NCBI GenBank assembly: GCA_022801715.1
Contig: JAAWSV010000004.1
Coordinates: 1 to 64,000, forward strand
DNA: 64,000 nucleotides
Source of the DNA: Oscillospiraceae bacterium
GTDB lineage: Bacteria > Bacillota > Clostridia > Oscillospirales > Oscillospiraceae
Direction of reading: 5' to 3'
Part shown: positions 1 through 64,000 of the stretch, in pieces
Layout: each line of letters begins with the position of its first letter
Numbering within the stretch: the first letter of the stretch is position 1
Program-made: the position numbers and the translations under genes
The notes under the pieces: generated by a model
Seen by the model: the letters and a program-made list of their open reading frames with translations, nothing else
Database searches by the model: none
What the model was told of the DNA's origin: nothing

Positions 1-1108
1 CGATGGCGCCGATGTCGCCGCAGGCGATCTCCTTGACCTCCTCGTTCTTCTTGCCCTTGATGGTGTAGAGCCGGCCCAGCTTCTCGGTCTTGCCGGTGGT
101 GGTGTTGTAGAGGGACATGTCCCCGGTGATCTTGCCGGAGATCACCTTCACCAGGCTGTACTTGCCGTACTGATCCGAGATGGTCTTAAAGACGATGGCG
201 GCGGTGGGGGCGCCCGGATCGCGCTTCACCGCAATCTCGCCCTCGCCGTTCTCGTCGGTGCCGCTCTCGGCGCCCATCTCCAGAGGACCGGGAACCAGAT
301 CAACGATGGTCTGGAGCAGCATCTCCGTGCCAAGGCCCGTGAAGGCGGAGCCGCAGACCACGGGGGCCAAGGTGCCCTCGTGCATGCCCACCTTCAGACC
401 GGTCATGATCTCCTCCTTGGTGAAGGGCTCGCCGGCGAAGAACTTCTCCATATTCTCCTCGGTGGTCTCGGCCACGGCCTCCATCAGCTGGCCATAGAGC
501 TCCTCCACCACGGACTGCTTGCTCTCGGGGATGGGGATCTCCTCCCGCTTGGACTTCTTGTCCGCGCCCATCTTATAGGCCTTCTTGTTCAGCACGTCGA
601 TGATGCCGATGGTGCGCTTGTTCTCGTCCCAGATCGGAGCTACCACAGGGGCGATGGACTTCGACAGCTTCTCACGCAGGGCCTCCAAGGTCTGGGAGAA
701 GTTGGCGTTCTCCTCGTCCTCCTTGGAGATATAGACCAAGCAGGGCTTCTTCTGCTCCTTGAGGTACTTCCAGCACCGCTCGGCGCCCACGCTGAGCCCG
801 TCCTTGCTGGCGCAGACCAGCACGCCCACCTCGGCGGCCCGGACGCCGGACTGCATCTCGCCGGCGAAGTCGAAGTTGCCCGGGGTGTCCAGGACGTTGA
901 TCTTCACGCCGTTATAGAGCACCGGTGTCATGGCCAAGGAGATGGAGATCTGACGCTTGATCTCCTCCGCGTCGTAGTCGCAGACGGTGTTGCCGTCCAC
1001 GGTCTTACCCATGCGGTCCGTCACGCCGGTGATGTAAAGCATACTCTCCACCAGAGAGGTCTTGCCGCTGCCGCCGTGTCCCAAAAGGCAGATATTACGA
1101 ATATCCAT
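1..1108 (-). CDS. Elongation factor G-like GTPase (EF-G paralogue), 3' end outside the window
   Basis: Reading from ATG at 1108 (preceded by AAGGAG) the frame stays open to the window edge, giving about 369 residues: the G domain and the start of domain II of a translational GTPase. Visible motifs are G1 GHGGSGKTS near residue 10, G3 DTPGNFDF (canonical EF-G has DTPGHVDF) and a G4-like SKED where EF-G has NKxD. The glycine-serine-rich P-loop and altered G3/G4 are typical of the EF-G2-like paralogues, not the ribosomal-operon FusA, and no rpsL/rpsG neighbour is present. It may act on the ribosome during recycling or stress, but the role of these paralogues is poorly defined. The C-terminal domains cannot be judged here. 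Confidence 0.88.
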   Translation of the reverse strand, partial: MDIRNICLLGHGGSGKTSLVESMLYITGVTDRMGKTVDGNTVCDYDAEEIKRQISISLAMTPVLYNGVKINVLDTPGNFDFAGEMQSGVRAAEVGVLVCASKDGLSVGAERCWKYLKEQKKPCLVYISKEDEENANFSQTLEALREKLSKSIAPVVAPIWDENKRTIGIIDVLNKKAYKMGADKKSKREEIPIPESKQSVVEELYGQLMEAVAETTEENMEKFFAGEPFTKEEIMTGLKVGMHEGTLAPVVCGSAFTGLGTEMLLQTIVDLVPGPLEMGAESGTDENGEGEIAVKRDPGAPTAAIVFKTISDQYGKYSLVKVISGKITGDMSLYNTTTGKTEKLGRLYTIKGKKNEEVKEIACGDIGAI

Positions 1109-1164
1109 AGTAAGCTCCTTCCGTTTATAGCATTCCCCCAAAGGGGATTTGGCCCAATGTATTG

Positions 1165-1193
1165 ATTATATACTATTTTCCCCGTCAACACAA
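1165..1193 (-). promoter_or_regulatory. Promoter of the EF-G-like gene
   Basis: On the minus strand a -35 TTGTGT (1193-1188) and a -10 TATAAT (1170-1165) are separated by 17 bp. Transcription would start near 1158, leaving about a 50-nt leader before the ATG at 1108. Confidence 0.55.
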
Positions 1194-1243
1194 CTAAATT
1201 TTTTGGCGCTTTCACCATTTCCTCCATTTTGTGCAACCAGACA

Positions 1244-1291
1244 AAAAACGGCGGCGGAGACCCCCTGTTTCACCGGGGATTCCCGCCGCCG
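1244..1291 (-). terminator. Rho-independent terminator of the 1331-3871 operon
   Basis: CGGCGGCGG and CCGCCGCCG form a 9-bp outer stem around a second CCCC/GGGG pairing. On the minus strand the stem is followed by TTTTTTG, so it ends transcripts coming from the genes at 1331-3871. Confidence 0.7.
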
Positions 1292-1330
1292 TTTCCGGCA
1301 TTTTGACGAAAACCGACCTGCGGGCGGCCC

Positions 1331-1651
1331 TCAGCCCATCCAGAGCCGCGCCGCATGGGGACACGCCTCCCACCGCTCCGCCAGCTCCCGGCCAAGGCGC
1401 GCCGCGGCCTGACGCAGCCGCTCCCGCTCCGCCGCCGGCAGGGCGGGGAGGGGCGTCTCCGCCAAGCGCCCCAGCTCCTCCAGAATCTCCGGCAGATCGG
1501 CCCGGCGAAGCCAGCGCATATTCCCGATATGTTTCAGGCCCAGCGCGTCGATGGCCAGCTGCCAGATAGTGTTAAAGGACGCCTCCCCGGCCACGGCGAT
1601 GGTGGGAAAATCCCCGGCCTCCGGGTCCGCACCATAGATCTCCACAGACAC
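1331..1651 (-). CDS. Hypothetical protein (106 aa)
   Basis: A 106-residue soluble protein starting at GTG 1651, with GAGAGGAGG nine bases upstream. The N-terminal half contains a predicted beta-rich stretch and the motif NTIWQLAIDALGLKHIGNMRWLRR. The C-terminal half is an alanine, leucine and arginine-rich helix that could form a coiled coil. There is no signal peptide or membrane segment. It lies 21 bp downstream of the pseudo-P-type ATPase gene and shares its terminator, so the two are probably co-transcribed. I do not recognise the family. Confidence 0.6.
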   Translation of the reverse strand: MSVEIYGADPEAGDFPTIAVAGEASFNTIWQLAIDALGLKHIGNMRWLRRADLPEILEELGRLAETPLPALPAAERERLRQAAARLGRELAERWEACPHAARLWMG

Positions 1652-1672
1652 GGCGGCGCCTCCTCTCAGATG

Positions 1673-3871
1673 TCAGATCTTGTCCACATTATAGCTCAGC
1701 AGCACCACCGGCAGCAGCCACAGCCCCATAAACAGCAGCAGCTGGGGCGGATAGAAAGCGCTCATGCTGCCCACGAAGATCAGATAGTAGCTGAGCAGCG
1801 TCCCCGCCAGACTGCCGAGGAGGGCGATGGCGTTGCCGGCGGACACCGCGCGGCACAGGCGCTTGCTGCCGGCCACCACCTCCAGGAAGGGTGCCAGCCC
1901 CTCCCGATAGATCAGCGCGTTGGGCCGGGCCCGCCCCGACTGGTCCGGGTCGGACAGGTTCAGCCGGTCATTGAGGTCCAGCAGCACCGCCCCGCCGTCG
2001 GAGGCGGAGCAGCTCTTGAGGAACTTGGGGGTCAGATTGGGGTCCCGGGTGGCCAAGTGGGGCGTCAGGGCGTTGCGCCGCAGGGCCCCGAGGGACCAGC
2101 GCACCCCGTCCTGCATCTGGTAGACCAGGCAGAAGATGGCGCAGACCTCCCCGTCAATGGACAGGTACAGCCCGTCCTTCCACTCCATGCTCTTGGGCAG
2201 GCGGATGGACAGCTTGCGAATCAGGTTGGCCGTACCCAAGACGGCGGTCTCCCCGTAGATGGAGGCGGACACGCCCCCCTCCTCGTGGACGTGGAAGTGA
2301 TCCAAGTGCTCCAGCTGCCCCCCGGCGTCGGTGAGATGGCCCATCAGCAGGTTGGTCCAGCCGCAGCGGTAGGCGGCGGCCAGACTTCCGGCGTAGGAGG
2401 CCGCCTTCCGCTCATCCTCCCGGATGACCTTGACCTCCTTCAGACGGATGCTCCCCGGCGGGAACAGATCCTCGTCCCCCACCAGCAGCTCCCGGCTGAA
2501 GCTCAGCTGATGGGCCCCGTAGAACCCCGCCACCGCGCAGCCGGACTTCCCCAGCCGCTTAGCTAAGGCGCTGTAGGGCATACTGTAGACACAGGGCAGG
2601 GCCAGGGCGGTCCCCGCCGTCAGAATCGCCGACCAGCACCAGAGAAAGTGCCTGGGCCGCTCCAGACCGTAGGAGCAGAGCACAGCGAACACCGCCGAGC
2701 CTACGATCACCAGCGGCAGCAGAACCCGCTGCCACTTGGAGGCGGTGTCCTCCTTCACCGAGCGGCTGTAGAACCCGCCGCAGCGCCCCCGGCGCTTCAC
2801 AGCGCCGCTCTCCGTCAGGTCCACCACATAGGCCGGGTCCCCGATGGCCGCCAGACGGAACCCCTCCCGCAGGGCCCCGGCGCGCCAGCACTCCCCCCAC
2901 AGGGACAGGCACATGGAGACGGCGGCGATCCCCCCCAGGGGGCTGGCCTCCATGCGGCCCTCCAAAAACAGCACGGAGACCGTGTCCGCCAAGGTCAAAA
3001 GGCCGCTGAGGGCCACACAGGTGTGGCAGTTGATCTGCATCCGGCCAAAGCCCTCCATGAACACCGGCAGGCCCAGCAGGCAGACCAGCCCCTGCACCGC
3101 AGCGCTGGCCCACACGAACACCCGCACATCCTCGGAGTAGTAGGGGACCTTGATCCCCGCCGCGCTCAGGGCGAGGGGGGCCCAGTAGAGCAGCGTCAGC
3201 GCCGTGGCCAGCACCGCCCGGCGGCGGAGACGCTGGTACCGGCGCTTCTGCACCACCGCCGCCTCGATCAGGGACGGCTCCTCCTCCTCTTCGATCTCCT
3301 CCGGGTCGGCGGCCCGGGAGGCCTTGGACTTGTGCAGCTTCTCCTGCTTCCGCCGGGTCCGCCGATACTGCCGCTGGTAGCGGCGCTCCTCATCCCTGCG
3401 CTCCTCCAGCACCGACTCCACCGTGCTGGCCACCACGTCCTCCATGGCAAAAAGAGGCTCGACATCCTCCGCCGGCCGGACAGGCTCCGCCTCCTCCTGA
3501 CGCGGCGCCTCCTCCTCTACCTGGGACGGCACCTCCACCTCCGGCTCAACAGAACGCTCCGCCTCCACCTTTGGCGGCGCCTTGCGGCTCCTCAGCCGAA
3601 CCGGAGGAGTCGGCGCCTCCTCAGCCGGCGTCTCCTCGCTCTCCGCCTCCACAGGCACAGCCGGCTTCACAGACGCCTCCGCGGAAATCGGCGGCTTCAC
3701 CGGCTCCAAGCGCTCCTCCTCCGGTTCCACTGCCGGCGGAAACAGCTCCGGGAGCGCCAAATCCTCCTCACTGACCACGATCCCGTACCGGGCCAGCAGA
3801 AGGTCAATATCGTCCTCTAAGACGGCGTCCTCCGCCGCCTCTGTCTCATAAAGTTTCTCTTCCTCGTTCAT
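1673..3871 (-). CDS. Degenerate P-type ATPase-like membrane protein with a long charged N-terminus
   Basis: This is a 732-residue protein with ATG at 3871 (GGAAAGGA upstream). About 220 acidic and proline-rich residues come first, then hydrophobic segments. The last 500 residues follow the order of a metal P1B-type ATPase: a membrane stretch ending in LPCVYSMP (cf. the CPC loop), then SGCAVAGFYGAHQLS (cf. the GI.VKGG.ALE region), GDEDLFPPGSIRL where DKTGTLT should be, an N-domain-like EGGVSASIYGETAVLGTANL, a TRD in place of TGD, and two terminal helices. The phosphorylated Asp-Lys-Thr-Gly-Thr motif is absent, and the actuator domain is reduced to about 40 residues without TGE. It therefore cannot be an ordinary pump. 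The homology is my reading of the pattern and was not tested by a search; the function is unknown. Confidence 0.7.
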   Translation of the reverse strand: MNEEEKLYETEAAEDAVLEDDIDLLLARYGIVVSEEDLALPELFPPAVEPEEERLEPVKPPISAEASVKPAVPVEAESEETPAEEAPTPPVRLRSRKAPPKVEAERSVEPEVEVPSQVEEEAPRQEEAEPVRPAEDVEPLFAMEDVVASTVESVLEERRDEERRYQRQYRRTRRKQEKLHKSKASRAADPEEIEEEEEPSLIEAAVVQKRRYQRLRRRAVLATALTLLYWAPLALSAAGIKVPYYSEDVRVFVWASAAVQGLVCLLGLPVFMEGFGRMQINCHTCVALSGLLTLADTVSVLFLEGRMEASPLGGIAAVSMCLSLWGECWRAGALREGFRLAAIGDPAYVVDLTESGAVKRRGRCGGFYSRSVKEDTASKWQRVLLPLVIVGSAVFAVLCSYGLERPRHFLWCWSAILTAGTALALPCVYSMPYSALAKRLGKSGCAVAGFYGAHQLSFSRELLVGDEDLFPPGSIRLKEVKVIREDERKAASYAGSLAAAYRCGWTNLLMGHLTDAGGQLEHLDHFHVHEEGGVSASIYGETAVLGTANLIRKLSIRLPKSMEWKDGLYLSIDGEVCAIFCLVYQMQDGVRWSLGALRRNALTPHLATRDPNLTPKFLKSCSASDGGAVLLDLNDRLNLSDPDQSGRARPNALIYREGLAPFLEVVAGSKRLCRAVSAGNAIALLGSLAGTLLSYYLIFVGSMSAFYPPQLLLFMGLWLLPVVLLSYNVDKI

Positions 3872-3949
3872 GCTTGTCCTTTCCCGGGCGCGTTCGCTCT
3901 GTTTTGACTGGGCACATCTTCCCGCCGGCATAAGCGCCGGTGGCGCTCC

Positions 3950-4705
3950 TCAAATCCCCCTCTGCCGCACCGCCTCATACAGCAGAATCGCGGCGGCGGC
4001 GCTGGCGTTCAGGGAGGAGATCCTCCCTCTCATGGGGATGCTTACCAAAAAATCGCACCCCTCCCGCACCAAGCGGCTCATGCCCTCCCCTTCGCTGCCG
4101 ATAACAACGGCGGCGGGCCCACGGAGATCCGTCTGATACAGGGGCGCGGCGCCCTCCGCCGCCGTGCCGAACACCCACAGCCCCCGCTCCTTCAGCTCCT
4201 TGAGCAGCTGGGGGATATTGGGCACGCGGGCCACGGGCAGATAGCTCACCGCCCCGGCGCTGGTCTTGGCCACCACGGCGGTGAGACCGGCGCTGCGCCG
4301 CTTGGGGATGATGACCCCGTGGGCCCCGGCGCACTCGGCGGTGCGGATAATGGCCCCCAGGTTGTGGGGATCGGAGATCTCGTCGCAGACCACCACCAGC
4401 GGCGCCTCCCCCCGCTCCTCGGCGAGAGCGAGCAGGTCCTCCACCGTGGCGTACTCCGCCGCGGCGGCCACGGCGATGACCCCCTGGTGGGCGCCGGTGG
4501 TGCTCATGGCGTCCAGCTTCCGCCGGTCCGCCTCCACCACCACGGTCCCCGCCTTCCTCGCTTGGGCGGCGAGGCGGCTCAAGGTCCGGTCGGTGTCCCC
4601 CTTGGCGATGTACAGCTTGTCCACGGCCCGTCCGGCCCGCAGGGCCTCCGTCACCGCGTTGCGCCCCTCGATCATCCCCTCCGTGTCCCGCTCCAGCTCT
4701 CTCAC
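3950..4705 (-). CDS. rlmB: 23S rRNA (guanosine-2'-O)-methyltransferase, TrmH/SpoU family
   Basis: A 251-residue SPOUT methyltransferase. The N-terminal substrate-binding region (MIEGRNAVTEALRAGR) precedes the knotted catalytic domain with the family motifs DEISDPHNLGAIIRTAECAG, VIGSEGEGMSRLV and SIPMRGRISSLNASAAAAI. RlmB methylates G2251 of 23S rRNA in the peptidyl-transferase P loop; close paralogues modify other sites, so the exact target is inferred. The GTG at 4705 is the likely start because AAGGAGG sits eight bases upstream; a TTG at 4729 is the alternative. The gene is followed directly by the pseudo-P-type ATPase gene and faces away from ftsH. Confidence 0.9.
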   Translation of the reverse strand: MRELERDTEGMIEGRNAVTEALRAGRAVDKLYIAKGDTDRTLSRLAAQARKAGTVVVEADRRKLDAMSTTGAHQGVIAVAAAAEYATVEDLLALAEERGEAPLVVVCDEISDPHNLGAIIRTAECAGAHGVIIPKRRSAGLTAVVAKTSAGAVSYLPVARVPNIPQLLKELKERGLWVFGTAAEGAAPLYQTDLRGPAAVVIGSEGEGMSRLVREGCDFLVSIPMRGRISSLNASAAAAILLYEAVRQRGI

Positions 4706-4755
4706 AGCGCGTCCCTCCTTCGATCCCAAGAAATTTTAATAGAATAAGCCAGTTG

Positions 4756-4784
4756 AGTATAGCATGAATTCACCTTCAGTGAAA
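4756..4784 (-). promoter_or_regulatory. Promoter of rlmB
   Basis: On the minus strand there is an extended -10 TGCTATACT (TATACT at 4761-4756), with TTTCAC 17 bp upstream. Confidence 0.5.
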
Positions 4785-4825
4785 GACCATTCATAGAAAT
4801 TTCATAGAAAATCCACATCCAGTTC

Positions 4826-4854
4826 TTGTTACTTGACCGCTTTTGTGGTAGGAT
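4826..4854 (+). promoter_or_regulatory. Promoter of ftsH
   Basis: TTGTTA (4826-4831), a 17-bp spacer ending in TGG, and TAGGAT (4849-4854) lie 63 bp before the ftsH start. Confidence 0.45.
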
Positions 4855-4916
4855 ACTGGATAAGCTGCCGCCGGCGCATCCCTGCGGGGAAACCGGCGCA
4901 GGACAAGGAGATAGAC

Positions 4917-6998
4917 ATGGATAACAATAACAACAAACCGGACAACAACCGCAACGACAAAAACAGGCGCAATATGAACGGCCTTCTGCACCTGGTGGCC
5001 TGGGCCCTGGTCCTCACCATCGGGCTGCAATACCTGCACATCTACATGGGCAAGAACAACCCCAAGGCCGACCAGCAGTTTGAGATCTCCTTTACCGAGT
5101 TCATGGAGCTGGTAAAGGAGGACCACGTGGAGGAGGTGGTGTTCAAGGACGGCCTCATCACCATCACCCCCGCCGAGGGCTATGTCCACACCGTGGAGAA
5201 CGCCAAGGGGGAGGCCAAGGAGTACAAGGAGAACTTCACCCTCTACACCGTGGCCCTGAACAACCCCGAGCTCTTCCCCACCCTGGACCAGCACAATGTC
5301 AAGTACTACTCCCCCTATGAGCCCCAGATGCCCCTCATCATGGAGCTGATGATCGGCTACATCCTGCCGGTGATCCTGATGGTGGCGGCCTTCAGCCTCC
5401 TCTTCCGCTTCATGGCCAAGCGGGGGGGCGGCTTCGGCGGCATCGGCAGCGTGGGCAAGTCCAACGCCAAGGTCTACATGGAGAAGCAGACCGGCGTCAC
5501 CTTCGCCGACGTGGCCGGCCAGGACGAGGCCAAGGAGAGCCTGGAGGAGATCATCGACTTCCTCCACAACCCGGCCAAGTACACCGCCATCGGCGCCAAG
5601 CTCCCCCGGGGCGCGCTGCTGGTGGGCTCCCCGGGCACCGGCAAGACCCTTCTGGCCAAGGCCGTGGCCGGGGAGGCCAACGTGCCCTTCTTCTCCATCT
5701 CCGGCTCGGGCTTTGTGGAGATGTTCGTGGGCGTGGGCGCCTCCCGTGTCCGGGACCTGTTCCAGGAGGCGGCCAAGGTGGCCCCCTGCATCATCTTCAT
5801 CGACGAGATCGACGCCATCGGCAAGACCCGCGACACCCGCTTCGGCGGCGGCAACGACGAGCGGGAGCAGACCCTGAACCAGCTCCTGGCGGAGATGGAC
5901 GGCTTCGACCCCTCTAAGGGCATCATCGTCCTGGCCGCCACCAACCGCCCGGAGGTGCTGGACAAGGCCCTGCTGCGCCCCGGCCGGTTCGACCGGCGGA
6001 TTACCGTGGACCGCCCCAACCTGGCCGGCCGTCTCAAGACGCTGGAGGTCCACACCCGGAAGATCAAGCTCTCCGAGGACGTGGACTTGGACAAGCTGGC
6101 CCAGGCCACCGCCGGCTGCGTGGGCGCGGATTTAGCCAACATGGTCAACGAGGCCGCCCTCCGGGCCGTGCGCCACAACCGTCTGGCGGTGAACCAGGAG
6201 GACCTTCTGATCTCCTTCGAGGTGGTCATCGCCGGCGCGGAGAAGAAGGGTACCGTGATCACCGAGAAGGAGAAGCGGATCATCGCCTACCACGAGGTGG
6301 GGCACGCCCTGGTGGCCGCCAGGCAGAAGAACACCCAGCCGGTGACCAAGATCACCATCGTGCCCCACACCCAGGGCACCCTGGGCTACACCCTGAACCT
6401 CCCCGAGGAGGAGAAATTCCTCATGAGCAGGGAGGACATCCTCTCGGAGATCCGCACCCTCCTGGCCGGCCGCAGCGCCGAGGAGGTGGCCTGTGACACC
6501 CAGACCTCCGGCGCCGCCAACGACATCGAGCGCGCCACCGAACTGGCAAGAAACCTGGTGGCCCGGTTCGGCATGTACGAGGAGTTTGACATGATGGCCC
6601 TGGGCACGGTGAACGGCCAGTATTTGGACGGCACCTACGCCATGAACTGTGCCCAGGAGACCTACGCCGCCGCCGACCGTGCGGTGGCCAAGATCATCCG
6701 GGCGTGCCACCAGGAGGCGAAGCAGCTCCTGCTGGACAACCGGGAGATGCTGGACGCGGTGGCGTCGTACCTCCTGAAGAAGGAGACCATCACCGGTCAG
6801 GAGATGATGGCGATCCTGGAGGGCAGGGACCCGGAGCAGGTGGAGTACTACGGCCTCAACCCCACCCAGCCCAAGGCCGCCGAGGACGAGGCGCCGCCGG
6901 CGCCGCCGCCCCAAACCGCCGGCGATCCGGTGCCCATGCCCACAGCGGAGGGTCCGGTGGAGGACCACCCGTCGGCAGACGAGCCGCGGGAGGAGTAA
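4917..6998 (+). CDS. ftsH: ATP-dependent zinc metalloprotease FtsH
   Basis: A 693-residue membrane AAA+ protease that degrades damaged membrane proteins and regulatory substrates. The start at 4917 has AAGGAG six bases upstream. Two membrane helices (near residues 20-42 and 140-168) flank an extracytoplasmic loop. Next come Walker A GSPGTGKT, Walker [12 protein letters not shown], the second region of homology ([21 protein letters not shown]) and the zinc site HEVGH, where most FtsH proteins have HEAGH; HExxH is intact. The C-terminus carries a proline and acid-rich extension. It is monocistronic, with a strong hairpin terminator just after the stop codon. Confidence 0.97.
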
Positions 6999-7007
6999 GC
7001 ACATTTC

Positions 7008-7043
7008 AAAGCGCCCCGGGAGGAAAACCTCCCGGGGCGCTTT
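7008..7043 (+). terminator. Terminator of ftsH
   Basis: AAAGCGCCCCGGGAGG and its exact complement CCTCCCGGGGCGCTTT surround an AAAA loop ten bases after the ftsH stop codon. Confidence 0.85.
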
Positions 7044-7078
7044 CTGCCGCAAAGCTGTCATGGACGGGCCGCCGGCAC

Positions 7079-7117
7079 AAAAAGAGGACCAGTCGGGAGA
7101 CTGGTCCTCTTTTTCGC
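7079..7117. terminator. Bidirectional terminator between ftsH and csp
   Basis: AAAGAGGACCAGTC and GACTGGTCCTCTTT form a stem with T-rich flanks on both strands. It chiefly terminates csp, whose stop codon is ten bases away on the minus strand. Confidence 0.8.
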
Positions 7118-7126
7118 AATCACAAT

Positions 7127-7339
7127 TTACAGTGCGCAGACGTTCACCGCGCGGAGCTTGTTGGGATCCTTCGGATCGGGCTCGGTGTCATAGCTGACCT
7201 TCTGCCCCTCGGCCAAGGTGCGGAAACCGGTGCCCTGAATGGCGGAGAAGTGCACGAACACGTCGCCGCTCCCATCGTCATTGGCAATGAAGCCAAATCC
7301 CTTCGTCTCGTTGAACCACTTGACAGTACCGTTATGCAT
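7127..7339 (-). CDS. csp: Cold-shock protein (CspA/CspB family)
   Basis: A 70-residue single cold-shock domain. It binds single-stranded RNA and DNA and acts as an RNA chaperone. Both RNA-binding motifs are present: KGFGFI (RNP1) and VFVHF (RNP2), preceded by the usual [12 protein letters not shown] start. The ATG at 7339 follows TAGGAGGTGC. The gene has its own sigmaA-type promoter about 195 bases upstream and a leader able to pair with its ribosome binding site, which suggests post-transcriptional temperature control. Length and sequence are typical. Confidence 0.96.
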
Positions 7340-7345
7340 ATCAAC

Positions 7346-7402
7346 AGCACCTCCTAAAAAAATGTTATTCTATGAAGAGAAACATTTCGTACCGGAGGTG
7401 CT
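7346..7402 (-). promoter_or_regulatory. Leader hairpin occluding the csp ribosome binding site
   Basis: In the csp mRNA, AGCACCTCC (7402-7394) is perfectly complementary to GGAGGTGCT (7354-7346), which contains the Shine-Dalgarno sequence. Inside this, AAATGTT pairs with AACATTT (7387-7381 with 7366-7360), leaving a 14-nt loop. Together these make a two-helix hairpin that hides the ribosome binding site. Thermoregulation is inferred. Confidence 0.55.
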
Positions 7403-7540
7403 TTACCGTGAGAGGAAATCGGCCCGTTCCGGTCCTTTTACAACCCCCTCGAGCTGGGCCATAAAATGCTGCTGTGGACGGTCGGTACAGGAGTCAGACC
7501 GGCATACCGCAGCGACTACTACATCTTAGAATACGGCTAC

Positions 7541-7569
7541 AGTATATGCCTTTCCCTTGGACAAGTCAA
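7541..7569 (-). promoter_or_regulatory. Promoter of csp
   Basis: On the minus strand TTGACT (7569-7564), a 17-bp spacer and TATACT (7546-7541). Transcription from about 7534 gives a leader of roughly 195 nt. Apart from this leader, 7403-7614 shows no convincing gene. Confidence 0.7.
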
Positions 7570-7614
7570 GAGGAATCTGTTGAAATTTGTGGGAAAAATT
7601 TGACCTGCACAGAT

Positions 7615-8958
7615 TTATTCCACTTGGGAGCCCGACAGGAGGGCGGTGCGGCGGAGGAGAAAATATCCTACCCCCACCAGATCCGCCAGGAACCACCCGA
7701 TGGGCACCGCCCACCAGACCCCCAGCACCCCCACCGCGGGGATGGGAGAGAGGGCGTAAGCCAGTGCCACACGGGTTCCCAGGGAGATCACTGTCAGCAC
7801 CACGGACATCCCCGGACGCTCCAGCGCCCGGTAGAGGCCGTAGAGCAGAAACAGCAGGGCGATACCGCAATAAAATGCCCCTTCGATGTGCAGGTACTCC
7901 ACACCGATGTCCAAAATTTCCGTCTCATTTGCCTGCACGAAGATGCCCATCAGCGGTCGGGCAAAGGCAAACACCACCGCCGACACCAGCGCGGAGAAGG
8001 CCATGGACAGCGCCGCCGCCTGCCGGATGCCGGTGCGGATGCGCCGGTGCTGTCCCGCGCCGTAGTTCTGGGCCACAAAGGTGGAGAAGGCGTTGCCGAA
8101 GTCCTGCACCGGCATGTAGGCGAAGGCGTCGATCTTCACCGCGGCGGCGAAGGCGGCCATCACCGCCGGCCCGAAGCTGTTGACCACCCCTTGGACCAGC
8201 AGGATGCCGAAGTTCATCACCGACTGCTGCACGCAGGTGAGCACCGAGTGCCGCCCGATCTCCCCCATGGCGGACAGGCGCAGCCCCGCCCCCCGCCGGG
8301 GGCGCAGGTGGGGGAAACGGAGGAGGGTATAGACGGTGATGGCGGCGGCGGCCCCTTGGGCGATCACCGTAGCGGCGGCAGCCCCCTTCACGCCCCACTG
8401 GAGCCCCAGCACAAACCAAAGATCCAGCCCGATGTTCAAAAGGGCCGAGAAGGCCAAAAAGGCCAGCGGCACGGCGGAGTTCCCCAGAGAGCGGAGCAGG
8501 CAGGCGAAGAAGTTGTAGAGGAAGGTGAAGGCGATGCCGAAGAAGATCACGTAGAGATAGTCCCGCATAAGGCCATAGACCAAGGGGTGGACCCGAAGGA
8601 AGCGGAGAATGGGGTCAATGAGGACAAAGACGGCGATATTCAGCACCACCGTGATCCCGGCGATCAGGGCAAAGGCGGCGGCGATCCCCTCCCGTAGCCC
8701 CTCCATGTCCCGCTGGCCGAAGCGGATGGCAAAGACGGTGCCGCTGCCCATGCACAGCCCTAAGAGGATGGAGGTGAGAAAGGTCATGAGTGTAAACGCG
8801 GAGCCCACCGCCCCCAAGGCATTGGAACCAAGAAACTGGCCGACAATGAGGGTATCGGCGATGTTATAGAGCTGCTGGAGCAGATTGCCGGCGATCATAG
8901 GGGCGGCAAAGCGCAGCATGGTGCCGGTGACGCTGCCGGCCGTCAGATCTCGCTGCAT
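7615..8958 (-). CDS. MATE family multidrug efflux transporter
   Basis: A 447-residue inner-membrane protein with about twelve hydrophobic helices. The opening MQRDLTAGSVTGTMLRFAAPMIAGNLLQQLYNIADTLIVG is the classic DinF/NorM-like MATE start. The protein has two similar halves; the second begins near GEIGRHSVLTCVQQSVMNFG. MATE proteins exchange cationic drugs or metabolites for Na+ or H+; the substrate is unknown. The ATG at 8958 has AGGAGG eight bases upstream. The frame is open much farther upstream, but that region is non-coding and contains the promoter. Confidence 0.93.
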   Translation of the reverse strand: MQRDLTAGSVTGTMLRFAAPMIAGNLLQQLYNIADTLIVGQFLGSNALGAVGSAFTLMTFLTSILLGLCMGSGTVFAIRFGQRDMEGLREGIAAAFALIAGITVVLNIAVFVLIDPILRFLRVHPLVYGLMRDYLYVIFFGIAFTFLYNFFACLLRSLGNSAVPLAFLAFSALLNIGLDLWFVLGLQWGVKGAAAATVIAQGAAAAITVYTLLRFPHLRPRRGAGLRLSAMGEIGRHSVLTCVQQSVMNFGILLVQGVVNSFGPAVMAAFAAAVKIDAFAYMPVQDFGNAFSTFVAQNYGAGQHRRIRTGIRQAAALSMAFSALVSAVVFAFARPLMGIFVQANETEILDIGVEYLHIEGAFYCGIALLFLLYGLYRALERPGMSVVLTVISLGTRVALAYALSPIPAVGVLGVWWAVPIGWFLADLVGVGYFLLRRTALLSGSQVE

Positions 8959-9009
8959 GGCGGGGTACCTCCTGAGGTAATCATACTTGTTCAAAAGACA
9001 GTGCCCTCT

Positions 9010-9038
9010 ATTGTAAGGGAGACGGCGAAGAAAGTCAA
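9010..9038 (-). promoter_or_regulatory. Promoter of the MATE transporter gene
   Basis: On the minus strand TTGACT (9038-9033), 17 bp, TACAAT (9015-9010). Confidence 0.6.
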
Positions 9039-9073
9039 TCCTCCACACCTCCTGCGGCGGCCAATAAGAACAG

Positions 9074-9102
9074 TTGCGTCCGCAGGCTGTTTGTGCTATA
9101 CT
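9074..9102 (+). promoter_or_regulatory. Promoter of the SUFU-domain gene
   Basis: TTGCGT (9074-9079), a 17-bp spacer and the extended -10 TGCTATACT (TATACT 9097-9102). It is divergent from the MATE promoter, with only 35 bp between the two -35 boxes. Confidence 0.65.
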
Positions 9103-9153
9103 GCACCTGAAACGGCCAAGAGGACCGTACTGAAGAGGAAGTGAGGTATCTTC

Positions 9154-9927
9154 ATGGGTATTTTTGAAAAATTCCGCAAGAATAAGAAGGAAGTCACCCC
9201 CGGCGGCTCCCCCATCTACCGCTACGAGGAGCAGGAGAACCGGGAGTTCCAGATGCCCGCCGAGATGGGGCGCTACGCCGGGGAGATCGAGGCCCAGTTC
9301 GCCCAGCTCTTCCCGGACCATAAGAGCTTCGTGTTCCATGAGCTGCTCTCGGACCTGGTCCACATCGACGTGCACGTCATCTGCCCCGACGAGGAGCTCC
9401 CCTTCTACGTGCTCTACACCACCGGCATGAGCGATCTGCCCATGACGCTGCCGGAGGAGATTGAGGAGCCGGAGCTGTACCGCCGCTCGGAGCTCTACCT
9501 CTTCCTCCCCGGGGACTGGCAGCTGGGCAAGCCGGGCGACGTGGGCACAGACATTCCCCCGGAGTACTACTGGCCCATCCACCTGATCAAGTTCCTGGCC
9601 CGGTTCCCCCATGAGTACAAGACCTGGCTGGGCTGGGGACACACCATGCCCAACGGCCCCGGCTACGCCCCCATTGGCGAGGGCACCGAGATGGGCGGCG
9701 TGGTCCTCACCGCCATGGACAAGGTCCCCCCGCTCAAGACCGAGGACGGCACCACTGTCAACTTCTACATGGTCCTCCCCGCCTACAAGGAGGAGATCGA
9801 GTATAAGCTCCGCTACGGCATGGAGAAGCTGGAGGAGCGGTTCATGGAGGGCAAGGTACCCTTGGTCTGGGACATCCGGCGCCCCAACCTCTGCCCCGAC
9901 TTCACCGAGGTGCTTGACGGCCTGTAA
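9154..9927 (+). CDS. Suppressor-of-fused (SUFU) domain protein
   Basis: A 257-residue cytoplasmic protein. From about residue 40 it matches the bacterial SUFU-like fold: FPDHKSFVFHELLSDLVHIDVHVICP, then PEYYWPIHLIKFLARFPHEYKTWLGWGHT. Bacterial SUFU proteins are of unclear role and are often found near polymorphic toxin or immunity genes, but nothing of that kind is next to it here. The N-terminus (GIFEKFRKNKKEVTPGG) is a short basic lead-in. The ATG follows GTGAGG. It has its own promoter and is followed by the zinc-ribbon gene in the same direction. Confidence 0.85.
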   Translation: MGIFEKFRKNKKEVTPGGSPIYRYEEQENREFQMPAEMGRYAGEIEAQFAQLFPDHKSFVFHELLSDLVHIDVHVICPDEELPFYVLYTTGMSDLPMTLPEEIEEPELYRRSELYLFLPGDWQLGKPGDVGTDIPPEYYWPIHLIKFLARFPHEYKTWLGWGHTMPNGPGYAPIGEGTEMGGVVLTAMDKVPPLKTEDGTTVNFYMVLPAYKEEIEYKLRYGMEKLEERFMEGKVPLVWDIRRPNLCPDFTEVLDGL

Positions 9928-10007
9928 TTATCCCAGAAAATATTCCCATCTGTATTAAACCCATCTCAAACCACATCCCATCAACAGCGGAAAAGGAGGC
10001 AGTTTTT

Positions 10008-10553
10008 ATGTCAGAGGCAAGAATTTACCAGCTGCCGGCGGAGCAGACGCTCACCGGCGTGGCCTACGCGCTGGAGCGGTTTCTGCGGGAGGAGAAATCC
10101 CTGGAGGCCGAGGGCCTCTCCGTGGGGGAGGACAGCTATTTCATCCAGGCCCGCGTCCGGGAGGACTGGAAGAAGTTCGTGGGTCTGGATCAGGCGATCC
10201 AGATCCGGCTCACACGCTACGACACCTCCCTCACAGTGGACGTGGGGGCGGGAAAGTGGGCGGACAAGCTGGGCGGGGTTCTGGTGGGCCGTCTGCTCTT
10301 TGCGCCCCTGCTGGTGACGTCGGCCATCGGTGCGGTGATGCAGGGCCTCCTCCCCGGCGAGGTGTTTGACTGTGTGAACCGGACCTTGGGCGGCGGGAAG
10401 GACCTCTGCCCCCACTGCAAGGCTCCCCTGCCGGCGGAGGCCAAATTCTGCCCCGCCTGCGGCCAGTCCGCCGGGGCCGTGTGCCCCGTCTGCGGCAAGC
10501 AGGCCGCCCCAGGCACCAAGTTCTGCACCGACTGCGGGACGGAGCTGCGGTAG
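10008..10553 (+). CDS. Protein with a C-terminal double zinc ribbon (181 aa)
   Basis: The first 125 residues form an alpha/beta region containing one hydrophobic stretch (GVLVGRLLFAPLLVTSAIGAVMQ) that may associate with the membrane. The C-terminus carries four Cys pairs, CPHC, CPAC, CPVC and CTDC, making two rubredoxin-like knuckles as in DUF/zinc-ribbon proteins of Clostridia. AAAGGAGG precedes the ATG. The function is not known; the ribbons may bind nucleic acid or protein. A strong terminator follows. Confidence 0.75.
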   Translation: MSEARIYQLPAEQTLTGVAYALERFLREEKSLEAEGLSVGEDSYFIQARVREDWKKFVGLDQAIQIRLTRYDTSLTVDVGAGKWADKLGGVLVGRLLFAPLLVTSAIGAVMQGLLPGEVFDCVNRTLGGGKDLCPHCKAPLPAEAKFCPACGQSAGAVCPVCGKQAAPGTKFCTDCGTELR

Positions 10554-10565
10554 CCCCCCCGCGAT

Positions 10566-10600
10566 AAAAGACCCGGACGGCCCTGTCGTCCGGGTCTTTT
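10566..10600 (+). terminator. Terminator after the zinc-ribbon gene
   Basis: AAAAGACCCGGACG and CGTCCGGGTCTTTT form a 14-bp perfect stem with A and T runs on either side, so it may act in both directions. Confidence 0.85.
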
Positions 10601-10652
10601 GATAGGGAGGCAGAGACGAAAATTCCCCCTTTTCCTCCCCCGGCCTTTGTGC

Positions 10653-10658
10653 TATACT
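10653..10658 (+). promoter_or_regulatory. Extended -10 promoter of tsaE-tsaB
   Basis: TGCTATACT with a poor -35 (TTTTCC at 10630). The TGn element probably compensates. It lies 44 bp before tsaE. Confidence 0.45.
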
Positions 10659-10701
10659 GTCGCTGTATACACAACTATAAACACATTCGAGGAAAACAAA
10701 G

Positions 10702-11127
10702 ATGCAATACCTCTCACACAGCGCCGCCGACACCGAGGAGCTGGGCCGGCGGCTGGCGGCGGTCCTCCGCAGCGGCGACGTGGTGGCCTACCGCGGCGGC
10801 TTGGGCGCGGGGAAGACCGCCTTCACGCGGGGACTGGCCGCGGGCTTGGGCTGTACCGCCCGGGTCTCCAGCCCCACCTTTACCGTCGTCAACGAGTACG
10901 ACGGCCCCCTCCCCCTCTTCCACTTCGACATGTACCGCCTCTCCGGCGCGGAGGAACTCTTCGACATCGGCTGGGAGGACTACCTCTCCCGCCCCGGCGT
11001 CTGCGCCGTGGAGTGGAGCGAGCGGGTGGAGGACGCCCTGCCGCCGGGGACTGTCGTCGTCACCATAGAGCACCGCCCGGAGGAGGAGGATTGGCGTACC
11101 GTCACCGTGGAGGGGAGGGACCTATGA
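10702..11127 (+). CDS. tsaE: tRNA threonylcarbamoyladenosine biosynthesis ATPase TsaE
   Basis: A 141-residue P-loop ATPase. It works with TsaB and TsaD to put the threonylcarbamoyl group on A37 of ANN-decoding tRNAs. Walker A GGLGAGKT is near residue 32, followed by the family signatures SSPTFTVVNEY and FHFDMYRL, and VEWSERV. The stop codon overlaps the tsaB start (ATGA), so the two are translationally coupled. TsaD is not in this window. Confidence 0.95.
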   Translation: MQYLSHSAADTEELGRRLAAVLRSGDVVAYRGGLGAGKTAFTRGLAAGLGCTARVSSPTFTVVNEYDGPLPLFHFDMYRLSGAEELFDIGWEDYLSRPGVCAVEWSERVEDALPPGTVVVTIEHRPEEEDWRTVTVEGRDL

Positions 11128-11840
11128 ATATCTTAGCCATCGAGAGCTCCGCCCGGTCGGCCTCCTGCGCCGTGCTCCGGGACGGGGAGCTGTTCTGCCG
11201 GGCGGACCAGGCCACCGGCCTTACCCACAGCCGGACGCTGATGCCCATGGTGGAGTCCATGCTGCAAAATGCCGAGCTGACGCCCCAGGATATGGACGTC
11301 ATCGCCGTAGCCGCCGGCCCTGGCTCCTTCACGGGCCTCCGCATCGGCGTGGCGGCGGCCAAGGGCCTCGCCTGGGCCTTGGAGAAGCCCTGCGCGGCGG
11401 TGTCCACGCTGGAGGCCATGACCGCCCCCCTGTCCCACATGGACGCCGTGGTGATCGGCGCCATGGACGCCCGGCGGCACCAGATCTACAACGCCCTCTT
11501 CCGCACCCGGGGCGGCATCTGGGAGCGAAAAACTCCGGACCGGGCCATCTCCTTGGAGGACTTGGCGGAGGAGCTGAAGGGGGAGAAGCGTGTCCCTCCC
11601 CGCTTCCCCCAGCTGGTGGTGGGCGACGGGGCGGAGCTGTGCCGGGACTACCTGCTCTCCCAGGATATCGCCTGCGAGCTGGCCCCCCGGCACCTGCGCC
11701 TCCAGAGCGCCGTAGGGGTGGCCCTGGCCGCCTGGCCCAGAGTACAGGCGGGGGAGCTCTGCACCGCGCAGGAGCTGACCCCGGCATACCTGCGGCTGTC
11801 CCAGGCGGAGCGGGAGCGGCTGGCGCGGGAACAGAGATAG
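11124..11840 (+). CDS. tsaB: tRNA threonylcarbamoyladenosine biosynthesis protein TsaB
   Basis: A 238-residue ASKHA-fold protein that dimerises with TsaD in the t6A enzyme. The start NILAIESSARSASCAVL and the motif VAAGPGSFTGLRIGVAAAKGLAWAL are diagnostic. The ATG at 11124 lies inside the tsaE stop codon; much longer upstream reading in this frame is only a shadow of tsaE. rimI, often the next gene, is absent; upp follows instead. Confidence 0.95.
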   Translation: MNILAIESSARSASCAVLRDGELFCRADQATGLTHSRTLMPMVESMLQNAELTPQDMDVIAVAAGPGSFTGLRIGVAAAKGLAWALEKPCAAVSTLEAMTAPLSHMDAVVIGAMDARRHQIYNALFRTRGGIWERKTPDRAISLEDLAEELKGEKRVPPRFPQLVVGDGAELCRDYLLSQDIACELAPRHLRLQSAVGVALAAWPRVQAGELCTAQELTPAYLRLSQAERERLAREQR

Positions 11841-11867
11841 CGGGAACAGAAACAGAGGAGGAGAACC

Positions 11868-12494
11868 ATGAGCCTGTACATTGTCGACCACCCCCTGGTG
11901 GCCCACAAGCTGACCATCCTGCGGGATAAAAACACCCCCACCAAGGACTTTCGTGCCCTGGTGGAGGAGATCGGGATGTTCCTCACCTACGAGGCCACCC
12001 GGGACCTGCCCCTCACCACCCGGAAAATCGAGACGCCCCTGTGCGCCATGGAGGCCCCCACACTGTCAGGGAAGAAGCTGGCGGTGGTGCCCATCCTCCG
12101 GGCGGGACTGGGGCTGGTGGAGGGTGTGCTGCGGATGGTACCCTCGGCCAAGGTGGGCCACATCGGCCTCTACCGGGACGAGGAGACCCTGCAGCCGGTG
12201 AAGTATTTTTGCAAGATGCCCCCGGACATCGCCCAGCGGGATGTGCTGGTGGTGGACCCCATGCTGGCCACCGGCGGCAGCGCCTGCGCGGCCATCGCCT
12301 TTATGAAGGAGTACGGCTGTCAAAATATCAAGCTGATGGTGCTGGTGGCCGCCCCGGAGGGGGTGTCCAAGGTGGAGCGGGAGCACCCGGAGGTGCCCGT
12401 CTACTGCGCCGCCCTGGACGACCACCTGAACCAGCGGGGCTACATCGTCCCCGGATTAGGCGACGCCGGCGACCGCATCTTCGGCACACTGTAA
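11868..12494 (+). CDS. upp: Uracil phosphoribosyltransferase
   Basis: A 208-residue enzyme that converts uracil and PRPP to UMP in pyrimidine salvage. The PRPP-binding motif [12 protein letters not shown] and the uracil-binding end region [18 protein letters not shown] are complete. GAGGAGGAG precedes the ATG. It lies 27 bp after tsaB and is probably transcribed with it. Confidence 0.97.
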
Positions 12495-12543
12495 GCCCTG
12501 CTGTCTGCGTCAAACGACAGGATTTTGAGAGGATACTGTGGAT

Positions 12544-12687
12544 ATGAAGAGAAAAACCTTGGGGATTGCGCTGCTGCTGTTTGGGAATATACTCGCAGTG
12601 CCGGATTTATTCTTTTTCTACGCGGGCCTGCTGGTCGGTCTTATTGGCCTGTGCTTGGTGATTAGCGGATTGGGCTCAGATACATGA
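12544..12687 (+). CDS. Small two-helix membrane protein (47 aa)
   Basis: An ATG at 12544 (GAGAGGA ten bases upstream) opens a 47-residue frame: a short basic N-terminus, a hydrophobic helix (LGIALLLFGNILAVP), an aromatic turn (DLFFFY) and a second helix (GLLVGLIGLCLVISGLG). Composition and a plausible ribosome binding site argue that it is real. It sits 49 bp after upp and before a terminator. The function is unknown. Confidence 0.6.
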   Translation: MKRKTLGIALLLFGNILAVPDLFFFYAGLLVGLIGLCLVISGLGSDT

Positions 12688-12732
12688 GCAGCTTCCCTGC
12701 AAGTTTTGTCTTAAATTTATAGGTATGATAAG

Positions 12733-12773
12733 GTGCCGCACCTCGGTAGAATAGAGTGTGCGGCGCTTTTTTA
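12733..12773 (+). terminator. Terminator after the upp region
   Basis: GCCGCAC and GTGCGGC pair across a 16-nt loop, followed by GCTTTTTT. Confidence 0.7.
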
Positions 12774-12897
12774 TCCGAATGCAAAAACATCTCCCGCGAG
12801 CAGCGAAACCTCGCCGCCCTCCCCGGTGACTATATAGGTGAAGGGCCCCTCCCCGCCGGCCATCCGGCGGAGCAATCGAAGAAAGGGAGTGCATCCT

Positions 12898-13458
12898 ATG
12901 GAGGACAGCAGGATCATCGACCTGTTTTTTCAGCGCAGCGGCGACGCTGTAGCCGCCCTCAGCGGCAAATACGCCAACTACTGCTATACCATCGCCTACA
13001 ACATCCTCTCCAGCGCGGAGGACGCGGAGGAGTGCGTCAACGACACCTGGCTGGGGGTGTGGAACGCCATACCGCCCCACCGGCCCCTCCGCCTGAGCGC
13101 CTTTGTGGGCAAGATCACCCGGCGGCTGGCCTTCAACTGCCGCCGCGCCCTCCAGGCGGAGAAACGGGGCGGAGGCGCGCTGCCCCTGATCCTGGAGGAA
13201 CTGGAGGAGTGCACCGCCGGCGGAGAGGACACCTATGGCGCGGTGGAGGACGCGGAGCTGGAGCGGTCCATCAACCGCTTCCTCCACACCCTGCCGGAGC
13301 GCCACTGCAATGTGTTCCTCCGCCGCTACTGGTACGCCGAACCTCTTCAGGACATCGCCAGGCGCTATGGCCTGAAGGAGAACACGGTAAAGACCATCCT
13401 CTATCGCACCAGACAGAAGCTGAAAGCGCACCTTGAGAAGGAGGGCATCCTGTTATGA
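12898..13458 (+). CDS. ECF-type RNA polymerase sigma factor
   Basis: A 186-residue sigma-70-family protein with region 2 (YANYCYTIAYNILSSAEDAEECVNDTWLGVWNAIPP) and region 4 (ERHCNVFLRRYWYAEPLQDIARRYGLKENTVKTILYRTRQKLKAHL), and no region 1 or 3. The ATG at 12898 has AAGGGAG upstream; a longer upstream frame lacks a ribosome binding site. Its stop overlaps the next gene (ATGA), a membrane protein that is its likely partner. The signal and regulon are unknown. Confidence 0.9.
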   Translation: MEDSRIIDLFFQRSGDAVAALSGKYANYCYTIAYNILSSAEDAEECVNDTWLGVWNAIPPHRPLRLSAFVGKITRRLAFNCRRALQAEKRGGGALPLILEELEECTAGGEDTYGAVEDAELERSINRFLHTLPERHCNVFLRRYWYAEPLQDIARRYGLKENTVKTILYRTRQKLKAHLEKEGILL

Positions 13459-14540
13459 AAAAGCATGAACGTCTGTTTTTGGCCATTGGCGCCGCCGACG
13501 AGGACCTGCTGCGCCGCAGCGAGGAGTCCGGAAAGCGCCGCCGCCTAAGACTGTGGGGCACAGCCCTGACCGCCGCGGCCTGCTTGGCGCTGATCCTCAC
13601 CGCCCTGCTCCCCCGGCTCACCGGCGGCGGGAACGTCGTCCCCCCCTCCCCCAGCGGCCCCGACGATCCCCCGGCGGTGGTCGCCCCCCCGGAGAACACG
13701 CCCCCCGAGGACGTGACCCTCCCGACAGACCCCGACATCTCCTTTGACCCCCAGAGCCCCGACGCGGTGTTTCACTTCCTCCAGTACACGGGAGACGCGG
13801 AGGCGGCCGCCCCCGGCTTCACCATCTATATCAACGAGGAGTTCTACGCCCTCTCAAAGCAAAACGGCGCCTGCGTGGTCCGCCCAAAGGACCCGGTGCG
13901 GATTCCCGGCACGGAGCTGCCCCCCTGCGAGCTGTGGATCACCCACCAGAGCCAGTCCTTGGAGGAGGCCAAAGCCGCCCTGCCGGAGAGCTGGCGCACG
14001 AAGTACCCCACGCTCTCCGACTGGGAGAGCGACCCCCTCACCGGCGCCCTCCGGCTCTATGGCTGGGAGAGCACCGACTGGGACGCGGAATACTTCGAGG
14101 CCTTCCTCTTTGACGACGGGGAGGGCGGCGCCTACGTCCTCTCCTTCACCTGCTTCATGGAGGCGGTGGAGGGCCACGGGGCCCGGTTTGCGGATATGAT
14201 CCGCACCTTCCGCCCGGTGCACCAGGGCGTCCCCCTCTGGCTGACGGAACTGGACACCGCCGCCCAGGCTGTCACCCGGGCCGTCCTCACCGGCAGCCTC
14301 TCCGCCGGTGAGGCGTATATCGCCGAGGGCGCGGACATGGAGGGCTACGGCGAGGACGCCTCCCCCTATGTCAGCATATCGGCCTTTAACTACACGGTGG
14401 ACGACGTCCAGTCCCCCACCTCCGCCATCGTCTCCGTCCAGTGCCGCGTGGACATCGAGGACTCTTACGACTACCTCACCATCGAGATGCGGTACCAGAA
14501 CGGCCAGTGGAAGGCCCTCTGGAGCGGACTTGAAAAATAA
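13455..14540 (+). CDS. Membrane-anchored partner of the ECF sigma factor (putative anti-sigma factor)
   Basis: A 361-residue protein. A cytoplasmic N-terminus of about 33 residues contains the ERLFLAIGAADEDLLRRSEES helix common in anti-sigma-type proteins encoded after clostridial ECF sigma factors. A single transmembrane helix (about 34-54) is followed by a proline-rich linker and a large extracytoplasmic domain (about residues 95-361). Translational coupling to the sigma gene supports a sensor and sigma-sequestering role, which is inferred. A strong hairpin without a T tract follows the stop codon. Confidence 0.7.
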   Translation: MKKHERLFLAIGAADEDLLRRSEESGKRRRLRLWGTALTAAACLALILTALLPRLTGGGNVVPPSPSGPDDPPAVVAPPENTPPEDVTLPTDPDISFDPQSPDAVFHFLQYTGDAEAAAPGFTIYINEEFYALSKQNGACVVRPKDPVRIPGTELPPCELWITHQSQSLEEAKAALPESWRTKYPTLSDWESDPLTGALRLYGWESTDWDAEYFEAFLFDDGEGGAYVLSFTCFMEAVEGHGARFADMIRTFRPVHQGVPLWLTELDTAAQAVTRAVLTGSLSAGEAYIAEGADMEGYGEDASPYVSISAFNYTVDDVQSPTSAIVSVQCRVDIEDSYDYLTIEMRYQNGQWKALWSGLEK

Positions 14541-14542
14541 CC

Positions 14543-14575
14543 AGGGAGCGCGGGAGTGAGAACTCCCGCGCTCCC
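14543..14575 (+). terminator. Hairpin after the sigma/anti-sigma operon
   Basis: GGGAGCGCGGGAGT and ACTCCCGCGCTCCC form a 14-bp perfect stem with a GAGA loop. There is no T run after it, so termination may be weak. Confidence 0.6.
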
Positions 14576-14621
14576 TGCGCCGCCCATGTCCCGCCGCCCC
14601 CTCAGGGGGGCCGCCGCCCGC

Positions 14622-14650
14622 TTGCCACAGCGGCGTCCATATGCTACAAT
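14622..14650 (+). promoter_or_regulatory. Promoter giving an almost leaderless transcript
   Basis: TTGCCA (14622-14627), a 17-bp spacer and extended -10 TGCTACAAT (TACAAT 14645-14650). Transcription should start at about 14657, only four bases before the ATG at 14661. Confidence 0.65.
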
Positions 14651-14660
14651 ACCTGCGTAT

Positions 14661-15206
14661 ATGGAGATCATTCTAAAGAACATCCCGATTCCGTTTCTCA
14701 AAACCATCCTCAGCGAACCGCTCATCTTTCATCAAGCGGACATCCTCTCGTCGCACTTTTTCTCCTCCGCCGTGGGGAGAACCTGCCAGTACGCGGAGGT
14801 CAGGGACTGGGACGCCTTCCTTCAGGGAGCGGGCACCAGCGGCATGCTCCTCGCAAAACTCGACATAGGCATGGAGCTGAAAAACGTGGTAGTATTGATC
14901 AGCCACGAGTCATCCCTGGGTGACATCACCATCCACTTTGGGGAGGACCAGCTCCATGTTTCGGATGCCGCCGCGGCAAAGCAGCACTTTCAAAAGCTGT
15001 TCCAAAAGCTGACGGAGCTCCTAAGGACCGGCCTGGTCAGCAGCATCGCCATGGGCTATGAGCCGGCGGAGGACCCGGACATGCAGATTCTGGAGCTCCG
15101 CCGGGGCCTGTTCCGAACCTTCTGCCAAAACATTTCCCACTCGCCGGAGCTCCAGGAGCTCTGCCGGGTGGGAAATACGTACTTTTGTCTGTCTGGGGAC
15201 ACATAG
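14661..15206 (+). CDS. Hypothetical protein (181 aa), probably translated from a leaderless mRNA
   Basis: A soluble protein starting MEIILKNIPIPFLKTILSEPL. No Shine-Dalgarno sequence is present, because a good promoter lies directly before the ATG. The body is mixed alpha/beta with a central FQKLFQKLTELLRTG helix and three cysteines in the C-terminal third. No signal peptide or membrane helix is visible, and I do not recognise the family. An in-frame ATG at about 14872 could be an internal start, but its ribosome binding site is poor. Confidence 0.65.
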   Translation: MEIILKNIPIPFLKTILSEPLIFHQADILSSHFFSSAVGRTCQYAEVRDWDAFLQGAGTSGMLLAKLDIGMELKNVVVLISHESSLGDITIHFGEDQLHVSDAAAAKQHFQKLFQKLTELLRTGLVSSIAMGYEPAEDPDMQILELRRGLFRTFCQNISHSPELQELCRVGNTYFCLSGDT

Positions 15207-15222
15207 CGCCCTGTCCGCCGCC

Positions 15223-15777
15223 TCAGGCGCTCCACGAGTGCCGCCCCTCCCTGTGGTGGACGGCGGGGAACACCTTGCGGTACCAGCGGCGCATGTAGAG
15301 CCCCACCGTGGCGGACACCTCCCGGGAGGCCACCACCTTGTCGGCCAGGGTCAGGATCCAGGCCTCAGAATTCCTTGGCACCGGAGCCAGGGGGAACATG
15401 TGGCTGATGATGGCGGAGCGCTGGCGCTCGTCCAGGGGAAAAAAGCGGTCCGCCCGGCGGGCGGCGCGCTCCCCGTGGGCGAAGGCGTGCATCTGCTTCA
15501 CCCTGTGCCACCCCCGGTAGTGCCGCAGGGTCTGCTTGTAGTCGTCGCTGTGCCAGTCGTAGCCGAAGAAGTCATGGAGCAGCGCTGCCCGGGTCACCGC
15601 CCGGACCCGATCCTCCGTCAGGTGGAAATACAGGGCAAGGCGGCAGGCGCACCGCGCGGTGTCCACCGAGTGGACGTACAGGGAGTTCTCCCCGCCGTGG
15701 TGGGTGCACAGGCGCAGCTGCTGAAACAGCGGATGGCCGATAATATCCTCGGTCATCTGCTCAAAAAACTGGTCCAT
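15223..15777 (-). CDS. HD-domain phosphohydrolase
   Basis: A 184-residue protein of the metal-dependent HD superfamily. The metal-ligand pattern is visible as LYVHSVDTA, LLHDFFGYDWH (the HD pair) and a downstream TLADKVV aspartate. Proteins of this length are common in Clostridia; they hydrolyse phosphoesters, but the substrate is unknown. GGAGGAGAG precedes the ATG at 15777. It is convergent with the 14661 gene, their stop codons being 16 bp apart. Confidence 0.85.
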   Translation of the reverse strand: MDQFFEQMTEDIIGHPLFQQLRLCTHHGGENSLYVHSVDTARCACRLALYFHLTEDRVRAVTRAALLHDFFGYDWHSDDYKQTLRHYRGWHRVKQMHAFAHGERAARRADRFFPLDERQRSAIISHMFPLAPVPRNSEAWILTLADKVVASREVSATVGLYMRRWYRKVFPAVHHREGRHSWSA

Positions 15778-15862
15778 GGGCCTCTCCTCCGCAGGTCAAA
15801 ATCGCCGCTTGCGCCTCCCCTCCGCCGGAAGACGGCGGGGCGCGCTCGCGTAACCGAGGTAT

Positions 15863-15891
15863 AGTATAGCCCATCCCGCAGGGCTTTGCAA
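15863..15891 (-). promoter_or_regulatory. Promoter of the HD-domain gene
   Basis: On the minus strand TTGCAA (15891-15886), 17 bp, TATACT (15868-15863). Confidence 0.6.
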
Positions 15892-15948
15892 GGGATAGAT
15901 TTTGGGAATCCGTACATTTTTCTGTCAAAGTCCCCCGCGCAAGCCCCC

Positions 15949-15977
15949 TTGCGCGGAGGCGGCCGGCATGGTACAAT
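15949..15977 (+). promoter_or_regulatory. Promoter of niaR
   Basis: TTGCGC (15949-15954), 17 bp and the extended -10 TGGTACAAT (15972-15977). Confidence 0.6.
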
Positions 15978-16009
15978 AGGGGGCATCAAAGAGGGGGGAG
16001 GGGTTTTTC

Positions 16010-16519
16010 ATGGACGCCGAAGCGCGGAGGGCAGAGATCCGTCAGACGCTGTCGCGGGCCACGGCGCCGGTCAGCGCCGCCGCTCTGGCCCGGGACTTGG
16101 GTGTCAGCCGGCAGGTAATCGTGGGGGATGTGGCCCTGCTGCGGGCGGCGGGGCTGGATATATCCGCCACCCCCCGGGGCTATCTCCTGCGCCAGGAGGA
16201 GCGGGGGCTGCTGCGCACGGTGGCCTGCCGCCACACCGCCAAGGAGATGGAGGCGGAGCTGACCGCCATGGTGGACAACGGCTGCACCGTGATGGACGTG
16301 ATTGTGGAGCACCCGGTATATGGCCAGCTCACCGGGACGCTGCGCCTGTCCAGCCGATACGATGTGGGCCAGTTTGCGGCCCGCTGCAAGGAGGCGGCGG
16401 CGCCGCCGCTGTCGCTGCTCACCGAGGGGATCCATCTGCACACGCTGTCCTGCCCCGACGAGGGGGCCTACCAGAGGGTCTGCGCGGCACTGCGGGAGCT
16501 GGGCATCCTTTTGGAGTAG
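16010..16519 (+). CDS. niaR: NiaR-type transcriptional repressor (HTH_11 plus 3H domain)
   Basis: A 169-residue regulator. Residues 1-60 are a winged helix (AALARDLGVSRQVIVGDVALLRAAG). The rest is the 3H domain, named for three conserved histidines, here in CRHTAKEM, VEHPVYGQL and GIHLHTLSC. NiaR represses NAD-biosynthesis and niacin-transport genes when nicotinic acid is present. None of those targets is adjacent; thyA follows in the same direction after 72 bp. Family assignment is firm, while the regulon is inferred. Confidence 0.9.
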   Translation: MDAEARRAEIRQTLSRATAPVSAAALARDLGVSRQVIVGDVALLRAAGLDISATPRGYLLRQEERGLLRTVACRHTAKEMEAELTAMVDNGCTVMDVIVEHPVYGQLTGTLRLSSRYDVGQFAARCKEAAAPPLSLLTEGIHLHTLSCPDEGAYQRVCAALRELGILLE

Positions 16520-16591
16520 GCCCGTCATCCCCCCTAAAAAACCGCTGTACTGCCCACGCCACAAACCAGCCAAAAACTATAGGAGAAAAAA

Positions 16592-17422
16592 ATGAGCTAC
16601 GCAGACGACATCTTCATTCAAACCTGCCGCACCATCTTGGACAGCGGCACCTATGACACAGACCTGCCCGTCCGCCCCCGCTGGGCCGACGGCACCCCCG
16701 CCCACACGGTAAAAACCTTCGGCGTGGTAAACCGGTACGACCTGCGGCGGGAGTTCCCCATCATGACCCTCCGCCGCACCTACTTCAAATCCTGCGTGGA
16801 TGAGCTGCTCTGGATCTGGCAGAAGAAGTCCAACCAGATTGCCCATCTCTCCAGCCACGTCTGGGACGCCTGGGCCGACGAAAACGGAACCATCGGCAAG
16901 GCCTACGGCTACCAGCTGAGTGTCAAGCACCACTACAGCGACGGCGACTTCGACCAGGTGGACCGTGTCCTGAAGGACCTCCGGGAGAACCCGGCCAGCC
17001 GCCGGATGGTCACCAGCCTTTTCAACCACGCCGACCTCCACCAGATGGGCCTCTACCCCTGTGCCTGGTCCATGACCTTCAACGTCACCGGCCATACCCT
17101 CAACGCCGTTTTGAACCAGCGCAGCCAGGACATGCTCACCGCCAGCAACTGGAACGTGTGCCAGTACGCGGTACTGCTGCACATGATGGCCCGCTCCGCC
17201 GGCCTGGAGGCCGGGGAGCTCCTCCACGTCATCGCCGACTGCCACATCTACGACCGCCACGTCCCCATCGTGGAGAAGCTCCTGACCTTAGAACCCCGCC
17301 CCGCCCCCAGGCTGCTGATCAACCCTGACAAGACCGATTTCTACGCCTTCACCCCGGAGGACTTCCAGCTGGAGGGCTACGACCCCCACCCCCTCTCCGA
17401 GAAAATCGAGGTGGCCATATGA
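16592..17422 (+). CDS. thyA: Thymidylate synthase
   Basis: A 276-residue enzyme that methylates dUMP to dTMP with methylene-tetrahydrofolate. The catalytic cysteine is in LYPCAWSM. The nucleotide-binding QRSQDMLTASNWNVCQYA segment and the terminal hydrophobic residue needed for closure are present. Its stop codon overlaps the start of the dihydrofolate reductase gene, which recycles the dihydrofolate it makes. Confidence 0.96.
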   Translation: MSYADDIFIQTCRTILDSGTYDTDLPVRPRWADGTPAHTVKTFGVVNRYDLRREFPIMTLRRTYFKSCVDELLWIWQKKSNQIAHLSSHVWDAWADENGTIGKAYGYQLSVKHHYSDGDFDQVDRVLKDLRENPASRRMVTSLFNHADLHQMGLYPCAWSMTFNVTGHTLNAVLNQRSQDMLTASNWNVCQYAVLLHMMARSAGLEAGELLHVIADCHIYDRHVPIVEKLLTLEPRPAPRLLINPDKTDFYAFTPEDFQLEGYDPHPLSEKIEVAI

Positions 17423-17910
17423 TGAACGCCATCGCCGCCGTCAGCGCCGACTGGGGCATCGGCAGGGACAACGACCTTCTCTTTCACATCCGCGAGGACA
17501 TGCGCCGCTTCCGCGAGCTCACCAGCGGCGGCACGGTGATCATGGGCCGCAAGAATTTGGACTCCCTCCCCGGCGGACGCCCCCTGCCCCAGAGACGCAA
17601 CATCGTCATCACCCGCCAGCCGGACTTTACCCGGGAGAACATAGAGGTCGCCCACTCCATCGCCGAGGCCCTCCGCCTGACAGAGGGTCAGGAGGACATC
17701 TGGGTCATCGGCGGCGGCGAAATCTACGCCGCCCTTCTCCCCTACTGCAAGCGCTGCCACATCACCAAAATAGACGCCTCCCTCCCCTTCGACACCGCCT
17801 TTCCCAACCTAAACACCCTCCCCAACTGGCGTCTTTTATCCCCCGGCGTACCCAAGACAGAAGGCGGCCTCACCTACCGCTTCACGGAATACATCAACGA
17901 ATCCCTATAA
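17419..17910 (+). CDS. folA: Dihydrofolate reductase
   Basis: A 163-residue enzyme reducing dihydrofolate with NADPH. Family motifs: IAAVSADWGIGRDNDLLFHIREDMRRF with the active-site acid, VIMGRKNLDSLPGGRPL and WVIGGGEIYAALL. It overlaps thyA by four bases (ATGA) and is followed by a terminator. Confidence 0.95.
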   Translation: MMNAIAAVSADWGIGRDNDLLFHIREDMRRFRELTSGGTVIMGRKNLDSLPGGRPLPQRRNIVITRQPDFTRENIEVAHSIAEALRLTEGQEDIWVIGGGEIYAALLPYCKRCHITKIDASLPFDTAFPNLNTLPNWRLLSPGVPKTEGGLTYRFTEYINESL

Positions 17911-17912
17911 AG

Positions 17913-17946
17913 AAACCGCCTCCCACAAAACGGAGGCAGTTTTCAT
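17913..17946 (+). terminator. Terminator of thyA-folA
   Basis: GCCTCC and GGAGGC pair around an 8-nt loop, followed by AGTTTTC; a short hairpin of moderate strength. Confidence 0.6.
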
Positions 17947-17962
17947 TTCCCAAACCCCATGC

Positions 17963-17968
17963 TATACC
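17963..17968 (+). promoter_or_regulatory. Extended -10 promoter of recG
   Basis: TGCTATACC with TTTTCA at 17940-17945 as a weak -35, 48 bp before recG. Confidence 0.4.
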
Positions 17969-18016
17969 AATCCAAACCCGCCGCTCCTAACCAAAAAGGA
18001 AAGAAGGTGCTCCCCT

Positions 18017-20065
18017 ATGCCAACCCTCACCACCGACATCCGCGCCATCAAGGGCATCGGCGAACAGCGGGCCAAATCCCTCGCCAAGCTCCACATCGCC
18101 ACATTGCGGGATCTGATCGCCTACTTCCCCCGCTCCTACGAGGACCGCACCGCCGTCACCCCCATCGCCCGGCTCCAGAGCGGGGAGACCGCCTGCGTGG
18201 AGGCCATGGTGGCCGCCGCTCCCACCCTCAGCCGGGTGCGCCGGGGCCTGGAGCTGGTGAAGCTCCGGGCGGTGGACGCTACCGGCACGCTGGACATCAC
18301 CTTCTTCAACCAGCCCTACATGAAGGACCAGCTGAAGGCCGGGGAGACCTACACCTTCTGCGGCAAGGTCGAGGGCGCCCTCCTGCGCAGGCAGATGACC
18401 AACCCGGTGGTGGAGCGGGAGGGCCAGCACCTCCTCACCGGCCGCATTGTCCCCATCTACCCCCTCACCGCCGGCGTCAGCCAGTCCATCCTGATCCGCT
18501 CCATGGCCCAGGGCCTCGCCGCCTGCCGGGACCTGCTCCCCGACCCCCTCCCCGAGCCGGTGCGCCAAGAGCACAAGCTCTGCCACATCTCCTACGCCTA
18601 CGACCAAATCCACTTCCCCGCCGACCAGGAGACCCTCGCCATCGCCCGCCGCCGCTTGGTATTCGAGGAGCTGTTCCTCTTCGCCATCGGCCTGAAAAAG
18701 CTCCGTACCCGCCGAAGCGCCGTCGCCGCCGCCCCCTGCCCGGTGACGGACCTGACGGACTTCACCGCCGCCCTGCCCTTCGCCCTCACCGACGCCCAGC
18801 GCCGTGTCATCGGCGAAATCCTCGCCGACCTCTCCTCCGGACGACCCATGAACCGCCTGGTCCAGGGGGACGTGGGCTCCGGCAAGACCATGGTGGCCGC
18901 CGCCGCCATGGTCTGCGCCGCCAAGAACGGCCTCCAGTCCGCCCTGATGGCCCCCACGGAGATCTTAGCCGAGCAGCACTACCGGGGCCTCGCCCCCCTC
19001 TTGGAAGGCCTGAATCTCCGCTGCGCCCTCCTCACCGGCTCCATGAAGGCCGCCCAGCGCCGGGCCCTCCTGACCCAGCTGGCCGACGGCGCCGTGGACA
19101 TCGCCATCGGCACCCACGCCCTGATCAGCCCCGACGTGGCCTACCAGAACCTGGGCCTGGTGGTCACCGACGAGCAGCACCGCTTCGGCGTGGCCCAGCG
19201 CTCGGCCCTCTCGGCCAAGGGTACGGACCCCCACCTCCTGGTGATGTCCGCCACCCCCATCCCCCGGACCCTCTCCCTGATCATCTACGGCGACCTGGAC
19301 GCCTCCGTCATCGACCAGCTCCCCCCCGGCCGGCAGGCGGTGGACACCTTTGCCGTCCCCGGCAGCTACCGCCAGCGGATCTACGCCTTCCTCCGCAAAC
19401 ACATCGCCGCCGGCCGGCAGGCCTACATCATCTGCCCCATGGTAGAGGAAAACGACGCACTCCCCGACGACCGCAAGGCCGTCAAGGAGTACGCCGCCAT
19501 GCTCCAGGAGCAGGTCTTCCCGGACCTGCGCATCGCCTTTGTCCACGGCAGAATGAAGGCCAAGGAGAAGGACGCCGTCATGTCCGCCTTCGCCGCCGGC
19601 GAGACGGATATCCTGGTTTCCACCACCGTAGTAGAGGTGGGCGTGGATGTGCCCAACGCCGCGGTGATGGTGGTGGAGAACGCGGAGCGCTTCGGCCTCA
19701 GCCAGCTCCACCAGCTCCGGGGCCGTGTAGGCCGGGGACAGCACAAATCCTACTGCATCCTGATCTCCGACAACCGCGGCGAGGAGACCCAAGCCCGCCT
19801 CAAGGCCATGACCCGCCTCCGCGACGGCTTCCGCATCGCCGAGGAGGACCTAAAGCTCCGGGGCCCCGGCGACTTCTTCGGCCAGCGCCAGCACGGCCTC
19901 CCCGCCATGAAGATTGCGGACCTGAGCTGTGACATAGCCCTCCTTCAGGAGGCCCAATCCGCCGCCGAGCGCCTCCTCCAAGAGGACCCGGAGCTGTCCT
20001 CCCACCCCCTGACCGCCCAGAGGGTGGAGGAGCTGTTCGCCGCGCAGGGCGCTTCTCTCAATTAG
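18017..20065 (+). CDS. recG: ATP-dependent DNA helicase RecG
   Basis: A 682-residue monomeric helicase that reverses stalled forks and migrates branched DNA. An N-terminal wedge/OB domain (residues 1-235) precedes two RecA-like lobes with Walker A QGDVGSGKT, the DEQH box, SATPIPRTL, and motif VI QLRGRVGRG. Length is normal for RecG. The stop codon TAG lies inside an AATTAGGA repeat, so the last codons (Ser-Leu-Asn-stop) may have been shaped by that element. Confidence 0.96.
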   Translation: MPTLTTDIRAIKGIGEQRAKSLAKLHIATLRDLIAYFPRSYEDRTAVTPIARLQSGETACVEAMVAAAPTLSRVRRGLELVKLRAVDATGTLDITFFNQPYMKDQLKAGETYTFCGKVEGALLRRQMTNPVVEREGQHLLTGRIVPIYPLTAGVSQSILIRSMAQGLAACRDLLPDPLPEPVRQEHKLCHISYAYDQIHFPADQETLAIARRRLVFEELFLFAIGLKKLRTRRSAVAAAPCPVTDLTDFTAALPFALTDAQRRVIGEILADLSSGRPMNRLVQGDVGSGKTMVAAAAMVCAAKNGLQSALMAPTEILAEQHYRGLAPLLEGLNLRCALLTGSMKAAQRRALLTQLADGAVDIAIGTHALISPDVAYQNLGLVVTDEQHRFGVAQRSALSAKGTDPHLLVMSATPIPRTLSLIIYGDLDASVIDQLPPGRQAVDTFAVPGSYRQRIYAFLRKHIAAGRQAYIICPMVEENDALPDDRKAVKEYAAMLQEQVFPDLRIAFVHGRMKAKEKDAVMSAFAAGETDILVSTTVVEVGVDVPNAAVMVVENAERFGLSQLHQLRGRVGRGQHKSYCILISDNRGEETQARLKAMTRLRDGFRIAEEDLKLRGPGDFFGQRQHGLPAMKIADLSCDIALLQEAQSAAERLLQEDPELSSHPLTAQRVEELFAAQGASLN

Positions 20066-20120
20066 GACTTAGGAGCTAAGAATGGTGGTGCCGCCTACGG
20101 CGACACCACCATTCCTAATC
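20061..20120. repeat. Hairpin element with AATTAGGA/TCCTAAT ends at the recG/DUF2812 junction
   Basis: AATTAGGA (20061-20068) and TCCTAAT (20113-20119) flank a stem made of AATGGTGGTG and CACCACCATT (20081-20113). The element carries the stop codons of both convergent genes. AATTAGGA-type ends recur at 42.1 and 44.8 kb. Confidence 0.6.
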
Positions 20121-21516
20121 TGCTCGCCACCGTCCTCATCTCCCCCTTCGAAACCTCCCAATCAAAGTAGATCTCCACAATCCGCCCCTCATAGCACAGC
20201 AGGTACCGCCCCTGCGGCCCATCGTCCTCCCGCATCAGCCGGTAGGCCTCCTTCGCCTGCCACGGCGCCGGGTCGATGGCCTGATACTGCTCCCGATACC
20301 CCTCCGGGACGCCCACATCGCGGGTGACCTCATCCCGCTCCCGCAGCATGGCATCCCGGCAGAGGTCGTACAGCGCCGGCACCTTCACCGTTGCCACGCT
20401 GTAGCTCAAATAGGGCATCTCCTGGGAATCCGCCGCGTCCAGCCGGGATTTCTGCACCGCCTCCATCCACCCGGCCAGAGGCGACTCCTCCGCCTGCAGC
20501 CGATAGCTGTACCCCTCGTACTCCACCCCCAGCAGCTCCTCCACCGTCAGCGGCAGCTCGTCGTTGTAGGCCGTGAAGGTGAGCCCTTTGTACTCATAGC
20601 TCTCCTCCCGCCCCTCCGACAGCCACCCCTGCTTGGCGGCCCACCGTATACCGGCGGCCTCCCCGCCGATCAGCAGGACGACCAGAAAGAAGGAGAGGAT
20701 CAGTGTAATTCCCAAATTGGCGCCTCTGGACACCTTTCGCCGCTTGAGGGCATTTCGCACCAGATGGACTATGGCCACCACCAAGAAATACCCCAGTATC
20801 ATAATCGCCAGTACTGCCGCCCTCAGCGGCGGCCCGTCTTGAAACAGATCCACCATGTAGAACACCATCGACGCCAGCACCGCCGTCAGCGCCACGCATT
20901 GGAACCAGTGGTTGCTGCGCCGGGTCAAAAATACCCCCTGCTCCGCCGCCTTTACCGCCCGGCGGTGCCACAGATAATACCCGCTTATATCCGCCGTACA
21001 CAGCGCGATGACACACAGCCAGCAAAACCCGCTGAACAGGGTGGTGCTCTTGGCCAGCGTCTCCGCCATGTGGTTCTTCACATCTCCCCAGAGCACTCCC
21101 CCATTGAGCAGTGCCACCGCCAGCAGGGCGATGCTGGAGCGCAGCACATTCCCCCTGGACCGGTGAATGGTGTCCACCATCACCACCGGATCCGTCTCGA
21201 TGGGCACCGGATTCTCCCGCTGGTTGTAAAAAATCTGCATCTGCGCCGACGACGCCGCGATCTCCCACCCGGTGTGCTCACAGAAGTCGTAGAAGGTGCT
21301 CTGTCCCTCGCTGGGCTCCGGATCGAACACCGACGCCCCCGGGTAGTAGGTCACACAGAACGTCAGCTTCTTGGGCTCAATCCGCCGGTAGACCCAGCTC
21401 CAGCTCCCAAACTTCTCCAGCAGCCACCCCCGCTCCGCCATCCGGCTCAGGCGCTTTTCGATCCCCTTCTGGTCAAAAAACGAGTAGAACTCAAACCGCC
21501 GCATTCTCTCCTTCAT
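20095..21516 (-). CDS. DUF2812 domain membrane protein
   Basis: A 473-residue protein. Residues 1-110 match the DUF2812 start (FYSFFDQKGIEKRLSRMAERGWLLEKFG) that is typical of proteins encoded with PadR regulators in Firmicutes. About six hydrophobic helices follow, then a soluble C-terminal domain from about 300. The ATG at 21516 overlaps the padR stop codon. The function is unknown; PadR pairs of this type often respond to membrane-active compounds (inference). The last codons and stop lie inside the AATTAGGA-ended hairpin element. Confidence 0.85.
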   Translation of the reverse strand: MKERMRRFEFYSFFDQKGIEKRLSRMAERGWLLEKFGSWSWVYRRIEPKKLTFCVTYYPGASVFDPEPSEGQSTFYDFCEHTGWEIAASSAQMQIFYNQRENPVPIETDPVVMVDTIHRSRGNVLRSSIALLAVALLNGGVLWGDVKNHMAETLAKSTTLFSGFCWLCVIALCTADISGYYLWHRRAVKAAEQGVFLTRRSNHWFQCVALTAVLASMVFYMVDLFQDGPPLRAAVLAIMILGYFLVVAIVHLVRNALKRRKVSRGANLGITLILSFFLVVLLIGGEAAGIRWAAKQGWLSEGREESYEYKGLTFTAYNDELPLTVEELLGVEYEGYSYRLQAEESPLAGWMEAVQKSRLDAADSQEMPYLSYSVATVKVPALYDLCRDAMLRERDEVTRDVGVPEGYREQYQAIDPAPWQAKEAYRLMREDDGPQGRYLLCYEGRIVEIYFDWEVSKGEMRTVASRLGMVVSP

Positions 21517-21836
21517 CTCTGCTCCTCCTCCCCCATCATCCGCCGATAGTCCTCCGCCTGGGCACAGATCCGCCGGTACTCCTTCTCCAGCGTCTCCTCC
21601 CCGCTCTTGGTCAGGATATAGCTGCGCCGCCGCCCCTCCACCTTGGTCTCCCGGATCATCCCCGCCTGACGGAACTCCTCCAGCAGATTGTAAAGGGTCC
21701 CCGACCCCACCGTCACCCGCCCCTCTGTCATCGCGGGCACCCGATCCAAAATATCCATCCCATAGCACTCCTCTCTGAGACAGAGCAAAATATAAAACAT
21801 CTGCTCCGTCAGCGTCCGAAACTTCAGCCTCGGCAT
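21513..21836 (-). CDS. PadR family transcriptional regulator
   Basis: A 107-residue winged-helix regulator: LTEQMFYILLCLREECYGMDILDRV and the PadR signature VGSGTLYNLLEEFRQAGMI, followed by a basic wing (EGRRRSYILT) and a dimerisation helix. It is coupled to the DUF2812 gene by an ATGA overlap. Two identical palindromes, one exactly in the promoter spacer, point to autorepression. Confidence 0.93.
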   Translation of the reverse strand: MPRLKFRTLTEQMFYILLCLREECYGMDILDRVPAMTEGRVTVGSGTLYNLLEEFRQAGMIRETKVEGRRRSYILTKSGEETLEKEYRRICAQAEDYRRMMGEEEQR

Positions 21837-21852
21837 CGCCCCACCCCCTATT

Positions 21853-21907
21853 CTCGATATTCGAGCATCCTCACCCCCAGTATAACCTCGATAATCGAGA
21901 ATGTCAA
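21853..21907 (-). promoter_or_regulatory. PadR promoter with two palindromic operators
   Basis: On the minus strand TTGACA (21907-21902), 17 bp, TATACT (21884-21879). CTCGATTATCGAG (21899-21887) fills the spacer, and CTCGAATATCGAG (21865-21853) lies just downstream of the start site; the two centres are 34 bp apart. Confidence 0.75.
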
Positions 21908-22060
21908 CCCCCAACCCAAAAAATCCCCCCACACAGGCACCTCCTTTGGTTTCCCACACCCTCCGCCAAACCCGCCATACCCTGTAGAGGTGCACACTGT
22001 GCGCCCGCCCACCCCCGCCACACCACCCCTCCAACTTCCCACGTCCCCCGCCCAAAAAAC

Positions 22061-22091
22061 AGGACAGCCGAAGCGTTGCTTCGGCCGTCCT
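22061..22091 (-). terminator. Terminator at the end of the phage-like operon 3' region
   Basis: On the minus strand AGGACGGCCGAAGC pairs with GCTTCGGCTGTCCT (one mismatch), followed by GTTTTTT. Confidence 0.75.
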
Positions 22092-22095
22092 ACCG

Positions 22096-22236
22096 CCCTT
22101 GGCAGAGTTTGCGCCTCCGGCGCAAAAACTCTAAAATCGTTTTTCCCGCGGCGTGTACGTGGGAAAAACACTCTGCGGGCCGCGCTCGGCCCGAACCTTT
22201 TTCGCGGGGGACGGCTCGCCGTCCCCCGCGAAAAAT
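22096..22236 (-). repeat. Multi-hairpin dispersed element, copy A
   Basis: Starting at GCCCTTGGCAGAGTTT (22096), four hairpins follow: GCGCC/GGCGC, GTTTTTCCC/GGGAAAAAC, GGGCCG/CGGCCC (the most conserved part) and a long stem opening TTTTTCGCGG and closing CCGCGAAAAA. Copy B at 52.9 kb keeps the same plan with changed but complementary arms. It lies in the 3' region of the minus-strand phage-like operon. Confidence 0.65.
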
Positions 22237-22245
22237 CGTCCCCCT

Positions 22246-22276
22246 CAGTCTGAAAAGGCCCCGCCTTTTCAGACTG
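22246..22276 (-). terminator. Hairpin overlapping the last stop codon of the phage-like operon
   Basis: CAGTCTGAAAAGGC and GCCTTTTCAGACTG form a 14-bp perfect stem with a CCC loop. The stop codon of the 22269 gene is within its first arm. No T run follows, so it may stabilise the mRNA end. Confidence 0.5.
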
Positions 22277-22835
22277 ATAGCTCAAAACTATACCAGGTAT
22301 GCTCCGCCCGCTCCACCATCTCCCAGGTAAACCCCTGCGCCTCACACTCCGCCCAGGTAATATACCGGAAATAGAACTCCGTCTCCAGATGACAGGGGAT
22401 CAGATCCAGGATCACGTCCCGAATCTGCTCAAACCCCTCGGGAATCCCGGACACATCGGGGAAAATCACCCGGATATGCCCATACTCCCCCGTCTCCTGC
22501 GCCAGCGCCCAGATGCCGCAGCCCCGGATTGCCCGGTTGATCCCCGCCAGCGTGAAGCTGTCCCCGCTGACCTGGAGCAGCGCGGCGATGGCCTCCCGAC
22601 GCCGCTTCACCCCGTAGTCCGCCGGCCGGTGGGCGAAGAGGTCCTCCCGCAGCCTTAGCCCCTCTGCCTCCGCCGTGGACAGGATCACCTCCCGCTCCGC
22701 CCGCTCCACCGCGGCGCCGCAGCCGTCCAGGGCCGCCCCCGCCGCCGACAGCTCGCCGCCGCTGAGGGATCCCTCCGACAGGTCATAGACCCCCAGGGGC
22801 TCCAGCAGCTCCTTCAGATACCCGCCGTACCCCAT
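22269..22835 (-). CDS. DUF2313 / XkdU-like phage tail protein
   Basis: A 188-residue protein of the YmfQ/XkdU family, which sits next to baseplate protein J in contractile phages. The start GYGGYLKELLEPLGVYDL and the central RREAIAALLQVSGDSFTLAGINRAI are typical. It is the last gene of the block: no tail fibre, holin or lysin follows, only hairpins. It starts four bases after the J gene ends. Confidence 0.85.
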   Translation of the reverse strand: MGYGGYLKELLEPLGVYDLSEGSLSGGELSAAGAALDGCGAAVERAEREVILSTAEAEGLRLREDLFAHRPADYGVKRRREAIAALLQVSGDSFTLAGINRAIRGCGIWALAQETGEYGHIRVIFPDVSGIPEGFEQIRDVILDLIPCHLETEFYFRYITWAECEAQGFTWEMVERAEHTWYSFELSV

Positions 22836-22838
22836 ACG

Positions 22839-23891
22839 CTAAACCTCCCCGATGGTCAGCGACTGGAGGGTGGGCAGCTCCCCCACCGCCGCCGGCACGT
22901 CCGCCGCCGGTGTGATGATCTGATAGTTGGCCACGCTGGGCAGCTGATAGAGCAGGTTCCCCAGCTCCGCCCGCAGGACGCCCTGTCCCAGCAGCCGGCC
23001 GGTGAAGTATCCCCGCAGCGCCGTGTCCGCCGCCGCCGCGGCCTCCTCATGGGTGTAGCCCTTGGCCGGCTTCAGCGCCACTTGGAGGGCCACCGGACGC
23101 AGCTTGGGGGCCTTTACCTGCAAGTCCACCGCGATCTCCCGCTTCTCCTGCAAGTAGGCCTGGATCTCCGCCAGCAGCGGTGCCTCCGGGGCGCCGGCCA
23201 CGGTGGCCACATACACATCCACCGTCCCGATCCCCCTGGCCCGGCCCACCGCCGTGGCCGCCGCCACCGCCGGGAACCCCATGGCCTCCTGCTCATAGAA
23301 GGCGGCGTTGGCCCCGTTGGGGAGCCGGCGGTAGCTGTTCAGGATTCTCTCCCGCAGCGACGCGTCGCCCTCCTCCTCCGCCCCGCCGGCGAAGGGCTCC
23401 GGGTTTCCGCACCGGGTGATCCCCGCCGGGGGCACCGCCATCACCGTGATCACCCCCGGGCCGATATTCCCCGCCGACCCCGTCTCCATGGCCTGCGCGG
23501 ACACGTCCACGTGGCTTTTCCCCGCCGGCAGTACCGCCGCCTCCTGCGTGGCAAAGCGGAGGCCCCCCGCCGTCATACACACCGTTCCCGCCGGGATGGC
23601 CAAATCCTGTCCCACCGGGGCGGAGACAAAGAAGCGCACCGCCCCCTTGGCCGCCGTGGCGGCGCTGCGGACGATTCCCCGCACCTCCCCGTGGTAGTCC
23701 AAATACACCCCCGACGCCGTCTGGGGGAAGCTCTGCGCCATCACCCAGTCCGCCTGCGCGTAGAGCGCCTGCACCTGCGCGGCCATGGCGTACAGCCGCA
23801 CCGGCAGGTCGCAGGCGTCGGCGGGGAGATAGCCGGCGCGCTGGGAAAACACCTGCATCATCTCCTGATAAATTGCCTCAATATCCCGCAT
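22839..23891 (-). CDS. Baseplate J family protein (XkdT-like)
   Basis: A 350-residue wedge protein of the contractile-tail baseplate (P2 gpJ/XkdT family). The family signatures QSFPQTASGVYLDYHGEVRGIVR near residue 50 and GTVDVYVATVAGAPEAPLLAEIQAYLQEKREI near 220 are present. GAGGAGG precedes the ATG at 23891. Confidence 0.92.
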   Translation of the reverse strand: MRDIEAIYQEMMQVFSQRAGYLPADACDLPVRLYAMAAQVQALYAQADWVMAQSFPQTASGVYLDYHGEVRGIVRSAATAAKGAVRFFVSAPVGQDLAIPAGTVCMTAGGLRFATQEAAVLPAGKSHVDVSAQAMETGSAGNIGPGVITVMAVPPAGITRCGNPEPFAGGAEEEGDASLRERILNSYRRLPNGANAAFYEQEAMGFPAVAAATAVGRARGIGTVDVYVATVAGAPEAPLLAEIQAYLQEKREIAVDLQVKAPKLRPVALQVALKPAKGYTHEEAAAAADTALRGYFTGRLLGQGVLRAELGNLLYQLPSVANYQIITPAADVPAAVGELPTLQSLTIGEV

Positions 23892-23900
23892 GGTACCTCC

Positions 23901-24245
23901 TCACACCGTCAAGCGCAGGGACAGCCGCTCCCCCTCGCCGCTCAGCTGTACCTCCACCGCCACCCGGCCGCCGCCGGCGTCGGAGAGGGTCACGTCCTCC
24001 ACGCTGACCGCCTCCCCCCGCAGGGCCTCGGCCACGTACTGCCGGGCCGCCGACAGCCGACTGCACCGGGGCTCACTGCCCAACCGGTAGAGCTCGCTAC
24101 CTATCTCCGGCAGCATCGGGAAGCTCCCCCGCCGGGCACACAGGCGGAAGAGTACCCGCTGCAAAAGCGCCTCCGCCCCCTCCGAGCGCACCAGACCTCC
24201 TCTGCCGTCGGGCACATAGTCCCCATCTCGAAGCCAAAGCTCCAT
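23901..24245 (-). CDS. Baseplate gp25/gpW-like protein (XkdS/DUF2634)
   Basis: A 114-residue protein. MELWLRDGDYVPDGRGGLVRSEGAEALLQRVLFRLCARRGSFPMLPEIG follows the gp25-like pattern for the sheath-nucleating baseplate subunit. The ATG at 24245 has GAGGAG seven bases upstream; longer starts are not supported. Confidence 0.82.
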   Translation of the reverse strand: MELWLRDGDYVPDGRGGLVRSEGAEALLQRVLFRLCARRGSFPMLPEIGSELYRLGSEPRCSRLSAARQYVAEALRGEAVSVEDVTLSDAGGGRVAVEVQLSGEGERLSLRLTV

Positions 24246-24259
24246 CGCGCATCTCCTCC

Positions 24260-24655
24260 TCATCCCATTCCGCACAGGCAGGGCACATAGAGACTGCCGT
24301 TGACCATCAGCCGCCCATAGATCTCCACCGTCCCGTCGTTGCGCAGCGTAAGGGAGGCCCCGCCGCTGTAGAGGCGCAGCTCCCCCGGCTCCAGCTCATC
24401 TGTCTCCCGGCGGGCCAGAGCGCCGGCGATGCACTGCTCCTCCCGGCCGCTGCCGCCCTTGATCACCAGCACCGTGTCCCCGGCCTTGGGCGTCCAGACC
24501 AGTCCCCCCGGCCCGTATACCGGCAGGGAGCGGTCCTCCCCACGGGTCAGCACTGCCGCCTCGCCGCCGCCGATGGTGGTCACGCCCACCTCCGCCTCGG
24601 CGCTCTCCTCCCGGGCCAGCTGCGCCGCCCCGGCCATTCGCTCTCCCATCCACAT
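24260..24655 (-). CDS. Phage spike/baseplate V-like protein (XkdR/DUF2577 position)
   Basis: A 131-residue protein with an OB-like middle (YGPGGLVWTPKAGDTVLVIKGG) and a beta-rich end (LYSGGASLTLRNDGTVEIYGRLMVNGSLYVP) that fits a short trimeric spike. The N-terminal 25 residues are helical. Three in-frame ATGs lie within 20 codons, so the start (24655) is uncertain. Position and fold pattern support the call. Confidence 0.7.
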   Translation of the reverse strand: MWMGERMAGAAQLAREESAEAEVGVTTIGGGEAAVLTRGEDRSLPVYGPGGLVWTPKAGDTVLVIKGGSGREEQCIAGALARRETDELEPGELRLYSGGASLTLRNDGTVEIYGRLMVNGSLYVPCLCGMG

Positions 24656-24656
24656 C

Positions 24657-25595
24657 TCAGTCTATAGCCTCCATCACCACGGTGGTCAGCGTCCCCGCCG
24701 GGCCGCCCCGGCTCTCCGCCTCCACCACGTCATACGCTCCCATAAGCCCCAGCGGCGGGTAGCGCAGGTCCGCTATGTCCCCCGGCTGGGCCTGGAAGGC
24801 CCCCGGCAGGGTGAGCTCCACCTGCCGCGCCAGCGCACGGGACTTCTGAATCTGGTACGCGCCGGTGTAGCGCATGGCCTCCCCGGAGCTCCTGCGGGGC
24901 ATGTACAGCACCTGCCGCCGGCAGCCGCCCCGGCGGAGGAAGTCCTCGTGGCGCACCGTCTCCGTCCGCCCCCCGCTCTTGTCCTTCACCAGCACCTCCG
25001 ACAGTACGCCATACCGCCGCTCCCGCACCGTACAGCCCGCCACCGAGGCCGCCTCCACCGACAGACGCCGCCCGCTCCCCTTCAGGGGGGAGGCCCGCAG
25101 GACCCCCAGGGCCGTCATGTGGGGCGTAAAGCCCCCCGCCAGCTCCGTAAAGCCGCTGACGGCCCGCCACTGGCTGCTGCCGCTGTTCACCCGATAGACC
25201 CCGCTCCCCGTCAGCTCCCGCCTCTTCTCATAGGGGACATAGGGTCCCGCGTGCCGCCGCAGGATCTCCGACAGCGTGGCCTGCTGATAGCTCTCCGCCT
25301 CCGCCTCGTTGTCTATGAGCAGCGCCGCCATCCCCCGCCCGCTGAGGCGGAGCAGCACCCCCTCCTTTGTGACCTCCGCGGCGTACTCGTCCACCACCCC
25401 CCGAAGCACCGCCTCTGTCCCCTCATAGGCGGCGAACCGGTGGCACAGGGGCAGGATTGCCCCCAGCTTCCCATCGTAGAGGCACACCGCCTCCATCTCG
25501 TCGCAGGGCACGCCGCCGGTACGCAGGATACGCCACCGGAGGGTCACCGGCAGCTCAAACTGCCGACCGTCCACCGTCAAGAGCCGCACTGTCAT
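24657..25595 (-). CDS. XkdQ-like tail hub protein
   Basis: A 312-residue protein in the place of XkdQ/gpD, the central hub that joins tube to spike. The pattern LTVDGRQFELPVTLRWRILRTGGVPCDEMEAVCLYDG, the YQQATLSEILRRHAGPY segment and the VELTLPGAFQAQPGDIADLR end are family-like. The ATG overlaps the stop of the LysM gene (ATGA). Confidence 0.82.
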   Translation of the reverse strand: MTVRLLTVDGRQFELPVTLRWRILRTGGVPCDEMEAVCLYDGKLGAILPLCHRFAAYEGTEAVLRGVVDEYAAEVTKEGVLLRLSGRGMAALLIDNEAEAESYQQATLSEILRRHAGPYVPYEKRRELTGSGVYRVNSGSSQWRAVSGFTELAGGFTPHMTALGVLRASPLKGSGRRLSVEAASVAGCTVRERRYGVLSEVLVKDKSGGRTETVRHEDFLRRGGCRRQVLYMPRRSSGEAMRYTGAYQIQKSRALARQVELTLPGAFQAQPGDIADLRYPPLGLMGAYDVVEAESRGGPAGTLTTVVMEAID

Positions 25596-26149
25596 ACCGG
25601 CACCACCACCTGCTGTCCCACCCGGATCAGGTTGGGGTTCTTGATGGCCGGATTGGCCCGCAGCAGCGCCTCTATGGTCACACCGTACCGCCCGGCCACC
25701 CCCCACAGGGTGTCCCCCTGGGCCACGGTGTACACCGTCCGCCGCTGCTCCGCCGCGGCGATCCCCTGGGCCACCTCCTTCAGCCCCTCCCGGATACCGG
25801 GAAAGTCCTCCACAAAGGCAAAGCGGTAGCGCACATAGTCCGGCAGCGGCTCCTCCGCCAGCGACAGCTCCGTGAAGTAGGCGCTGGCCGTCTGCCACAC
25901 CGGATGGACCAGAATCCCCGGCCCGTCCTGATAGAACAGGGAGGCCAGCCGCTTGAACTCGTCGTAGGCCCCCTCCCCGGCGAACTCCCCCTCCCCACGG
26001 AGCACCCGGCGCCCCAGCCCTAAATCCTGCACGCAGTAGCGCCCAAAGGGGATCTTGTGCACCACCACCTGCCGCTCAAAGGCGATGGTATAGGTCCTCG
26101 GATTGTGGGGAAAGGTATAGCTCTTATACCGCATCGGCTCCAAACGCAT
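25592..26149 (-). CDS. LysM-containing tail protein (XkdP-like)
   Basis: A 185-residue protein. The first 135 residues are a tail-associated domain; the C-terminal 48 residues form a LysM repeat (YTVAQGDTLWGVAGRYGVTIEALLRANPAIKNPNLIRVGQQVVVP) that binds peptidoglycan or helps baseplate assembly. AGGAGGGGG precedes the ATG at 26149. In PBSX this gene follows the tape measure; here it follows a 216-residue low-complexity protein. Confidence 0.85.
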   Translation of the reverse strand: MRLEPMRYKSYTFPHNPRTYTIAFERQVVVHKIPFGRYCVQDLGLGRRVLRGEGEFAGEGAYDEFKRLASLFYQDGPGILVHPVWQTASAYFTELSLAEEPLPDYVRYRFAFVEDFPGIREGLKEVAQGIAAAEQRRTVYTVAQGDTLWGVAGRYGVTIEALLRANPAIKNPNLIRVGQQVVVPV

Positions 26150-26163
26150 GGAACCCCCTCCTC

Positions 26164-26814
26164 TCAATACAGCGTAAACCCGCCGTCATACCGCCGGCTG
26201 TCCCGCTCCCAGCGATCCGACAGCGCCTTGGGCGACAGACCTGCCCCCCGCTCCGCCGACTCCTTCTCCGGCCCCGCCGGCCGCTCCACCGGCCCCGCCG
26301 CCGACCCGCTCTCCCACTCCGCCGGCCCCTTCTCCGCCGGCAAAGTCCGCTCCGCCGCCGGCAGGGTCCGCTCCACCGCGTAGGAGGCCGGCTCCGGAGC
26401 CGACAGACGCCGCCCCGCCATCCCGCTCCCCCGACGCACCGGCGCCTCCTCCGCCCCCCGGAGCCCCCGCTCCGGCGAAACGCCCCCCTGCGCCGAAAAC
26501 CCGGGCTCCACCGGGGAGGGGCCCTCCGCCCCCTCCCCCGACTGCCTCCCTGCCCGGCGGGAATACGGTCCCCGAGGCCCCGACGCCGTACCATCCTCCG
26601 GCTCATCCTCCGCCCGGGACAGAGGCTCCCGCGCCCCCGTCTCCTCCGCCCGGGACAGCCGACGGAACGCCGCCTCCTGAAACCCCCCATTTTCCGCCGC
26701 GACGGGCGCCCGGCCCTCCGCCCCCGTCAGGGCCTCCGCCGCCGCCGACAGCAGCGTGCGCACGGTCTCCTGGGGTACGCGCAGGGCAATCTCGATCATC
26801 TCCCGCTCTCTCAT
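26164..26814 (-). CDS. Low-complexity 216-aa protein in the tape-measure position
   Basis: The N-terminal 55 residues form a probable helix pair (IEIALRVPQETVRTLLSAAAEAL and FQEAAFRRLSRAEE). About 130 residues rich in Pro, Glu, Arg, Ala, Gly and Ser follow, with tandem VERTLPAAERTLPAEKGPAE repeats, and then a conserved-looking end SPKALSDRWERDSRRYDGGF. The start overlaps the tube stop codon (ATGA). In PBSX-type clusters this slot holds a tail chaperone and a tape measure of many hundreds of residues. No transmembrane helix and no peptidase motif are visible. It could be a very short tape measure, a chaperone or something new. Confidence 0.65.
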   Translation of the reverse strand: MREREMIEIALRVPQETVRTLLSAAAEALTGAEGRAPVAAENGGFQEAAFRRLSRAEETGAREPLSRAEDEPEDGTASGPRGPYSRRAGRQSGEGAEGPSPVEPGFSAQGGVSPERGLRGAEEAPVRRGSGMAGRRLSAPEPASYAVERTLPAAERTLPAEKGPAEWESGSAAGPVERPAGPEKESAERGAGLSPKALSDRWERDSRRYDGGFTLY

Positions 26815-27203
26815 GCGCGCACTTCCATCCGCTTTCTGGCCAGCACGGACACCTTCTCCGCCACCATAGCCCCCAGCTTCCCCTCCTCGGCGATGGCGCT
26901 CCAGTTGCACCCGCTGTAGATCACCCGCCGGTCCGGCTTACAGATCACCAGCGAGAAGTCCCTCATCCCATAGAAGTCGATCCCGTCGCTGATGGCGTCA
27001 TCGGTGGCATAGAGCCGCGTCAGCTCCAGCACATACTGGCACTGCCCGCCGATGGTGGCCACCGGCTCCTCCTCCCCGAAGGCCTCGATCACCTGACTGG
27101 TCTTGGTGGTTTTGACGCTGTAGCTCTGCACCACCGCCACCTTTTTCCCCTCCAGCTCCAAATAGATGTCGCTGCTGGTGGGAAATCCCGTCACCTTTGC
27201 CAT
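26811..27203 (-). CDS. Phage tail tube protein (XkdM-like)
   Basis: A 130-residue protein with MAKVTGFPTSSDIYLELEGKKVAVVQSYSVKTTK, the normal start of clostridial tail-tube subunits, and a beta-rich body. It lies directly after the sheath gene as in PBSX. AGGAGGGCAGGT precedes the ATG. Confidence 0.87.
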   Translation of the reverse strand: MAKVTGFPTSSDIYLELEGKKVAVVQSYSVKTTKTSQVIEAFGEEEPVATIGGQCQYVLELTRLYATDDAISDGIDFYGMRDFSLVICKPDRRVIYSGCNWSAIAEEGKLGAMVAEKVSVLARKRMEVRA

Positions 27204-27243
27204 ACCTGCCCTCCTCTGTCCCTGTTCTCCGCCCCTGTGGGGC

Positions 27244-28302
27244 TCACACTGTGATGTGGGCCGTCAGATAGATCTGATTCAGCCCGTGGGCCACGGCGAA
27301 GCTGAACTCCACCACGCACACCGAGGGGTCCGCCGCGTCCACTGACACCGACACGTCGCCGTAGCCGTCGATGATCTCCGCCACCAGCTTGCTCTCCAGC
27401 TCCACAATCACCTGCGAGCGGATGGCCCCTCTGGTCTGGGCGGTGTTCTTCTTCCGGGCGAAGCGGCTGCGCAGGGCGGCGCGCACCGTGGGGATCACGT
27501 CATCCACAATCAAGATCGTGCTCAGCTCCCGCCAGGTGCTGTCCGCTGTCCCCCCGGTCTTGGTTCTGGTGGTGATCCCCCGCACTGCCGACACCGCGCC
27601 GCCCACGCCCTCTATGGGCGTCACGCCGCCCCGGACCAGCAGGTCGATGTCGCTGTCGCCGTAGCGCTCCGCCGTGCCGCCCAGACCCCGGAGCACCGCC
27701 CCGTTGATGGGCGCCGCCGGGTCGCCGCTGGCGGCGATGACCCCGGCAAGGGCCGCCGCGGCCAGCATCCCCGGCAGGCGGCTGCCGTCCTCCGAGAGCA
27801 CGTCGCCTCCCACCAGCACCATGCGCTCGCTGTTCAGCGCCCCGGCCCGCTGGATGAGCTGGGCCGCCGTCTCGGCGGCGCTGCCCACCACGCCGATGCG
27901 CTCCCGGCGGGCGGCGCTGGCCTCCTCTAAACTGACCCGCAGCAGCTGCTGGACCGGCAGCTCGCCGCTGTCGCAGGTGACCACCTGCACGTCCTCCTCC
28001 AGGCTCAGCGCGTCGAAGGCATCGCCGTAGTGGTCGGCGTCGGCGGCGCGCACCGCCTTCACCACGCCGGCCCCGTTGGCGAAGAGGAGGCGGAGCATGG
28101 CCTCCATCCCCTTGGTCTCCCCGTCGCTGCCGAAGGCGGTCAGCCCCGCCTCCAGGCTGGTGATGGTCACCACCTGTCCGCTCTCCCCCTTGCCGGACAG
28201 GGCCGCCAGCCCCACCACCTTGCCCCCGCCGAACCTCTGCACCACCGAGGAGGCGTCATAGGAGGAATAGACCCCCGGCCGCTCATGTACTATTGCGCTC
28301 AA
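27244..28302 (-). CDS. Contractile tail sheath protein (XkdK-like)
   Basis: A 352-residue sheath subunit. The N-terminal HERPGVYSSYDASSVV is the sheath signature. The C-terminal third (TWRELSTILIVDDVIPTVRAALRSRFARKKNT, then a SVSVDAADPSVCVVEFSFAVAHGLNQIYLTAHITV end) matches the conserved sheath core. It is shorter than most phage sheaths (about 350 instead of 430-480), like compact XkdK forms. It overlaps the previous gene by 20 bases. Confidence 0.92.
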   Translation of the reverse strand: MSAIVHERPGVYSSYDASSVVQRFGGGKVVGLAALSGKGESGQVVTITSLEAGLTAFGSDGETKGMEAMLRLLFANGAGVVKAVRAADADHYGDAFDALSLEEDVQVVTCDSGELPVQQLLRVSLEEASAARRERIGVVGSAAETAAQLIQRAGALNSERMVLVGGDVLSEDGSRLPGMLAAAALAGVIAASGDPAAPINGAVLRGLGGTAERYGDSDIDLLVRGGVTPIEGVGGAVSAVRGITTRTKTGGTADSTWRELSTILIVDDVIPTVRAALRSRFARKKNTAQTRGAIRSQVIVELESKLVAEIIDGYGDVSVSVDAADPSVCVVEFSFAVAHGLNQIYLTAHITV

Positions 28303-28804
28303 TCCAAGGCACTCCTTTCAATCTGAAATCCAGCAGCAGTCCCGTCTCCGCCTCCACCGACGCCACAAAGAACGCGCCGCACTGGAGGGAGCCCCGCTGC
28401 AAAAACATTCCGCTGTCTATGTCGAAGCGGGCCTCGCCCCAGTCCATCCGCCCCGGCCGCAGTCCCGCCGCGGGGGAGGCGGTCAGGGCGTCGTGGGCCG
28501 CCTCCAGGGCCGCGAGGCACCCGGCGGCGCCGGCCTCCCGGGGGGCGTAGGCGTCCAGCGCCAGCGTGAGCTCCGCCTGCCGCCCATAGATCTCCCGATC
28601 CGTCCCGGCCTCCTGATCCCACGCCGCGCCCAAATAGCTGCCCAGCCCCGCCGAGGTGCTGGCAAAGCCCCGCACCCCCACGGCCACCACCGCCCCCTGA
28701 TACCGTCCGGCCCACTCCCGGCTGTAGGCGGCCTCCGCCTGCACCCCTTGGGCGCGCAGGCGATTTAGCACCGCCTGACGCACCAGCTCCACACCGCTTG
28801 TCAT
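28283..28804 (-). CDS. Phage neck/tail terminator-like protein
   Basis: A 173-residue protein located directly before the sheath, where PBSX has XkdJ-like and tail-terminator genes. LVRQAVLNRLRAQGVQAEAAYSREWAGRYQGAVVAVGVRG is followed by a beta-rich body. The call rests on position and general fold; a specific family was not recognised. Start and stop overlap both neighbours. Confidence 0.6.
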   Translation of the reverse strand: MTSGVELVRQAVLNRLRAQGVQAEAAYSREWAGRYQGAVVAVGVRGFASTSAGLGSYLGAAWDQEAGTDREIYGRQAELTLALDAYAPREAGAAGCLAALEAAHDALTASPAAGLRPGRMDWGEARFDIDSGMFLQRGSLQCGAFFVASVEAETGLLLDFRLKGVPWIERNST

Positions 28805-29121
28805 ACCACCGTCTCCCTCTCCCGTACCAGCACCGCCCGGCAGTAGAGGGGCGCGTCCCCGAAGGGCACCAGCACGCTCTCCCGCACCCGATAGGCCTGT
28901 CCCTCCCAGAGGAGCCGATCCTCCCGGTCCACCTCCCGGTCCGCCGGTCCGATATAGAGCCACCGCCGCTGGTCCACGTCCCCCAGCGCCGTGCTCCTCC
29001 GCTCCTCCTGCGAGGCCTGGCCCCTCACCGGCTGCACAAAGGCCCGCCAGCTCTTCCCGCTCTCCGGGCAGCTCACCCGCTGCCCATAGGTGCCGAGAAT
29101 CCCGGCAAACAGCTCTCTCAT
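28801..29121 (-). CDS. Phage head-tail joining protein
   Basis: A 106-residue protein (RELFAGILGTYGQRV ... RRWLYIGPADREVDREDRLLWEGQAYRVRESVLVPFGD) in the position of head-closure proteins. The central WLYIGP..., WEGQAYRV motif is common in such connectors. Coupled by ATGA overlaps on both sides. Confidence 0.65.
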   Translation of the reverse strand: MRELFAGILGTYGQRVSCPESGKSWRAFVQPVRGQASQEERRSTALGDVDQRRWLYIGPADREVDREDRLLWEGQAYRVRESVLVPFGDAPLYCRAVLVRERETVV

Positions 29122-29504
29122 CCCCGCACCCCCAGAAAGGCGAAGCCCTCGCCATCGCTGCGGTAAGGGGCCATCATCCGCTCCGCTTGGCGCCGCAGAC
29201 GCTCCCCGGCGCTGTCGCTCCCGCCGCCGCCGGTGCCGCCGCTGCCGGTGGTCACGGAGACCTCCCCCACGCTGAATTTCTCCACACTCCCGCCGGCACT
29301 CTGACCGCAGCGGCTGTCTATCAGCCCCGCCGCCCCGAGGAAGGCGGCGGCGCAGAGGAGGGCCTCCCGGCACTCCTCCCGCCCCTCCCCCGCCTGCCGC
29401 GTGAGCCGGCGCTCCGCCTCCCGGCACAGCAGGCGCAGCAGCGCCTCCTCCTTTTCCTCCGGCCTGACCAGCCCCGCCGCCAGCCGATAGATCTCCTCCG
29501 TCAT
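29118..29504 (-). CDS. Phage head-tail connector-like protein (gp6 type)
   Basis: A 128-residue helical protein (EEIYRLAAGLVRPEEKEEALLRLLCREAERRLTR), placed immediately after the capsid gene as gp6/XkdH-type connectors are. A glycine-serine linker near residue 85 precedes a short helical end. The exact family is inferred from order. Confidence 0.65.
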   Translation of the reverse strand: MTEEIYRLAAGLVRPEEKEEALLRLLCREAERRLTRQAGEGREECREALLCAAAFLGAAGLIDSRCGQSAGGSVEKFSVGEVSVTTGSGGTGGGGSDSAGERLRRQAERMMAPYRSDGEGFAFLGVRG

Positions 29505-29526
29505 CCGTCGCCCTCCTCTGTTTTTG

Positions 29527-30558
29527 TTACACCTTCAGTACCTTGGACGCCCCCTGGTAGAGCTTGGCGAACCCGGAGATACTGGTGATGGACGCCCGCT
29601 CCAGCTGGCGGTCGATGAGCCTGTCCGCCTCCACCATCACCTGTCCCCCGGTGACCATCTCCAGGGCATACCGTCTGTCCAAGCCCACCAGCGTTCCCGC
29701 CGGCATGGCGGCGGTGCGCAGGAGCTTGGCCCCCAGGGGCGTGGTCAGCGTGCCGGTGCCCTGAAAGTTCAGCCCCGTCAGGGGGTTTTGCAGCTCCGGC
29801 AGCTTCAGAAGCTGGAGCATCACATCCCCCGGCACCAGCATGGTGTTCATGCAGTAGGGGTCAAACTGGGCCCAGAACTCCAGCAGGGCCCCATAGCTCA
29901 GCTCCCCCGCCTGCCCGGAGATGGGGTCGCTTCCCACCTGAAAGCTGTCGGCGGCGTTGCTGTTGCCGTCCCCCTTGAGCACCACCTCGATGGCGTCCTC
30001 CATGTGCATCCGGGCGATGTGCCCGCCAATCTGGCGCAATGTCACCGCGAACAGGTCCAGCCGCTGGAAGCGCACCGCCTCATAGGAGGCCACCAGCATC
30101 CGCCCCCGCTTGTGGAGGCGCACCAGATTCTTCTGGGTCTTGATGGCGGTCTGGGGCAGCTGCGCCCCCTCCTCCACCCGGCAGAGGCTCTTGTCGTCCT
30201 CTGAGGGCACAGAGGTGATGGTGCGGTAGTCCATCCCCTCAAACACCGTCTCCGTGGCGGTGATGTCCTTCAGGATGCTGTTCTCCTCCATCCCCTGCCG
30301 GACCACCCGGGACACGAACTCGGGGAAGAGCACCGCCGCTTGGGCGCAGTGGAAGAACTTCTCCACCCTGTCGCTTTTCGGCCCCTTCACGTGGATATCG
30401 AAGCGCTTCAGCTGGCGCTGGAAGGCGTCCAGCCCCTCCATCGCGGTGCCCCGATACCCCTCGCTGGGGTCCAGGCTCTCCAGCACCTCGGTAAAGCTCC
30501 GCCCGCTCTCCTGGTGCATCCCCTTCTCCAGCCTCACCTTGTTGAATCTGTAGTCCAT
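29527..30558 (-). CDS. Phage major capsid protein (HK97-like)
   Basis: A 343-residue capsid subunit. An N-terminal arm of about 70 residues precedes the HK97-type core: FPEFVSRVVRQGMEENSILKDITATETVFEGMDYRTI, and near the end LVGLDRRYALEMVTGGQVMVEADRLIDRQLERASITSISGFAKLY. The ATG at 30558 is better spaced from GGGGAGG than the ATG six bases earlier. Confidence 0.85.
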   Translation of the reverse strand: MDYRFNKVRLEKGMHQESGRSFTEVLESLDPSEGYRGTAMEGLDAFQRQLKRFDIHVKGPKSDRVEKFFHCAQAAVLFPEFVSRVVRQGMEENSILKDITATETVFEGMDYRTITSVPSEDDKSLCRVEEGAQLPQTAIKTQKNLVRLHKRGRMLVASYEAVRFQRLDLFAVTLRQIGGHIARMHMEDAIEVVLKGDGNSNAADSFQVGSDPISGQAGELSYGALLEFWAQFDPYCMNTMLVPGDVMLQLLKLPELQNPLTGLNFQGTGTLTTPLGAKLLRTAAMPAGTLVGLDRRYALEMVTGGQVMVEADRLIDRQLERASITSISGFAKLYQGASKVLKV

Positions 30559-30577
30559 CCTCATACCTCCCCTTTCC

Positions 30578-30922
30578 TCAAAGCAGAATGGTCACCGTTT
30601 GACGGCCCTCATCCCGGTCCACCACCCAGCGGCTCACGCCGCCCGCCGTCTCACCGGCGCTCTGTACGCCGCCCAGCCCATCGGCGGCGAGGGCGGTGTA
30701 CCCCAGCGCCGGCGCCGCGCCGCTGTAGCCCACGGTGACAAAGCCGCCCATCTGCACCGTACAGGCGTCCCCCCCGGCATACACCGCCGCCCCGCAGAAG
30801 GGCTCACCGGCGGCGCACTCCGCCACACAGCCGCCGCCGTCCACCTTCACCACATGTCCCTCGGTGACGCCCCCGAAAAACGTAGCGCACCACTGCCCGA
30901 TCCCCTCAAAAGAAACCTTCAT
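30578..30922 (-). CDS. Capsid decoration-like protein
   Basis: A 114-residue glycine and alanine-rich beta protein (GHVVKVDGGGCVAECAAGEPFCGAAVYAGGDACTVQMGGFVTVGY) resembling DUF2190/decoration proteins found between protease and capsid genes. Five cysteines are notable. The ATG at 30922 follows GGGAGG; the longer frame is not supported. Confidence 0.65.
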   Translation of the reverse strand: MKVSFEGIGQWCATFFGGVTEGHVVKVDGGGCVAECAAGEPFCGAAVYAGGDACTVQMGGFVTVGYSGAAPALGYTALAADGLGGVQSAGETAGGVSRWVVDRDEGRQTVTILL

Positions 30923-30978
30923 AAGAAACCTCCCATCCAAATCTATCACCGCCCCGCCGGCCCCCGGCGGGAAACAGC

Positions 30979-31896
30979 CTACACCATAAACGCGCTGCCG
31001 CTCTCCTCCTGGGACCGCCCCCGCAGCTGCGCGCCCACCGGTCCCTCCGTCCGCCTGCGATAGACCCTGCGCAGCTCCAGCAGCTCCGCCTCCTCCAGAC
31101 GCTCCGCGATGGCGGCAAAGATTTTGCCGTCCAAATCCTCATCCGCCAGCGCCGCCAGACGCGTCACCTCCTGCCGGAGTCCCTGGAGATAGCCCCGCCC
31201 CAGCGCCGCCTCCTGTTCCAGCTGCCGCAGCTCCTCCCGGAGGCTCTCCTCCCCGGATCGCTCCACCAGCGCCTTCAGCGTGGCGCCCTTCTGCATACTC
31301 TTGCGCACCACCCCCGCCGACCGCTGGGCGGGCACCGCCACAAAGGACCACTCATAGGCGTCCCGGGCCTCCCGGAGCGTCAGGAAGCACAGCCGGCTGC
31401 CGTACATATGCCCGGGCACGTGGGCGCACTGCTCCTTCCCGCAGACGGAGCAGACCCGCTTTCCCACGCTGCACCCCACGCTGACCTCCTTCTTGATGCC
31501 CCCCTCGATCTCCCGGATCAGCTCCGCATTGCCCTCGGTGCGGAGCATGTAGGCGTAGGCCTTCAGCCAGCAGTAGGTGTCCCCCGCGGCGGTGAGGCGC
31601 CCCTCCTCCCGGATCACCTCCGTGCGGTAGACCCGGGCGCTCTGCCCCTTGGTGGACCACTGGTGGTCAAAGATGCCGCTGCGGCCCACAAACAGGGGCC
31701 CCAGCTCCCTCAGACACCCCTCATCAAAGCGCTCAAAGTCCCGGTCCACCTCGTTGTCGCACAGGCGCAGGGCAAAGGTGTAGACCTCCCCCGCCCTCAG
31801 GGGCTTCTGGGACAGGCGGTTGATCTCCGCCAGTTCCCCCTCGCTGACCACCGACGCCGCGCCGCTGGCCAAATTCTTTCTGATCTCCATGGTCAT
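30979..31896 (-). CDS. Prohead protease/scaffold-like protein (XkdF-like)
   Basis: A 305-residue protein coupled to the portal gene (ATGA). Residues 1-200 resemble prohead proteases: FVGRSGIFDHQWSTKGQSARVYRTEV gives the candidate catalytic histidine, and EIEGGIKKEVSVGCSVGK the candidate serine. A CSVC...CAH cluster near 160 may bind zinc. The last 100 residues form a charged coiled coil that could act as a scaffold. Family order supports this; catalysis is inferred. Confidence 0.72.
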   Translation of the reverse strand: MTMEIRKNLASGAASVVSEGELAEINRLSQKPLRAGEVYTFALRLCDNEVDRDFERFDEGCLRELGPLFVGRSGIFDHQWSTKGQSARVYRTEVIREEGRLTAAGDTYCWLKAYAYMLRTEGNAELIREIEGGIKKEVSVGCSVGKRVCSVCGKEQCAHVPGHMYGSRLCFLTLREARDAYEWSFVAVPAQRSAGVVRKSMQKGATLKALVERSGEESLREELRQLEQEAALGRGYLQGLRQEVTRLAALADEDLDGKIFAAIAERLEEAELLELRRVYRRRTEGPVGAQLRGRSQEESGSAFMV

Positions 31897-33053
31897 TCCT
31901 CTCCTCTCTCCGCTCTTTCGCAGCTCTGGGCGATCTGTCTGGCCTGCTGGCGGTACCAGGCCGCCTTGGCCTCCTCCACCTGATCCTGCAAATTGATGTC
32001 GTCCCAGACCACCGTAAAGCCGCCGTACCACCCGTGGAGCCGGAGCCACAGCCGGCAGATCCGCTCCACCACCGGCGTCAGCCCCCGCCGGATGGCCGTC
32101 AGCTCCGAGGTCAGGATGTCCGCCTGCTGGGCGCTCATCCGCTCGGTGGAGGACCAGCTGAGGCCCAGCATAAAGGGCGGGATGCCCGTCTTGGCCACCA
32201 GCTGCTCTAAGATCTGGCGCACTGGCACCTCGCTGTCTAAAATCTGGTTGTCCGCCCCGATGACCTTGATCTCCACGTCCCCGATGGCCACAAAGTCCCG
32301 GACGCTGCCGTCCCGGCCGCTCTCCATGGCCCGGCTCCACTCCTCGGCGATCTGCCGGCTGCGCTGGGCGCAGACCGCCGGCTCCAGCTCCCCATTCTGG
32401 GGCTTGTAGACCACCGCGAAGCGCACATTCCCCATCCGCTCCCAGTTCTCCCCCATGGCGGTGTAGATTTTCCCCAGCAGCTCCGCCAAAAAGGGCATTC
32501 CCCGCAGCATGGACACCCCATAGGGCTGGTCCGCCTCGGGATTGTAGGGGGTGAACAGCAGCAGCTCCTGCCGGGGCAGAGGTTCCATTTTCCCGTCCTT
32601 CCCCGGCCCGCAGATCGTGAACGCCAGCGCCGAGGCCCCCTGCTGTATCTCGATGTCCTCCACCCTGCCGCAGAGCAGCGCGGCGATGTCCTGACGCTCC
32701 CCATCCAGCACCATCTCCCCCACCGCCTGCCCGAAGGTCAGCATGGAGTCGAGGTACATGTCCAAAAAGGCGTTGAGGCCCACCTGTCCATGGCCCACTG
32801 GCACCTCTCTGAGGAAGCGCCCCAGCGCCGCCTCTGCCTCCGGCTCCTCACAGACCACCCTCACCCCGCCGGCCAGCCTGATGATCTTGCCCACCGCGGC
32901 ATCCACCGCCGGCACGGCGGCCCGCACCGCCCGATACAGCGGCCCCTGCGCCCCCAAGCGCACCGCCGAGAGCATTCCCCACTCCGCCCCCGGCCGCCGG
33001 AGCTGGGAGCAGGCCGCCCCCGCCGCCGGCTCTTTCTTCCGCCAAATCCTCAT
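31893..33053 (-). CDS. Phage portal protein
   Basis: A 386-residue portal subunit (XkdE/HK97-like). The recognisable core is FLDMYLDSMLTFGQAVGEMVLDG, the AFTPYNPEADQPYGVSMLRGMPFLAELLGKIY wing, the AKTGIPPFMLGLSWSSTERMSAQQADILTSELTAIRRGLTPVVERI helix, and a final basic helix. It lies 58 bp after the terminase. Confidence 0.9.
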   Translation of the reverse strand: MRIWRKKEPAAGAACSQLRRPGAEWGMLSAVRLGAQGPLYRAVRAAVPAVDAAVGKIIRLAGGVRVVCEEPEAEAALGRFLREVPVGHGQVGLNAFLDMYLDSMLTFGQAVGEMVLDGERQDIAALLCGRVEDIEIQQGASALAFTICGPGKDGKMEPLPRQELLLFTPYNPEADQPYGVSMLRGMPFLAELLGKIYTAMGENWERMGNVRFAVVYKPQNGELEPAVCAQRSRQIAEEWSRAMESGRDGSVRDFVAIGDVEIKVIGADNQILDSEVPVRQILEQLVAKTGIPPFMLGLSWSSTERMSAQQADILTSELTAIRRGLTPVVERICRLWLRLHGWYGGFTVVWDDINLQDQVEEAKAAWYRQQARQIAQSCERAERGEE

Positions 33054-33111
33054 AAAACCCCCCTCAATCTAAGAAATCCAAATCCCGCCGCCGAAGGCGG
33101 CCCCCAAACTC

Positions 33112-34359
33112 CTAACACCTGCCTCTTGCCACCGCCACGGCGCCCACGCCCGAGGCGCCCTCCTCCCGCCCCGCTATGGTGGCGGCGAAGTAGCGCATGT
33201 CGTCCATGGCGTGGTCGTTCTCCTTCCGGGGGGCCTCCCGGCCCCCCTCAGGGCTCTCCCAGCAGTAGCCCTCCAGCTCCCGGAGGCAGTCCTCGCAGCT
33301 CTCGCAGATCACCAGCCGCCCGCTCTTGAGGAGCCCCGCCGTCACTCGGATGCCCGAGAGGACGTCGTTTACCGCCCCCACCACGTGGAACCCCTCCCGC
33401 CGGAGGGCGGTGATGAAGCTGACGGCGGAGGGGTCCGCCACCACCTGCTCGATCCGCCGCCCGCCGGTTAGGTTTTTCAGCATCTCCACATACTCCTGAT
33501 CCGTCCGCTGCACCCCGGTCTCCCGGGAGGCGTAGTACACCTCCTCCACCCGGTACCAGGCGGTGCCGTACTTCCCCCAGAGCCCCATGGAACAGGGGTT
33601 GGCGGTGCCGTAGTCCACGCTGACGCACCACCGCTCCGCCGCCCCCTGTGGCTTGGGCCTGGCGTGGTCCTCCCGCCGGTAGAAGTCGTAGATCCGCCCC
33701 GCCGGCGCGGTCCACTCCCCCAGCACGAACCGCCGGTAGAAGGCCCCGGTGTAGCGCCGCTGGTACTGTTCCCGCGTGGCCGGGGACAGTACCGGATTGT
33801 CCTCCATGGTGAAGTGGAGGTAGAGCATCCGCCGCTCCGCGGCCTTCAGGATCCACTCCCGGTAGAACCAGTGCCCCGGCCCCTCCGGGTTGCAGCTGAA
33901 CCACAGCTTGGCCCCCTCCACGCTGCACCGGGCCAGCGTCTGCTCCACGAAGCTCCGGGGCATCAGCGCCGCCTCGTCCAGCAGCGCCCCGGCGAAGGTG
34001 GCCCCCTGGATCAGCGCCGCGCTGCCCTCGTCCTTGCCCCCCGCCAGACAGAACCGGTTCTCCCGCCCGCCGCTCCGGAGGACCAGCAGATTCTCCCCCC
34101 GCCGCTCCAAGACACCCATTCCCATCTGCCGCAGTACCGGCAGCACCTCCCAGAGCACATTCCGCCGGAGGGCCCCAATGGTCTTGCCGCACAGGACGAA
34201 GCACTGCCCGTCAAAGCTCCCCATGGCCCAGCAGAAGAAGCCGATGCCCATGCAGAGGGTCTTGCCGCTGCGCACCGCCCCGTCGCAGATGATTCCCTCA
34301 AGCTCCGGCCTCTCCCGCCACCAGAGCAGGGCCTGCCGCTGCTTGGGCGAGAACCTCAC
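33112..34359 (-). CDS. Terminase large subunit (PBSX family)
   Basis: A 415-residue DNA-packaging motor. Walker A GAVRSGKT near residue 28, Walker B GALLDEAALM near 125 with the catalytic acid, and the RNase H-like nuclease acids in SVDYGTANP, VVADPSAVSF and a terminal DDMRYF are all present, so both ATPase and nuclease look intact. Its presence implies DNA packaging, not just a tailocin. It overlaps the upstream gene by four bases. Confidence 0.92.
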   Translation of the reverse strand: MRFSPKQRQALLWWRERPELEGIICDGAVRSGKTLCMGIGFFCWAMGSFDGQCFVLCGKTIGALRRNVLWEVLPVLRQMGMGVLERRGENLLVLRSGGRENRFCLAGGKDEGSAALIQGATFAGALLDEAALMPRSFVEQTLARCSVEGAKLWFSCNPEGPGHWFYREWILKAAERRMLYLHFTMEDNPVLSPATREQYQRRYTGAFYRRFVLGEWTAPAGRIYDFYRREDHARPKPQGAAERWCVSVDYGTANPCSMGLWGKYGTAWYRVEEVYYASRETGVQRTDQEYVEMLKNLTGGRRIEQVVADPSAVSFITALRREGFHVVGAVNDVLSGIRVTAGLLKSGRLVICESCEDCLRELEGYCWESPEGGREAPRKENDHAMDDMRYFAATIAGREEGASGVGAVAVARGRC

Positions 34360-34658
34360 GCCTCCTCACCTCCGCTCACCGCGCTCAGGAAGGCCTCCAG
34401 CCCCCCGCCCTCCGCCTCCGGCTCCCCCTGGAGCCGGACCAGCAGCTCCAGCGCCTTCAGCCGGTCCAAAAACTTCATCTCCACCGTCCCGTTGGCGTAC
34501 CGCTTGAACTCCGAGATCCCCTCCAGGTGGCAGTTCTTCAAATCCGACGGCTCATCGGTAAAGGCGATCCGAATCCCATCGTTGGGCCGATAGAAGACCA
34601 GCTTCTCGAGGTACTGGATGATCTCCTCCCGGCTCTTGCATCGTCTCACTTGTCTCAT
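34356..34658 (-). CDS. Terminase small subunit-like protein
   Basis: A 100-residue protein starting MRQVRRCKSREEIIQYLEKLVFYRPNDGIRIAFTDEP, directly before the large terminase. The motif 'YLE.L.F.RPNDAIRLAF' recurs in clostridial phage-like clusters at this place. The GGAGGGG is only two bases from the ATG, so a TTG or GTG start 40-50 bases upstream is possible. Confidence 0.6.
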   Translation of the reverse strand: MRQVRRCKSREEIIQYLEKLVFYRPNDGIRIAFTDEPSDLKNCHLEGISEFKRYANGTVEMKFLDRLKALELLVRLQGEPEAEGGGLEAFLSAVSGGEEA

Positions 34659-34925
34659 CCCCTCCAAACACACCCGCCGCGCCCCCTGTTCTTGCACAGC
34701 GGCGTGCAACCCACCCCCTATTTTTTTGAAAAAAACCGGCAAAAAAGGGGAAAAAGCATCAAAAAAGCGGCCGCCCAAAGCAGCTGCCACCAAAAAAACG
34801 GTACAATTTCCCCCCAAAACCCGCCCCACACACTCCCCCCATCCCCCCATCAAACCCGCGAAAACCCCTTCCCTTCCCCGCCCCCCGCCTCACAGCCGCC
34901 GCCCACACCCTCAAACAAATCCCCC
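34659..34925 (-). other. G-rich leader upstream of the terminase genes
   Basis: No gene is seen. The minus strand has many runs of four to six G between 34800 and 34940 (for example GGGGGGATGGGGGG), able to form G-quadruplexes, and A/T-rich runs from 34726 to 34800. Transcription from the 35290 promoter would cross it. Confidence 0.5.
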
Positions 34926-35258
34926 TTATTTCCCCCCTATTTCATGCTTTTTCTCATAATTATCCAACCGAGCCGTCAAAATCCCTCTCCACTCCTCACT
35001 GGGACACCCTGCAATCATCCTCCGATACCCCGGCAAATCCGCATAACTCTCCACCAACCGCAAAAGCGTCCACTCCAAACCATAAGTCCCCCCCTCCGGA
35101 AAAACCCCCACCAAAGCCTCCGCCTCCTCATACGACAAGGGCGTCTCCACCTCCGACAACAGCTGGTCATACCGCTCCAAGGTCTCCTCCGTGGGATCAT
35201 CCCGCCGGGCGTCGGGCATCTGCCCCAAGGCCTTCAGCCGCTCCACACTTTTCTGCAT
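34926..35258 (-). CDS. Hypothetical protein heading the phage-like operon (110 aa)
   Basis: A soluble acidic and helical protein (SVERLKALGQMPDARRDDPTEETLERYDQLLSEVETPLSYEEAEALVGVFP). The ATG at 35258 follows AAGGAGG. It is the first frame after the host-type promoter and is separated from the terminase genes by 267 bp of G-rich DNA. It could be a regulator or packaging accessory, or a host gene unrelated to the particle; no family was recognised. Confidence 0.65.
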   Translation of the reverse strand: MQKSVERLKALGQMPDARRDDPTEETLERYDQLLSEVETPLSYEEAEALVGVFPEGGTYGLEWTLLRLVESYADLPGYRRMIAGCPSEEWRGILTARLDNYEKKHEIGGK

Positions 35259-35289
35259 CAAATCCGCCTCCTTTTATATAATTGACTAC

Positions 35290-35318
35290 ATCTTATCACC
35301 TTCTGACAGCCGCCGCAA
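35290..35318 (-). promoter_or_regulatory. Promoter driving the phage-like operon
   Basis: On the minus strand TTGCGG (35318-35313), 17 bp ending in TGA, TAAGAT (35295-35290). It has the same form as the housekeeping promoters in this window. No operator palindrome is apparent. Confidence 0.55.
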
Positions 35319-35330
35319 GGCCGTTTCACC

Positions 35331-35359
35331 TTGCACCCCCCGCGGCTTTGTGCTACAAT
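35331..35359 (+). promoter_or_regulatory. Promoter of the 35393 gene
   Basis: TTGCAC (35331-35336), 17 bp and TGCTACAAT (TACAAT 35354-35359). It is back to back with the phage-operon promoter, with 12 bp between the -35 boxes. Confidence 0.65.
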
Positions 35360-35392
35360 AAAATCACCAAATAAAAGAGGAGGTACCCCAAA

Positions 35393-35869
35393 ATGTCCGC
35401 AGAATTCACCTTTACTGTACTGGATCAGGAAGCCGTTGACCGGATTGCCCCCAGCGGCTCCCGGATTCGCCACATCGGCGAAAAGCCGGAAGATCAAATC
35501 CTATCCTTGGGCCGGCTGAAGACCCTCTTCGGTGAACCGCTGTACCTGTCCGAGGATCTGGAGGATCAATACACCTACTTCCTCTCAACCGTCACCGCCG
35601 ACGGGCGGACACTCTGCCTCTCCGCCTACAGCGGCCCCACCGGCCCTGTCATTGGCGGTGAGCAGAACGAGGCCAGCCGCGCCGCTGCCGACGCGCTGGC
35701 GGCACTGATCAACAGCGCCTCCCCCGCCGACTACGACTACGAGGGCTACTACTTAGACGGCCCCTGCCGCGTCCGCATGGGCGTCCGAAACGGAGTCCCC
35801 TACATGGAGGAGGACGAGCTCAGCGACGAGGAATTTGAGCAGATTCTGCGCAAAACCAACAACCGTTAA
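35393..35869 (+). CDS. Hypothetical protein (158 aa)
   Basis: An acidic soluble protein; AGGAGGT precedes the ATG. The pattern FGEPLYLSEDLEDQYTYFLSTVTADGRTLCLSAYSGPTGPVIGG is a beta-rich sheet with a following helix, and the end is acidic (EEDELSDEEFEQIL). It resembles small immunity-type or uncharacterised Firmicutes proteins, but I cannot assign a family. It is divergent from the phage-like operon. Confidence 0.7.
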   Translation: MSAEFTFTVLDQEAVDRIAPSGSRIRHIGEKPEDQILSLGRLKTLFGEPLYLSEDLEDQYTYFLSTVTADGRTLCLSAYSGPTGPVIGGEQNEASRAAADALAALINSASPADYDYEGYYLDGPCRVRMGVRNGVPYMEEDELSDEEFEQILRKTNNR

Positions 35870-35879
35870 GACGTTTACA

Positions 35880-36440
35880 AGACGTACCGCGGTTTATGGA
35901 GGGTTATTGGACCATCCCGGTATCGGTGGGGCGGAGGATAGTTTTCGGCCATATGGACGGTTTACCGGAGTATTCCAGTGGACGGAGGACGGCGCGCCGG
36001 GGTCGTCGCGCCCTACGGGTGGGTTTATTGGGAGTATGGCGGGGATCAAGGGAAGGGCCGGTGAGGACACCGGCCCCTACGAATGGTCTATCGGGTGTGC
36101 GGTAGATGGCGGGAGAACGAACGCACCATGTGTGCCCCTACGTGGGGGTGGCATAGTGCATATAGAATGTCGATAGAATAACCGTCCCCCAAAGTACGTT
36201 GCCAACAAGAACGACGGCATTTGCGGCACCGGGCCAGCGATTTAACCATCAAGTTTCGGGGGCAAGTCGGGCGACGCAGGCAGGGCGGCAGCGGCGGTTT
36301 ACCAAAAGGCTAAAGACGGGGGGATGCTCTCGGGATACCTTCTGCTATACAAGAGCCACCGCCGCAGCGACAGTCGCCCGGGGGCGAAACCCCTGTCCTC
36401 TATTGAGGAAAAAACAAAACCAGTGGACACTCCGCTCCAA
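35880..36440. repeat. Gene-free region with repeated CCCCTAC/GTAGGGG-type motifs
   Basis: No convincing gene. The stem GGGCCGGTG-agga-CACCGGCCC (36055-36076) precedes CCCTACG, and related CCCTACG strings occur at 36009 and 36138. From about 36250 to 36410 the frames look like decayed coding sequence. The pattern suggests extragenic repeats or a decayed insertion. Confidence 0.4.
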
Positions 36441-36452
36441 ATCTGCTACAAT
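36424..36452 (+). promoter_or_regulatory. Promoter of ridA
   Basis: TGGACA (36424-36429), 17 bp, TGCTACAAT (TACAAT 36447-36452). Confidence 0.6.
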
Positions 36453-36525
36453 ACCTATATAATCCATATCATCAAAAAGCTATTATCAAAAAACTACCAC
36501 CAAAAACAAAGAGGAGGTCCCCCCT

Positions 36526-36906
36526 ATGAAAGACATCATCGCCACTGCGGCGGCGCCCGCCGCTATCGGTCCCTACAGCCAAGGCGTCAGCGCGCCGCTG
36601 CGCGCACTGACCATCACCTCCGGCCAGCTGCCTATCGACCCAGCCACCGGCGCCTTCCCCGAGGGCATCGAGGCCCAGACCCGCCAGTCCTTGGAAAATG
36701 TGAAGGCCGTTCTGGCCGCCGCTGGGCTCACCATGGCGGATGTGCTTAAAACCACCGTGTTCCTCAAGGACATGAACGACTTCGCCGCCATGAACGGCGT
36801 CTACGCCACCTTCTTCCCCGAGAATCCCCCCGCCCGCAGCGCCGTGGAGGTGGCCCGTCTGCCTAAGGACGCTCTGGTGGAGATCGAGGCCATCGCCGCC
36901 TCCTGA
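36526..36906 (+). CDS. ridA: RidA family 2-iminobutanoate/2-iminopropanoate deaminase
   Basis: A 126-residue trimeric enzyme that hydrolyses reactive enamine/imine intermediates made by PLP enzymes. The signature [17 protein letters not shown] and [21 protein letters not shown] with the key arginine are present. GAGGAGG precedes the ATG. Confidence 0.95.
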
Positions 36907-36958
36907 GCTATCTATGTCCGCACCGATTCGATGTCCGCACCGCGGGGAGGAATGACCT

Positions 36959-37501
36959 GTGATCAAATGGCTGGGCCACCTGAAAACCATCACCGCCCAC
37001 AAGTGTCTGGTGGGTCGATACTGCTTCCGTCTGGGCCTCTATCGTCAAGGTCTCCTTCATGATATGTCCAAGTACACCCCCGTGGAGTTTCTGGTGGGGG
37101 CCAAGTACTACTGCGGCTATCGCAGCCCCAATGAGCTGGAACGCCTGGAAACCGGTGTATCCTCCGCTTGGCTCCACCACAAGGGGCGCAATAAGCACCA
37201 CATTGAATACTGGATCGACTACGACCCCCAGACCGGCGCCATGGGCGGCATGGAGATGCCCATCCGCTATGTGGCGGAGATGTTCTGCGACCGGGTGGCC
37301 GCCACGCGGATCTACCAGAAGGAGCGATACACCGATGCCGCCGCCTACGACTACTACGTCCGCTCCGAGGGCCACTACCTGATCCACCCCAACACCGCCG
37401 CCCTGATCAAAAGCCTTCTGAAAATGCTCCGGGATGAGGGAGAGGAGAAAACCTTCGACTACATCCGCCGCGAGGTCCTGCACAACAAAAAGCACCCCTA
37501 A
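36959..37501 (+). CDS. DUF5662 family protein
   Basis: A 180-residue protein with many histidines and aspartates: MSKYTPVEFLVGAKYY, WLHHKGRNKHHIEYWID and FCDRVAATRIYQKERYT. This is the DUF5662 pattern, a helical fold with HD-like metal ligands (HDMSKY, HHKGRNKHH). The biochemical role is unknown. The start is GTG with GGGGAGG eleven bases upstream. Likely co-transcribed with ridA. Confidence 0.85.
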   Translation: MIKWLGHLKTITAHKCLVGRYCFRLGLYRQGLLHDMSKYTPVEFLVGAKYYCGYRSPNELERLETGVSSAWLHHKGRNKHHIEYWIDYDPQTGAMGGMEMPIRYVAEMFCDRVAATRIYQKERYTDAAAYDYYVRSEGHYLIHPNTAALIKSLLKMLRDEGEEKTFDYIRREVLHNKKHP

Positions 37502-37538
37502 GCTCCCAATATCTTCCACACCCCTCAGGAGGTTCACT

Positions 37539-38282
37539 ATGCCAACGTCCTCCCCCAGCGCCGCTTCCCTCTTTGCCGGGTGGCCGGAGACGATGATCCT
37601 CTCCTGCCTCCAAGGGCACATGGGTACGCTGAACGCCAACCATGACGGCACCGCCGCCGCTATCACCGTCGGGGACTTCTGCTTTCTGGCCGGAGTCCCC
37701 GACGCCGCCTTAGTCCGCGCCACCGCCGCGCCCATTTTGGTTCCACGCACCGAGGACTGGAACGGGCTGATCGAGGGCATCTATGGGCGGCGGGTCCGGC
37801 CCCACACCCGATACGCCACGGAGAAAAACCCGGAGCATCTGTCTCCCACGCGGCTCCGGGGGCTGGCCTCGGCGCCGGAGGGATTTGATGTGATTCCTAT
37901 TGATGCTCATATATATGACCGGCTTTCCCTCCAGCGGTGGTCCAAGGACCTGCGGGGGCTGTTTGACAGTGCGGAGGATTTTGAGCGGCGGGGGCTGGGC
38001 TTTGCAGCGATACATCGGGGGGCCATTGTGGCGGGGGCCTCCGCCTATACGGTGTATGACGGCGGCATTGAGATCGAGGTGGACACCGCGCCGGAGGTTC
38101 GGCGGCGGGGGCTGGCCTCCGCCTGCGCCGCCCGGCTGGTGCTGGCCTGCTTGGAGCGGGGACTCTACCCCAGCTGGGACGCCCACACGCGGGTATCGCT
38201 GGCGCTGGCGGAGAAGCTTGGGTATCGGTCTGCTGGGGGGTATCGGACGTATATTAAGGTTTCGTTTGGAGAGGAGCTTTGA
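37539..38282 (+). CDS. GNAT family acetyltransferase
   Basis: A 247-residue two-part protein. The C-terminal half has the acetyl-CoA motif VDTAPEVRRRGLASACAARLVLACLERG (Q/RxxGxG/A type) and WDAHTRVSLALAEKLGYR. The N-terminal domain resembles the 'GNAT_acetyltran' type found in Firmicutes. The substrate is unknown. CAGGAGG precedes the ATG. Confidence 0.85.
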   Translation: MPTSSPSAASLFAGWPETMILSCLQGHMGTLNANHDGTAAAITVGDFCFLAGVPDAALVRATAAPILVPRTEDWNGLIEGIYGRRVRPHTRYATEKNPEHLSPTRLRGLASAPEGFDVIPIDAHIYDRLSLQRWSKDLRGLFDSAEDFERRGLGFAAIHRGAIVAGASAYTVYDGGIEIEVDTAPEVRRRGLASACAARLVLACLERGLYPSWDAHTRVSLALAEKLGYRSAGGYRTYIKVSFGEEL

Positions 38283-38398
38283 GGGGATGCCGCTACCCTT
38301 TTTGGCGTATTTGCGGGGATAATCTTGTTTTGTACCCGTTTCAAGGGTACTGCGTGATAAAGGGTGCCCTCCAGGTTTAAACTGGTCAGGTGATCAAT

Positions 38399-39160
38399 AT
38401 GATAGGTGTTTATTTCAGCGGAACCGGAAATACACGGCATTGTGTTGAAAGGTTTGTACAAGAATTAGAACCAGATGGAGAGACATTTTCTATCGAAGCA
38501 GAGCGTGTTGTGGAAGCGATTTGTGCGCATAATGAGATTGTTATGGGCTATCCGGTACAATTCAGCAATCTTCCAAAAATTTTGCGGGATTTTGTCATTG
38601 GTCATTCGTCTATATGGAAAGAGAAGCGGATCTTTATTATTGCAACAATGGGGCTATTCAGCGGAGACGGAGCTGGCGTGCTGGCCCGTTTATTGGCCAG
38701 ATATGGTGCAGTTATAACGGGAGGACTGCATCTAAAAATGCCTGACAGCATAGGCGATGAAAAAGTATTGAAAAGAGCATTGGAGCAGAATCAAGAATTA
38801 GTGCGCACAGCGGAGCAAAGAATTCTAAAGGCCGCACAGGAATTGGCAGATAATCGCCCTCCCCAAGAGGGGATTGGGTTTTGGGAGCATTTGGCGGGGC
38901 TATTCGGACAAAGAATATATTTTCGCGACAGGACGGACGCATATTCTGATAAATTGAACATTGATGCAAGCAAGTGTATTCAGTGTGGAAAGTGTATGGC
39001 GATTTGCCCTATGAGAAATATTTCCATCAAGGACGGGCAGATGGTGCCAAACGGTAAATGTACCATGTGCTATCGTTGTATCAGTTTTTGTCCGGCGCAA
39101 GCAATTACCTTGTTGGGAAAAAAGGTTTACGAGCAGTGTTATATAGAGAAATATTTATGA
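38399..39160 (+). CDS. EFR1 family flavodoxin-ferredoxin protein
   Basis: A 253-residue fusion. The N-terminal flavodoxin-like domain (VYFSGTGNTRHC) is followed by two 4Fe-4S clusters in CIQCGKCMAICPMRN and CTMCYRCISFCPAQA. EFR1 proteins are common in anaerobes and presumably carry electrons; partners are unknown. The gene is clearly AT-richer than its neighbours and uses different codons (many AAA, ATT, AAT), suggesting recent transfer. The ATG at 38399 has AGGTGA upstream. Confidence 0.9.
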   Translation: MIGVYFSGTGNTRHCVERFVQELEPDGETFSIEAERVVEAICAHNEIVMGYPVQFSNLPKILRDFVIGHSSIWKEKRIFIIATMGLFSGDGAGVLARLLARYGAVITGGLHLKMPDSIGDEKVLKRALEQNQELVRTAEQRILKAAQELADNRPPQEGIGFWEHLAGLFGQRIYFRDRTDAYSDKLNIDASKCIQCGKCMAICPMRNISIKDGQMVPNGKCTMCYRCISFCPAQAITLLGKKVYEQCYIEKYL

Positions 39161-39266
39161 TATAAAACTGCACGTATGAGGGAGTATTTTGATACATTGC
39201 AAAAAATTTCCAGAATTACTTGCTTGCAGCACGAGGACCATCAGCGGTATGATCTTGGGATGAGGC

Positions 39267-39302
39267 AAAAAGCTCCCCCGGCGGATGCCGGGGGAGCTTT
39301 TT
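39267..39302. terminator. Bidirectional terminator between the EFR1 gene and nfnB
   Basis: AAAAAGCTCCCCCGGC and GCCGGGGGAGCTTTTT form a 12-bp GC stem within A and T runs, serving nfnB on the minus strand and possibly the EFR1 gene. Confidence 0.85.
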
Positions 39303-39326
39303 ATATAGATTGCAATCTATGTATAC

Positions 39327-40748
39327 TTACTTCTTCGCCAGATAGTCGTCGATGGCCTTGGCGGCGGTCTTGCCGGCGCCCATGGCCAAGATCACCGTGG
39401 CCGCGCCGGTGACGGCGTCGCCGCCGGCGTAGACGGCCTCGCGACTGGTAAGGCCCTCCTCGTTGACGATGATGCCGCCCCGCTTGTTGATCTCGAGGCC
39501 CTTGGTGGTGGACTTGATCAGGGGGTTGGGGCTGGTGCCCAAGGCCATGATGACGCAGTCCATCTCCATCTCAAACTCGCTGCCCTCCTTGACGATGGGA
39601 CGGCGGCGGCCGGAGGCGTCGGGCTCGCCCAGCTCCATTTCCACGCACTTGAGGCCGATGACGGAGCCGTTCTTCGGGTCCCGCTTGTCCTCGGGGTTGT
39701 TGTAACCCAAGATCTCGGTGGGGTTGGTGAGGGTCTTGAAGATGATGCCCTCCTCCTTGGCGTGCTCCACCTCCTCGGCACGGGCGGGGAGTTCCGCCTC
39801 GCTGCGGCGGTAGACGATGTGCACGTCAGCGCCAAGGCGCTTGGAGCACCGGGCGGCATCCATGGCCACGTTGCCGCCACCCACAACGGCCACCTTCTTG
39901 CCCTTCAGGGGCATAATGGGGGTATCGGCGCCGTCCCTGTAGGCCTTCATCAGGTTGATGCGGGTGAGGAACTCATTGGCGGAGTAGACGCCTTTCAGGT
40001 TCTCCCCAGGGATGTGCATGAACATGGGCAGGCCCGCGCCGGAGCCGATGAACACCGCCTCAAAGCCCATCTCCTCCATCAGCTCATCAATGGTGATGGA
40101 GCGACCGATAACCATGTTGGTCTCGATCTTGACACCTAACTCCTTAAGGCCGTCCACCTCCTTCTGCACGATGGACTTGGGCAGACGGAACTCGGGAATG
40201 CCGTAGACCAGTACACCGCCGGCCAAGTGCAGCGCCTCGAACACCGTCACCTCGTAGCCCTTCCGGGCCAGATCTCCGGCGCAGGTGAGGCCGGAGGGAC
40301 CGGAGCCGATCACCGCCACCTTGTGGCCGTTGGAGGTAGGCTTCGCCGCCTTTTCCTGCACGTTGGCGTTGTGCCAGTCGGCCACAAAGCGCTCCAAGCG
40401 GCCGATGCCCACGCTCTCGGCCTTCAGGCCACGGACGCACTTGGACTCACACTGGGTCTCCTGCGGGCAGACGCGGCCGCAGACGGCGGGGAGGGCGCTG
40501 TCCTGCGCGATGATCTGATAGGCGGCTTCAAAGTCGCCCTCGGCCACCTTGGCGATAAACTCGGGGATATGGATCTGCACCGGGCAGCCGGTGACACAGG
40601 GGGAGTTCTTGCAGTGGAGGCAGCGGGTGGCCTCGTCCATGGCCTGCTCCTTGGTGTAGCCTAAGGCCACCTCGCTGAAGTTGCCGGCGCGGACCACCGG
40701 GTCCTGATGGGGCATGGGGTTCTTCTTGGGACTCATATTAGCAGCCAT
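39327..40748 (-). CDS. nfnB: NADP-dependent flavin oxidoreductase NfnB/GltA-like large subunit
   Basis: A 473-residue iron-sulphur flavoprotein. N-terminal CLHCKNSPCVTGCPV and CGRVCPQETQCESKC ligate 4Fe-4S clusters. Two dinucleotide-binding sites follow: VIGSGPSGLTCAGDLARKG for FAD and VVGGGNVAMDAARCSKRLGADVHIVYRR for NADPH, and a GGDAVTGAATVI end. With NfnA just upstream it forms the electron-bifurcating NADH-dependent ferredoxin:NADP+ oxidoreductase; 'glutamate synthase small subunit' would be the common mis-annotation. Confidence 0.93.
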   Translation of the reverse strand: MAANMSPKKNPMPHQDPVVRAGNFSEVALGYTKEQAMDEATRCLHCKNSPCVTGCPVQIHIPEFIAKVAEGDFEAAYQIIAQDSALPAVCGRVCPQETQCESKCVRGLKAESVGIGRLERFVADWHNANVQEKAAKPTSNGHKVAVIGSGPSGLTCAGDLARKGYEVTVFEALHLAGGVLVYGIPEFRLPKSIVQKEVDGLKELGVKIETNMVIGRSITIDELMEEMGFEAVFIGSGAGLPMFMHIPGENLKGVYSANEFLTRINLMKAYRDGADTPIMPLKGKKVAVVGGGNVAMDAARCSKRLGADVHIVYRRSEAELPARAEEVEHAKEEGIIFKTLTNPTEILGYNNPEDKRDPKNGSVIGLKCVEMELGEPDASGRRRPIVKEGSEFEMEMDCVIMALGTSPNPLIKSTTKGLEINKRGGIIVNEEGLTSREAVYAGGDAVTGAATVILAMGAGKTAAKAIDDYLAKK

Positions 40749-40861
40749 AATATATGACCTATCCTTTCAAAGTTCTTCAATAAATGCCAGCGCTTTTAAG
40801 GGGAGGGGGAGATTGAACCGGCGCTTCTGGCGCAAATTTCCGATTTAAGACCGGCCGTCCC

Positions 40862-41704
40862 TCACTGCTCCGCCTGCTTGAAGAGGTTGCAGGTCTCCTC
40901 CCGGGCGTGCAGCTCAAAATCGCGGTACATCGTGCCGCGGCTCATGGACTCGTCGAAGTCCACCAAGTGGCCGTCGAACTCCGGGCCGTCCACGCAGGCG
41001 AACTTGGTCTCGCCGCCCACGGTGAGGCGGCAGCCGCCGCACATGCCGGTACCGTCAATCATAATGGGGTTCATGCTCACCACGGTGGGAATATTGAACT
41101 CCTTGGTCAGGGCACAGACAAACTTCATCATGATCACCGGCCCGATGGCGATGACCCGGTCGTACTTGGCGCCGGCCTCAATCTGCTCCCGGAGGAGGTC
41201 GGTGACCAAGGCCTTCTTGCCGTAGGAGCCGTCGTCTGTGCCGATGATCAGGTTGGTGCTGGCCGCCTCGAACTCGTCCTTGAGGATGATGAGGTCCTTG
41301 TTGCGGAAGCCCACGATCAAGTCCACGTGGCAGCCCACGTCGTGGAGCTTCTTGGCCACGGGATAGGCGATGGCGGTACCCACGCCGCCGCCCACCACGG
41401 CCACGCGCTTGAGCCCCTCGGTCTCCGTGGCCTTGCCTAAGGGGCCTACAAAGTCCTGGATGTACTCGCCCTCGGCCTTGTGGGCCAGCTTCTCCGTGGT
41501 GGAGCCCACCAGCTGGAAGATGATGGAGACCGTGCCCGCCTCCCGGTCATAGGAGGCGATGGTCAGGGGGATGCGCTCACCGTTCTCATCCACGCGGAGG
41601 ATGATGAACTGGCCGGGCTCACACTTGCGGGCCACGGCGGGGGCCTCAATCTCCATCATGGTAACGGTGGGGTTCAGCACTTTCTTCTTGACAATACGAT
41701 ACAT
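40862..41704 (-). CDS. nfnA: NfnA: ferredoxin-NADP+ reductase subunit alpha
   Basis: A 280-residue protein of the dihydroorotate-dehydrogenase electron-transfer (PyrK-like) family: FAD domain (EPGQFIILRVDENGERIPLTIASYD), NAD domain (VAVVGGGVGTAIAYPVAKKLHD) and a 2Fe-2S site CGGCRLTVGGETKFAC. The ATG at 41704 follows GGGAATCACT. nfnA precedes nfnB by 113 bp, the usual order. A 200-nt leader separates it from its promoter. Confidence 0.93.
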   Translation of the reverse strand: MYRIVKKKVLNPTVTMMEIEAPAVARKCEPGQFIILRVDENGERIPLTIASYDREAGTVSIIFQLVGSTTEKLAHKAEGEYIQDFVGPLGKATETEGLKRVAVVGGGVGTAIAYPVAKKLHDVGCHVDLIVGFRNKDLIILKDEFEAASTNLIIGTDDGSYGKKALVTDLLREQIEAGAKYDRVIAIGPVIMMKFVCALTKEFNIPTVVSMNPIMIDGTGMCGGCRLTVGGETKFACVDGPEFDGHLVDFDESMSRGTMYRDFELHAREETCNLFKQAEQ

Positions 41705-41908
41705 AGTGATTCCCTTTCCACTTCTCATTTTAAGAGCCTGCCTCCAGCCGGCGTCCGGTCAAAAGACAGGTTCCAAGACGGCAGGCAGCACCGGCCGTCT
41801 GAAAGACGTCCCGGCCCTGTCCGCCGCCCCGTTTCGACCCATAGGGGGACCTGCATACAGTGAATACAAATACAGCCCTCTGCATACCGGCGCACCCCAT
41901 ACCTTTTC

Positions 41909-41937
41909 ATTTTACCACACCCCCACCCCTCCGTCAA
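41909..41937 (-). promoter_or_regulatory. Promoter of nfnAB
   Basis: On the minus strand TTGACG (41937-41932), 17 bp ending in TGG, TAAAAT (41914-41909). Confidence 0.6.
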
Positions 41938-42000
41938 TTTATAAACATACGCTTTTTCTACAAACTTTATCGCTGTCTTTTGTCTATCGTATCGAAAAGC

Positions 42001-42043
42001 CTCAGCAGGGCAAAAAACCTACAGGTTTTTTCGCCCTGCTGAG
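42001..42043 (-). terminator. Large hairpin terminator downstream of the crp-type gene
   Basis: CTCAGCAGGGC and GCCCTGCTGAG pair, with an inner AAAAAACCT/AGGTTTTTT stem. On the minus strand GCTTTTC follows. A second hairpin (ACAGATTTTGGCC/GGCCGAAATCTGT, 42044-42072) adjoins it. Confidence 0.7.
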
Positions 42044-42100
42044 ACAGATTTTGGCCCTTGGCCGAAATCTGTCAAAAATCCAGAGGTATTCTTTTAATTC

Positions 42101-42751
42101 CTAATTCCGCAAAAGCTCCACTTTTCTCCCCTCCATCCGCACAATGCCCTCCTCCCGGAGCTTGCGCAGCTCCCGCATCATGGCACTGCGGTCGGTGCTG
42201 ATGTAGTCGGCCAGCATACTGAGGGTAAAGGGAATGGTGAAGCTGCGGCTGCCGCAGCTGTGGGACTGGGTCGTGAAGTAGCACAGCAGCTTCTCCCGGA
42301 TGGATCGCTGGCTGAGCACCTCCACCCGCCGGCTCAACTGGCGAATCTGTCCGGCGGCCAAAGTAAAGAGGTTCTGCACCAGCTGGCTGTGGTGCTGGCA
42401 GGCGTTCTCGCACTGCTTCATGATATGGGCGTAGTCGATGTACAGAACCAGACAGTCCTCCTCACAGACCACGCTGATACTGTCCCCCTCCCAAGCGGCA
42501 AAGCCCAAGGGCTCTCCGAAGATCCCCCCTTGGCGCAAATGCTCCAAGATCGCCCGGTTTCCCACCCGGTCGATCCGCACCAATCGGGCGGTGCCCTCCA
42601 GCACCACACCTACCTCGCCGCCGGCACCATCGTAGACGCAGACCACCTCCTCGGGCTTGTAGCGCACCTGCCGCATTCGGAAGCACTCCACCATGCGCGC
42701 AACGCTGTCCTTTGAAATATCCTGAAAAATCGGGACCTGATAGACCTCCAT
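42101..42751 (-). CDS. Crp/Fnr family transcriptional regulator
   Basis: A 216-residue protein: cyclic-nucleotide-binding-like barrel (residues 15-120; FGEPLGFAAWEGDSISVVCEEDCLVLYID), dimer helix, and a winged helix (IPFTLSMLADYISTDRSAMMRELRKLREEGIV). No Fnr-type N-terminal cysteine cluster is seen, so the effector is unknown. The ATG at 42751 follows AGAGGAGG. It lies upstream of nfnAB, separated by hairpins. The final Arg-Asn-stop is formed by an AATTAGGA sequence. Confidence 0.9.
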   Translation of the reverse strand: MEVYQVPIFQDISKDSVARMVECFRMRQVRYKPEEVVCVYDGAGGEVGVVLEGTARLVRIDRVGNRAILEHLRQGGIFGEPLGFAAWEGDSISVVCEEDCLVLYIDYAHIMKQCENACQHHSQLVQNLFTLAAGQIRQLSRRVEVLSQRSIREKLLCYFTTQSHSCGSRSFTIPFTLSMLADYISTDRSAMMRELRKLREEGIVRMEGRKVELLRN

Positions 42752-42830
42752 CGTAACCTCCTCTTTCCACATCCCCGCATTCTCTCCGCCGCGTGCACAA
42801 TCTCCGCCGAATTTGCAGGCTCAGGTGCGA

Positions 42831-42872
42831 AAAATCCCCGCCGCACATTAACAATGTGCGGCGGGGATTTTG
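42831..42872 (-). terminator. Terminator of the 42876 zinc-ribbon gene
   Basis: CCCCGCCGCACATT and AATGTGCGGCGGGG form a 14-bp stem, followed on the minus strand by ATTTTTC. Confidence 0.85.
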
Positions 42873-42875
42873 GTT

Positions 42876-43274
42876 TTAGTCTCCCATCGGTGCGCCGCAC
42901 TGGGGACAGAATTTCCCATCGGTCAGTGTTCCGCACAGGGGGCAGGGGCGCTCCACGGGCAGAACCTCCTCTTCCTCCTTCTGACGGGCGGCCTTCAGCT
43001 CCGCCAGCTTCTCCTGAGAGGCACGGGCGGCAGCCACTACATCGGCAATCTCCGCCGGGGCCTCCCCCTCCAGCTGGGAGAGGTACCACTCACCCAGCGC
43101 TTTGCAGCTCTTATCCAAGGCTCTCTGCTCCGCCGCCACGGCGGCGACCAGACGGGCGCTGTCCACGGCCTCCTTGGCCTTCTCTGCGGCTACGTCGGCA
43201 ATCTCCTTCGCCCGCTCGGTGGCCGCGCCGGCAAATTCCTTTGCCTTCTCGGGGAATTCCTCTAAAAATGCCAT
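42876..43274 (-). CDS. Coiled-coil protein with a C-terminal zinc ribbon (132 aa)
   Basis: Residues 5-95 are a charged alanine-rich helix (AKEFAGAATERAKEIADVAAEKAKEAVDSARLVAAVAAEQ) with heptad character. The C-terminus holds CPLCGTLTDGKFCPQC, a zinc ribbon. This layout is common in clostridial proteins of unknown role. GAAAGGAG precedes the ATG. Confidence 0.75.
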   Translation of the reverse strand: MAFLEEFPEKAKEFAGAATERAKEIADVAAEKAKEAVDSARLVAAVAAEQRALDKSCKALGEWYLSQLEGEAPAEIADVVAAARASQEKLAELKAARQKEEEEVLPVERPCPLCGTLTDGKFCPQCGAPMGD

Positions 43275-43352
43275 ATGAAACTCCTTTCCCGGCCCTCTGC
43301 CGGTTCGGCTCCGCACCCCTTTTCCAAAGCACAGAGCGCCCCAAAATAAAAT

Positions 43353-43399
43353 GAAAATAAAGTATAATAGGTGCCTTGCACCCATTATACTTTATTTTC
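43353..43399. repeat. 47-bp near-perfect AT-rich palindrome
   Basis: Both arms read GAAAATAAAGTATAAT, then GGTGC, with a CTT centre; each strand contains TATAAT. It lies 75 bp after abrB and 79 bp before the zinc-ribbon gene, and may be a terminator, a regulator site or a small mobile hairpin. Confidence 0.6.
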
Positions 43400-43473
43400 G
43401 TGTCCGGCGCAAGCGAATTTTCGCCGGTGCCGGTGAACATTCTGTAAATCCTCGCGCTTCGGCAAGTCGGAAG

Positions 43474-43716
43474 TCACTGCCCCCGAAGCTCCCGCAGACA
43501 CTTGGCGCAGACGTTCTTTCCCTTGTAGGTCTCAATATCCTTGCTCCCGTCACAGAACACGCAGGAGGGGCGGAACTTCTTGAGCACCACCGAGGAACCC
43601 TCCACATAGATCTCCAGCGCGTCCCGCTCACCGATCTCCAGCGTCCGCCGCAGCTCGATGGGCAGCACGATACGACCCAGCTCGTCGATTTTTCTCACAA
43701 TGCCAGTTGATTTCAT
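43474..43716 (-). CDS. abrB: AbrB/SpoVT-type transition-state regulator with zinc-knuckle tail
   Basis: An 80-residue swapped-hairpin DNA-binding protein. MKSTGIVRKIDELGRIVLPIELRRTLEIGERDALEIYV is nearly that of Bacillus AbrB. The C-terminal end instead carries CVFCDGSKDIETYKGKNVCAKC, a zinc knuckle. The ATG at 43716 follows GAGGAG; the longer frame is not supported. It probably regulates the growth-to-sporulation transition. A promoter about 250 bp upstream gives it a long leader. Confidence 0.9.
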   Translation of the reverse strand: MKSTGIVRKIDELGRIVLPIELRRTLEIGERDALEIYVEGSSVVLKKFRPSCVFCDGSKDIETYKGKNVCAKCLRELRGQ

Positions 43717-43962
43717 TCCTTGCTCCTCACGCTCTAAAACTATAGACATCTGTTGTTGTACAATTTCCATGAGCAGACTGCGCGGTCAAAAATCTCGTCA
43801 GATGCAGCAAAAAAGCGCGGGCGAAACCGGCCTTCCTAATGAACCGATGACAAAATTCAGGTGAGCAAGCCGTCAGGCGAAATTGTGCAGGGACTGCCCT
43901 GTGTACCCGAAATGCGGCCCCGTTCGGGGCAAAAAGGCCGTCTCTCTGATCACAGTACCACA

Positions 43963-43991
43963 ACAATATCAGTTCCCCCCGATTTTGTCAA
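43963..43991 (-). promoter_or_regulatory. Promoter of abrB
   Basis: On the minus strand TTGACA (43991-43986), 17 bp ending in TGA, TATTGT (43968-43963). The 240-nt leader contains a GCCCCG/CGGGGC hairpin and no convincing gene. Confidence 0.55.
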
Positions 43992-44179
43992 TATTTTTCT
44001 TCCTTGTTTGTCGAATAAATTTGTAAAACAGGATAAAATCATCACAAGCGAGCAAAATTGCAGCGAATATGTCATACTTTTCCGTCAAACTTGGAAAATC
44101 CTGCCTCCCCCTCGCAAGCGCCCTCATCCGCGGGCATATCCGGCGGGGGCGGCGCTTATAGTGGAGTGAGGTGATACCC

Positions 44180-44767
44180 ATGGCAATGGCTTGGATCTGG
44201 ACGGGGATGGTGGTGCTCTCCCTTGTCTTTGGCGTGCTCAACGGCACCATTGGCGCGGTGAGCGCCGCGGCGATGGAGGGGGCCCGGGCGGCGGTGGAGC
44301 TCTGCTTCTCCATGGCAGGGATTCTCTGCCTCTGGTCCGGCGTGATGGCGGTGATGGAGCGCTGCGGCCTCACCCGGGGCCTCTCCCGGCTCTTCTCGCC
44401 CCTCCTGCGCCGGCTGATGCCCAACGCCTGCCGGGACCGGGAGACCCTTTCCGCCCTCTCCGCCAATCTCTCCTGCAATCTTTTGGGCTTGGGCAACGCG
44501 GCCACGCCCTTGGGCATTCAGGCCGCTCGTCGGATGGCCCGGGGAACGGAGGGCACCGCCACCGACGAGCTATGTCTGCTGGTGGTGATGAACACCGCCT
44601 CCATCCAACTCCTCCCCACCACTATAGCCGGTGTCCGCGCCGCCTGCGGCGCGGCGGAGCCCTTCGACATCCTCCCGGCGGTATGGCTGGCCTCGGCGCT
44701 GTCGGTAACGGCAGGGGTGGGGGCGGCAAAGCTGCTCTCCCGGTTCACTGGGAAAATTAGAAATTAG
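44180..44767 (+). CDS. spmA: Spore maturation protein SpmA
   Basis: A 195-residue membrane protein of the nucleoside-recognition family. GILCLWSGVMAVMERCGLTRGLSRLFSPLLRRLMP, NLLGLGNAATPLGIQAARRM and VMNTASIQLLPTTIAGVR are the conserved pieces. SpmA and SpmB are needed for spore-core dehydration in Bacillus and Clostridium. GAGGTGA precedes the ATG at 44180. The last Asn-stop lies in an AATTAGGA sequence, the end of a 107-bp element. Confidence 0.95.
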   Translation: MAMAWIWTGMVVLSLVFGVLNGTIGAVSAAAMEGARAAVELCFSMAGILCLWSGVMAVMERCGLTRGLSRLFSPLLRRLMPNACRDRETLSALSANLSCNLLGLGNAATPLGIQAARRMARGTEGTATDELCLLVVMNTASIQLLPTTIAGVRAACGAAEPFDILPAVWLASALSVTAGVGAAKLLSRFTGKIRN

Positions 44768-44868
44768 GAATGAGGAGGCGCCAAGGTGTGCTCCCAAAGG
44801 TTCTCCCCCCGTCGAAACAATTCAAATCGTCCGGCACAGCCGGACACATTCACTCCTCATTCCTAATT
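44762..44868. repeat. 107-bp MITE-like element between spmA and spmB
   Basis: The 16-bp perfect inverted ends AATTAGGAATGAGGAG (44762-44777) and CTCCTCATTCCTAATT (44853-44868) enclose 75 bp that encode nothing. It supplies the spmA stop codon and separates a pair that is normally adjacent. Confidence 0.7.
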
Positions 44869-44890
44869 AAAAAGAAAGGTTGTGCTTTGT

Positions 44891-45412
44891 ATGGATCTCT
44901 CCGCCCTCCTTGTGCCGGCGCTGCTGGCTGTCACTGCGGTGGTGGCTATGGGGCGGCGCGTTAATGTGTATGATGTTCTTACCGACGGGGCCAGAGAGGG
45001 GCTCACCGTTTTGCTGCGGATTCTGCCGCCGCTGGTGGGGCTGCTGACGGCGGTGTATATGTTTCGGGCCTCCGGGGCCATGGAGCTTTTGGCCGGGGTA
45101 CTGTCCCCGGTGCTCACAAGGCTGGGGATTCCGCCGGAGACGGCGGCGCTTCTGTTGATTCGGCCCGTCAGCGGCGGCGGGGCACTGGCTATTGGCAGTG
45201 ATCTGATGGCACAGTATGGGCCGGATTCCTACATAGGGCGCTGCGCCGCGGTGATGCTGGGGAGTACGGAGACCACCTTCTACACCATCGCCGTCTACTT
45301 CGGCAGCGCCGGTATCCGGCGGACACGGCACACCATTCCCGCCGCCCTGATTGCCGATCTGACAGGGTTTATGGCCGCCGCCTTCGCCGTTCGGCTCCTG
45401 CTTCCGTCGTAG
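44891..45412 (+). CDS. spmB: Spore maturation protein SpmB
   Basis: A 173-residue partner of SpmA with four hydrophobic segments. ILPPLVGLLTAVYMFRASGAMELL, IRPVSGGGALAIGSDLMAQYGPDSYIGRCAAVMLGSTETTFYTIAVYFG are diagnostic. The ATG at 44891 has GAAAGG upstream; a GTG at 44882 is an alternative. Confidence 0.95.
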   Translation: MDLSALLVPALLAVTAVVAMGRRVNVYDVLTDGAREGLTVLLRILPPLVGLLTAVYMFRASGAMELLAGVLSPVLTRLGIPPETAALLLIRPVSGGGALAIGSDLMAQYGPDSYIGRCAAVMLGSTETTFYTIAVYFGSAGIRRTRHTIPAALIADLTGFMAAAFAVRLLLPS

Positions 45413-45428
45413 TGTGGGGAAAAACAGT

Positions 45429-45458
45429 ATCGGGGAGATGGACTCTCCCCGATTTTTA
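45429..45458 (+). terminator. Terminator of spmAB
   Basis: ATCGGGGAGA and TCTCCCCGAT pair around TGGAC, followed by TTTTTAT. Confidence 0.85.
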
Positions 45459-45505
45459 TACGTATCGCCGCGCCTCCGCGTCTGCTTGTACGGCGGCGCG
45501 TCTCC

Positions 45506-46000
45506 TCACCGCTCAAAGGGCGGGATGCGGCGGATCAGCACCGCCGCCGCCGCGCCGACGGCCATGCCCGTCAGGACGCCGGAGAGGAGGAGCACCGGCA
45601 GGTAATAGGCTGCCGCCGTGGAGCGCAGCACTATGGCCGCCACGGCAATCTGTCCGATGTTGTGGCACACCCCGCCGGCTACGCTGACACCCAGCTCCCC
45701 GAACCAGTCCTGGCGGCGGAGGAGGGCCATGATCAGAAAGCTCAACGCCGCTCCGGCCAAGCTGTACCAGAAGCTGTAGGCATTTCCGAAGGTGAAGCTC
45801 ACCAGCACCACCCGCAGCAGGGACAGCGCCGCCGCCGGCTTTGGACCCAACCGGTACAGAGCGAAGATCACCGTCAGGTTCGCCAGACCCAGCTTTACCC
45901 CCGGCACAGCGAAGGACAGGGGAATCAATGTCTCTATATAGGACAGCACCATGGCCAGTGCCGTCAGCAGCCCATAGCGGGCCACAAGTCTCCCCTTCAC
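45506..46000 (-). CDS. Gx transporter family membrane protein (Hpre_diP_synt_I)
   Basis: A 164-residue protein with five hydrophobic helices. LLTALAMVLSYIETLIPLSFAVPGVKLGLANLTVIFALYRLGPKPA is typical of the family once called heptaprenyl diphosphate synthase component I, an ECF-S-like fold. GTG at 46000 follows GGGAGGAG. With the NusG_II gene just upstream it forms a pair known from flavin-based extracellular electron-transfer and quinone/FMN-related loci (EetB-like); transport or electron transfer here is inferred. Confidence 0.85.
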   Translation of the reverse strand: MKGRLVARYGLLTALAMVLSYIETLIPLSFAVPGVKLGLANLTVIFALYRLGPKPAAALSLLRVVLVSFTFGNAYSFWYSLAGAALSFLIMALLRRQDWFGELGVSVAGGVCHNIGQIAVAAIVLRSTAAAYYLPVLLLSGVLTGMAVGAAAAVLIRRIPPFER

Positions 46001-46011
46001 GGCTCTCCTCC

Positions 46012-46374
46012 CTATCGCGCCACCGCGTCCCAGTCCGGTGCGCCGCCGCCCACCACCTTGATGATCAGGCGGTGGGGCAGGCAGATGATCCGCTCCCCGG
46101 TTTTGTCTATCCAGCCGGTGCGCACACAGGTGTGGTCGCCACAGTTGGCCTCTGTCACCGCCGCCGCGCCGTTCTTGATGGCGAGGAGGTTGTACGCCTC
46201 CTCGCCGATGGACACCGTCCGGTCCTCCGAGAGGGGGTAGCGTCCGATCTCCTCCCCATCCTGGACCACCAGCACCGCGGCGCCGGCGGCGGAGGGCCGC
46301 GGGAGCAGGAGCAGGGTCAGGGCGGCGGCGAGGAGCAGGGCAATCAGCAGCAGGTCCCGCCGCCATCGTTTCAC
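46012..46374 (-). CDS. NusG domain II-containing membrane-anchored protein
   Basis: A 120-residue protein: one N-terminal helix (LLLIALLLAAALTLLLL) and an extracellular NusG_II fold with NGAAAVTEANCGDHTCVRTGWIDKTGERIICLPHRLIIKV. The three cysteines (CGDHTC, CLPH) are conserved in the family. It is EetA-like in context. The GTG at 46374 has GGAGGAACC upstream; a structured 190-nt leader precedes it. Confidence 0.87.
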   Translation of the reverse strand: MKRWRRDLLLIALLLAAALTLLLLPRPSAAGAAVLVVQDGEEIGRYPLSEDRTVSIGEEAYNLLAIKNGAAAVTEANCGDHTCVRTGWIDKTGERIICLPHRLIIKVVGGGAPDWDAVAR

Positions 46375-46560
46375 GCTGGTTCCTCCATTTTTTGCTGTTA
46401 TCTGTCAGTTTCCGACAAAAATCAAAAAATACCCTTGCAATCTGATAAGAGATGGGTTACAATAAGGGCGAGATAAACAAGGCAGGGCGCAAGAGGCCGA
46501 CACCTCCTACGCCCCTATGCAGGTGAAAGCACCACCTACACAATAGCATTTGCTACGCCA
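46375..46560 (-). promoter_or_regulatory. Structured leader of the NusG_II/Gx operon (possible riboswitch or attenuator)
   Basis: The RNA from about 46560 folds into AGCA/TGCT, AGGTG/CACCT and GGGCG-GAGG/CCTC-CGCCC hairpins, then a weak CCCTT/AAGGG stem with TATTTTTT after it. I could not match it to a known riboswitch class. Confidence 0.4.
46435..46463 (+). promoter_or_regulatory. Plus-strand promoter inside the NusG_II leader
   Basis: TTGCAA (46435-46440), 17 bp, TACAAT (46458-46463). It points against the NusG_II leader, towards the gene-free 46470-46824 stretch and the terminator at 46825, so it could make an antisense or free-standing RNA. Confidence 0.4.
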
Positions 46561-46566
46561 TCCCCT

Positions 46567-46595
46567 ATTATAACGGACATTCCTCTCTTTGGCAA
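46567..46595 (-). promoter_or_regulatory. Promoter of the NusG_II/Gx operon
   Basis: On the minus strand TTGCCA (46595-46590), 17 bp, TATAAT (46572-46567). Confidence 0.7.
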
Positions 46596-46599
46596 GGCC

Positions 46600-46824
46600 T
46601 ATTTTACAGATTTGAGGCCCGCGGCACACAGTGAGTGAAGGCTCTTGTATGACCTTACGAAAGCGGTCTGTTTGGGGTTTGTGTCTGCATATTTTGCGGT
46701 GTAGGGGTACGCCCTGCACCGCGTTATTTGTCTCAGCGGGAAGCCGCGGGGGGAGTAAGCCCTCCCCCCACGCTCTCCCGCCGGGACCACTGGACCAAGC
46801 GGCTCTGTCCTCTTGGCACTGCGA
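46600..46824 (+). other. Gene-free stretch rich in hairpins
   Basis: No convincing gene. GCGGTGTAGGG and CCCTGCACCGC (46699-46725), and GGGGGGAG with CTCCCCCC inside GCGGGA/TCCCGC (46737-46792) can form stable stems. tmRNA, RNase P and SRP signatures are absent. Possibly an unannotated RNA or extragenic repeats. Confidence 0.35.
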
Positions 46825-46862
46825 ATAAACCGGACGGCCCTTTGGCCGTCCGGTTTTATTTG
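46825..46862 (+). terminator. Terminator upstream of the restriction gene
   Basis: ACCGGACGGCC and GGCCGTCCGGT with a CTTT loop are followed by TTTATTTG. Its tail overlaps the -35 of the next promoter. Confidence 0.8.
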
Positions 46863-46888
46863 CGTTTCGCGCCGTTTTCTGGTATACT
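46860..46888 (+). promoter_or_regulatory. Promoter of the restriction endonuclease genes
   Basis: TTGCGT (46860-46865), 17 bp, extended -10 TGGTATACT (46883-46888). Confidence 0.6.
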
Positions 46889-46921
46889 GGCTATAGTACA
46901 ACAAAAAGGGAGGAGTTTCCT

Positions 46922-47266
46922 ATGCCAAAGGCCGAAAAAAAGTTTGTGATCAACTATACCGCCAGCCGCTGGAAGCTGAATTCCAAAAAGAATGTGGGGG
47001 CCGTCTCGGACTCCATCCGGCTCTGCGCCCCCGCCTCCTTGGAGCAGTGGCGCAGCTTCTACTACGCCAATATCCGCTCCGTCAGCCAGATTGACGCTTT
47101 AGGTTTGGCGCTGTATGACCACATCAAAAAAGATCTGCCGCCGGAGGAGCGGTTCCACCCGAACCTTCTCTCCAGCATTACAGCGCAGGACTGCACCGAG
47201 TTCATGCACACGCTGGTTATTGACCAGACTTTCAACGGCTACAGAAAGGAGCATGGTCTGCTATGA
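46922..47266 (+). CDS. MjaI-type restriction endonuclease, N-terminal part
   Basis: A 114-residue protein: YTASRWKLNSKKNVGAVSDSIRLCAPASLEQWRSFYYANIRS and TAQDCTEFMHTLVIDQTFNGYRKE match the N-terminal half of MjaI-family endonucleases, which normally run on to the catalytic half. Here a stop codon follows at once and the second half starts in the -1 frame with a four-base ATGA overlap. It may be a natural two-subunit enzyme, a programmed frameshift, or a recent frameshift mutation. AGGAGG precedes the ATG. Confidence 0.75.
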   Translation: MPKAEKKFVINYTASRWKLNSKKNVGAVSDSIRLCAPASLEQWRSFYYANIRSVSQIDALGLALYDHIKKDLPPEERFHPNLLSSITAQDCTEFMHTLVIDQTFNGYRKEHGLL

Positions 47267-47595
47267 ACCCCTCTTTGACGGTGGGCGACCTGCCCTTTTT
47301 CGACGCGCCCAGTGAAATTGAGGGCTCCCCCTACTGGGTTGACCTGTGGGCCGATGTCAACGGGTACAAGATCGGCCTGCAGGTAAAGCCTTCCAGCTAT
47401 AAGTCCGCCAGCGCCTCCCTCTATATGGGCCAGGCCCGCTCCTCGGAGGAGCGGGGGCACAAGGCCTTCCGTCGGGACTTCGGCGGTCAGGTGTTCACCG
47501 TTATGCCCGTCAACGGACAGCTCAGCGCCCAGATGGAGAAAAAAATCCTGGCCGAGCGGGATCTGCTGCTGCAATTTCCCCCGAAGGAGCCGTAG
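47263..47595 (+). CDS. MjaI-type restriction endonuclease, catalytic part
   Basis: A 110-residue protein containing the PD-(D/E)xK core: PFFDAPSEIEGSPYWVDLWADVNGYKIGLQVKPSSY, with the acidic residue in VDLW and the Q-V-K pair. KAFRRDFGGQVFTVMPV fits the next beta strand. It overlaps the N-terminal part by ATGA. Start choice: the ATG at 47263 is the only early start in frame, and no separate ribosome binding site is evident, in keeping with coupled translation. It is convergent with the methyltransferase gene. Confidence 0.75.
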   Translation: MNPSLTVGDLPFFDAPSEIEGSPYWVDLWADVNGYKIGLQVKPSSYKSASASLYMGQARSSEERGHKAFRRDFGGQVFTVMPVNGQLSAQMEKKILAERDLLLQFPPKEP

Positions 47596-47616
47596 GAACA
47601 GCCGCCTGAGCCGCGG

Positions 47617-48642
47617 CTACTGGCAGCGGCACTCCACTCCCCCCGGCACGGCCCTGCTCGCCGTGATGGTGGGAAAATAGGCCCGGATCTCCTGCTTTGT
47701 CTTGACCCGGAAGGGGTACCACTCGCTCTGATAACACTTCTCCGTCTGTTCGGCGGTGAGCGTCGCCATGAAGTCCCGGTGCCCCTGGAGCCTCGCCTCT
47801 GTGTGACAGTTCAGGAGCTGGGGCTCCTTTTGCAGGGCGGAGACGGCAAACCGCGCGAAGGTGGGGTCGATCTCCACCCCGATGCTGCTCCGCCCGGCGG
47901 CCATCGCCGCCAGAAGCGTGGTCCCCGTTCCCGCAAAGGGGTCGAGGACGGTGTCCCCTTGGATGGAGTACATGTTCACCAGCCGGTAGGGGATCTCGAA
48001 GGGAAAGGCCGCGCTCCTCTCCCGGCTGGTCACGTCCGCGGCCTTCTGCCGCTGCCCCTTTATCTCCCACAAATCGGAGAACCAGATGTTCCGCTCCTCC
48101 CAGAAGTAGGCGCTCCGCTGCCGCCGGTCCCGGTCCGCGGTAAAGATCCGCTTGCCGCCCTTGCGGAAGATCAGTATGTACTCATGCTCATAGGTCACGT
48201 AAGCCCCGGCGGGGTACATCCCCGAGCCCATGAACTTGTTGGGCGAGTTGGAGGGCTTGCGCCAGATGATATCCGGCAGCACGCAGTACCCCATCCCGCA
48301 GAAGGCGGAGAGAATCCGGTTGTGGTTGGAAAACAGCTGAAATACACCGTTCAGCGTTCGGGTGGCGTCCCCAATGTTGATGCAGACCAGCCCTCCGGGG
48401 ATCAGCACACGGTCCACCTCCCGCCATACCTGGTCGAGGAGCTGGTGCATCCGCTCAAAAGCCGATGCCGACGCGCCCTCCCGCAGGGCCTTCTCAATCT
48501 CCTGATCCTGGGTGCAGAAGCAGCTGTCCCACATCTCAATCATCGGGTAGGGCGGCGACGTGACCACCAGCGCCACAGAGGCGTCCTGTACGGCGGGCAT
48601 ATGGGCAGACGTGGTGTGCAGAACCACATGGTTTGTTATCAT
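47617..48642 (-). CDS. Site-specific DNA methyltransferase (beta-type, N4-cytosine or N6-adenine)
   Basis: A 341-residue enzyme. The catalytic TSPPY motif (near residue 30) comes before the SAM-binding DPFAGTGTTLLAAMAAGRSSIGVEID (near 255), the beta-class order. It probably methylates the same site as the MjaI-type endonuclease, which in the prototype is CTAG (N4-cytosine); the site here is not proven. The ATG at 48642 follows GGAG. It ends 21 bp from the endonuclease stop. Confidence 0.9.
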   Translation of the reverse strand: MITNHVVLHTTSAHMPAVQDASVALVVTSPPYPMIEMWDSCFCTQDQEIEKALREGASASAFERMHQLLDQVWREVDRVLIPGGLVCINIGDATRTLNGVFQLFSNHNRILSAFCGMGYCVLPDIIWRKPSNSPNKFMGSGMYPAGAYVTYEHEYILIFRKGGKRIFTADRDRRQRSAYFWEERNIWFSDLWEIKGQRQKAADVTSRERSAAFPFEIPYRLVNMYSIQGDTVLDPFAGTGTTLLAAMAAGRSSIGVEIDPTFARFAVSALQKEPQLLNCHTEARLQGHRDFMATLTAEQTEKCYQSEWYPFRVKTKQEIRAYFPTITASRAVPGGVECRCQ

Positions 48643-48785
48643 AGCTGTGACGCTCCATTCTTTGTTTCCTTGCTGGCCCATTATAGCACAGCCGGCCTGT
48701 TCTGTCTAGCCCCAATTTCGCCTTCCACGCTATTCCCATCCCGCCGCATACCCCGCCGCAGAATCTCTCACCCATGGAGGCCGCT

Positions 48786-49766
48786 ATGAAACGACTGCTC
48801 CCCCTCCTCCTCGCCCTGCTCTGCCTCCTGAGCGGCGGCTGCGCGGCGCAAAGTGTGTCCCGCACCAGCTTTGCGCTGAATACCACCGTCTCCGTCACCC
48901 TCTACGACTGCCGCGACGAGGCCATTGCCGACGGGGCCATCGACCTCTGCGCCTCCTATGAGGCCATCTTCTCCCGCACCGATCCCGCCAGCGAGCTCTG
49001 CCGCCTCAACGCCGGGGAACTGACGGAGGTCTCCCCGGCGCTGGCCAGCGTCATGGAGGAGGCCCTATTTTTCGCCCAGCTCTCCGGCGGGGCCTTTGAC
49101 CCCACCATGGGGGGACTGGCCGACCTTTGGAACTTCTCCGGAGCGACCCCCGCCGTCCCGGACCCCGGTCAGGTGGCCTTGGCCTTGGAGGGCGTGGGCT
49201 ACGCCGGCGTGGAGGTCCATGGGAACCAGGTGATTCTCCCCGAGGGCTGCCGTCTGGACTTGGGGGCCATCGCCAAGGGCTACATCGCCGACCAGATGCG
49301 GGACTACCTGACCAGTCAGGGCGTCACCTCCGCCATCATTGACTTGGGTGGCAACCTCTGCTGTCTGGGCACCAAGCCCGGCGGGGAGCCCTTCCGGGTG
49401 GGCATCCAGTACCCCTACCGAAACCGAAACGAGGTCATTGCCGCTATGGACGCCGCCAGCCTCTCCGTTGTCACCTCCGGCGTCTATGAGCGGTACTTCG
49501 AGGAGGACGGCGTCCTCTACCACCACATCTTAGACAGCGCCACCGGCTTCCCTGTGGAGAACAGCCTCCTCGCCGTCACCGTGGCCGCCCCCAGCTCCCT
49601 CACCGCCGATGCCCTGAGCACCGCCTGCTTCGCCTTGGGCTTGGAGGAGGGGATGGCCCTTATTGACAGTCTGGAGGGTGTTTACGCCCTCTTTATCACC
49701 GACGACTTCGCCCTTCACCCCTCCGCCGGAATGGAGGAGGCCTGCCGCTTAGAGGTCCTCTCCTGA
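48786..49766 (+). CDS. apbE: ApbE family FAD:protein FMN transferase lipoprotein
   Basis: A 326-residue enzyme that attaches FMN to threonine on partner proteins outside the cell. The signal peptide ends in the lipobox LSGGC (Cys about residue 19). LDLGAIAKGYIADQM, DLGGNLCCLGTKPGG, TSGVYERYF and the metal-site DALSTACFALG are present. GGAGGCCGCT precedes the ATG at 48786. It lies near the NusG_II/Gx pair, with which ApbE is often associated. A terminator follows. Confidence 0.92.
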   Translation: MKRLLPLLLALLCLLSGGCAAQSVSRTSFALNTTVSVTLYDCRDEAIADGAIDLCASYEAIFSRTDPASELCRLNAGELTEVSPALASVMEEALFFAQLSGGAFDPTMGGLADLWNFSGATPAVPDPGQVALALEGVGYAGVEVHGNQVILPEGCRLDLGAIAKGYIADQMRDYLTSQGVTSAIIDLGGNLCCLGTKPGGEPFRVGIQYPYRNRNEVIAAMDAASLSVVTSGVYERYFEEDGVLYHHILDSATGFPVENSLLAVTVAAPSSLTADALSTACFALGLEEGMALIDSLEGVYALFITDDFALHPSAGMEEACRLEVLS

Positions 49767-49822
49767 GGTGCTTGTTACCGGGTTGACACTTTTTGTTGCC
49801 GATTTTTCAAAAAATATTGGAC

Positions 49823-49860
49823 GGTCAAACCACTGCGGCACAGCGGTTTGACCATTTTTC
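49823..49860 (+). terminator. Terminator of apbE
   Basis: GGTCAAACC-CTG pairs with CAG-GGTTTGACC, followed by ATTTTTC. Confidence 0.8.
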
Positions 49861-49894
49861 TATAAAAAAATCCGTCAAAATCCCAGTAGAGCTG

Positions 49895-49923
49895 TTGACA
49901 GAGTGGGCAATAAATGTTACAAT
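49895..49923 (+). promoter_or_regulatory. Promoter of the 49969 gene
   Basis: TTGACA (49895-49900), 17 bp ending in TGT, TACAAT (49918-49923). Confidence 0.7.
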
Positions 49924-49968
49924 TTAGTTACAAATTTTTGAATCCCTATAAAGAAGGAGTGGTACTCT

Positions 49969-50268
49969 ATGGCAGACGCCAAAAAGACGGAGGGCCTGAT
50001 GTACAAGGGCCATCCGCTGCGCCGGGTAGGCAATATGATCTACTACGGCTCCATGGCAGATAAATACATCGTTCTCATGCAGGTGCGGGAGACCAAGAAG
50101 GTTCAGGATTTAGATGTGGCCACCAAGGTCTCTGTGGAGCTTCAGCTCACCGCCCCCAATCTCAAGAGCCGGGACCGCAGCGTGAAGAAGGGGGAGAAGG
50201 ACAGCCTCTACTCCGCCATCGACTTTGGCTCCGTCTGGCTGGAGCGGGCCCTGAGCGGCAAGATTTAA
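49969..50268 (+). CDS. Conserved hypothetical protein (99 aa)
   Basis: A basic soluble protein, GLMYKGHPLRRVGNMIYYGSMADKYIVLMQV followed by a lysine-rich middle (RDRSVKKGEKDSLYSAIDFG). It has a consensus promoter and AAGGAG before the ATG, so it is probably well expressed. The family is not recognised; proteins with this start are, as far as I can recall, found in related clostridia. Confidence 0.75.
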   Translation: MADAKKTEGLMYKGHPLRRVGNMIYYGSMADKYIVLMQVRETKKVQDLDVATKVSVELQLTAPNLKSRDRSVKKGEKDSLYSAIDFGSVWLERALSGKI

Positions 50269-50357
50269 CGCCGGTGTAGCGCCAAGACCGCCGCACGGTC
50301 ATAAAAGAATCCGCCCTGCGCAGGGTTCTATGCTTTTACGAAGGAGAATATGGGACG

Positions 50358-51107
50358 ATGCAGTTATACAAAAGAACCTCCGGCAGGGTCCTCCTGCTGA
50401 CTTTAGCCCTTGCGATGCTTCTCAGTGTTACCGCCTTTGCCGAAAAGCTCGGAGACGGTACCGTCACCGCCGATTCCCTCCGCCTGCGCAAGGAGGCCGG
50501 CACTGACAGCGCGGTCCTCTCCATGCTCCCCAACGGCACCAAGATTGATGTGCTGGAGGAGTCGGGGGACTGGTACTTAGTCAGCTACCGCAGTCTGATG
50601 GGCTATGTCCATCGTGACTATGTGGACTTCACCCCGGTGATTGCCGCGGAGGAGAGTGAGGCTGACGCCGCCGAGGCGGCGGAGCTGGCCCTCTCCATGG
50701 TCTCAATCCAGCCGGAGGACACCTTGGCCGGCAAGCAGCAGGAAATTGTGGACTACGCCTGCAGCCTGATCGGCTGCCGCTACGTCTACGGCGGCACCAC
50801 TCCCAGCGGCGGCTTTGACTGCTCCGGGTTCACCATGTATGTCTATGGGCAGTTTGGCTACTATCTGCCCCACGCCTCCTCCTCCCAAGGGGGCTACGGC
50901 ACGCCGGTGGCAAAGGATGATTTGCAGATGGGCGATATGATCCTCTTCAGCAACGGCGGCCCCATCTCCCATGTGGGTATCTACATAGGCGACGGCAAGT
51001 TCGTCCATGCCTCCTCCAGCCGCACCGGCTACGTGGTAGTCAGCGGCCTCAGTGAGAGCTACTGGGTAGCCCGGTACTACGGTGCCCGGCGGTTTGTGAC
51101 GGAGTGA
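50358..51107 (+). CDS. Secreted NlpC/P60 peptidoglycan hydrolase with SH3 domain
   Basis: A 249-residue exported enzyme. A signal peptide (residues 1-28, ending AFA) leads to a bacterial SH3 domain (about 34-92) and an NlpC/P60 domain (about 125-249). The catalytic triad is visible: Cys in FDCSGF, His in ISHVGIYIG and a polar residue in the following FVHASS strand. It cleaves D-glutamyl-meso-DAP-type stem-peptide bonds. A hairpin follows the stop codon. Confidence 0.93.
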   Translation: MQLYKRTSGRVLLLTLALAMLLSVTAFAEKLGDGTVTADSLRLRKEAGTDSAVLSMLPNGTKIDVLEESGDWYLVSYRSLMGYVHRDYVDFTPVIAAEESEADAAEAAELALSMVSIQPEDTLAGKQQEIVDYACSLIGCRYVYGGTTPSGGFDCSGFTMYVYGQFGYYLPHASSSQGGYGTPVAKDDLQMGDMILFSNGGPISHVGIYIGDGKFVHASSSRTGYVVVSGLSESYWVARYYGARRFVTE

Positions 51108-51153
51108 GGGTAAGATAGCTCCGCCCCTCAGAAAAACAATATAGAGGAATGAA

Positions 51154-51186
51154 CGTCCGCTGAAAAGAACCGCTTTTCAGCGGACG
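51154..51186 (+). terminator. Hairpin after the NlpC/P60 gene
   Basis: GTCCGCTGAAAAG and CTTTTCAGCGGAC form a 13-bp stem, followed by GCTGCTTTA. Confidence 0.6.
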
Positions 51187-51237
51187 CTGCTTTATAATGG
51201 GCCAGCTGACAGACCAGCTGCTGTATAGGAGATGATT

Positions 51238-51663
51238 ATGAACTTTATTGATGCCGCACTGGCAAAGCAAAACGCTTTGAGTGATGATGATTTTTTACAG
51301 GCAATGGCCGGCATATATAAAGAGCCAGATGTCTGGGATATTTTGGATACATATCCCTCATACATTCAAGATGTAATCTATATCATTGATTATGATACCG
51401 TTTTGCAAATGGAGGGGTTAGCGGGCGTTTTGGAAAGCGGCAAGCCTGAAAAGTACGCAAAAATCCACCATGCTCTGCTGCGTTCCGGCGCTTTGGACGA
51501 GGCACGTATTCTGTGTGAAGCGGAGCAGCTTGACAGGGAAAGTGATCACTACTATGAGCAAATAGCAAATCTGCAAAATCAGGCTGCGCTTTATGGGGAT
51601 TATGCGTCTTTTTGGAACTTGATCAGAAGCTATATCGGGAAAAATAGAGTCCCATCCTCCTAA
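51238..51663 (+). CDS. Hypothetical protein with weak DMP19/DUF4375-like features (141 aa)
   Basis: An acidic helical protein (FLQAMAGIYKEPDVWDILDTYPSYIQDVIYIIDYDTVLQMEGLAGVLESG). The end (IHHALLRSGALDEARILCEA) is reminiscent of DMP19-like proteins, though this is not certain. It is clearly AT-richer than its neighbours and lies between two terminators, suggesting transfer. ATAGGAG precedes the ATG at 51238. Confidence 0.6.
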   Translation: MNFIDAALAKQNALSDDDFLQAMAGIYKEPDVWDILDTYPSYIQDVIYIIDYDTVLQMEGLAGVLESGKPEKYAKIHHALLRSGALDEARILCEAEQLDRESDHYYEQIANLQNQAALYGDYASFWNLIRSYIGKNRVPSS

Positions 51664-51716
51664 CTCTTGCCAATTGCTCTGTCTGAAAGCATGATAATGG
51701 GCCATTACTACAATAT

Positions 51717-51758
51717 AAAGAGCAAGACAGGCCACGGAAATGGCCTGTCTTGCTCTTT
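51717..51758. terminator. Bidirectional terminator between the 51238 gene and lgt
   Basis: AAAGAGCAAGACAGGCC and GGCCTGTCTTGCTCTTT, a 17-bp perfect stem. It lies 12 bp after the lgt stop on the minus strand. Confidence 0.85.
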
Positions 51759-51769
51759 AGTGGGGTCTC

Positions 51770-52825
51770 TTATTTCATATCCGAATCCGGCAAATCGTCA
51801 TCCGCCGGCGCGTCTTTGATATCGTTCTCCCCCGTTTCGGTGCTCTCGGGGCGCTGTGCTGTCTCCAAGATGGCCGCGTCCACCTCGGGAAGCTCCGCGG
51901 CCTTGGCCTCGGCGGCCAGAAATGCCTCAGACTGGGCTACGGCCTCGGCCTTCAGGCGGCGGGTGACAAACAGGTCCTCCGGGTCCGGGTGGCGGCTCCG
52001 GCGGATCACCAGCACCGCCACGGCGATCACAAAGATCACCAAGGACAGGGCTTGGGACACACGGATAGGCTCGCCGCCGATAGTCCAGTCGAAGAGGTAG
52101 AGGCTGTCTGTCCGAAGGCCCTCGATCCAGAAGCGGCCGAAGGCGTACCAGCCGAAGTAGAAGCAGGCGTTCTCCCCGTCGAAGCTGCGCAGCTTGGAGA
52201 GGATCAGCCAGACAATCAGCAGTCCCGCCAGATTCCACAGGCTCTCATAGAGGAAAGTGGGATGTACCTCGACGCTGGTGGTGGGGGTCAGCCACACCTG
52301 CATCCGCCAAGGCAGGTCGGTGGCCGTGCCGAAGGCCTCCCGGTTGAAAAAGTTCCCCCAGCGGCCCACGGCCTGTCCGATAAAGAGGCCCATGACCCCC
52401 ACGTCCATCAGTGCACCGACAGACAGCTTTTTCAGCTTGGCAAAAACGATCAGCACAATCACCGCGGCGATGATGGCCCCGTAGATGGCGGCGCCGCCGT
52501 CCCAGATGGCGATGGCCCGGCCCCAGTCCACGCCGCCCTCCGGAGCGCGGTAGAGGTCAAAGTAGAAGATCACATAGTAGAGCCTTGCGCCAATCAGACT
52601 GAAGGGCAGCACCCAGATGACGAACTCATAGATGTCGTCCTCCTTGATGCCGTACTTAGGCGCCTGCTTGGCGCAGAAGAGCAGGGCCAAGATCACCCCC
52701 AAGCAGATCATAATGCCGTACCAGTAGATTCCATTTCCTATATCCAGCAGCTTGGGGTCTGGATTGATGGACCACTCCCCAAACAGACCGGGAAAAGAAA
52801 TGGGCATATCCTGCAATGCGTGCAT
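51770..52825 (-). CDS. lgt: Prolipoprotein diacylglyceryl transferase
   Basis: A 351-residue integral membrane enzyme that transfers diacylglycerol from phosphatidylglycerol to the lipobox cysteine. Seven helices and the signature GRWGNFFNREAFG are present, with the essential YGIMICLG region near residue 45. An unusual acidic C-terminal tail of about 90 residues follows the last helix (RRSRHPDPEDLF...DDDLPDSDMK). The ATG at 52825 follows GGGAGGTGC. Confidence 0.95.
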   Translation of the reverse strand: MHALQDMPISFPGLFGEWSINPDPKLLDIGNGIYWYGIMICLGVILALLFCAKQAPKYGIKEDDIYEFVIWVLPFSLIGARLYYVIFYFDLYRAPEGGVDWGRAIAIWDGGAAIYGAIIAAVIVLIVFAKLKKLSVGALMDVGVMGLFIGQAVGRWGNFFNREAFGTATDLPWRMQVWLTPTTSVEVHPTFLYESLWNLAGLLIVWLILSKLRSFDGENACFYFGWYAFGRFWIEGLRTDSLYLFDWTIGGEPIRVSQALSLVIFVIAVAVLVIRRSRHPDPEDLFVTRRLKAEAVAQSEAFLAAEAKAAELPEVDAAILETAQRPESTETGENDIKDAPADDDLPDSDMK

Positions 52826-52874
52826 AAAAAGCACCTCCCAAAAGCCGACAGGTCCTCGAAACAATCCTTCCAAA

Positions 52875-53020
52875 GCCCTCGGCAGAGTTTCGCGCCTGCG
52901 GCGCGAAATAATCTAAGAACCATTTTCCGGAAACCGCATTTTCGGAAAAATGTCTTGCGGGCCGCGCTCGGCCCGGACTTTTTTCGGGAATCGCCTATGG
53001 GGCGCTTCCCGAAAAAAAGC
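52875..53020 (-). repeat. Multi-hairpin dispersed element, copy B
   Basis: GCCCTCGGCAGAGTTT opens it, then CGCGCC/GGCGCG, CATTTTCCG/CGGAAAAATG, the conserved TGCGGGCCGCGCTCGGCCCG, and TTTTTTCGGGAA/TTCCCGAAAAAA. Arms two and four differ in sequence from copy A (22096-22236) but are again complementary. It lies between lgt and the M16 peptidase genes. Confidence 0.65.
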
Positions 53021-53057
53021 CCCTGTAACTCAACCCCTCGCTCGAAATCCGCAGATT

Positions 53058-54335
53058 TTAAGCGAAATCTTTCGGGTAAATCAGTGAGATCGCCGACCGC
53101 TCCTCGGTGACATTGCGGCGGAGGAAATCCTCCACGTCGGCCTTGGTGATGGTCTCAAAGACCTCCGGGAAGTCGTAGTAGTTGTAGTCGAAGAACACGC
53201 CCTCAGCGGCGGAGATGGCGATGGACTCGAAGGAGTTCAGCCCCCGGATCATCTGACCATAGCAGGCGCGGCGGATGCGCTGGTAAAAGTCCTCGTCGAT
53301 GCCCTCCGCCGCCAGACGCTTTGCCTCCGCCGTCACCGCCTCATGGACCTTTTTCGGCTCGTTGGTATCCCCCCCCACGTAGAGGTAGGCCGCGCCGGGG
53401 AGGATGTCGAAGTTGCCGCCGAAGCTGTTGTTGATCAGCCCCTCCTCGTAGAGGCGGCTGTAGAGGGGGCTGCTGTCACCGAAGAGGATGTCGCAGACCA
53501 TGTCGCCCAGAATACTCAGGCGCAGGTGCTCCCGGCCGCTCTGGGGCGGCTCGCACTTGTACCCCGCCAAAAACTGGGGCATGGAGACCTCCATCTTCTG
53601 TTGGGCCTCCTTCTTAACCGGACACAGGGCCTCCCCCTCGCCGTAGTCCCGGGGGATGGGCTCACCGCACTGGTCGGGGAGCACCTCCCGGGCGATGGCC
53701 GCCACCTGCTCCGCGTCCACGTTCCCCACCACGCAGAGGACCATATTTCCCGGGTGATAGAAGGCCCGGTGGCAGTCGTAGAGGGTCTCGGCGGTGATCT
53801 CCCGGATGCTCTCCACTGTTCCGGCCACGGAGACGCGGGCGGGACTCCGCTCGTAGAGGCACCCCATCAGCTGGGTGTAGCTCTGCCAGTCTGGGGTGTC
53901 CTCCACCATGCGGATCTCTTGGGCGATGATCCCCTGCTCCTTCTCCACGCTCTCCTCGGTGAAGTAGGGCACGGAGACGAATTCCAGCAGGATCTTCAGG
54001 TTCTCATAGAAGTGCTCCGTGCTGTAGAAGTAGTAGGCGGTAATATCGTTGCTGGTGAAGGCGTTGGGCTCCGCCCCGTTCTGGGCCAGCTCCTGCAGGG
54101 CGTTGCCGTCCTCGGTGTCAAACATCTTGTGCTCTAAATAGTGGGCGATGCCCGCCGGGGTGTCCCGCCACTGGCCATTTAGCTGAAAGCGCAGGTCCAT
54201 CCCGCCGTAGCGGGTGACAAAAAAGGCGCAGGACTTGGCGTGGTGGGGCTTCTCGATCACCCGAAGACGCAGGCCGTTAGGCAGTGTCTCCTCAAAGACC
54301 CACTCCCCGATCCGGGAGTAATTGCGCTCAACCAT
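53058..54335 (-). CDS. M16 family zinc peptidase (YmfH-like)
   Basis: A 425-residue peptidase with the inverted zinc motif HYLEH (residues about 61-65) and the distant glutamate in the EEQG-type segment (VEKEQGIIAQEIRM). The second half is the usual inactive M16C-like domain. It overlaps the upstream gene by eight bases and has AAAGGAGG before the ATG. In Bacillus, YmfF/YmfH and AlbE/AlbF pairs act as heterodimers on peptides. Confidence 0.92.
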   Translation of the reverse strand: MVERNYSRIGEWVFEETLPNGLRLRVIEKPHHAKSCAFFVTRYGGMDLRFQLNGQWRDTPAGIAHYLEHKMFDTEDGNALQELAQNGAEPNAFTSNDITAYYFYSTEHFYENLKILLEFVSVPYFTEESVEKEQGIIAQEIRMVEDTPDWQSYTQLMGCLYERSPARVSVAGTVESIREITAETLYDCHRAFYHPGNMVLCVVGNVDAEQVAAIAREVLPDQCGEPIPRDYGEGEALCPVKKEAQQKMEVSMPQFLAGYKCEPPQSGREHLRLSILGDMVCDILFGDSSPLYSRLYEEGLINNSFGGNFDILPGAAYLYVGGDTNEPKKVHEAVTAEAKRLAAEGIDEDFYQRIRRACYGQMIRGLNSFESIAISAAEGVFFDYNYYDFPEVFETITKADVEDFLRRNVTEERSAISLIYPKDFA

Positions 54336-55602
54336 TGTCTCCCTCCTCCTTTCCGGTGAGGAAATATACTGTATCCAGCCGCACAGTCTTGGCGGCCTCT
54401 ACCACCCGCTCCGGAGTGACGGTGAGAATATCCCGCAGCATCTCCTCCGGCTCTCGGTCCTGTCCGGAGGCAATCTGACCCATATAGAAGTCCTCCAGCT
54501 GGGAGGCGGAGTCAAAGATGGCCTTGTAGGCGTTTTTCAGGCTGCTCATGGCGGCGGAAAACTCCCAGTCCTCCCACTCGCCTCTCTGGATGGCATTCAG
54601 CTGGTGAGCGATCTCGTCCAGGGCCTTCTGATAGTTTTTGGACTCGATCCCCGAGGACACCGTAATAAGGTTCTTGGAACGGTGGTAGGCGGAGCTGGCG
54701 TAGTAACACAGGGACAGCTTCTCCCGTACATTCAGAAACAGCTTGGAGTTGCTGGTGCCGCCGAAGAGCATGTCCATCACCAGCACCGCATCCTTGTCAA
54801 CGCTGTCCACGCTGTAGCCCAAGCACAGCTTTCCTTGGCTCACGTCCATCTGCTCCTGGACCACACGGACCTCCGAGGAGCCGCGGTGGTGGGGCACCGG
54901 TGAAATGGGGGCGACCTCCTCCCGACGGAGGCCCTCAAAGGCCCGGCGGAAGGCGTCCTCCACCCGGGCAGGCTCCGCCTTGCCGCAGTAATAGAGCTCT
55001 AACCGGCCGGCGGCAAGCTGGCGGCGGTAGTAGGTGGTGAGAATGGAGGGGGTGATGGCCCCCACAGCCTCCTCCTCTCCCAAGTGGCTGACGCCGTAGG
55101 CCTCCCCGCGGCACATCTCCTCTAAAAGGCGCTTGCCGGCGAAGGTCCGCTTGTCGTTGACAGTGGAACGAATCAGGTCGATGAGATTGGTCTTTTCAGA
55201 GGCGGTGTAGTCCCCCCGCAGGAGGCCATTCTCCACGCAGGGGTCGCAGAGGAGCTCCCCTACCAGCTCTGTCAAAGGCTCCAAAAGGCGCTCGCCACCG
55301 GGGGTATAGGCATCGTCGATGGCGGTGGCCACGAAGCCCCAGAGCTGGCTCTCCCCCCGCTTGCGGACGCTGTGGGAGATGTTGGCACCATAGAGCAGAT
55401 CCTCCGCAGCGGTGAGCTGCTGCATATCGGGGTAGCGCCGGGTCCCCCGCTCCAGCACGGCGGGGAGCAGGGCGCCCAGTCCGGCGGTCTCCAGCCGCAG
55501 GGGGGTGACGAACTGAGCACTGAGAAAGTCCGTCTTAAACTTGGCCGCCGGCAGGCAGGTGAGATACACCTCCGGCAGCAACTGAGTGCGAATCCGTTTC
55601 AT
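54328..55602 (-). CDS. M16 family peptidase-like protein without the zinc motif (YmfF-like)
   Basis: A 424-residue partner of the gene at 53058. The fold is M16 (LETAGLGALLPAVLERGTRRYPDMQQLTAAEDLLYGANIS), but where the active subunit has HxxEH it has no such motif, and the later glutamate is also lacking. It is likely the substrate-binding, non-catalytic half of a heterodimer. The ATG at 55602 follows GAGGAAGG. Confidence 0.9.
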   Translation of the reverse strand: MKRIRTQLLPEVYLTCLPAAKFKTDFLSAQFVTPLRLETAGLGALLPAVLERGTRRYPDMQQLTAAEDLLYGANISHSVRKRGESQLWGFVATAIDDAYTPGGERLLEPLTELVGELLCDPCVENGLLRGDYTASEKTNLIDLIRSTVNDKRTFAGKRLLEEMCRGEAYGVSHLGEEEAVGAITPSILTTYYRRQLAAGRLELYYCGKAEPARVEDAFRRAFEGLRREEVAPISPVPHHRGSSEVRVVQEQMDVSQGKLCLGYSVDSVDKDAVLVMDMLFGGTSNSKLFLNVREKLSLCYYASSAYHRSKNLITVSSGIESKNYQKALDEIAHQLNAIQRGEWEDWEFSAAMSSLKNAYKAIFDSASQLEDFYMGQIASGQDREPEEMLRDILTVTPERVVEAAKTVRLDTVYFLTGKEEGDNG

Positions 55603-55670
55603 AGTCCCTTCCTCTCTCGGAGCCACAGTGAGACACGGCTCCCCTTTGAAGAATTTTTGCAATTAGGGGT

Positions 55671-55676
55671 ATTATA
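55671..55676 (-). promoter_or_regulatory. -10 box upstream of the M16 pair
   Basis: TATAAT on the minus strand (55676-55671). The -35 is poor (TAGAAA at 17 bp). Between 55680 and 55925 no gene is seen. Confidence 0.4.
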
Positions 55677-55930
55677 ACTCGTATTTGTAAAATTTTCTAC
55701 TGTTCCAGCAAAGTTTTTGTCGAACCAAAAGAAAAGTATGGTTTTGCCCCGTATTTTCCCCCTCCTCCTGCCAAATTTGCGGCCCCAGCCGCCAAGCGTC
55801 TCTCGGGGAACCGTGCTCTGCGGCCGTGCTGTCCCCTGAGAAATGACATCTCCCGCGTCACCTCAAAAAAATACCTGCGCTTTTGGAACCTGTTATTTAT
55901 TACATCTCTGTAACATTCCCCTCTTTTCTC

Positions 55931-55959
55931 TTTACAGGACCGGGAAAACTGAGTATACT
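55931..55959 (+). promoter_or_regulatory. Promoter of ireB
   Basis: TTTACA (55931-55936), 17 bp, TATACT (55954-55959). Confidence 0.6.
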
Positions 55960-56001
55960 ATGGGTTAGAATTTTCAGAATTTGGAGAAAGGCGGTGCAGG
56001 G

Positions 56002-56247
56002 ATGGACGATTATACCCGCAAATTCGATTTTTCCAAGGAGCAGGACGTAGAGATTCACAGAATCCTCCTGGCCGTCTACCAAGCGCTGGAGGAAAAGGGA
56101 TATAACCCCATCAATCAGATCGTGGGCTACATTCTCTCCGAGGACCCCACCTATATTACCAACCACAACCAAGCCCGTACCCTGATCCGTAAGATTGATC
56201 GGGATGAGCTATTGCAGATCTTGGTGCGCAAATACTTGGGGCAGTAG
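56002..56247 (+). CDS. ireB: IreB family regulatory phosphoprotein
   Basis: An 81-residue UPF0297/DUF965 protein: [79 protein letters not shown]. In Enterococcus IreB is phosphorylated by the PASTA kinase IreK and affects cephalosporin resistance. The protein is almost full consensus. The often adjacent ruvX gene (yrrK) is not here. Confidence 0.95.
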
Positions 56248-56403
56248 CTCCACGCCGCCGCTTTTTGTGGCGGCTTTGCCGTTTTTTATCTGCTGCTCCG
56301 CTTGAGAGATGCCCTTTGTCCCTCTGGCAGGACTTATCCTCCACAGCCGCCCGCAGGGTGGCTGTTTTTTTACCCATTTTGCTAAAATATTCCCCGTTTC
56401 CTC

Positions 56404-56431
56404 TTGACAAACGCGGGCCACGTGGTATAAT
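56404..56431 (+). promoter_or_regulatory. Promoter of the citrate synthase-like gene
   Basis: TTGACA (56404-56409), 16 bp ending in TGG, TATAAT (56426-56431). Confidence 0.7.
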
Positions 56432-56449
56432 TGTATACAATTATACCAC
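56422..56449. promoter_or_regulatory. 28-bp perfect palindrome on the -10 box (GntR operator)
   Basis: Both arms read GTGGTATAATTGTA. The centre ATTGTATACAAT resembles FCD-type GntR sites. It covers the -10 box and the likely start site, so binding would block RNA polymerase. A GntR/FCD gene lies two genes downstream. Confidence 0.75.
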
Positions 56450-56545
56450 AAATGCAGGACATACTTAGCGGCAGCAGCGTCCGGTGCTGTGCCGAGCGCC
56501 GCTGCAGGCACCGCCTGCCCCACTATGTACAGGAGGTCACCAACC

Positions 56546-57919
56546 ATGCTAGAACTTTCCAACGCCACCCATCTGCTGGAGGAGAACGCCTACCGCTATC
56601 AGCTGCAGGACGTGGAGGAGCCCAAGCTCTTCCGGGACGTGTACGGCTATGGCGAGCTGCCCAAGATCCCCTTCAACCACCGCCGGGTACCCATCGCCAT
56701 GCCGGAGGAGATTGTCATCACCGACACCACCTTCCGGGACGGGCAGCAGTCCCAGGAGCCCTACTCTGTGGAGCAGATTGTGACGCTGTTCAAACTTCTC
56801 TCCCGGCTGTCCGGACCCAAGGGGATCATCCGGCAGACGGAGTTCTTCGTCTACAGCAAGAAGGACCGGGAGGCACTGGACCGGTGCCGGGACTTGGGGC
56901 TGGAGTTCCCCCAGATCACCACTTGGATCCGGGCCACCAAGGAGGACTTTAAGCTGGTGGCGGATTTGGGCATCAAGGAGACGGGCATCCTCACCAGCTG
57001 CTCGGACTATCACATCTTCAAGAAGCTGAAGATGTCCCGCCGTCAGGCCATGGAGAGCTACCTCTCCGCGGTGAAGGAGGCCTTCAATGCCGGGGTCATT
57101 CCCCGCTGCCATCTGGAGGACGTGACCCGCGCGGACTTCTACGGCTTTGTGGTTCCCTTTGTCAACGCCCTCCAGGAGCTGTCGGAGGAGGCGGGCATCC
57201 CGGTGAAGATCCGGGCCTGCGACACCTTGGGCTACGGCATCCCCTACAGCGAGGTGGCCCTGCCCCGCAGCGTGCCGGGCATCATCTACGGTCTGCGCCA
57301 CTACGCCGACGTGCCCAGCGCCATGCTGGAGTGGCACGGCCACAACGACTTCTATCGGGCCACCGCCAACGCCAGCGCCGCTTGGCTCTATGGCGCCGGG
57401 GCGGTGAACTGCTCCCTCCTGGGGATCGGGGAGCGGACGGGGAACATCCCCTTGGAGTCCATGATCTTCGAGTACGCCGCCTTCCGGGGTACGCTGGACG
57501 GCATGGACACCACCGCCATCACGGATATCGCCAGCTACTTCCGCCGGGACATCGGCTATGACATCCCTGACAACACCCCCTTTGTGGGCCGGAACTTCAA
57601 CGTCACCCGGGCGGGCATCCACGCCGACGGACTTTTGAAGGACGAGGAGATCTACAACATCTTCGACACCAAGAAATTCCTGAACCGGCCGGCCTCGGTG
57701 ATGATCAGCAAGACCTCCGGCCTTGCGGGGATCGCCTACTGGATCAACGAGAACTACGGTCTCACCGGCGGGGAGGCTGTCGCCAAGAGCGATCCTCTGG
57801 TGGCAAAGCTGAAGGAGTGGGTGGACTTGGAGTACGAGAACGGCCGTCAGAATTCCTTGGCCCGCCGGGAGCTGGAGGAGAAGATCAACGAGTTTGCCCC
57901 TGGGCGGTTTTCCAACTGA
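56546..57919 (+). CDS. DRE-TIM metallolyase family: Re-citrate synthase / isopropylmalate synthase-like
   Basis: A 457-residue TIM-barrel enzyme. The start IVITDTTFRDGQQSQEPYS has the catalytic Arg-Asp pair (usually D-x-x-R-D-G), GHNDFYRATANASAAWLYGAGAVNCSLLGIGERTGNIPLE the metal ligands (HGHND, GER) and N. It has no LeuA regulatory domain. It resembles the Re-citrate synthase/homocitrate-synthase-like group found in anaerobic Clostridia; the preferred 2-oxo acid is unproven. AGGAGG precedes the ATG at 56546. It is probably regulated by the palindrome at its promoter. Confidence 0.78.
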   Translation: MLELSNATHLLEENAYRYQLQDVEEPKLFRDVYGYGELPKIPFNHRRVPIAMPEEIVITDTTFRDGQQSQEPYSVEQIVTLFKLLSRLSGPKGIIRQTEFFVYSKKDREALDRCRDLGLEFPQITTWIRATKEDFKLVADLGIKETGILTSCSDYHIFKKLKMSRRQAMESYLSAVKEAFNAGVIPRCHLEDVTRADFYGFVVPFVNALQELSEEAGIPVKIRACDTLGYGIPYSEVALPRSVPGIIYGLRHYADVPSAMLEWHGHNDFYRATANASAAWLYGAGAVNCSLLGIGERTGNIPLESMIFEYAAFRGTLDGMDTTAITDIASYFRRDIGYDIPDNTPFVGRNFNVTRAGIHADGLLKDEEIYNIFDTKKFLNRPASVMISKTSGLAGIAYWINENYGLTGGEAVAKSDPLVAKLKEWVDLEYENGRQNSLARRELEEKINEFAPGRFSN

Positions 57920-57974
57920 GCCGCAGCGCCGGGACCTTCTCCGCGAAAATTTGAAGCAACCGAGGTAATGCGTC

Positions 57975-58637
57975 ATGACAGTAAACAGGGTCACCTCCTT
58001 GGCGGACATCGTCTATGAGCAGGTGGAGCGGGACATCCTCAGCGGCGTCTACCAGCGAGGGGACTCCCTGACGGAGCTGCGCCTGTCCGAGCAGCTGAAG
58101 GTCAGCCGCACCCCTGTGCGGGAGGCACTGCGCCGCTTAGAGCAGGACGATCTGGTGGAGAGCCGGGGCAAGAGCATTGTGGTGGTGGGGATCACCGCCG
58201 ATGATCTGATGGATATCTTGGAGATCCGCAGCCGTTTAGAGGGTGTGGCCACGGCCAAGTGCTGCCGCCGGATCACACCGGAGGAGCTGACGGACATAGA
58301 CGAGATCATCACCCTTCAGGAATTCTATGTCTCCCGCAACATGACCGACAAGGTCTTGGAGTCCGACAGCCGCTTTCACGAGGCGGTGTACGCCGCCTGC
58401 GGCAGCCGCACCTTTGAGAAGCAGCTCACCGCCCTCCACAAGAAGCTCCAGCGCTACCGGAAGATGTCAGTCGCCATCAACACACGGGCTAAGGCCTCTG
58501 CCGCCGAGCACCGGGACATCTTCCAAGCCCTCACCGCCGGCAACGCCGACTTGGCTGAGGAACTGGCCTTTCGCCACGTGGAGAAGGCCCGGGAGAATAT
58601 CCTCAAAAACGCCGGGACGGGGTGCGACTATCTGTAG
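57975..58637 (+). CDS. GntR family transcriptional regulator (FCD type)
   Basis: A 220-residue regulator: winged helix (LRLSEQLKVSRTPVREALRRLEQDDLVESRG) and FCD ligand-binding domain with the metal-ligand pattern D...H...H (ESDSRFHEAVYAACGS, EHRDIFQALTAG, FRHVEKA). It lies 55 bp after the citrate-synthase-like gene, in the same transcript, and likely controls it through the 28-bp palindrome. Ligand unknown. Confidence 0.92.
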   Translation: MTVNRVTSLADIVYEQVERDILSGVYQRGDSLTELRLSEQLKVSRTPVREALRRLEQDDLVESRGKSIVVVGITADDLMDILEIRSRLEGVATAKCCRRITPEELTDIDEIITLQEFYVSRNMTDKVLESDSRFHEAVYAACGSRTFEKQLTALHKKLQRYRKMSVAINTRAKASAAEHRDIFQALTAGNADLAEELAFRHVEKARENILKNAGTGCDYL

Positions 58638-58682
58638 GCACTCAGAAATTGATGCCGCTCCGTTGGTTCTTTTGACAAGCTG

Positions 58683-58728
58683 ACCCTCCGCAAAAGAGAG
58701 CCTTTTCTTTTGCGGAGGGTTCTTTTAT
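58683..58728 (+). terminator. Terminator of the GntR operon
   Basis: CCCTCCGCAAAAG and CTTTTGCGGAGGG form the stem, then TTCTTTTAT. The TATAAT at 58726-58731 could be the -10 of the next gene. Confidence 0.8.
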
Positions 58729-58767
58729 AATGGAAGAGCAGAAATTTTTATGGCAGGAGGAGCGCAC

Positions 58768-59352
58768 ATGAAAAACATTCTGATCATACAGGGCGGAGGC
58801 CGAGCAAAAGGGAATACTGCGCAGCTGATCGCCAGCTTTGTACGCGGCGCCGAGGAAAGCGGACACACAGTGGAGGTCGTCTCCCTTGTCACGAACGAGG
58901 TGAAGGGCTGCTTAGGCTGCAACGCCTGCCGCTATGGGAAACCCTGTATCCAAAAGGATGCTTTTAACGCTCTGGTTCCCAAAATCCGTTGGGCGGACTG
59001 CATTGTGTTTGCCTCACCGCTGTACTTTTGGACGCTCTCGGCACGGATTAAGGCGTTTATTGAGCGGTTTTACTGTATCGCCGAGGAGGACCCGAACCCA
59101 TCGCTGGGACGATATGAGAAATACCCTGTCAAGAACTGTGCACTGCTGATGACCGCGGCGGACGACTACTTCTGGACCTTTGAGCAGGCGGTCTCCTACT
59201 ACCAGTTCGCCCTAATCAACTACATCGGCTTTCATGACAGGGGGATGCTCCTCGCCGGAGGCTGCGGCGACACCAACGGGAGGCCTCAGATTCACCAGAC
59301 TCCCCATCTTCAAAGGGCCTATGCGTTCGGCAGACAGCTTTACAGCGAATGA
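58768..59352 (+). CDS. Flavodoxin-fold NAD(P)H-dependent oxidoreductase
   Basis: A 194-residue FMN-binding protein. KNILIIQGGGRAKGNTAQLIASFVRGAEESGHTVEVVSLV is the FMN phosphate loop, and CLGCNACRYGKPCIQKDAFNALVPKIRWADCIVFASPLYFWTLSARIKAFIERFY fits the iron-sulphur-flavoprotein-like cysteine motif and flavin site. Substrate unknown. GGAGGAGCGCAC precedes the ATG at 58768. Confidence 0.9.
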   Translation: MKNILIIQGGGRAKGNTAQLIASFVRGAEESGHTVEVVSLVTNEVKGCLGCNACRYGKPCIQKDAFNALVPKIRWADCIVFASPLYFWTLSARIKAFIERFYCIAEEDPNPSLGRYEKYPVKNCALLMTAADDYFWTFEQAVSYYQFALINYIGFHDRGMLLAGGCGDTNGRPQIHQTPHLQRAYAFGRQLYSE

Positions 59353-59415
59353 CGAGCAGAGGGAGGACATCTACGATGTCCTCCCTCGTATTTCTATCTC
59401 GAACTGCCTGTACCG

Positions 59416-62400
59416 TCACATGGTCAGCACGCGGTGCAGCAGTACGGCCATCTCCGCCCGGCTGATTGAGGCGGTGGGGTTGAGTTTGCCGTCATCACCC
59501 TTGATAAGGCCCGAGCGCACCAAGGCGGCCACCGCGTTTGCCGCGTAGTCGGAGACGCGGTTTCGATCCTTGAAGCTGTTCAGTATGGAGGTATCCCCGG
59601 CGGTAAGGGGACGGCCTGTGGCGCTCATGGTCCGCTGGATCAGCACCATGGCATCCTGACGGGTCAGGGGCGCGCCGGGGTTGAACTTCCCGTTAGAGCC
59701 TGTGGCGATACCCAAGGCCTTGGCCGCGGCCACCGCCTCGGCGTAGTAGCTGTTCTGGGGCACATCGGAGAAGCTCGACTTGCCGCTGCTCTTCATGTCG
59801 AAAGCCCGGTAGAGCATCAGCACGAAGTCGCCGCGGGTGATAGGCTTCTCCGGCCCGTAGTGGGTGGTGTCCACGCCAGTAACAATGCCGCTCTTGCTCA
59901 GGAAGTCCACGGAGCTGGCCGCCCAGCTGTGGTTGCCCATATCCTTGAAGTTGGTGTTGGCCGCCGCCGGTGTAACCGTAATCTCCACAGTCCCCCGGTA
60001 GGTGTCGCCATTGGCGTCTGTGCCGGTATAGGTGAGGTTTACCTTGCCGCTGTACCCGGACTTGGGCACAAAGGTCACATTCCCCAAGGAGGGCGAACCG
60101 CTGACCTTGTAAGAGGTGCTGGTGTTCACCGTGGAGCCGGTGCCGTTGGCGTAGCTGGCGTAGAGTTTGCCGTTGGTGGTGGTAGCCATGTCAAACTGTA
60201 CGGAACTCAGCGCCGCCTTGCCGCCCCGGTTGGTACACACGTCGGAGAAATCCTTGGCCTTGAAGGTCACGGCGCTGCCGTTGGAGGTGTACTTGATCAC
60301 CGCCGGCGCGGAGGTGTAGCTGATGACCACCGTGCCGCTGAACTCGTCGCCCTTGACGCTCTCGCCGGTGAAGGGGATGCGGATGGTGGTGGTATTGCTC
60401 TTGGCCGGGGTGAAGCTCACGTCATCCAAGTAGGGGCTGGGGGAGCTGCGGTAGTACTTGGTGGAGCTGGAGGTGGCCTTCTTGGTCCCCGAGTACAGCG
60501 TCCCTTGGGCGGAACTGGGGAGGGTGAACTGGACGAAGTCCAGATTGGCCCCGGTCTCGTCCTTGCAGTAGGCGTTGAAATCGGCGTCGTCAAATTCCAC
60601 GCTCTGGCCGGCGGTGGCGGTGTAGGTCACGTCGCCGCCGCTGCCCACGGTGATCTTCAGATCACCGGAGAACTTCCGGCCGCTGTCGCTGTAGCCGGTG
60701 AAGGGGATGGTCACCACGCCGGTGTACCCGCTGGCGGGGACAAAGGTGATGTCCTCCAGCGCCGGGTCCTTGGCGCGGTAGTACTTCCCGGTGCGCGTCA
60801 CCTTCTCGTTGTTCTTGGAGGAGGCGGCGTAGTCGTAGTACAGAGTGCCCTTGGTGGAGCTGGGCAGGGTGGTGAACTGGATATAGTCGAAGGTGCTGTT
60901 GTTGGTCTGCGCCTTGCTGTAGTTGACAAAGTCCCGCTCCAGCAGGTCCACGGCGATGTTCTTATTGGTGGTGTAGGTGATCTCCTCATCGCTGCCCACG
61001 GTGATCACCAAATCGCCGGAGAACTTCCGGCCCTTGGTGTCATAGCCGGTGAAGGGGATGGTCACGGTACCGGTGAAGTCCTCGTCGGGGACGAAGGTCA
61101 CGTCGTCCAAGTAGGGGCTCTCAGAGCGGTAGTACTTGGTGGAGGTCTTTACCTTGGTGTGGGTCTTGTCGGAGGAACTGTAGTCGTAGTAGAGCACACC
61201 CTTGGAGGAGGCGGGCAGGGAGGAGAACTGGACATAGTCGAAGTTGTAGCCGTTCTCGTCCTTGCAGTAGGCGTTGAAGTCGGAGTCGTCCATATCCACC
61301 GGGGTGTCCTTGGACGTGGTGTACTCAATGTCACCGGAGCCGCCCCCCTCGCCTACGGCGATCTCCACGGTGCCGGTGAAGTCTGTACCATCAACATCCC
61401 GGCCGGTGTAGTCGATGGTCACCGTACCGCTGTAGCCGGACTTGGGCACAAAGGAGATCCGCTCGATGTACGGACTTGGAGAAGTATAGTAATAACTCTT
61501 GCTGGAAGAGACTTTTGTATTGCTGCTGTCGGAGGAATCGTAATCATAGTAGAGGATACCTCTGGAGGAGCTGGGCAGGGAGAAACGCACATAGTCCAAG
61601 TTGGAGCCGGTAAGGTTTTTACAGGCCCGGTTGAAATCAGCCCGGTTAAAGGCGGCCTCCTCGTCCTCGTTCACTTCGTAGGTGATTGTGCCGGCAGTCG
61701 TTTTACTGACGGTAACGGTACATACCGCCGTCTTATTGCCATCCGCCGTTTTTGCTGTGATCTTCGCAGTACCGGCGCTCTTGCCGGTCACAGTACCGCT
61801 GCTGCTCACGGTGGCAACCGAGGTCTTGTCACTGGACCATGTCACCGTTTTGTTGGTAGCGGTAGACGGATTAACGGTTGCTGTAATCTTAAAGGTATCC
61901 CCTACGGAAATCGTCTTTGAGGTGGGGCTTACGCTCACACCAGTAACTGCCACCGTACCGGTTACAGTGACGTTGCAGGTGGCAGTTTTTCCACCATCCG
62001 CAGTGGTTACAGTAATTGTAGCAGTGCCCGCCTTCACACCGGTCAGGACACCTTTACTACTGTCATTGAATTTGGCAATAGAAGTATCACTGCTGGTCCA
62101 TGTTACGTTTTTGTCAGTAGCGTCAGAAGGCGTTATATTTGCGGTGAGCGTAACTGTCTTGCCCATTGCCACGGTGGGTACGGACGGAGAAATAGCAACA
62201 CCAGTCACTGGTTTAGCCCCGCCCTCTACTTTGAACGTACAAGAGGCAGTGTATCCGCCGTCCTCTGTGGTAGCAGTAACAGTGGCAGTTCCAGCTTTGA
62301 TTGCTGTTACCTTGCCGTTTGAATCAACGCTGACGATACTGCTGCTACTGGTGCTCCATTTGACCCTCTTGTCTGTAGCGTTGGAGGGAGAAATCGTTGC

Positions 62401-63102
62401 TGTTAAAGTGGTTTTACTGCCTGTGCTAACAGTAAGAGAGGAGGCATTCAGCGTAATACCCTCAACGGCCTGCTTCACAGTCACCTCACAGGCATCTGAT
62501 GCACCGCCAGCAGATGCGGTAATAGTGGCTTCACCTGCATTCACAGCAGTTACTTCCCCGTTCTCGTCCACTACAGCTACATTATTGTTACTGCTTGCCC
62601 ATGTAACAGCCGCACTCGGATTTACTGTGGCTTTTAGTTTTTCTGATGCACCCACTTTCAAATTTAAAGTAGATTTATCCAACTTTACGCTTGTTTGAAT
62701 TGGCTTTGCCTTTACTGTTATTTGAGCAGAAGAAGAATCCGTCTTAGCTACACCATCAATAGACGCTTCTGCTGTAATAGTCACTTCTCCTGGCGCAACA
62801 CCTGTTACCGTACCATTGCTACTAACAGTCGCTATAGATGAATCGCTACTTGTCCATTTCACTTTCACTGTTCTATCGCTTGGAGTAGTAGCAGCTTGTA
62901 AGTCTTTCTTTTCTCCAACTTCAATCTCTCCACTATCAGGAGTAACTACAACTTTAGGCTCTACTTCCACAGGGTCAGTTGAAGGAGCGTTCTCCCCATC
63001 CCCCTCCGTCGCCCACGCCACGGGCAGGGTTCCCAGCAACATGATCAAAGCCAGCAGGGCGGCTATGGGTCTGGACCATCTATTTTTCCGAGCATTCATC
63101 AC
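59416..63102 (-). CDS. Large SLH-anchored surface protein with BIG2 domains and five novel-looking repeats
   Basis: A 1228-residue exported protein. A signal peptide (1-32, ending VAWA) leads to five BIG2 Ig-like domains (about 45-470). Next are five repeats of about 110 residues (about 475-1040), each with a DF...Y/C...N-DYVQF start, LPSS.KG.LYYDY core, KYY..SSPYLDDVTFVP and a SGTVTIPFTG end. Three SLH domains (about 1045-1228: ITRGDFVLMLYRAF, LTRQDAMVLIQRTM, ISRAEMAVLLHRVL) anchor it to secondary cell-wall polymer. The N-terminal coding part (61.7-63.0 kb) is AT-richer than the rest. GGGGAG precedes the ATG. Confidence 0.93.
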   Translation of the reverse strand: MMNARKNRWSRPIAALLALIMLLGTLPVAWATEGDGENAPSTDPVEVEPKVVVTPDSGEIEVGEKKDLQAATTPSDRTVKVKWTSSDSSIATVSSNGTVTGVAPGEVTITAEASIDGVAKTDSSSAQITVKAKPIQTSVKLDKSTLNLKVGASEKLKATVNPSAAVTWASSNNNVAVVDENGEVTAVNAGEATITASAGGASDACEVTVKQAVEGITLNASSLTVSTGSKTTLTATISPSNATDKRVKWSTSSSSIVSVDSNGKVTAIKAGTATVTATTEDGGYTASCTFKVEGGAKPVTGVAISPSVPTVAMGKTVTLTANITPSDATDKNVTWTSSDTSIAKFNDSSKGVLTGVKAGTATITVTTADGGKTATCNVTVTGTVAVTGVSVSPTSKTISVGDTFKITATVNPSTATNKTVTWSSDKTSVATVSSSGTVTGKSAGTAKITAKTADGNKTAVCTVTVSKTTAGTITYEVNEDEEAAFNRADFNRACKNLTGSNLDYVRFSLPSSSRGILYYDYDSSDSSNTKVSSSKSYYYTSPSPYIERISFVPKSGYSGTVTIDYTGRDVDGTDFTGTVEIAVGEGGGSGDIEYTTSKDTPVDMDDSDFNAYCKDENGYNFDYVQFSSLPASSKGVLYYDYSSSDKTHTKVKTSTKYYRSESPYLDDVTFVPDEDFTGTVTIPFTGYDTKGRKFSGDLVITVGSDEEITYTTNKNIAVDLLERDFVNYSKAQTNNSTFDYIQFTTLPSSTKGTLYYDYAASSKNNEKVTRTGKYYRAKDPALEDITFVPASGYTGVVTIPFTGYSDSGRKFSGDLKITVGSGGDVTYTATAGQSVEFDDADFNAYCKDETGANLDFVQFTLPSSAQGTLYSGTKKATSSSTKYYRSSPSPYLDDVSFTPAKSNTTTIRIPFTGESVKGDEFSGTVVISYTSAPAVIKYTSNGSAVTFKAKDFSDVCTNRGGKAALSSVQFDMATTTNGKLYASYANGTGSTVNTSTSYKVSGSPSLGNVTFVPKSGYSGKVNLTYTGTDANGDTYRGTVEITVTPAAANTNFKDMGNHSWAASSVDFLSKSGIVTGVDTTHYGPEKPITRGDFVLMLYRAFDMKSSGKSSFSDVPQNSYYAEAVAAAKALGIATGSNGKFNPGAPLTRQDAMVLIQRTMSATGRPLTAGDTSILNSFKDRNRVSDYAANAVAALVRSGLIKGDDGKLNPTASISRAEMAVLLHRVLTM

Positions 63103-63287
63103 AAATCTCCCCTTTCCTAAAATTGCGGGTGCTTTGGGTCATTTTACTACAAGCCCCCTCCGATTTCTATAGGTTTTATGTAAATTAACAGAATTGTAAC
63201 TTATGTAACCCTTTGTTACCTCCTTTCCCCCGCCGGCGGACAGGACCCGCCATACCTGTCCGCCAACAAAAAAATTTCGCAACCCAC

Positions 63288-63316
63288 TTGACAAATACCC
63301 TTTTCATGAATATACT
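63288..63316 (+). promoter_or_regulatory. Promoter of the ArsR-metal ATPase operon
   Basis: TTGACA (63288-63293), 17 bp, TATACT (63311-63316). Confidence 0.75.
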
Positions 63317-63322
63317 AACACA

Positions 63323-63336
63323 TGAACAATCGTTCA
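63323..63336. promoter_or_regulatory. ArsR/SmtB-type operator
   Basis: TGAACAATCGTTCA, an imperfect palindrome immediately after the -10 box and before the ArsR start codon; typical of CadC/SmtB metal-sensor operators (TGAA-N6-TTCA). Confidence 0.65.
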
Positions 63337-63353
63337 ATTGAAAGGAGGCCTCC

Positions 63354-63731
63354 ATGACGAAGGACGAGCGCGCTGTCCCCGCGGCCCCGGAGCCGCGCCC
63401 CTACCTGGCCGCCACAGAGGACGCCATTGAGCAGGTGCGGGAGAAGCTTCCCGACGACGAGGTACTTTACGACCTGGCGGAGCTGTTCAAGGTGTTCGGC
63501 GACACCACCCGGGTAAAGATTCTCTATGTGCTCTTCGAGAGCGAGCTGTGTGTGGGCGACATCGCCCAGTGCCTGAATATGACCCAGTCGGCGGTGAGCC
63601 ACCAGCTGCGGCTCTTGAAGGCCTGTAAGCTGGTGCGGTTCCGGCAGGAGGGCAAAATGGTCTTTTACGCGCTGGACGACGACCACGTCCGCTCTATGCT
63701 GGCACTGGGACTGGAGCATATCGCTGAGTAG
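63354..63731 (+). CDS. ArsR/SmtB family metal-responsive repressor (CadC-like)
   Basis: A 125-residue winged-helix protein. ELFKVFGDTTRVKILYVLFESELCVGDIAQCLNMTQSAVSHQLRLLKACKLVRFRQEGKMVFYALDDDHVRSMLALGLEHI is the SmtB/CadC family. ELCVGD has the alpha-3 cysteine, but the second CadC cysteine (ELCVCD) is glycine. The C-terminal D..H..(10)..H/E set suggests an alpha-5 zinc site. It precedes a metal ATPase gene; the likely metals are Zn, Cd or Pb. Confidence 0.92.
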   Translation: MTKDERAVPAAPEPRPYLAATEDAIEQVREKLPDDEVLYDLAELFKVFGDTTRVKILYVLFESELCVGDIAQCLNMTQSAVSHQLRLLKACKLVRFRQEGKMVFYALDDDHVRSMLALGLEHIAE

Positions 63732-63786
63732 GCACACAATGCCATTTATGGTATAGACGCAAATTGAAGAAAGGAAGTTTCCTATT

Positions 63787-64000
63787 ATGCAGAAAAAATT
63801 TAAGATCGAAGTGGACTGCGCCAACTGCGCGGCGAAGATCGAGGAGGCCGCCCGGAAGATCCCCGGCGTGAACAGCCTCACGGTCAGCTTTGTGACCCAG
63901 AAGATGGTGGTGGACGCCGACGATGGGCGGTTTGACGAGATTATGAAGGAGATCGTGAAGGTCTGCAAAAAAGTGGAACCGGACTGCGAGGTCTATCTGT
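63787..64000 (+). CDS. Heavy-metal P-type ATPase (N-terminal HMA domain), 3' end outside the window
   Basis: The first 71 residues form a heavy-metal-associated domain: KFKIEVDCANCAAKIEEAARKIPGVNSLTVSFVTQKMVVDADD. The D-C-A-N-C-A metal loop is the CadA/ZntA variant (not MxCxxC of copper pumps). Behind an ArsR gene it is probably a cation-exporting ATPase, but a free-standing metallochaperone cannot be excluded because the gene runs off the window. AAGGAAG precedes the ATG. Confidence 0.8.
   Translation, partial: MQKKFKIEVDCANCAAKIEEAARKIPGVNSLTVSFVTQKMVVDADDGRFDEIMKEIVKVCKKVEPDCEVYL

Follow-up and report, generated by a model that had tools for sequence, protein, structure and literature searches.

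The window, the whole 64,000-nucleotide stretch of Oscillospiraceae DNA that was analysed here, carries a run of packaging, head and contractile-tail genes, and the question raised by this locus is whether such genes still belong to a phage or have become the property of the host. The first-pass annotation had favoured a domesticated minimal particle, or an element resembling a gene-transfer agent (GTA), without a tape measure. Comparison with related genomes adds to this reading a fixed neighbourhood, vertical inheritance, purifying selection, single copy number and a GTA-type small terminase, but puts an extremely short slot protein where the tape measure had been thought absent. The block is thus probably a domesticated, vertically inherited GTA-like element, whose particles would package DNA and bear a very short contractile tail. 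No literature on it was found among open-licence papers.

Layout of the block

Eighteen open frames, all intact and all on the minus strand, run from the small terminase (TerS) to an XkdU-like protein and span positions 22269–34658. Their order is that of the PBSX (Xkd) genes, from terminase to XkdU-like protein and with the contractile tail set included, and Pfam and PHROGs profiles bear out the initial description of a compact minus-strand block in this order without a broken frame. Profile matches are firm for the large terminase (TerL), portal, capsid, sheath, LysM/DNA_circ_N protein, hub and baseplate J protein; those for the sheath initiator, the connector and the Mu gp48-like protein are weak, with the expected order kept.

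TerS (34356–34658) is followed by TerL (33112–34359; Pfam Terminase_6N, PHROG terminase large subunit), the portal protein (31893–33053; PHROG portal, E = 4e-151) and an XkdF-like head protein (30979–31890; phrog_16951), which lies between portal and capsid, may serve as prohead protease or scaffold, and is kept in all families, tail-less loci included. The remainder of the head comprises a decoration or structural protein (30578–30949; PHROG virion structural protein), the major capsid protein (29527–30564; PHROG major head protein, E = 4e-105; Pfam Phage_capsid_4), a head–tail connector (29118–29504; weak PHROG head–tail adaptor match, position and conservation) and a head-closure-like protein (28801–29121; position and conservation). 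A tail-completion protein in the XkdJ position (28283–28804; phrog_25177 and position) leads to the contractile sheath (27244–28302; Pfam Phage_sheath_1/1C; PHROG tail sheath, E = 3e-45) and the adjoining tail tube (26811–27203), whose AlphaFold model resembles phage tubes, Hcp and the tube of RcGTA, the match to tail tubes and Hcp being weak (best E = 8e-4, TM about 0.48). Beyond the tape-measure slot (26164–26814) lie a LysM/DNA_circ_N-like hub protein in the XkdP position (25592–26167; Pfam LysM, 1.5e-15; DNA_circ_N, 4e-7), an XkdQ/gpD-like baseplate hub (24657–25595; PHROG baseplate hub, 1e-22), a small baseplate protein placed at the spike (XkdR) by position (24260–24655; phrog_25991, function unknown), an XkdS-like sheath initiator or baseplate wedge (23901–24275; Pfam Sheath_initiator, 0.004; PHROG wedge subunit), the baseplate J-like protein XkdT (22839–23891; Pfam Baseplate_J, 1.7e-52) and, as the final gene, an XkdU/Mu gp48-like tail protein (22269–22835; PHROG tail, 5e-15; Pfam Phage_Mu_Gp48, 2e-4).

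Some details of the first description need adjustment. The block had been taken to reach 35261, but the frame at 34926–35261 has a partial match in the closest relative only and none in other relatives; judged from these comparisons, it lies outside the conserved block, which ends at TerS, at about 34658. That nearly all genes are joined by ATGA overlaps was overstated: about five junctions are 4-bp overlaps, and the others are either longer overlaps or gaps, the widest gap being 58 bp. The base composition called host-like is indeed within the range of the window (G+C 0.51–0.70), but at its top (0.67–0.70).

About 40 bp upstream of TerS, an inverted repeat (TTGCAC-N6-GTGCAA; 34692–34709, minus strand) is the only match to this pattern in the whole genome, and the genes behind it have the layout of a single transcription unit. 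The same dyad precedes TerS in 23 of 123 loci, against none in shuffled sequences, and variants do so in many relatives, some of these variants being altered in both arms in a matching way. An operator is one possible role of the dyad; another, given the T-run that accompanies it in many species, is a leader hairpin. A LexA-type SOS box was rejected: one occurs upstream of TerS in 1 of 123 loci, as expected by chance.

Packaging genes and the tape-measure slot

The TerS of the window, of about 100 aa, matches Pfam Terminase_2 weakly and in its C-terminal half only. Alignment with TerS proteins of other families, where some loci (L194 and L202) keep a full-length protein with an N-terminal helix-turn-helix region, shows this region as a truncated remnant in Oscillibacter-type loci and as entirely gone in the window and most relatives, where TerS has about 90–105 aa. 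The TerS of RcGTA has likewise lost its N-terminal DNA-binding domain, a loss proposed as a mark of GTA-type TerS proteins (PMC6854486). A search with the predicted TerS model found no structural match. In TerL, the residues of the Walker (ATPase) and nuclease motifs are invariant across 14 aligned relatives; a strict motif pattern flagged many loci, mostly at Walker B alone, and was taken to be too narrow there, so that intactness was judged from the invariant columns of this alignment. Because TerS has lost the domain for specific DNA binding, TerL would fill capsids with DNA without sequence choice.

The slot between the tube and the LysM protein is occupied in the window by a fast-evolving 216-aa protein (dN/dS about 0.64). 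The first-pass annotation had seen neither a tape measure nor a tail chaperone here. No long tape measure exists, in that the longest frame in this slot is 311 aa across 102 loci, other families included, which also disposes of a long one hidden in relatives; but the slot is not empty. Its protein has the XkdO position, varies in size among relatives (130–310 aa), has a variable, low-complexity middle and has a conserved C-terminal end, which in 86 of 103 loci reads RDxRRYDGGFxLY. As for the chaperone, many relatives have one: in Flavonifractor-type loci an XkdN-like protein precedes the slot protein, and in 26 loci it contains an A7 slippery site in constant phase with a −1 extension of 95–111 aa. 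This site and the conserved −1 frame show the signature of a classical tail-chaperone frameshift and of selection for tail assembly. The 216-aa protein has a chaperone-like motif, FDxxRFexL, in common with the relatives' chaperone, and appears to be a fusion of a chaperone C-terminal remnant with a mini tape-measure protein; in the genus of the window the chaperone would thus be reduced to this motif. Tape measures specify about 0.15 nm of tail per residue, and by this rule 216 aa would give a tail no longer than about 30 nm, possibly among the shortest of contractile tails.

Outside the family the tail shrinks further. In two loci of other families (L196 and L203), the sheath is gone and about 100 bp are left between head closure and LysM protein, sheath loss in these far families being read from HMM misses plus lack of room. 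In five others (L187–L191), nearly the whole tail is gone and TerS, TerL, portal, XkdF-like protein, capsid, connector and hub remain. Retention of packaging and head genes where tails shrink suggests that DNA packaging is the function being maintained. This also bears on whether the block encodes a killer particle, in which capsids would hold host DNA undelivered and the contractile tail would kill competitors, as with PBSX or a tailocin. The PBSX gene order and the conservation of sheath, tube and baseplate within the family speak for such a particle, as does the fact that PBSX packages host DNA yet does not deliver it (PMC12946183). We nevertheless consider it unlikely, since capsid and terminase rank near the top of the block genes in conservation and persist where sheath, tube or the whole tail has gone, no fast-evolving fibre adjoins the block in the window, and the tail would be very short.

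The preferred reading of a GTA-like particle extends to a broader one, for which the balance tips only slightly in favour: that a single ancient GTA-like lineage spans the Oscillospirales. In Oscillospiraceae its tail would be contractile and built on an extremely short tape measure; in other families first the sheath and then nearly the whole tail would have gone, the packaging and head genes being retained in all. Such a lineage would account for the GTA-like packaging seen in gut samples from this order and, if real, would be a contractile-tailed GTA. The loci also offer a natural series in which the tail is reduced and packaging stays constant. Head-only clusters (TerS with helix-turn-helix region, TerL, portal, XkdF-like protein and capsid) also occur amid housekeeping genes at L185:21602–27705 and L285:7053–13470; these are possibly separate GTA-like or remnant elements.

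Inheritance, selection and flanking genes

TerL was found in all ten other genomes searched from the genus of the window, and the capsid gene in 128 of the 300 family genomes that are at least 90% complete, distributed over 35 of 72 genera. Among the named carriers are Oscillibacter valericigenes, Oscillibacter sp. PC13, Flavonifractor and Pseudoflavonifractor isolates, and Dysosmobacter and Intestinimonas metagenome-assembled genomes (MAGs). The gene is single-copy in the 128 carriers, save one with a second, weak match, and its frames are open, a single stop codon having been seen in the whole set. About half of the sampled genera lack it, and losses are therefore frequent. Further afield it occurs in 63 of 297 order genomes, other families included, and in 8 of 293 class genomes, three of the eight lying outside the order, all with much weaker scores. 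Gene order and strand are kept in 84 of the 87 loci that have terminase to XkdU plus sheath. Among variant loci, L219 has the capsid and decoration genes before the portal, and in L212 and L221 the sheath is unrecognised.

The first-pass annotation had proposed to look for the same block at the same locus in relatives and to compute dN/dS for each gene, values near one being expected of decay. The neighbourhood is fixed: RidA lies just upstream, adjoining TerS, in the genus of the window, and several genera have recG next to the block, in some cases at its other end. Gene trees follow that of rpoB (Mantel r 0.84 for 29 genomes of three families; within the family 0.88, and 0.92 for the tail genes), the correlations for head and tail trees being reached in none of 2,000 permutations. 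Pairwise Nei–Gojobori dN/dS of the block is 0.15–0.24 in six species pairs, and each tested gene is below one, per-gene values being rough. Tree congruence, single copy number and the lack of an integrase among the matches listed are the marks of a domesticated, vertically transmitted GTA without selfish mobility genes alongside, and purifying selection on structural and packaging genes is a further one. By these comparisons the block is a vertically inherited, host-maintained and selected element. Conserved order and strand, congruence with rpoB and low dN/dS therefore exclude a recent or decaying prophage; decay specifically is ruled out by selection, trees and intact frames.

Lysis genes are where relatives and window differ. 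In other species of the genus, an M15 peptidase stands directly behind the last block gene, accompanied in two of them by an XhlA-like small protein; in other genera this place is taken by Phage_holin_4_1, a CHAP amidase or a CBM5/12 protein. The sole Phage_holin_4_1 of genomes G077 and G081, and the sole M15_4 peptidase of genomes G007 and G004, sit behind the block. The relatives' lysin was also looked for elsewhere in the genome of the window's species, and none was found. The initial statement that lysis genes are missing thus holds for the species of the window but not for its relatives. Distant lysis genes, which had been thought worth seeking in the rest of the genome, did not emerge either: neither M15_4 peptidase nor holin_4_1 was found in the draft genomes of this species (assembly 93% complete) and its nearest relative. 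The missing holin/lysin module and tail fibre, the frequent losses of the capsid gene and the lack of a structural match for TerS count against the GTA-like reading. At 20095–22055 of the window, PadR and DUF2812 membrane protein genes occupy the place of the lysin, an arrangement common to the nearest relative (L009). The reported absence of a tail fibre holds too, none having been found near the block in this species; in some relatives a CBM5/12 or fibre-like protein is encoded behind the block.

A temperate prophage has integrase, repressor and replication genes, and none was recognised with the block. As had been noted at the outset for the integrase, none occurs among the matches listed, whether on the contig of the window or, in seven relatives with complete or near-complete genomes, at a distance of up to about 25 kb from the block; no repressor or replication family stood out among the recurrent flank genes of 82 loci, which were screened by recurrence rather than exhaustively against Pfam. 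Since such genes were not recognised there and the block is vertically inherited, the adjacent holin and lysin read as a module for particle release rather than as part of an ordinary prophage. The sign of ordinary prophage decay named at the outset, a tape measure, lysin and integrase beside the block in other strains, was found in part: lysin and holin lie there in other species, but without a recognised integrase. That an ordinary prophage, recently active or decaying, is present is accordingly very improbable: the adjacent holin and lysin and the listing as provirus in IMG/VR are outweighed by the lack of mobility, replication and repressor genes just described, the fixed neighbourhood, the rpoB congruence, the low dN/dS and the absence of a long tape measure in 102 loci; moreover, viral contigs with the block's capsid are nearly all 3–20 kb long, that is, the block itself. 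A capsid-forming, PICI-like phage satellite that needs a helper phage would also have head and packaging genes without replication genes, but the block has its own full tail set, shows neither a regulator nor, among the matches listed, an integrase, and is a single vertical copy; we give this explanation hardly any weight. A host structure for other uses, such as one that stores or releases DNA or a contractile device that stays bound to the cell and has no part in gene exchange, is a slim prospect. Vertical inheritance and selection show only that the host benefits and not how; against these uses, the relatives' lysis module implies release from lysed cells, and the terminase is kept everywhere.

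Comparison with known systems and database records

On the reading as a GTA-like particle, the cell would make small capsids on very short contractile tails, host DNA would fill these capsids, part of the population would lyse and release the particles, and the DNA would reach recipients. Packaging and transfer of this kind are, judging from the genes, the likely function.

PBSX of Bacillus subtilis, which is contractile like the block, has the same order of terminase, portal, XkdF, capsid, connectors, sheath, tube, LysM protein, hub and XkdS/T/U. It is a larger element, equipped with fibres, lysis genes and regulators of its own, and where it has the long tape measure XkdO the block has the 216-aa slot protein. 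A tailocin is a tail without capsid and terminase, whereas capsid, portal and terminase are present and conserved here. With RcGTA and CcGTA of Alphaproteobacteria the block shares vertical inheritance across an order and purifying selection; these are, however, of an unrelated lineage and have a non-contractile, siphovirus-like tail.

GTA-like packaging has been detected in Oscillospiraceae (Onthomonas) and Ruminococcaceae by Borodovich et al. 2026 (PMC12946183). No operon was reported for the packaging in Onthomonas, and Faecalibacterium was the only searched MAG named with a strong GTA candidate (PMC12946183). This agent, FpGTA, is podovirus-like, with particles and about 9 kb of host DNA shown (PMC12946183). 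FpGTA and the block occur in the same bacterial order and are alike in a TerS without a clear DNA-binding domain and in having TerL, portal, head protein and capsid; lysis genes form a separate module in FpGTA and likewise in relatives of the block, and FpGTA is near-universal in its genus. By its published description, however, FpGTA has no visible tail and two separate operons, whereas in the block a single operon encodes sheath, tube and a full baseplate. The block's capsid model found no match in the genus 16S-matched to a Faecalibacterium probe (two genomes, the identity of the genus being uncertain). The block is the leading candidate for the GTA-like packaging in Oscillospiraceae, its link to Onthomonas being by family only. 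GTA-like packaging in this family, which is abundant in the gut, has so far had no known gene cluster; a concrete single-operon candidate in many species, several of them cultured, makes the question directly testable.

IMG/VR holds many "viral" contigs of 3–20 kb with the capsid of the block (L105–L184 and L275–L339), and two scans confirmed 282 and 452 capsid relatives. These contigs appear to be the host block excised as provirus, and hundreds of public "proviruses" are probably a host-owned block, misfiled. Two records obtained from human faecal samples, unverified and labelled "Bacteriophage sp.", look like host chromosome, and could be contamination or packaged host DNA: MT835769 (L186) has the block a few kb from recG, and MT835508 (L185) has a head-only relative amid housekeeping genes that include those for ribosomal proteins.

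Follow-up and report, generated by a model that had tools for sequence, protein, structure and literature searches.

The minimal requirements of a tape measure, and the measurement of tail length in general, have usually been studied by trimming long rulers. Canonical tape measures are largely helical, and in PBSX of Bacillus subtilis the chaperone and the tape measure are encoded by the pair XkdN-XkdO. The division of labor has been described in more distant systems: in phage λ, the tape measure is the partner of the chaperone's G part and the tube subunit that of its T part (PMC5009743), while the initiator complex of TP901-1 requires the C terminus of the tape measure (PMC5099701). In the gene transfer agent RcGTA, the tape measure g11 (Rcc01694) has about 216 residues, composed of a 113-residue helix and stretches of 83 and 20 residues, and the tail contains five tube discs and measures 49 nm (PMC7296036). 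FpGTA of Faecalibacterium (Ruminococcaceae) shows GTA-like packaging with no visible tails, and GTA-like packaging has also been reported in Oscillospiraceae (Onthomonas), where no operon was identified (PMC12946183). A partial literature search found no paper linking GTAs with Flavonifractor.

Here, we describe a contractile, PBSX-like cluster from an Oscillospiraceae bacterium, in which one short protein occupies the place of both chaperone and tape measure. The window analyzed comprises 64,000 nt (positions 1 to 64,000 of contig JAAWSV010000004.1, assembly GCA_022801715.1); all coordinates refer to it unless a relative is named, and all cluster genes are on the minus strand.

The cluster and its slot gene

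The cluster spans about 12.6 kb, and its largest protein has no more than 415 aa. It opens with a small-terminase-like protein (34356..34655), which matches only the C-terminal half of the PF03592 model (positions 60-127 of 141; E 0.003, under the curated cut-off), followed by a large terminase of the PBSX family (33112..34359; TIGR01547, 157 bits at a cut-off of 105) and a portal (31893..33053; PF04860, E 2e-5, under the curated cut-off). The protein in the protease position (30979..31890) has no Pfam match and was assigned by position and conservation only; a small head-region protein (30578..30949) is likewise conserved in position, and the major capsid protein (29527..30564) matches PF25209 (E 5e-14). 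The head-tail connector region (28283..29504) is made up of genes at 29118-29504 and 28286-28798 and a small ORF between them, with approximate boundaries, no Pfam match, and an order conserved in relatives. The contractile sheath (27244..28302) is recognized by PF17482, PF04984, and phrog_279. The tail tube protein (26811..27203) matches phrog_27038 at E 1e-58; this family carries no function, and the tube was assigned by position.

On the far side of the slot gene, which adjoins the tube, lie the distal tail genes: an XkdP-like protein with DNA_circ_N and LysM domains (25592..26149), the baseplate hub (24657..25601; phrog_177, E 5e-23), a small protein in the baseplate/spike position (24260..24655; phrog_25991 and position), a gp25/sheath-initiator-like baseplate protein (23901..24275; PF10934, E 0.004, and phrog_43/975), the baseplate J wedge protein (22839..23891; PF04865, E 2e-52), and, as the last gene of the cluster, a Mu gp48-like tail protein (22269..22835; PF10076, E 2e-4, and phrog_521). 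Beyond the gp48 end are recG and a gene for a DUF2812 protein (18017-21768), and recG is also found near the cluster in ten relatives that have a single slot gene. In one relative (L127:5315-6496), small proteins after gp48 resemble a lysis module by eye (XhlA-like, holin-like, and endolysin-like); none was seen at the corresponding place in the window.

The slot gene itself (26164..26814) is the only gene between the tube and the LysM/hub genes, which is where a tape-measure gene is found, between chaperone/tube and distal tail genes. It consists of 216 codons and a stop, and its ATG at 26814 overlaps the stop of the tube gene by 4 nt. A first-pass annotation of this DNA had called a 216-residue protein at these coordinates; both the coordinates and the gene proved sound, with the minus strand as the coding one. 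ORF length by itself is weak proof of coding in GC-rich DNA. We consider the ORF to be coding because it has in-frame homologues in every assessable relative, an invariant C-terminal RR(Y/F), and an omega of 0.14 over the last 26 codons. The protein is rich in A (15.7%), E (14.4%), R (13.0%), G (13.0%), and P (9.3%). The tandem repeats that the same annotation had mentioned are present as two 21-nt units, a lineage-specific one in 2.2 copies (26334..26379, encoding ERTLPAA-ERTLPAE) and another in 2.3 copies (26253-26300), but they are modest and not conserved in the homologues. Searches of Pfam, PHROG, NCBIfam, and PDB with the protein or its alignment returned no match, and no tape measure or solved structure in these collections resembled it in sequence or fold.

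Conserved ends and a free middle

Slot homologues were found in all 79 assessable GTDB loci out of 80 (78 by one script, and the remaining locus, L125, by direct reading), and every one carries the C-terminal motif. This motif has an invariant RR(Y/F) core, with D as the next residue in 77 of 78 proteins. In the window, the motif occupies residues 197-216 (26167..26226), ends in ALSDRWERDSRRYDGGFTLY, and is a proposed docking peptide for the neighboring hub/LysM proteins. In an alignment of 23 proteins, conservation is confined to three blocks: the N-terminal start, the surroundings of F45 and F50, and the C terminus. The central block corresponds to a peptide that we call motif 1 (residues 42-53, NGGFQEAAFRRL; 26656..26691), in which F45 is invariant and F50 nearly so. 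Between motif 1 and the C-terminal motif extends a variable A/E/G/R/P linker (residues 61-194; 26233..26634), predicted to be disordered, with pLDDT mostly near 50 and a charge-hydropathy score on the disordered side.

AlphaFold predicts helices only at residues 15-31 (26722..26772; pLDDT about 90), 47-60, and 195-205, so that 42 of 216 residues are helical and no helix exceeds 17 residues, in a model whose mean pLDDT is 59 and whose confidence is low elsewhere. The slot protein is thus not predicted to be largely helical or rod forming, as canonical tape measures are; since confidence is low beyond the three helices, a fold induced by a partner is possible. Compared with the nearest species, omega rises from 0.35 in residues 1-60 to 0.88 in residues 61-190 and falls to 0.14 in residues 191-216. 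The linker is close to neutral in this single nearest-neighbor comparison; the high divergence of more distant pairs makes them less clear. Length is equally free. It lies anywhere between 156 and 294 aa in the single-gene clade and differs by 41 aa between the window and the nearest species, whose tubes are 98% identical. In the most similar pairs, the proteins differ by 0, 1, 2, 3, 4, 5, 11-16, 21, 41, and 61 aa, with no obvious length unit on inspection.

We think it probable, with some reserve, that the slot protein is a degenerate, disordered protein in the tape-measure position of a domesticated GTA-like element, acting as a two-ended tether and not as a rigid ruler. An ordinary but very short tape measure, extending or folding into a rod in the tube and setting tail length at about 20-35 nm in the manner of RcGTA g11, finds support in the slot, the conserved C terminus, and the size, all of which agree with g11. 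It would also fit two family members (L049 and L048) whose slot proteins shrink to 51 and 56 aa where the sheath, too, is undetected. The absence of any long helix from the AlphaFold model, the nearly neutral linker, and the length changes described above nevertheless make this explanation unlikely. The same observations, together with the disorder of residues 61-194, lend no support to a helical ruler at 0.15 nm per residue. A protein this short and floppy, conserved at its two ends only, suggests that the tail is very short or that its length is not set by a rigid ruler.

Ancestry of the slot and stepwise loss of the chaperone

In relatives such as Flavonifractor, the slot holds two genes. 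Gene 1 is split by a shift from the 0 to the -1 frame at CTAAAAAAAG (L131:10725-10740), a site that is invariant in 14 loci (the equivalents being in L102, L104, L108-L111, L115, L116, L128, L134-L136, and L138). In these 14 loci, the T extension has 97-98 aa and the C-terminal end NxxFDxxRFxxL. The two parts of gene 1 are fused in frame in L140 and L059. For the G domain, predicted at a pLDDT of 88.5, the top structural match is the HK97 tail assembly chaperone (2ob9; Z 8.2 over 91 residues), followed by YqbN (3klu; Z 5.3); we regard the match as moderate because the Foldseek E value is only 0.09. With gene 1, Pfam and PHROG yielded only weak zinc-ribbon matches and a chaperone match at E 0.31. 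It is the combination of frameshift site, slot, and fold that identifies gene 1 as a G/GT chaperone, with a chaperone fold and a predicted programmed -1 frameshift. Gene 2 encodes a protein of 134-289 aa in the full-chaperone group. This ancestral short protein ends in LSRxFQRDARRYDGGFxLY, the same C-terminal motif as that of the window's slot protein.

The chaperone is reduced in other genera. In Oscillibacter and Dysosmobacter, gene 1 is down to about 100 aa and its C-terminal peptide is kept; in the window's clade, gene 1 is missing and the peptide lies within the slot protein, as motif 1. Motif 1 aligns with the chaperone tail at an hhalign probability of 94.5% (E 7e-8) and is present in 57 of 62 chaperone tails and 21 of 22 single-gene proteins, while its F-x4-F/Y pattern had no match in 2116 linker residues. 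We also considered residues 1-40 as a truncated chaperone domain, a candidate that found no support: the residues before motif 1 align with the G domain at an hhalign probability of 0.2%, and the N-terminal helix (residues 15-31) has no detectable kinship with it. What the window's own gene shares with the chaperone is therefore the C-terminal peptide only and not the domain. Homologues in a known chaperone family, which the first-pass annotation had named as evidence against its reading, thus exist for a peptide of about 12 aa and not for a domain. Two relatives illustrate other arrangements: the slot protein of L070 begins almost directly with the motif 1 peptide, and in L055 a single gene of 185 aa combines the C-terminal motif with a chaperone-like domain.

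A tree built from the sheath, the tube, and the LysM protein has the full chaperone as the basal, paraphyletic state. The clade without a chaperone (25 loci) and the clade with a short chaperone (38 loci) are sisters with a support of 0.999, and additional independent reductions occur elsewhere. As read from these sequences, the two-gene slot is ancestral, the T part was lost in one clade, and the rest was lost in its sister, the window's clade, where the peptide was kept inside the slot protein. That one short, low-complexity protein fills the place of chaperone plus tape measure, as first proposed from the window by itself, is borne out by the two genes of the relatives, their stepwise loss, and the retained peptide.

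These data also bear on the idea that the slot protein is a remnant of the chaperone, acting in assembly only and absent from the particle, which would have no tape measure and a length set otherwise, as in type VI secretion. The chaperone's peptide inside the slot protein and the fusion in L055 speak for such a remnant. The better-conserved end, however, is not derived from the chaperone and belongs in two-gene relatives to the second gene, the one in the tape-measure position, and we judge the explanation decidedly improbable.

Domestication, sheathless relatives, and the search for another tape measure

Ten of 11 congeneric genomes contain the tube gene (80-98% identity), each in a single copy, except that one of them has it divided between two contigs. 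Across the family, it was found in 101 of 300 sampled genomes and 48 of 106 genera, with one match each; the genomes compared are largely metagenome-assembled. The GTDB loci belong to Flavonifractor, Oscillibacter, Dysosmobacter, Pseudoflavonifractor, Intestinimonas, and unnamed Oscillospiraceae; cultured carriers of the element include Oscillibacter valericigenes Sjm18-20 (L098) and Flavonifractor sp. An92 (L140). At the level of the order, the capsid gene is single copy in 43 of 295 sampled genomes from six families. Omega for the structural genes is 0.06-0.39 against the nearest species. The genes neighboring the cluster, examined for replication and integration genes of its own, include those for DUF2812 and RecG. 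Vertical inheritance, single copy, a fixed locus, and purifying selection, as expected of a GTA or domesticated viriform, were found.

Among 50,697 phage records, the tube matched two, both faecal contigs; the C-terminal motif, searched in known phages, likewise gave only two faecal contigs below E 1, and they resemble the same element. The IMG/VR matches that we examined are mostly short contigs, many of about 13 kb, with the same slot gene. Entries filed as phage or viral (MT837832.1, MT835769.1, and the IMG/VR loci L142-L221) appear to be pieces of the host element, and the tube of L142 is identical to that of the window. As read from its genes, the element is host domesticated, vertically inherited, contractile, PBSX-like, and GTA-like.

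Reduction has gone further in some loci. In f23, another family of the order, loci L252-L257, L267, L269, and L271 have the same head genes and a baseplate and no detected sheath. Several f23 loci encode mini-proteins of about 40-50 aa with an LSxxxxRDxRRY-like motif, directly before the gene for the LysM protein; in others, such as L252, no such motif was recognizable. Three loci (L046, L047, and L270) have lost baseplate genes and show no slot protein (in L270, a motif-bearing ORF was all that was looked for), and the LysM-protein homologue is shortened in L046 and L047. Because the mini-versions of 40-56 aa keep the motif and the loci with lost baseplate genes show no slot protein, the C-terminal peptide tracks the LysM/baseplate part and not tail length. 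That the slot protein is a functionless, decaying leftover of a defective prophage, as its high omega over most of its length and the joint loss of slot and baseplate genes in those three loci might indicate, is highly improbable given the omega of its C terminus and of the structural genes, the conserved gene order and neighborhood, and its occurrence in all assessable GTDB loci.

We also asked whether a tape measure could be supplied from elsewhere in the genome, which the first-pass annotation had said would refute it. TIGR01760 detected one canonical tape measure, of 1318 aa, on contig C45. To the letter, then, a separate tape measure exists; in substance, it belongs to a siphophage prophage unrelated to the element, and TIGR01760 matched nothing in 9 of 11 congeneric genomes, ten of which have the element's tube. 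The single-contig genome G088, which carries the element, also gave no TIGR01760 match. The C45 prophage (L273, C45:9000-28900), of the siphophage type, is separate from the element and encodes a terminase, a portal, a major tail protein, and a Dit of its own. Two other models, PF10145 and PF20155, detected no tape measure in the genome, a negative that means little since TIGR01760 found one. Profile models miss some tape measures, and the case against supply from elsewhere is thus strong, not complete.

A tethering model and comparison with known systems

Our preferred reading, a two-ended tether, can be put in terms of the partners suggested by the neighboring genes. By analogy with the C termini of tape measures, and from gene order, the C-terminal peptide would dock in the initiator complex formed by the adjacently encoded LysM and hub proteins. 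The T domain of λ binds the tube; motif 1, derived from the T part, therefore probably recruits the tube protein directly, and the chaperone could in this way have become dispensable. The floppy linker would join the tube-recruiting and hub-docking ends. We infer that the slot protein is part of the particle and that the tail is very short, with only a few tube rings. A bolder version is conceivable, though we lean against it: a functional contractile tail without any tape measure, in which a disordered two-hook protein has replaced chaperone and ruler and length follows from minimal assembly. The Oscillospirales would then preserve the successive steps by which a G/GT-assisted contractile tail gave way to near-tailless particles.

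The particle predicted for these gut Oscillospiraceae is phage derived, contractile, and long inherited. The report of packaging in this family had named no operon, and the well-defined cluster in the window is a candidate operon for the host-DNA packaging described there. For the study of tail length, its relatives across one bacterial order form a natural series: the slot protein stays short, the frameshifted chaperone is lost stepwise, and two short peptides are kept.

Each of the described systems shares some of these features. The cluster resembles FpGTA, as published, in a small terminase without an obvious DNA-binding domain and in its reduced tail; FpGTA particles have no visible tail, whereas the window's cluster has sheath, tube, and baseplate genes. 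RcGTA g11 is similar to the slot protein in its short length of about 216 residues and in serving a short-tailed particle of domesticated phage origin, but it is a trimeric rod in a noncontractile tail, while the slot protein is predicted to be disordered and lies in a contractile tail cluster; no sequence similarity was detected between the slot protein and solved structures. The large terminase is of the PBSX family, the gene order and the LysM, hub, and baseplate J genes are of the PBSX type, and gene 1 of the relatives structurally resembles YqbN; unlike PBSX, the window's cluster has neither a long tape measure nor a chaperone gene. Encoded between the tube and slot genes, the G/GT pair of the relatives, with its predicted -1 shift at an A7 slip site, recalls gpG/gpGT of λ, and the window's clade departs from λ in keeping the C-terminal peptide of the chaperone alone, within the slot protein.
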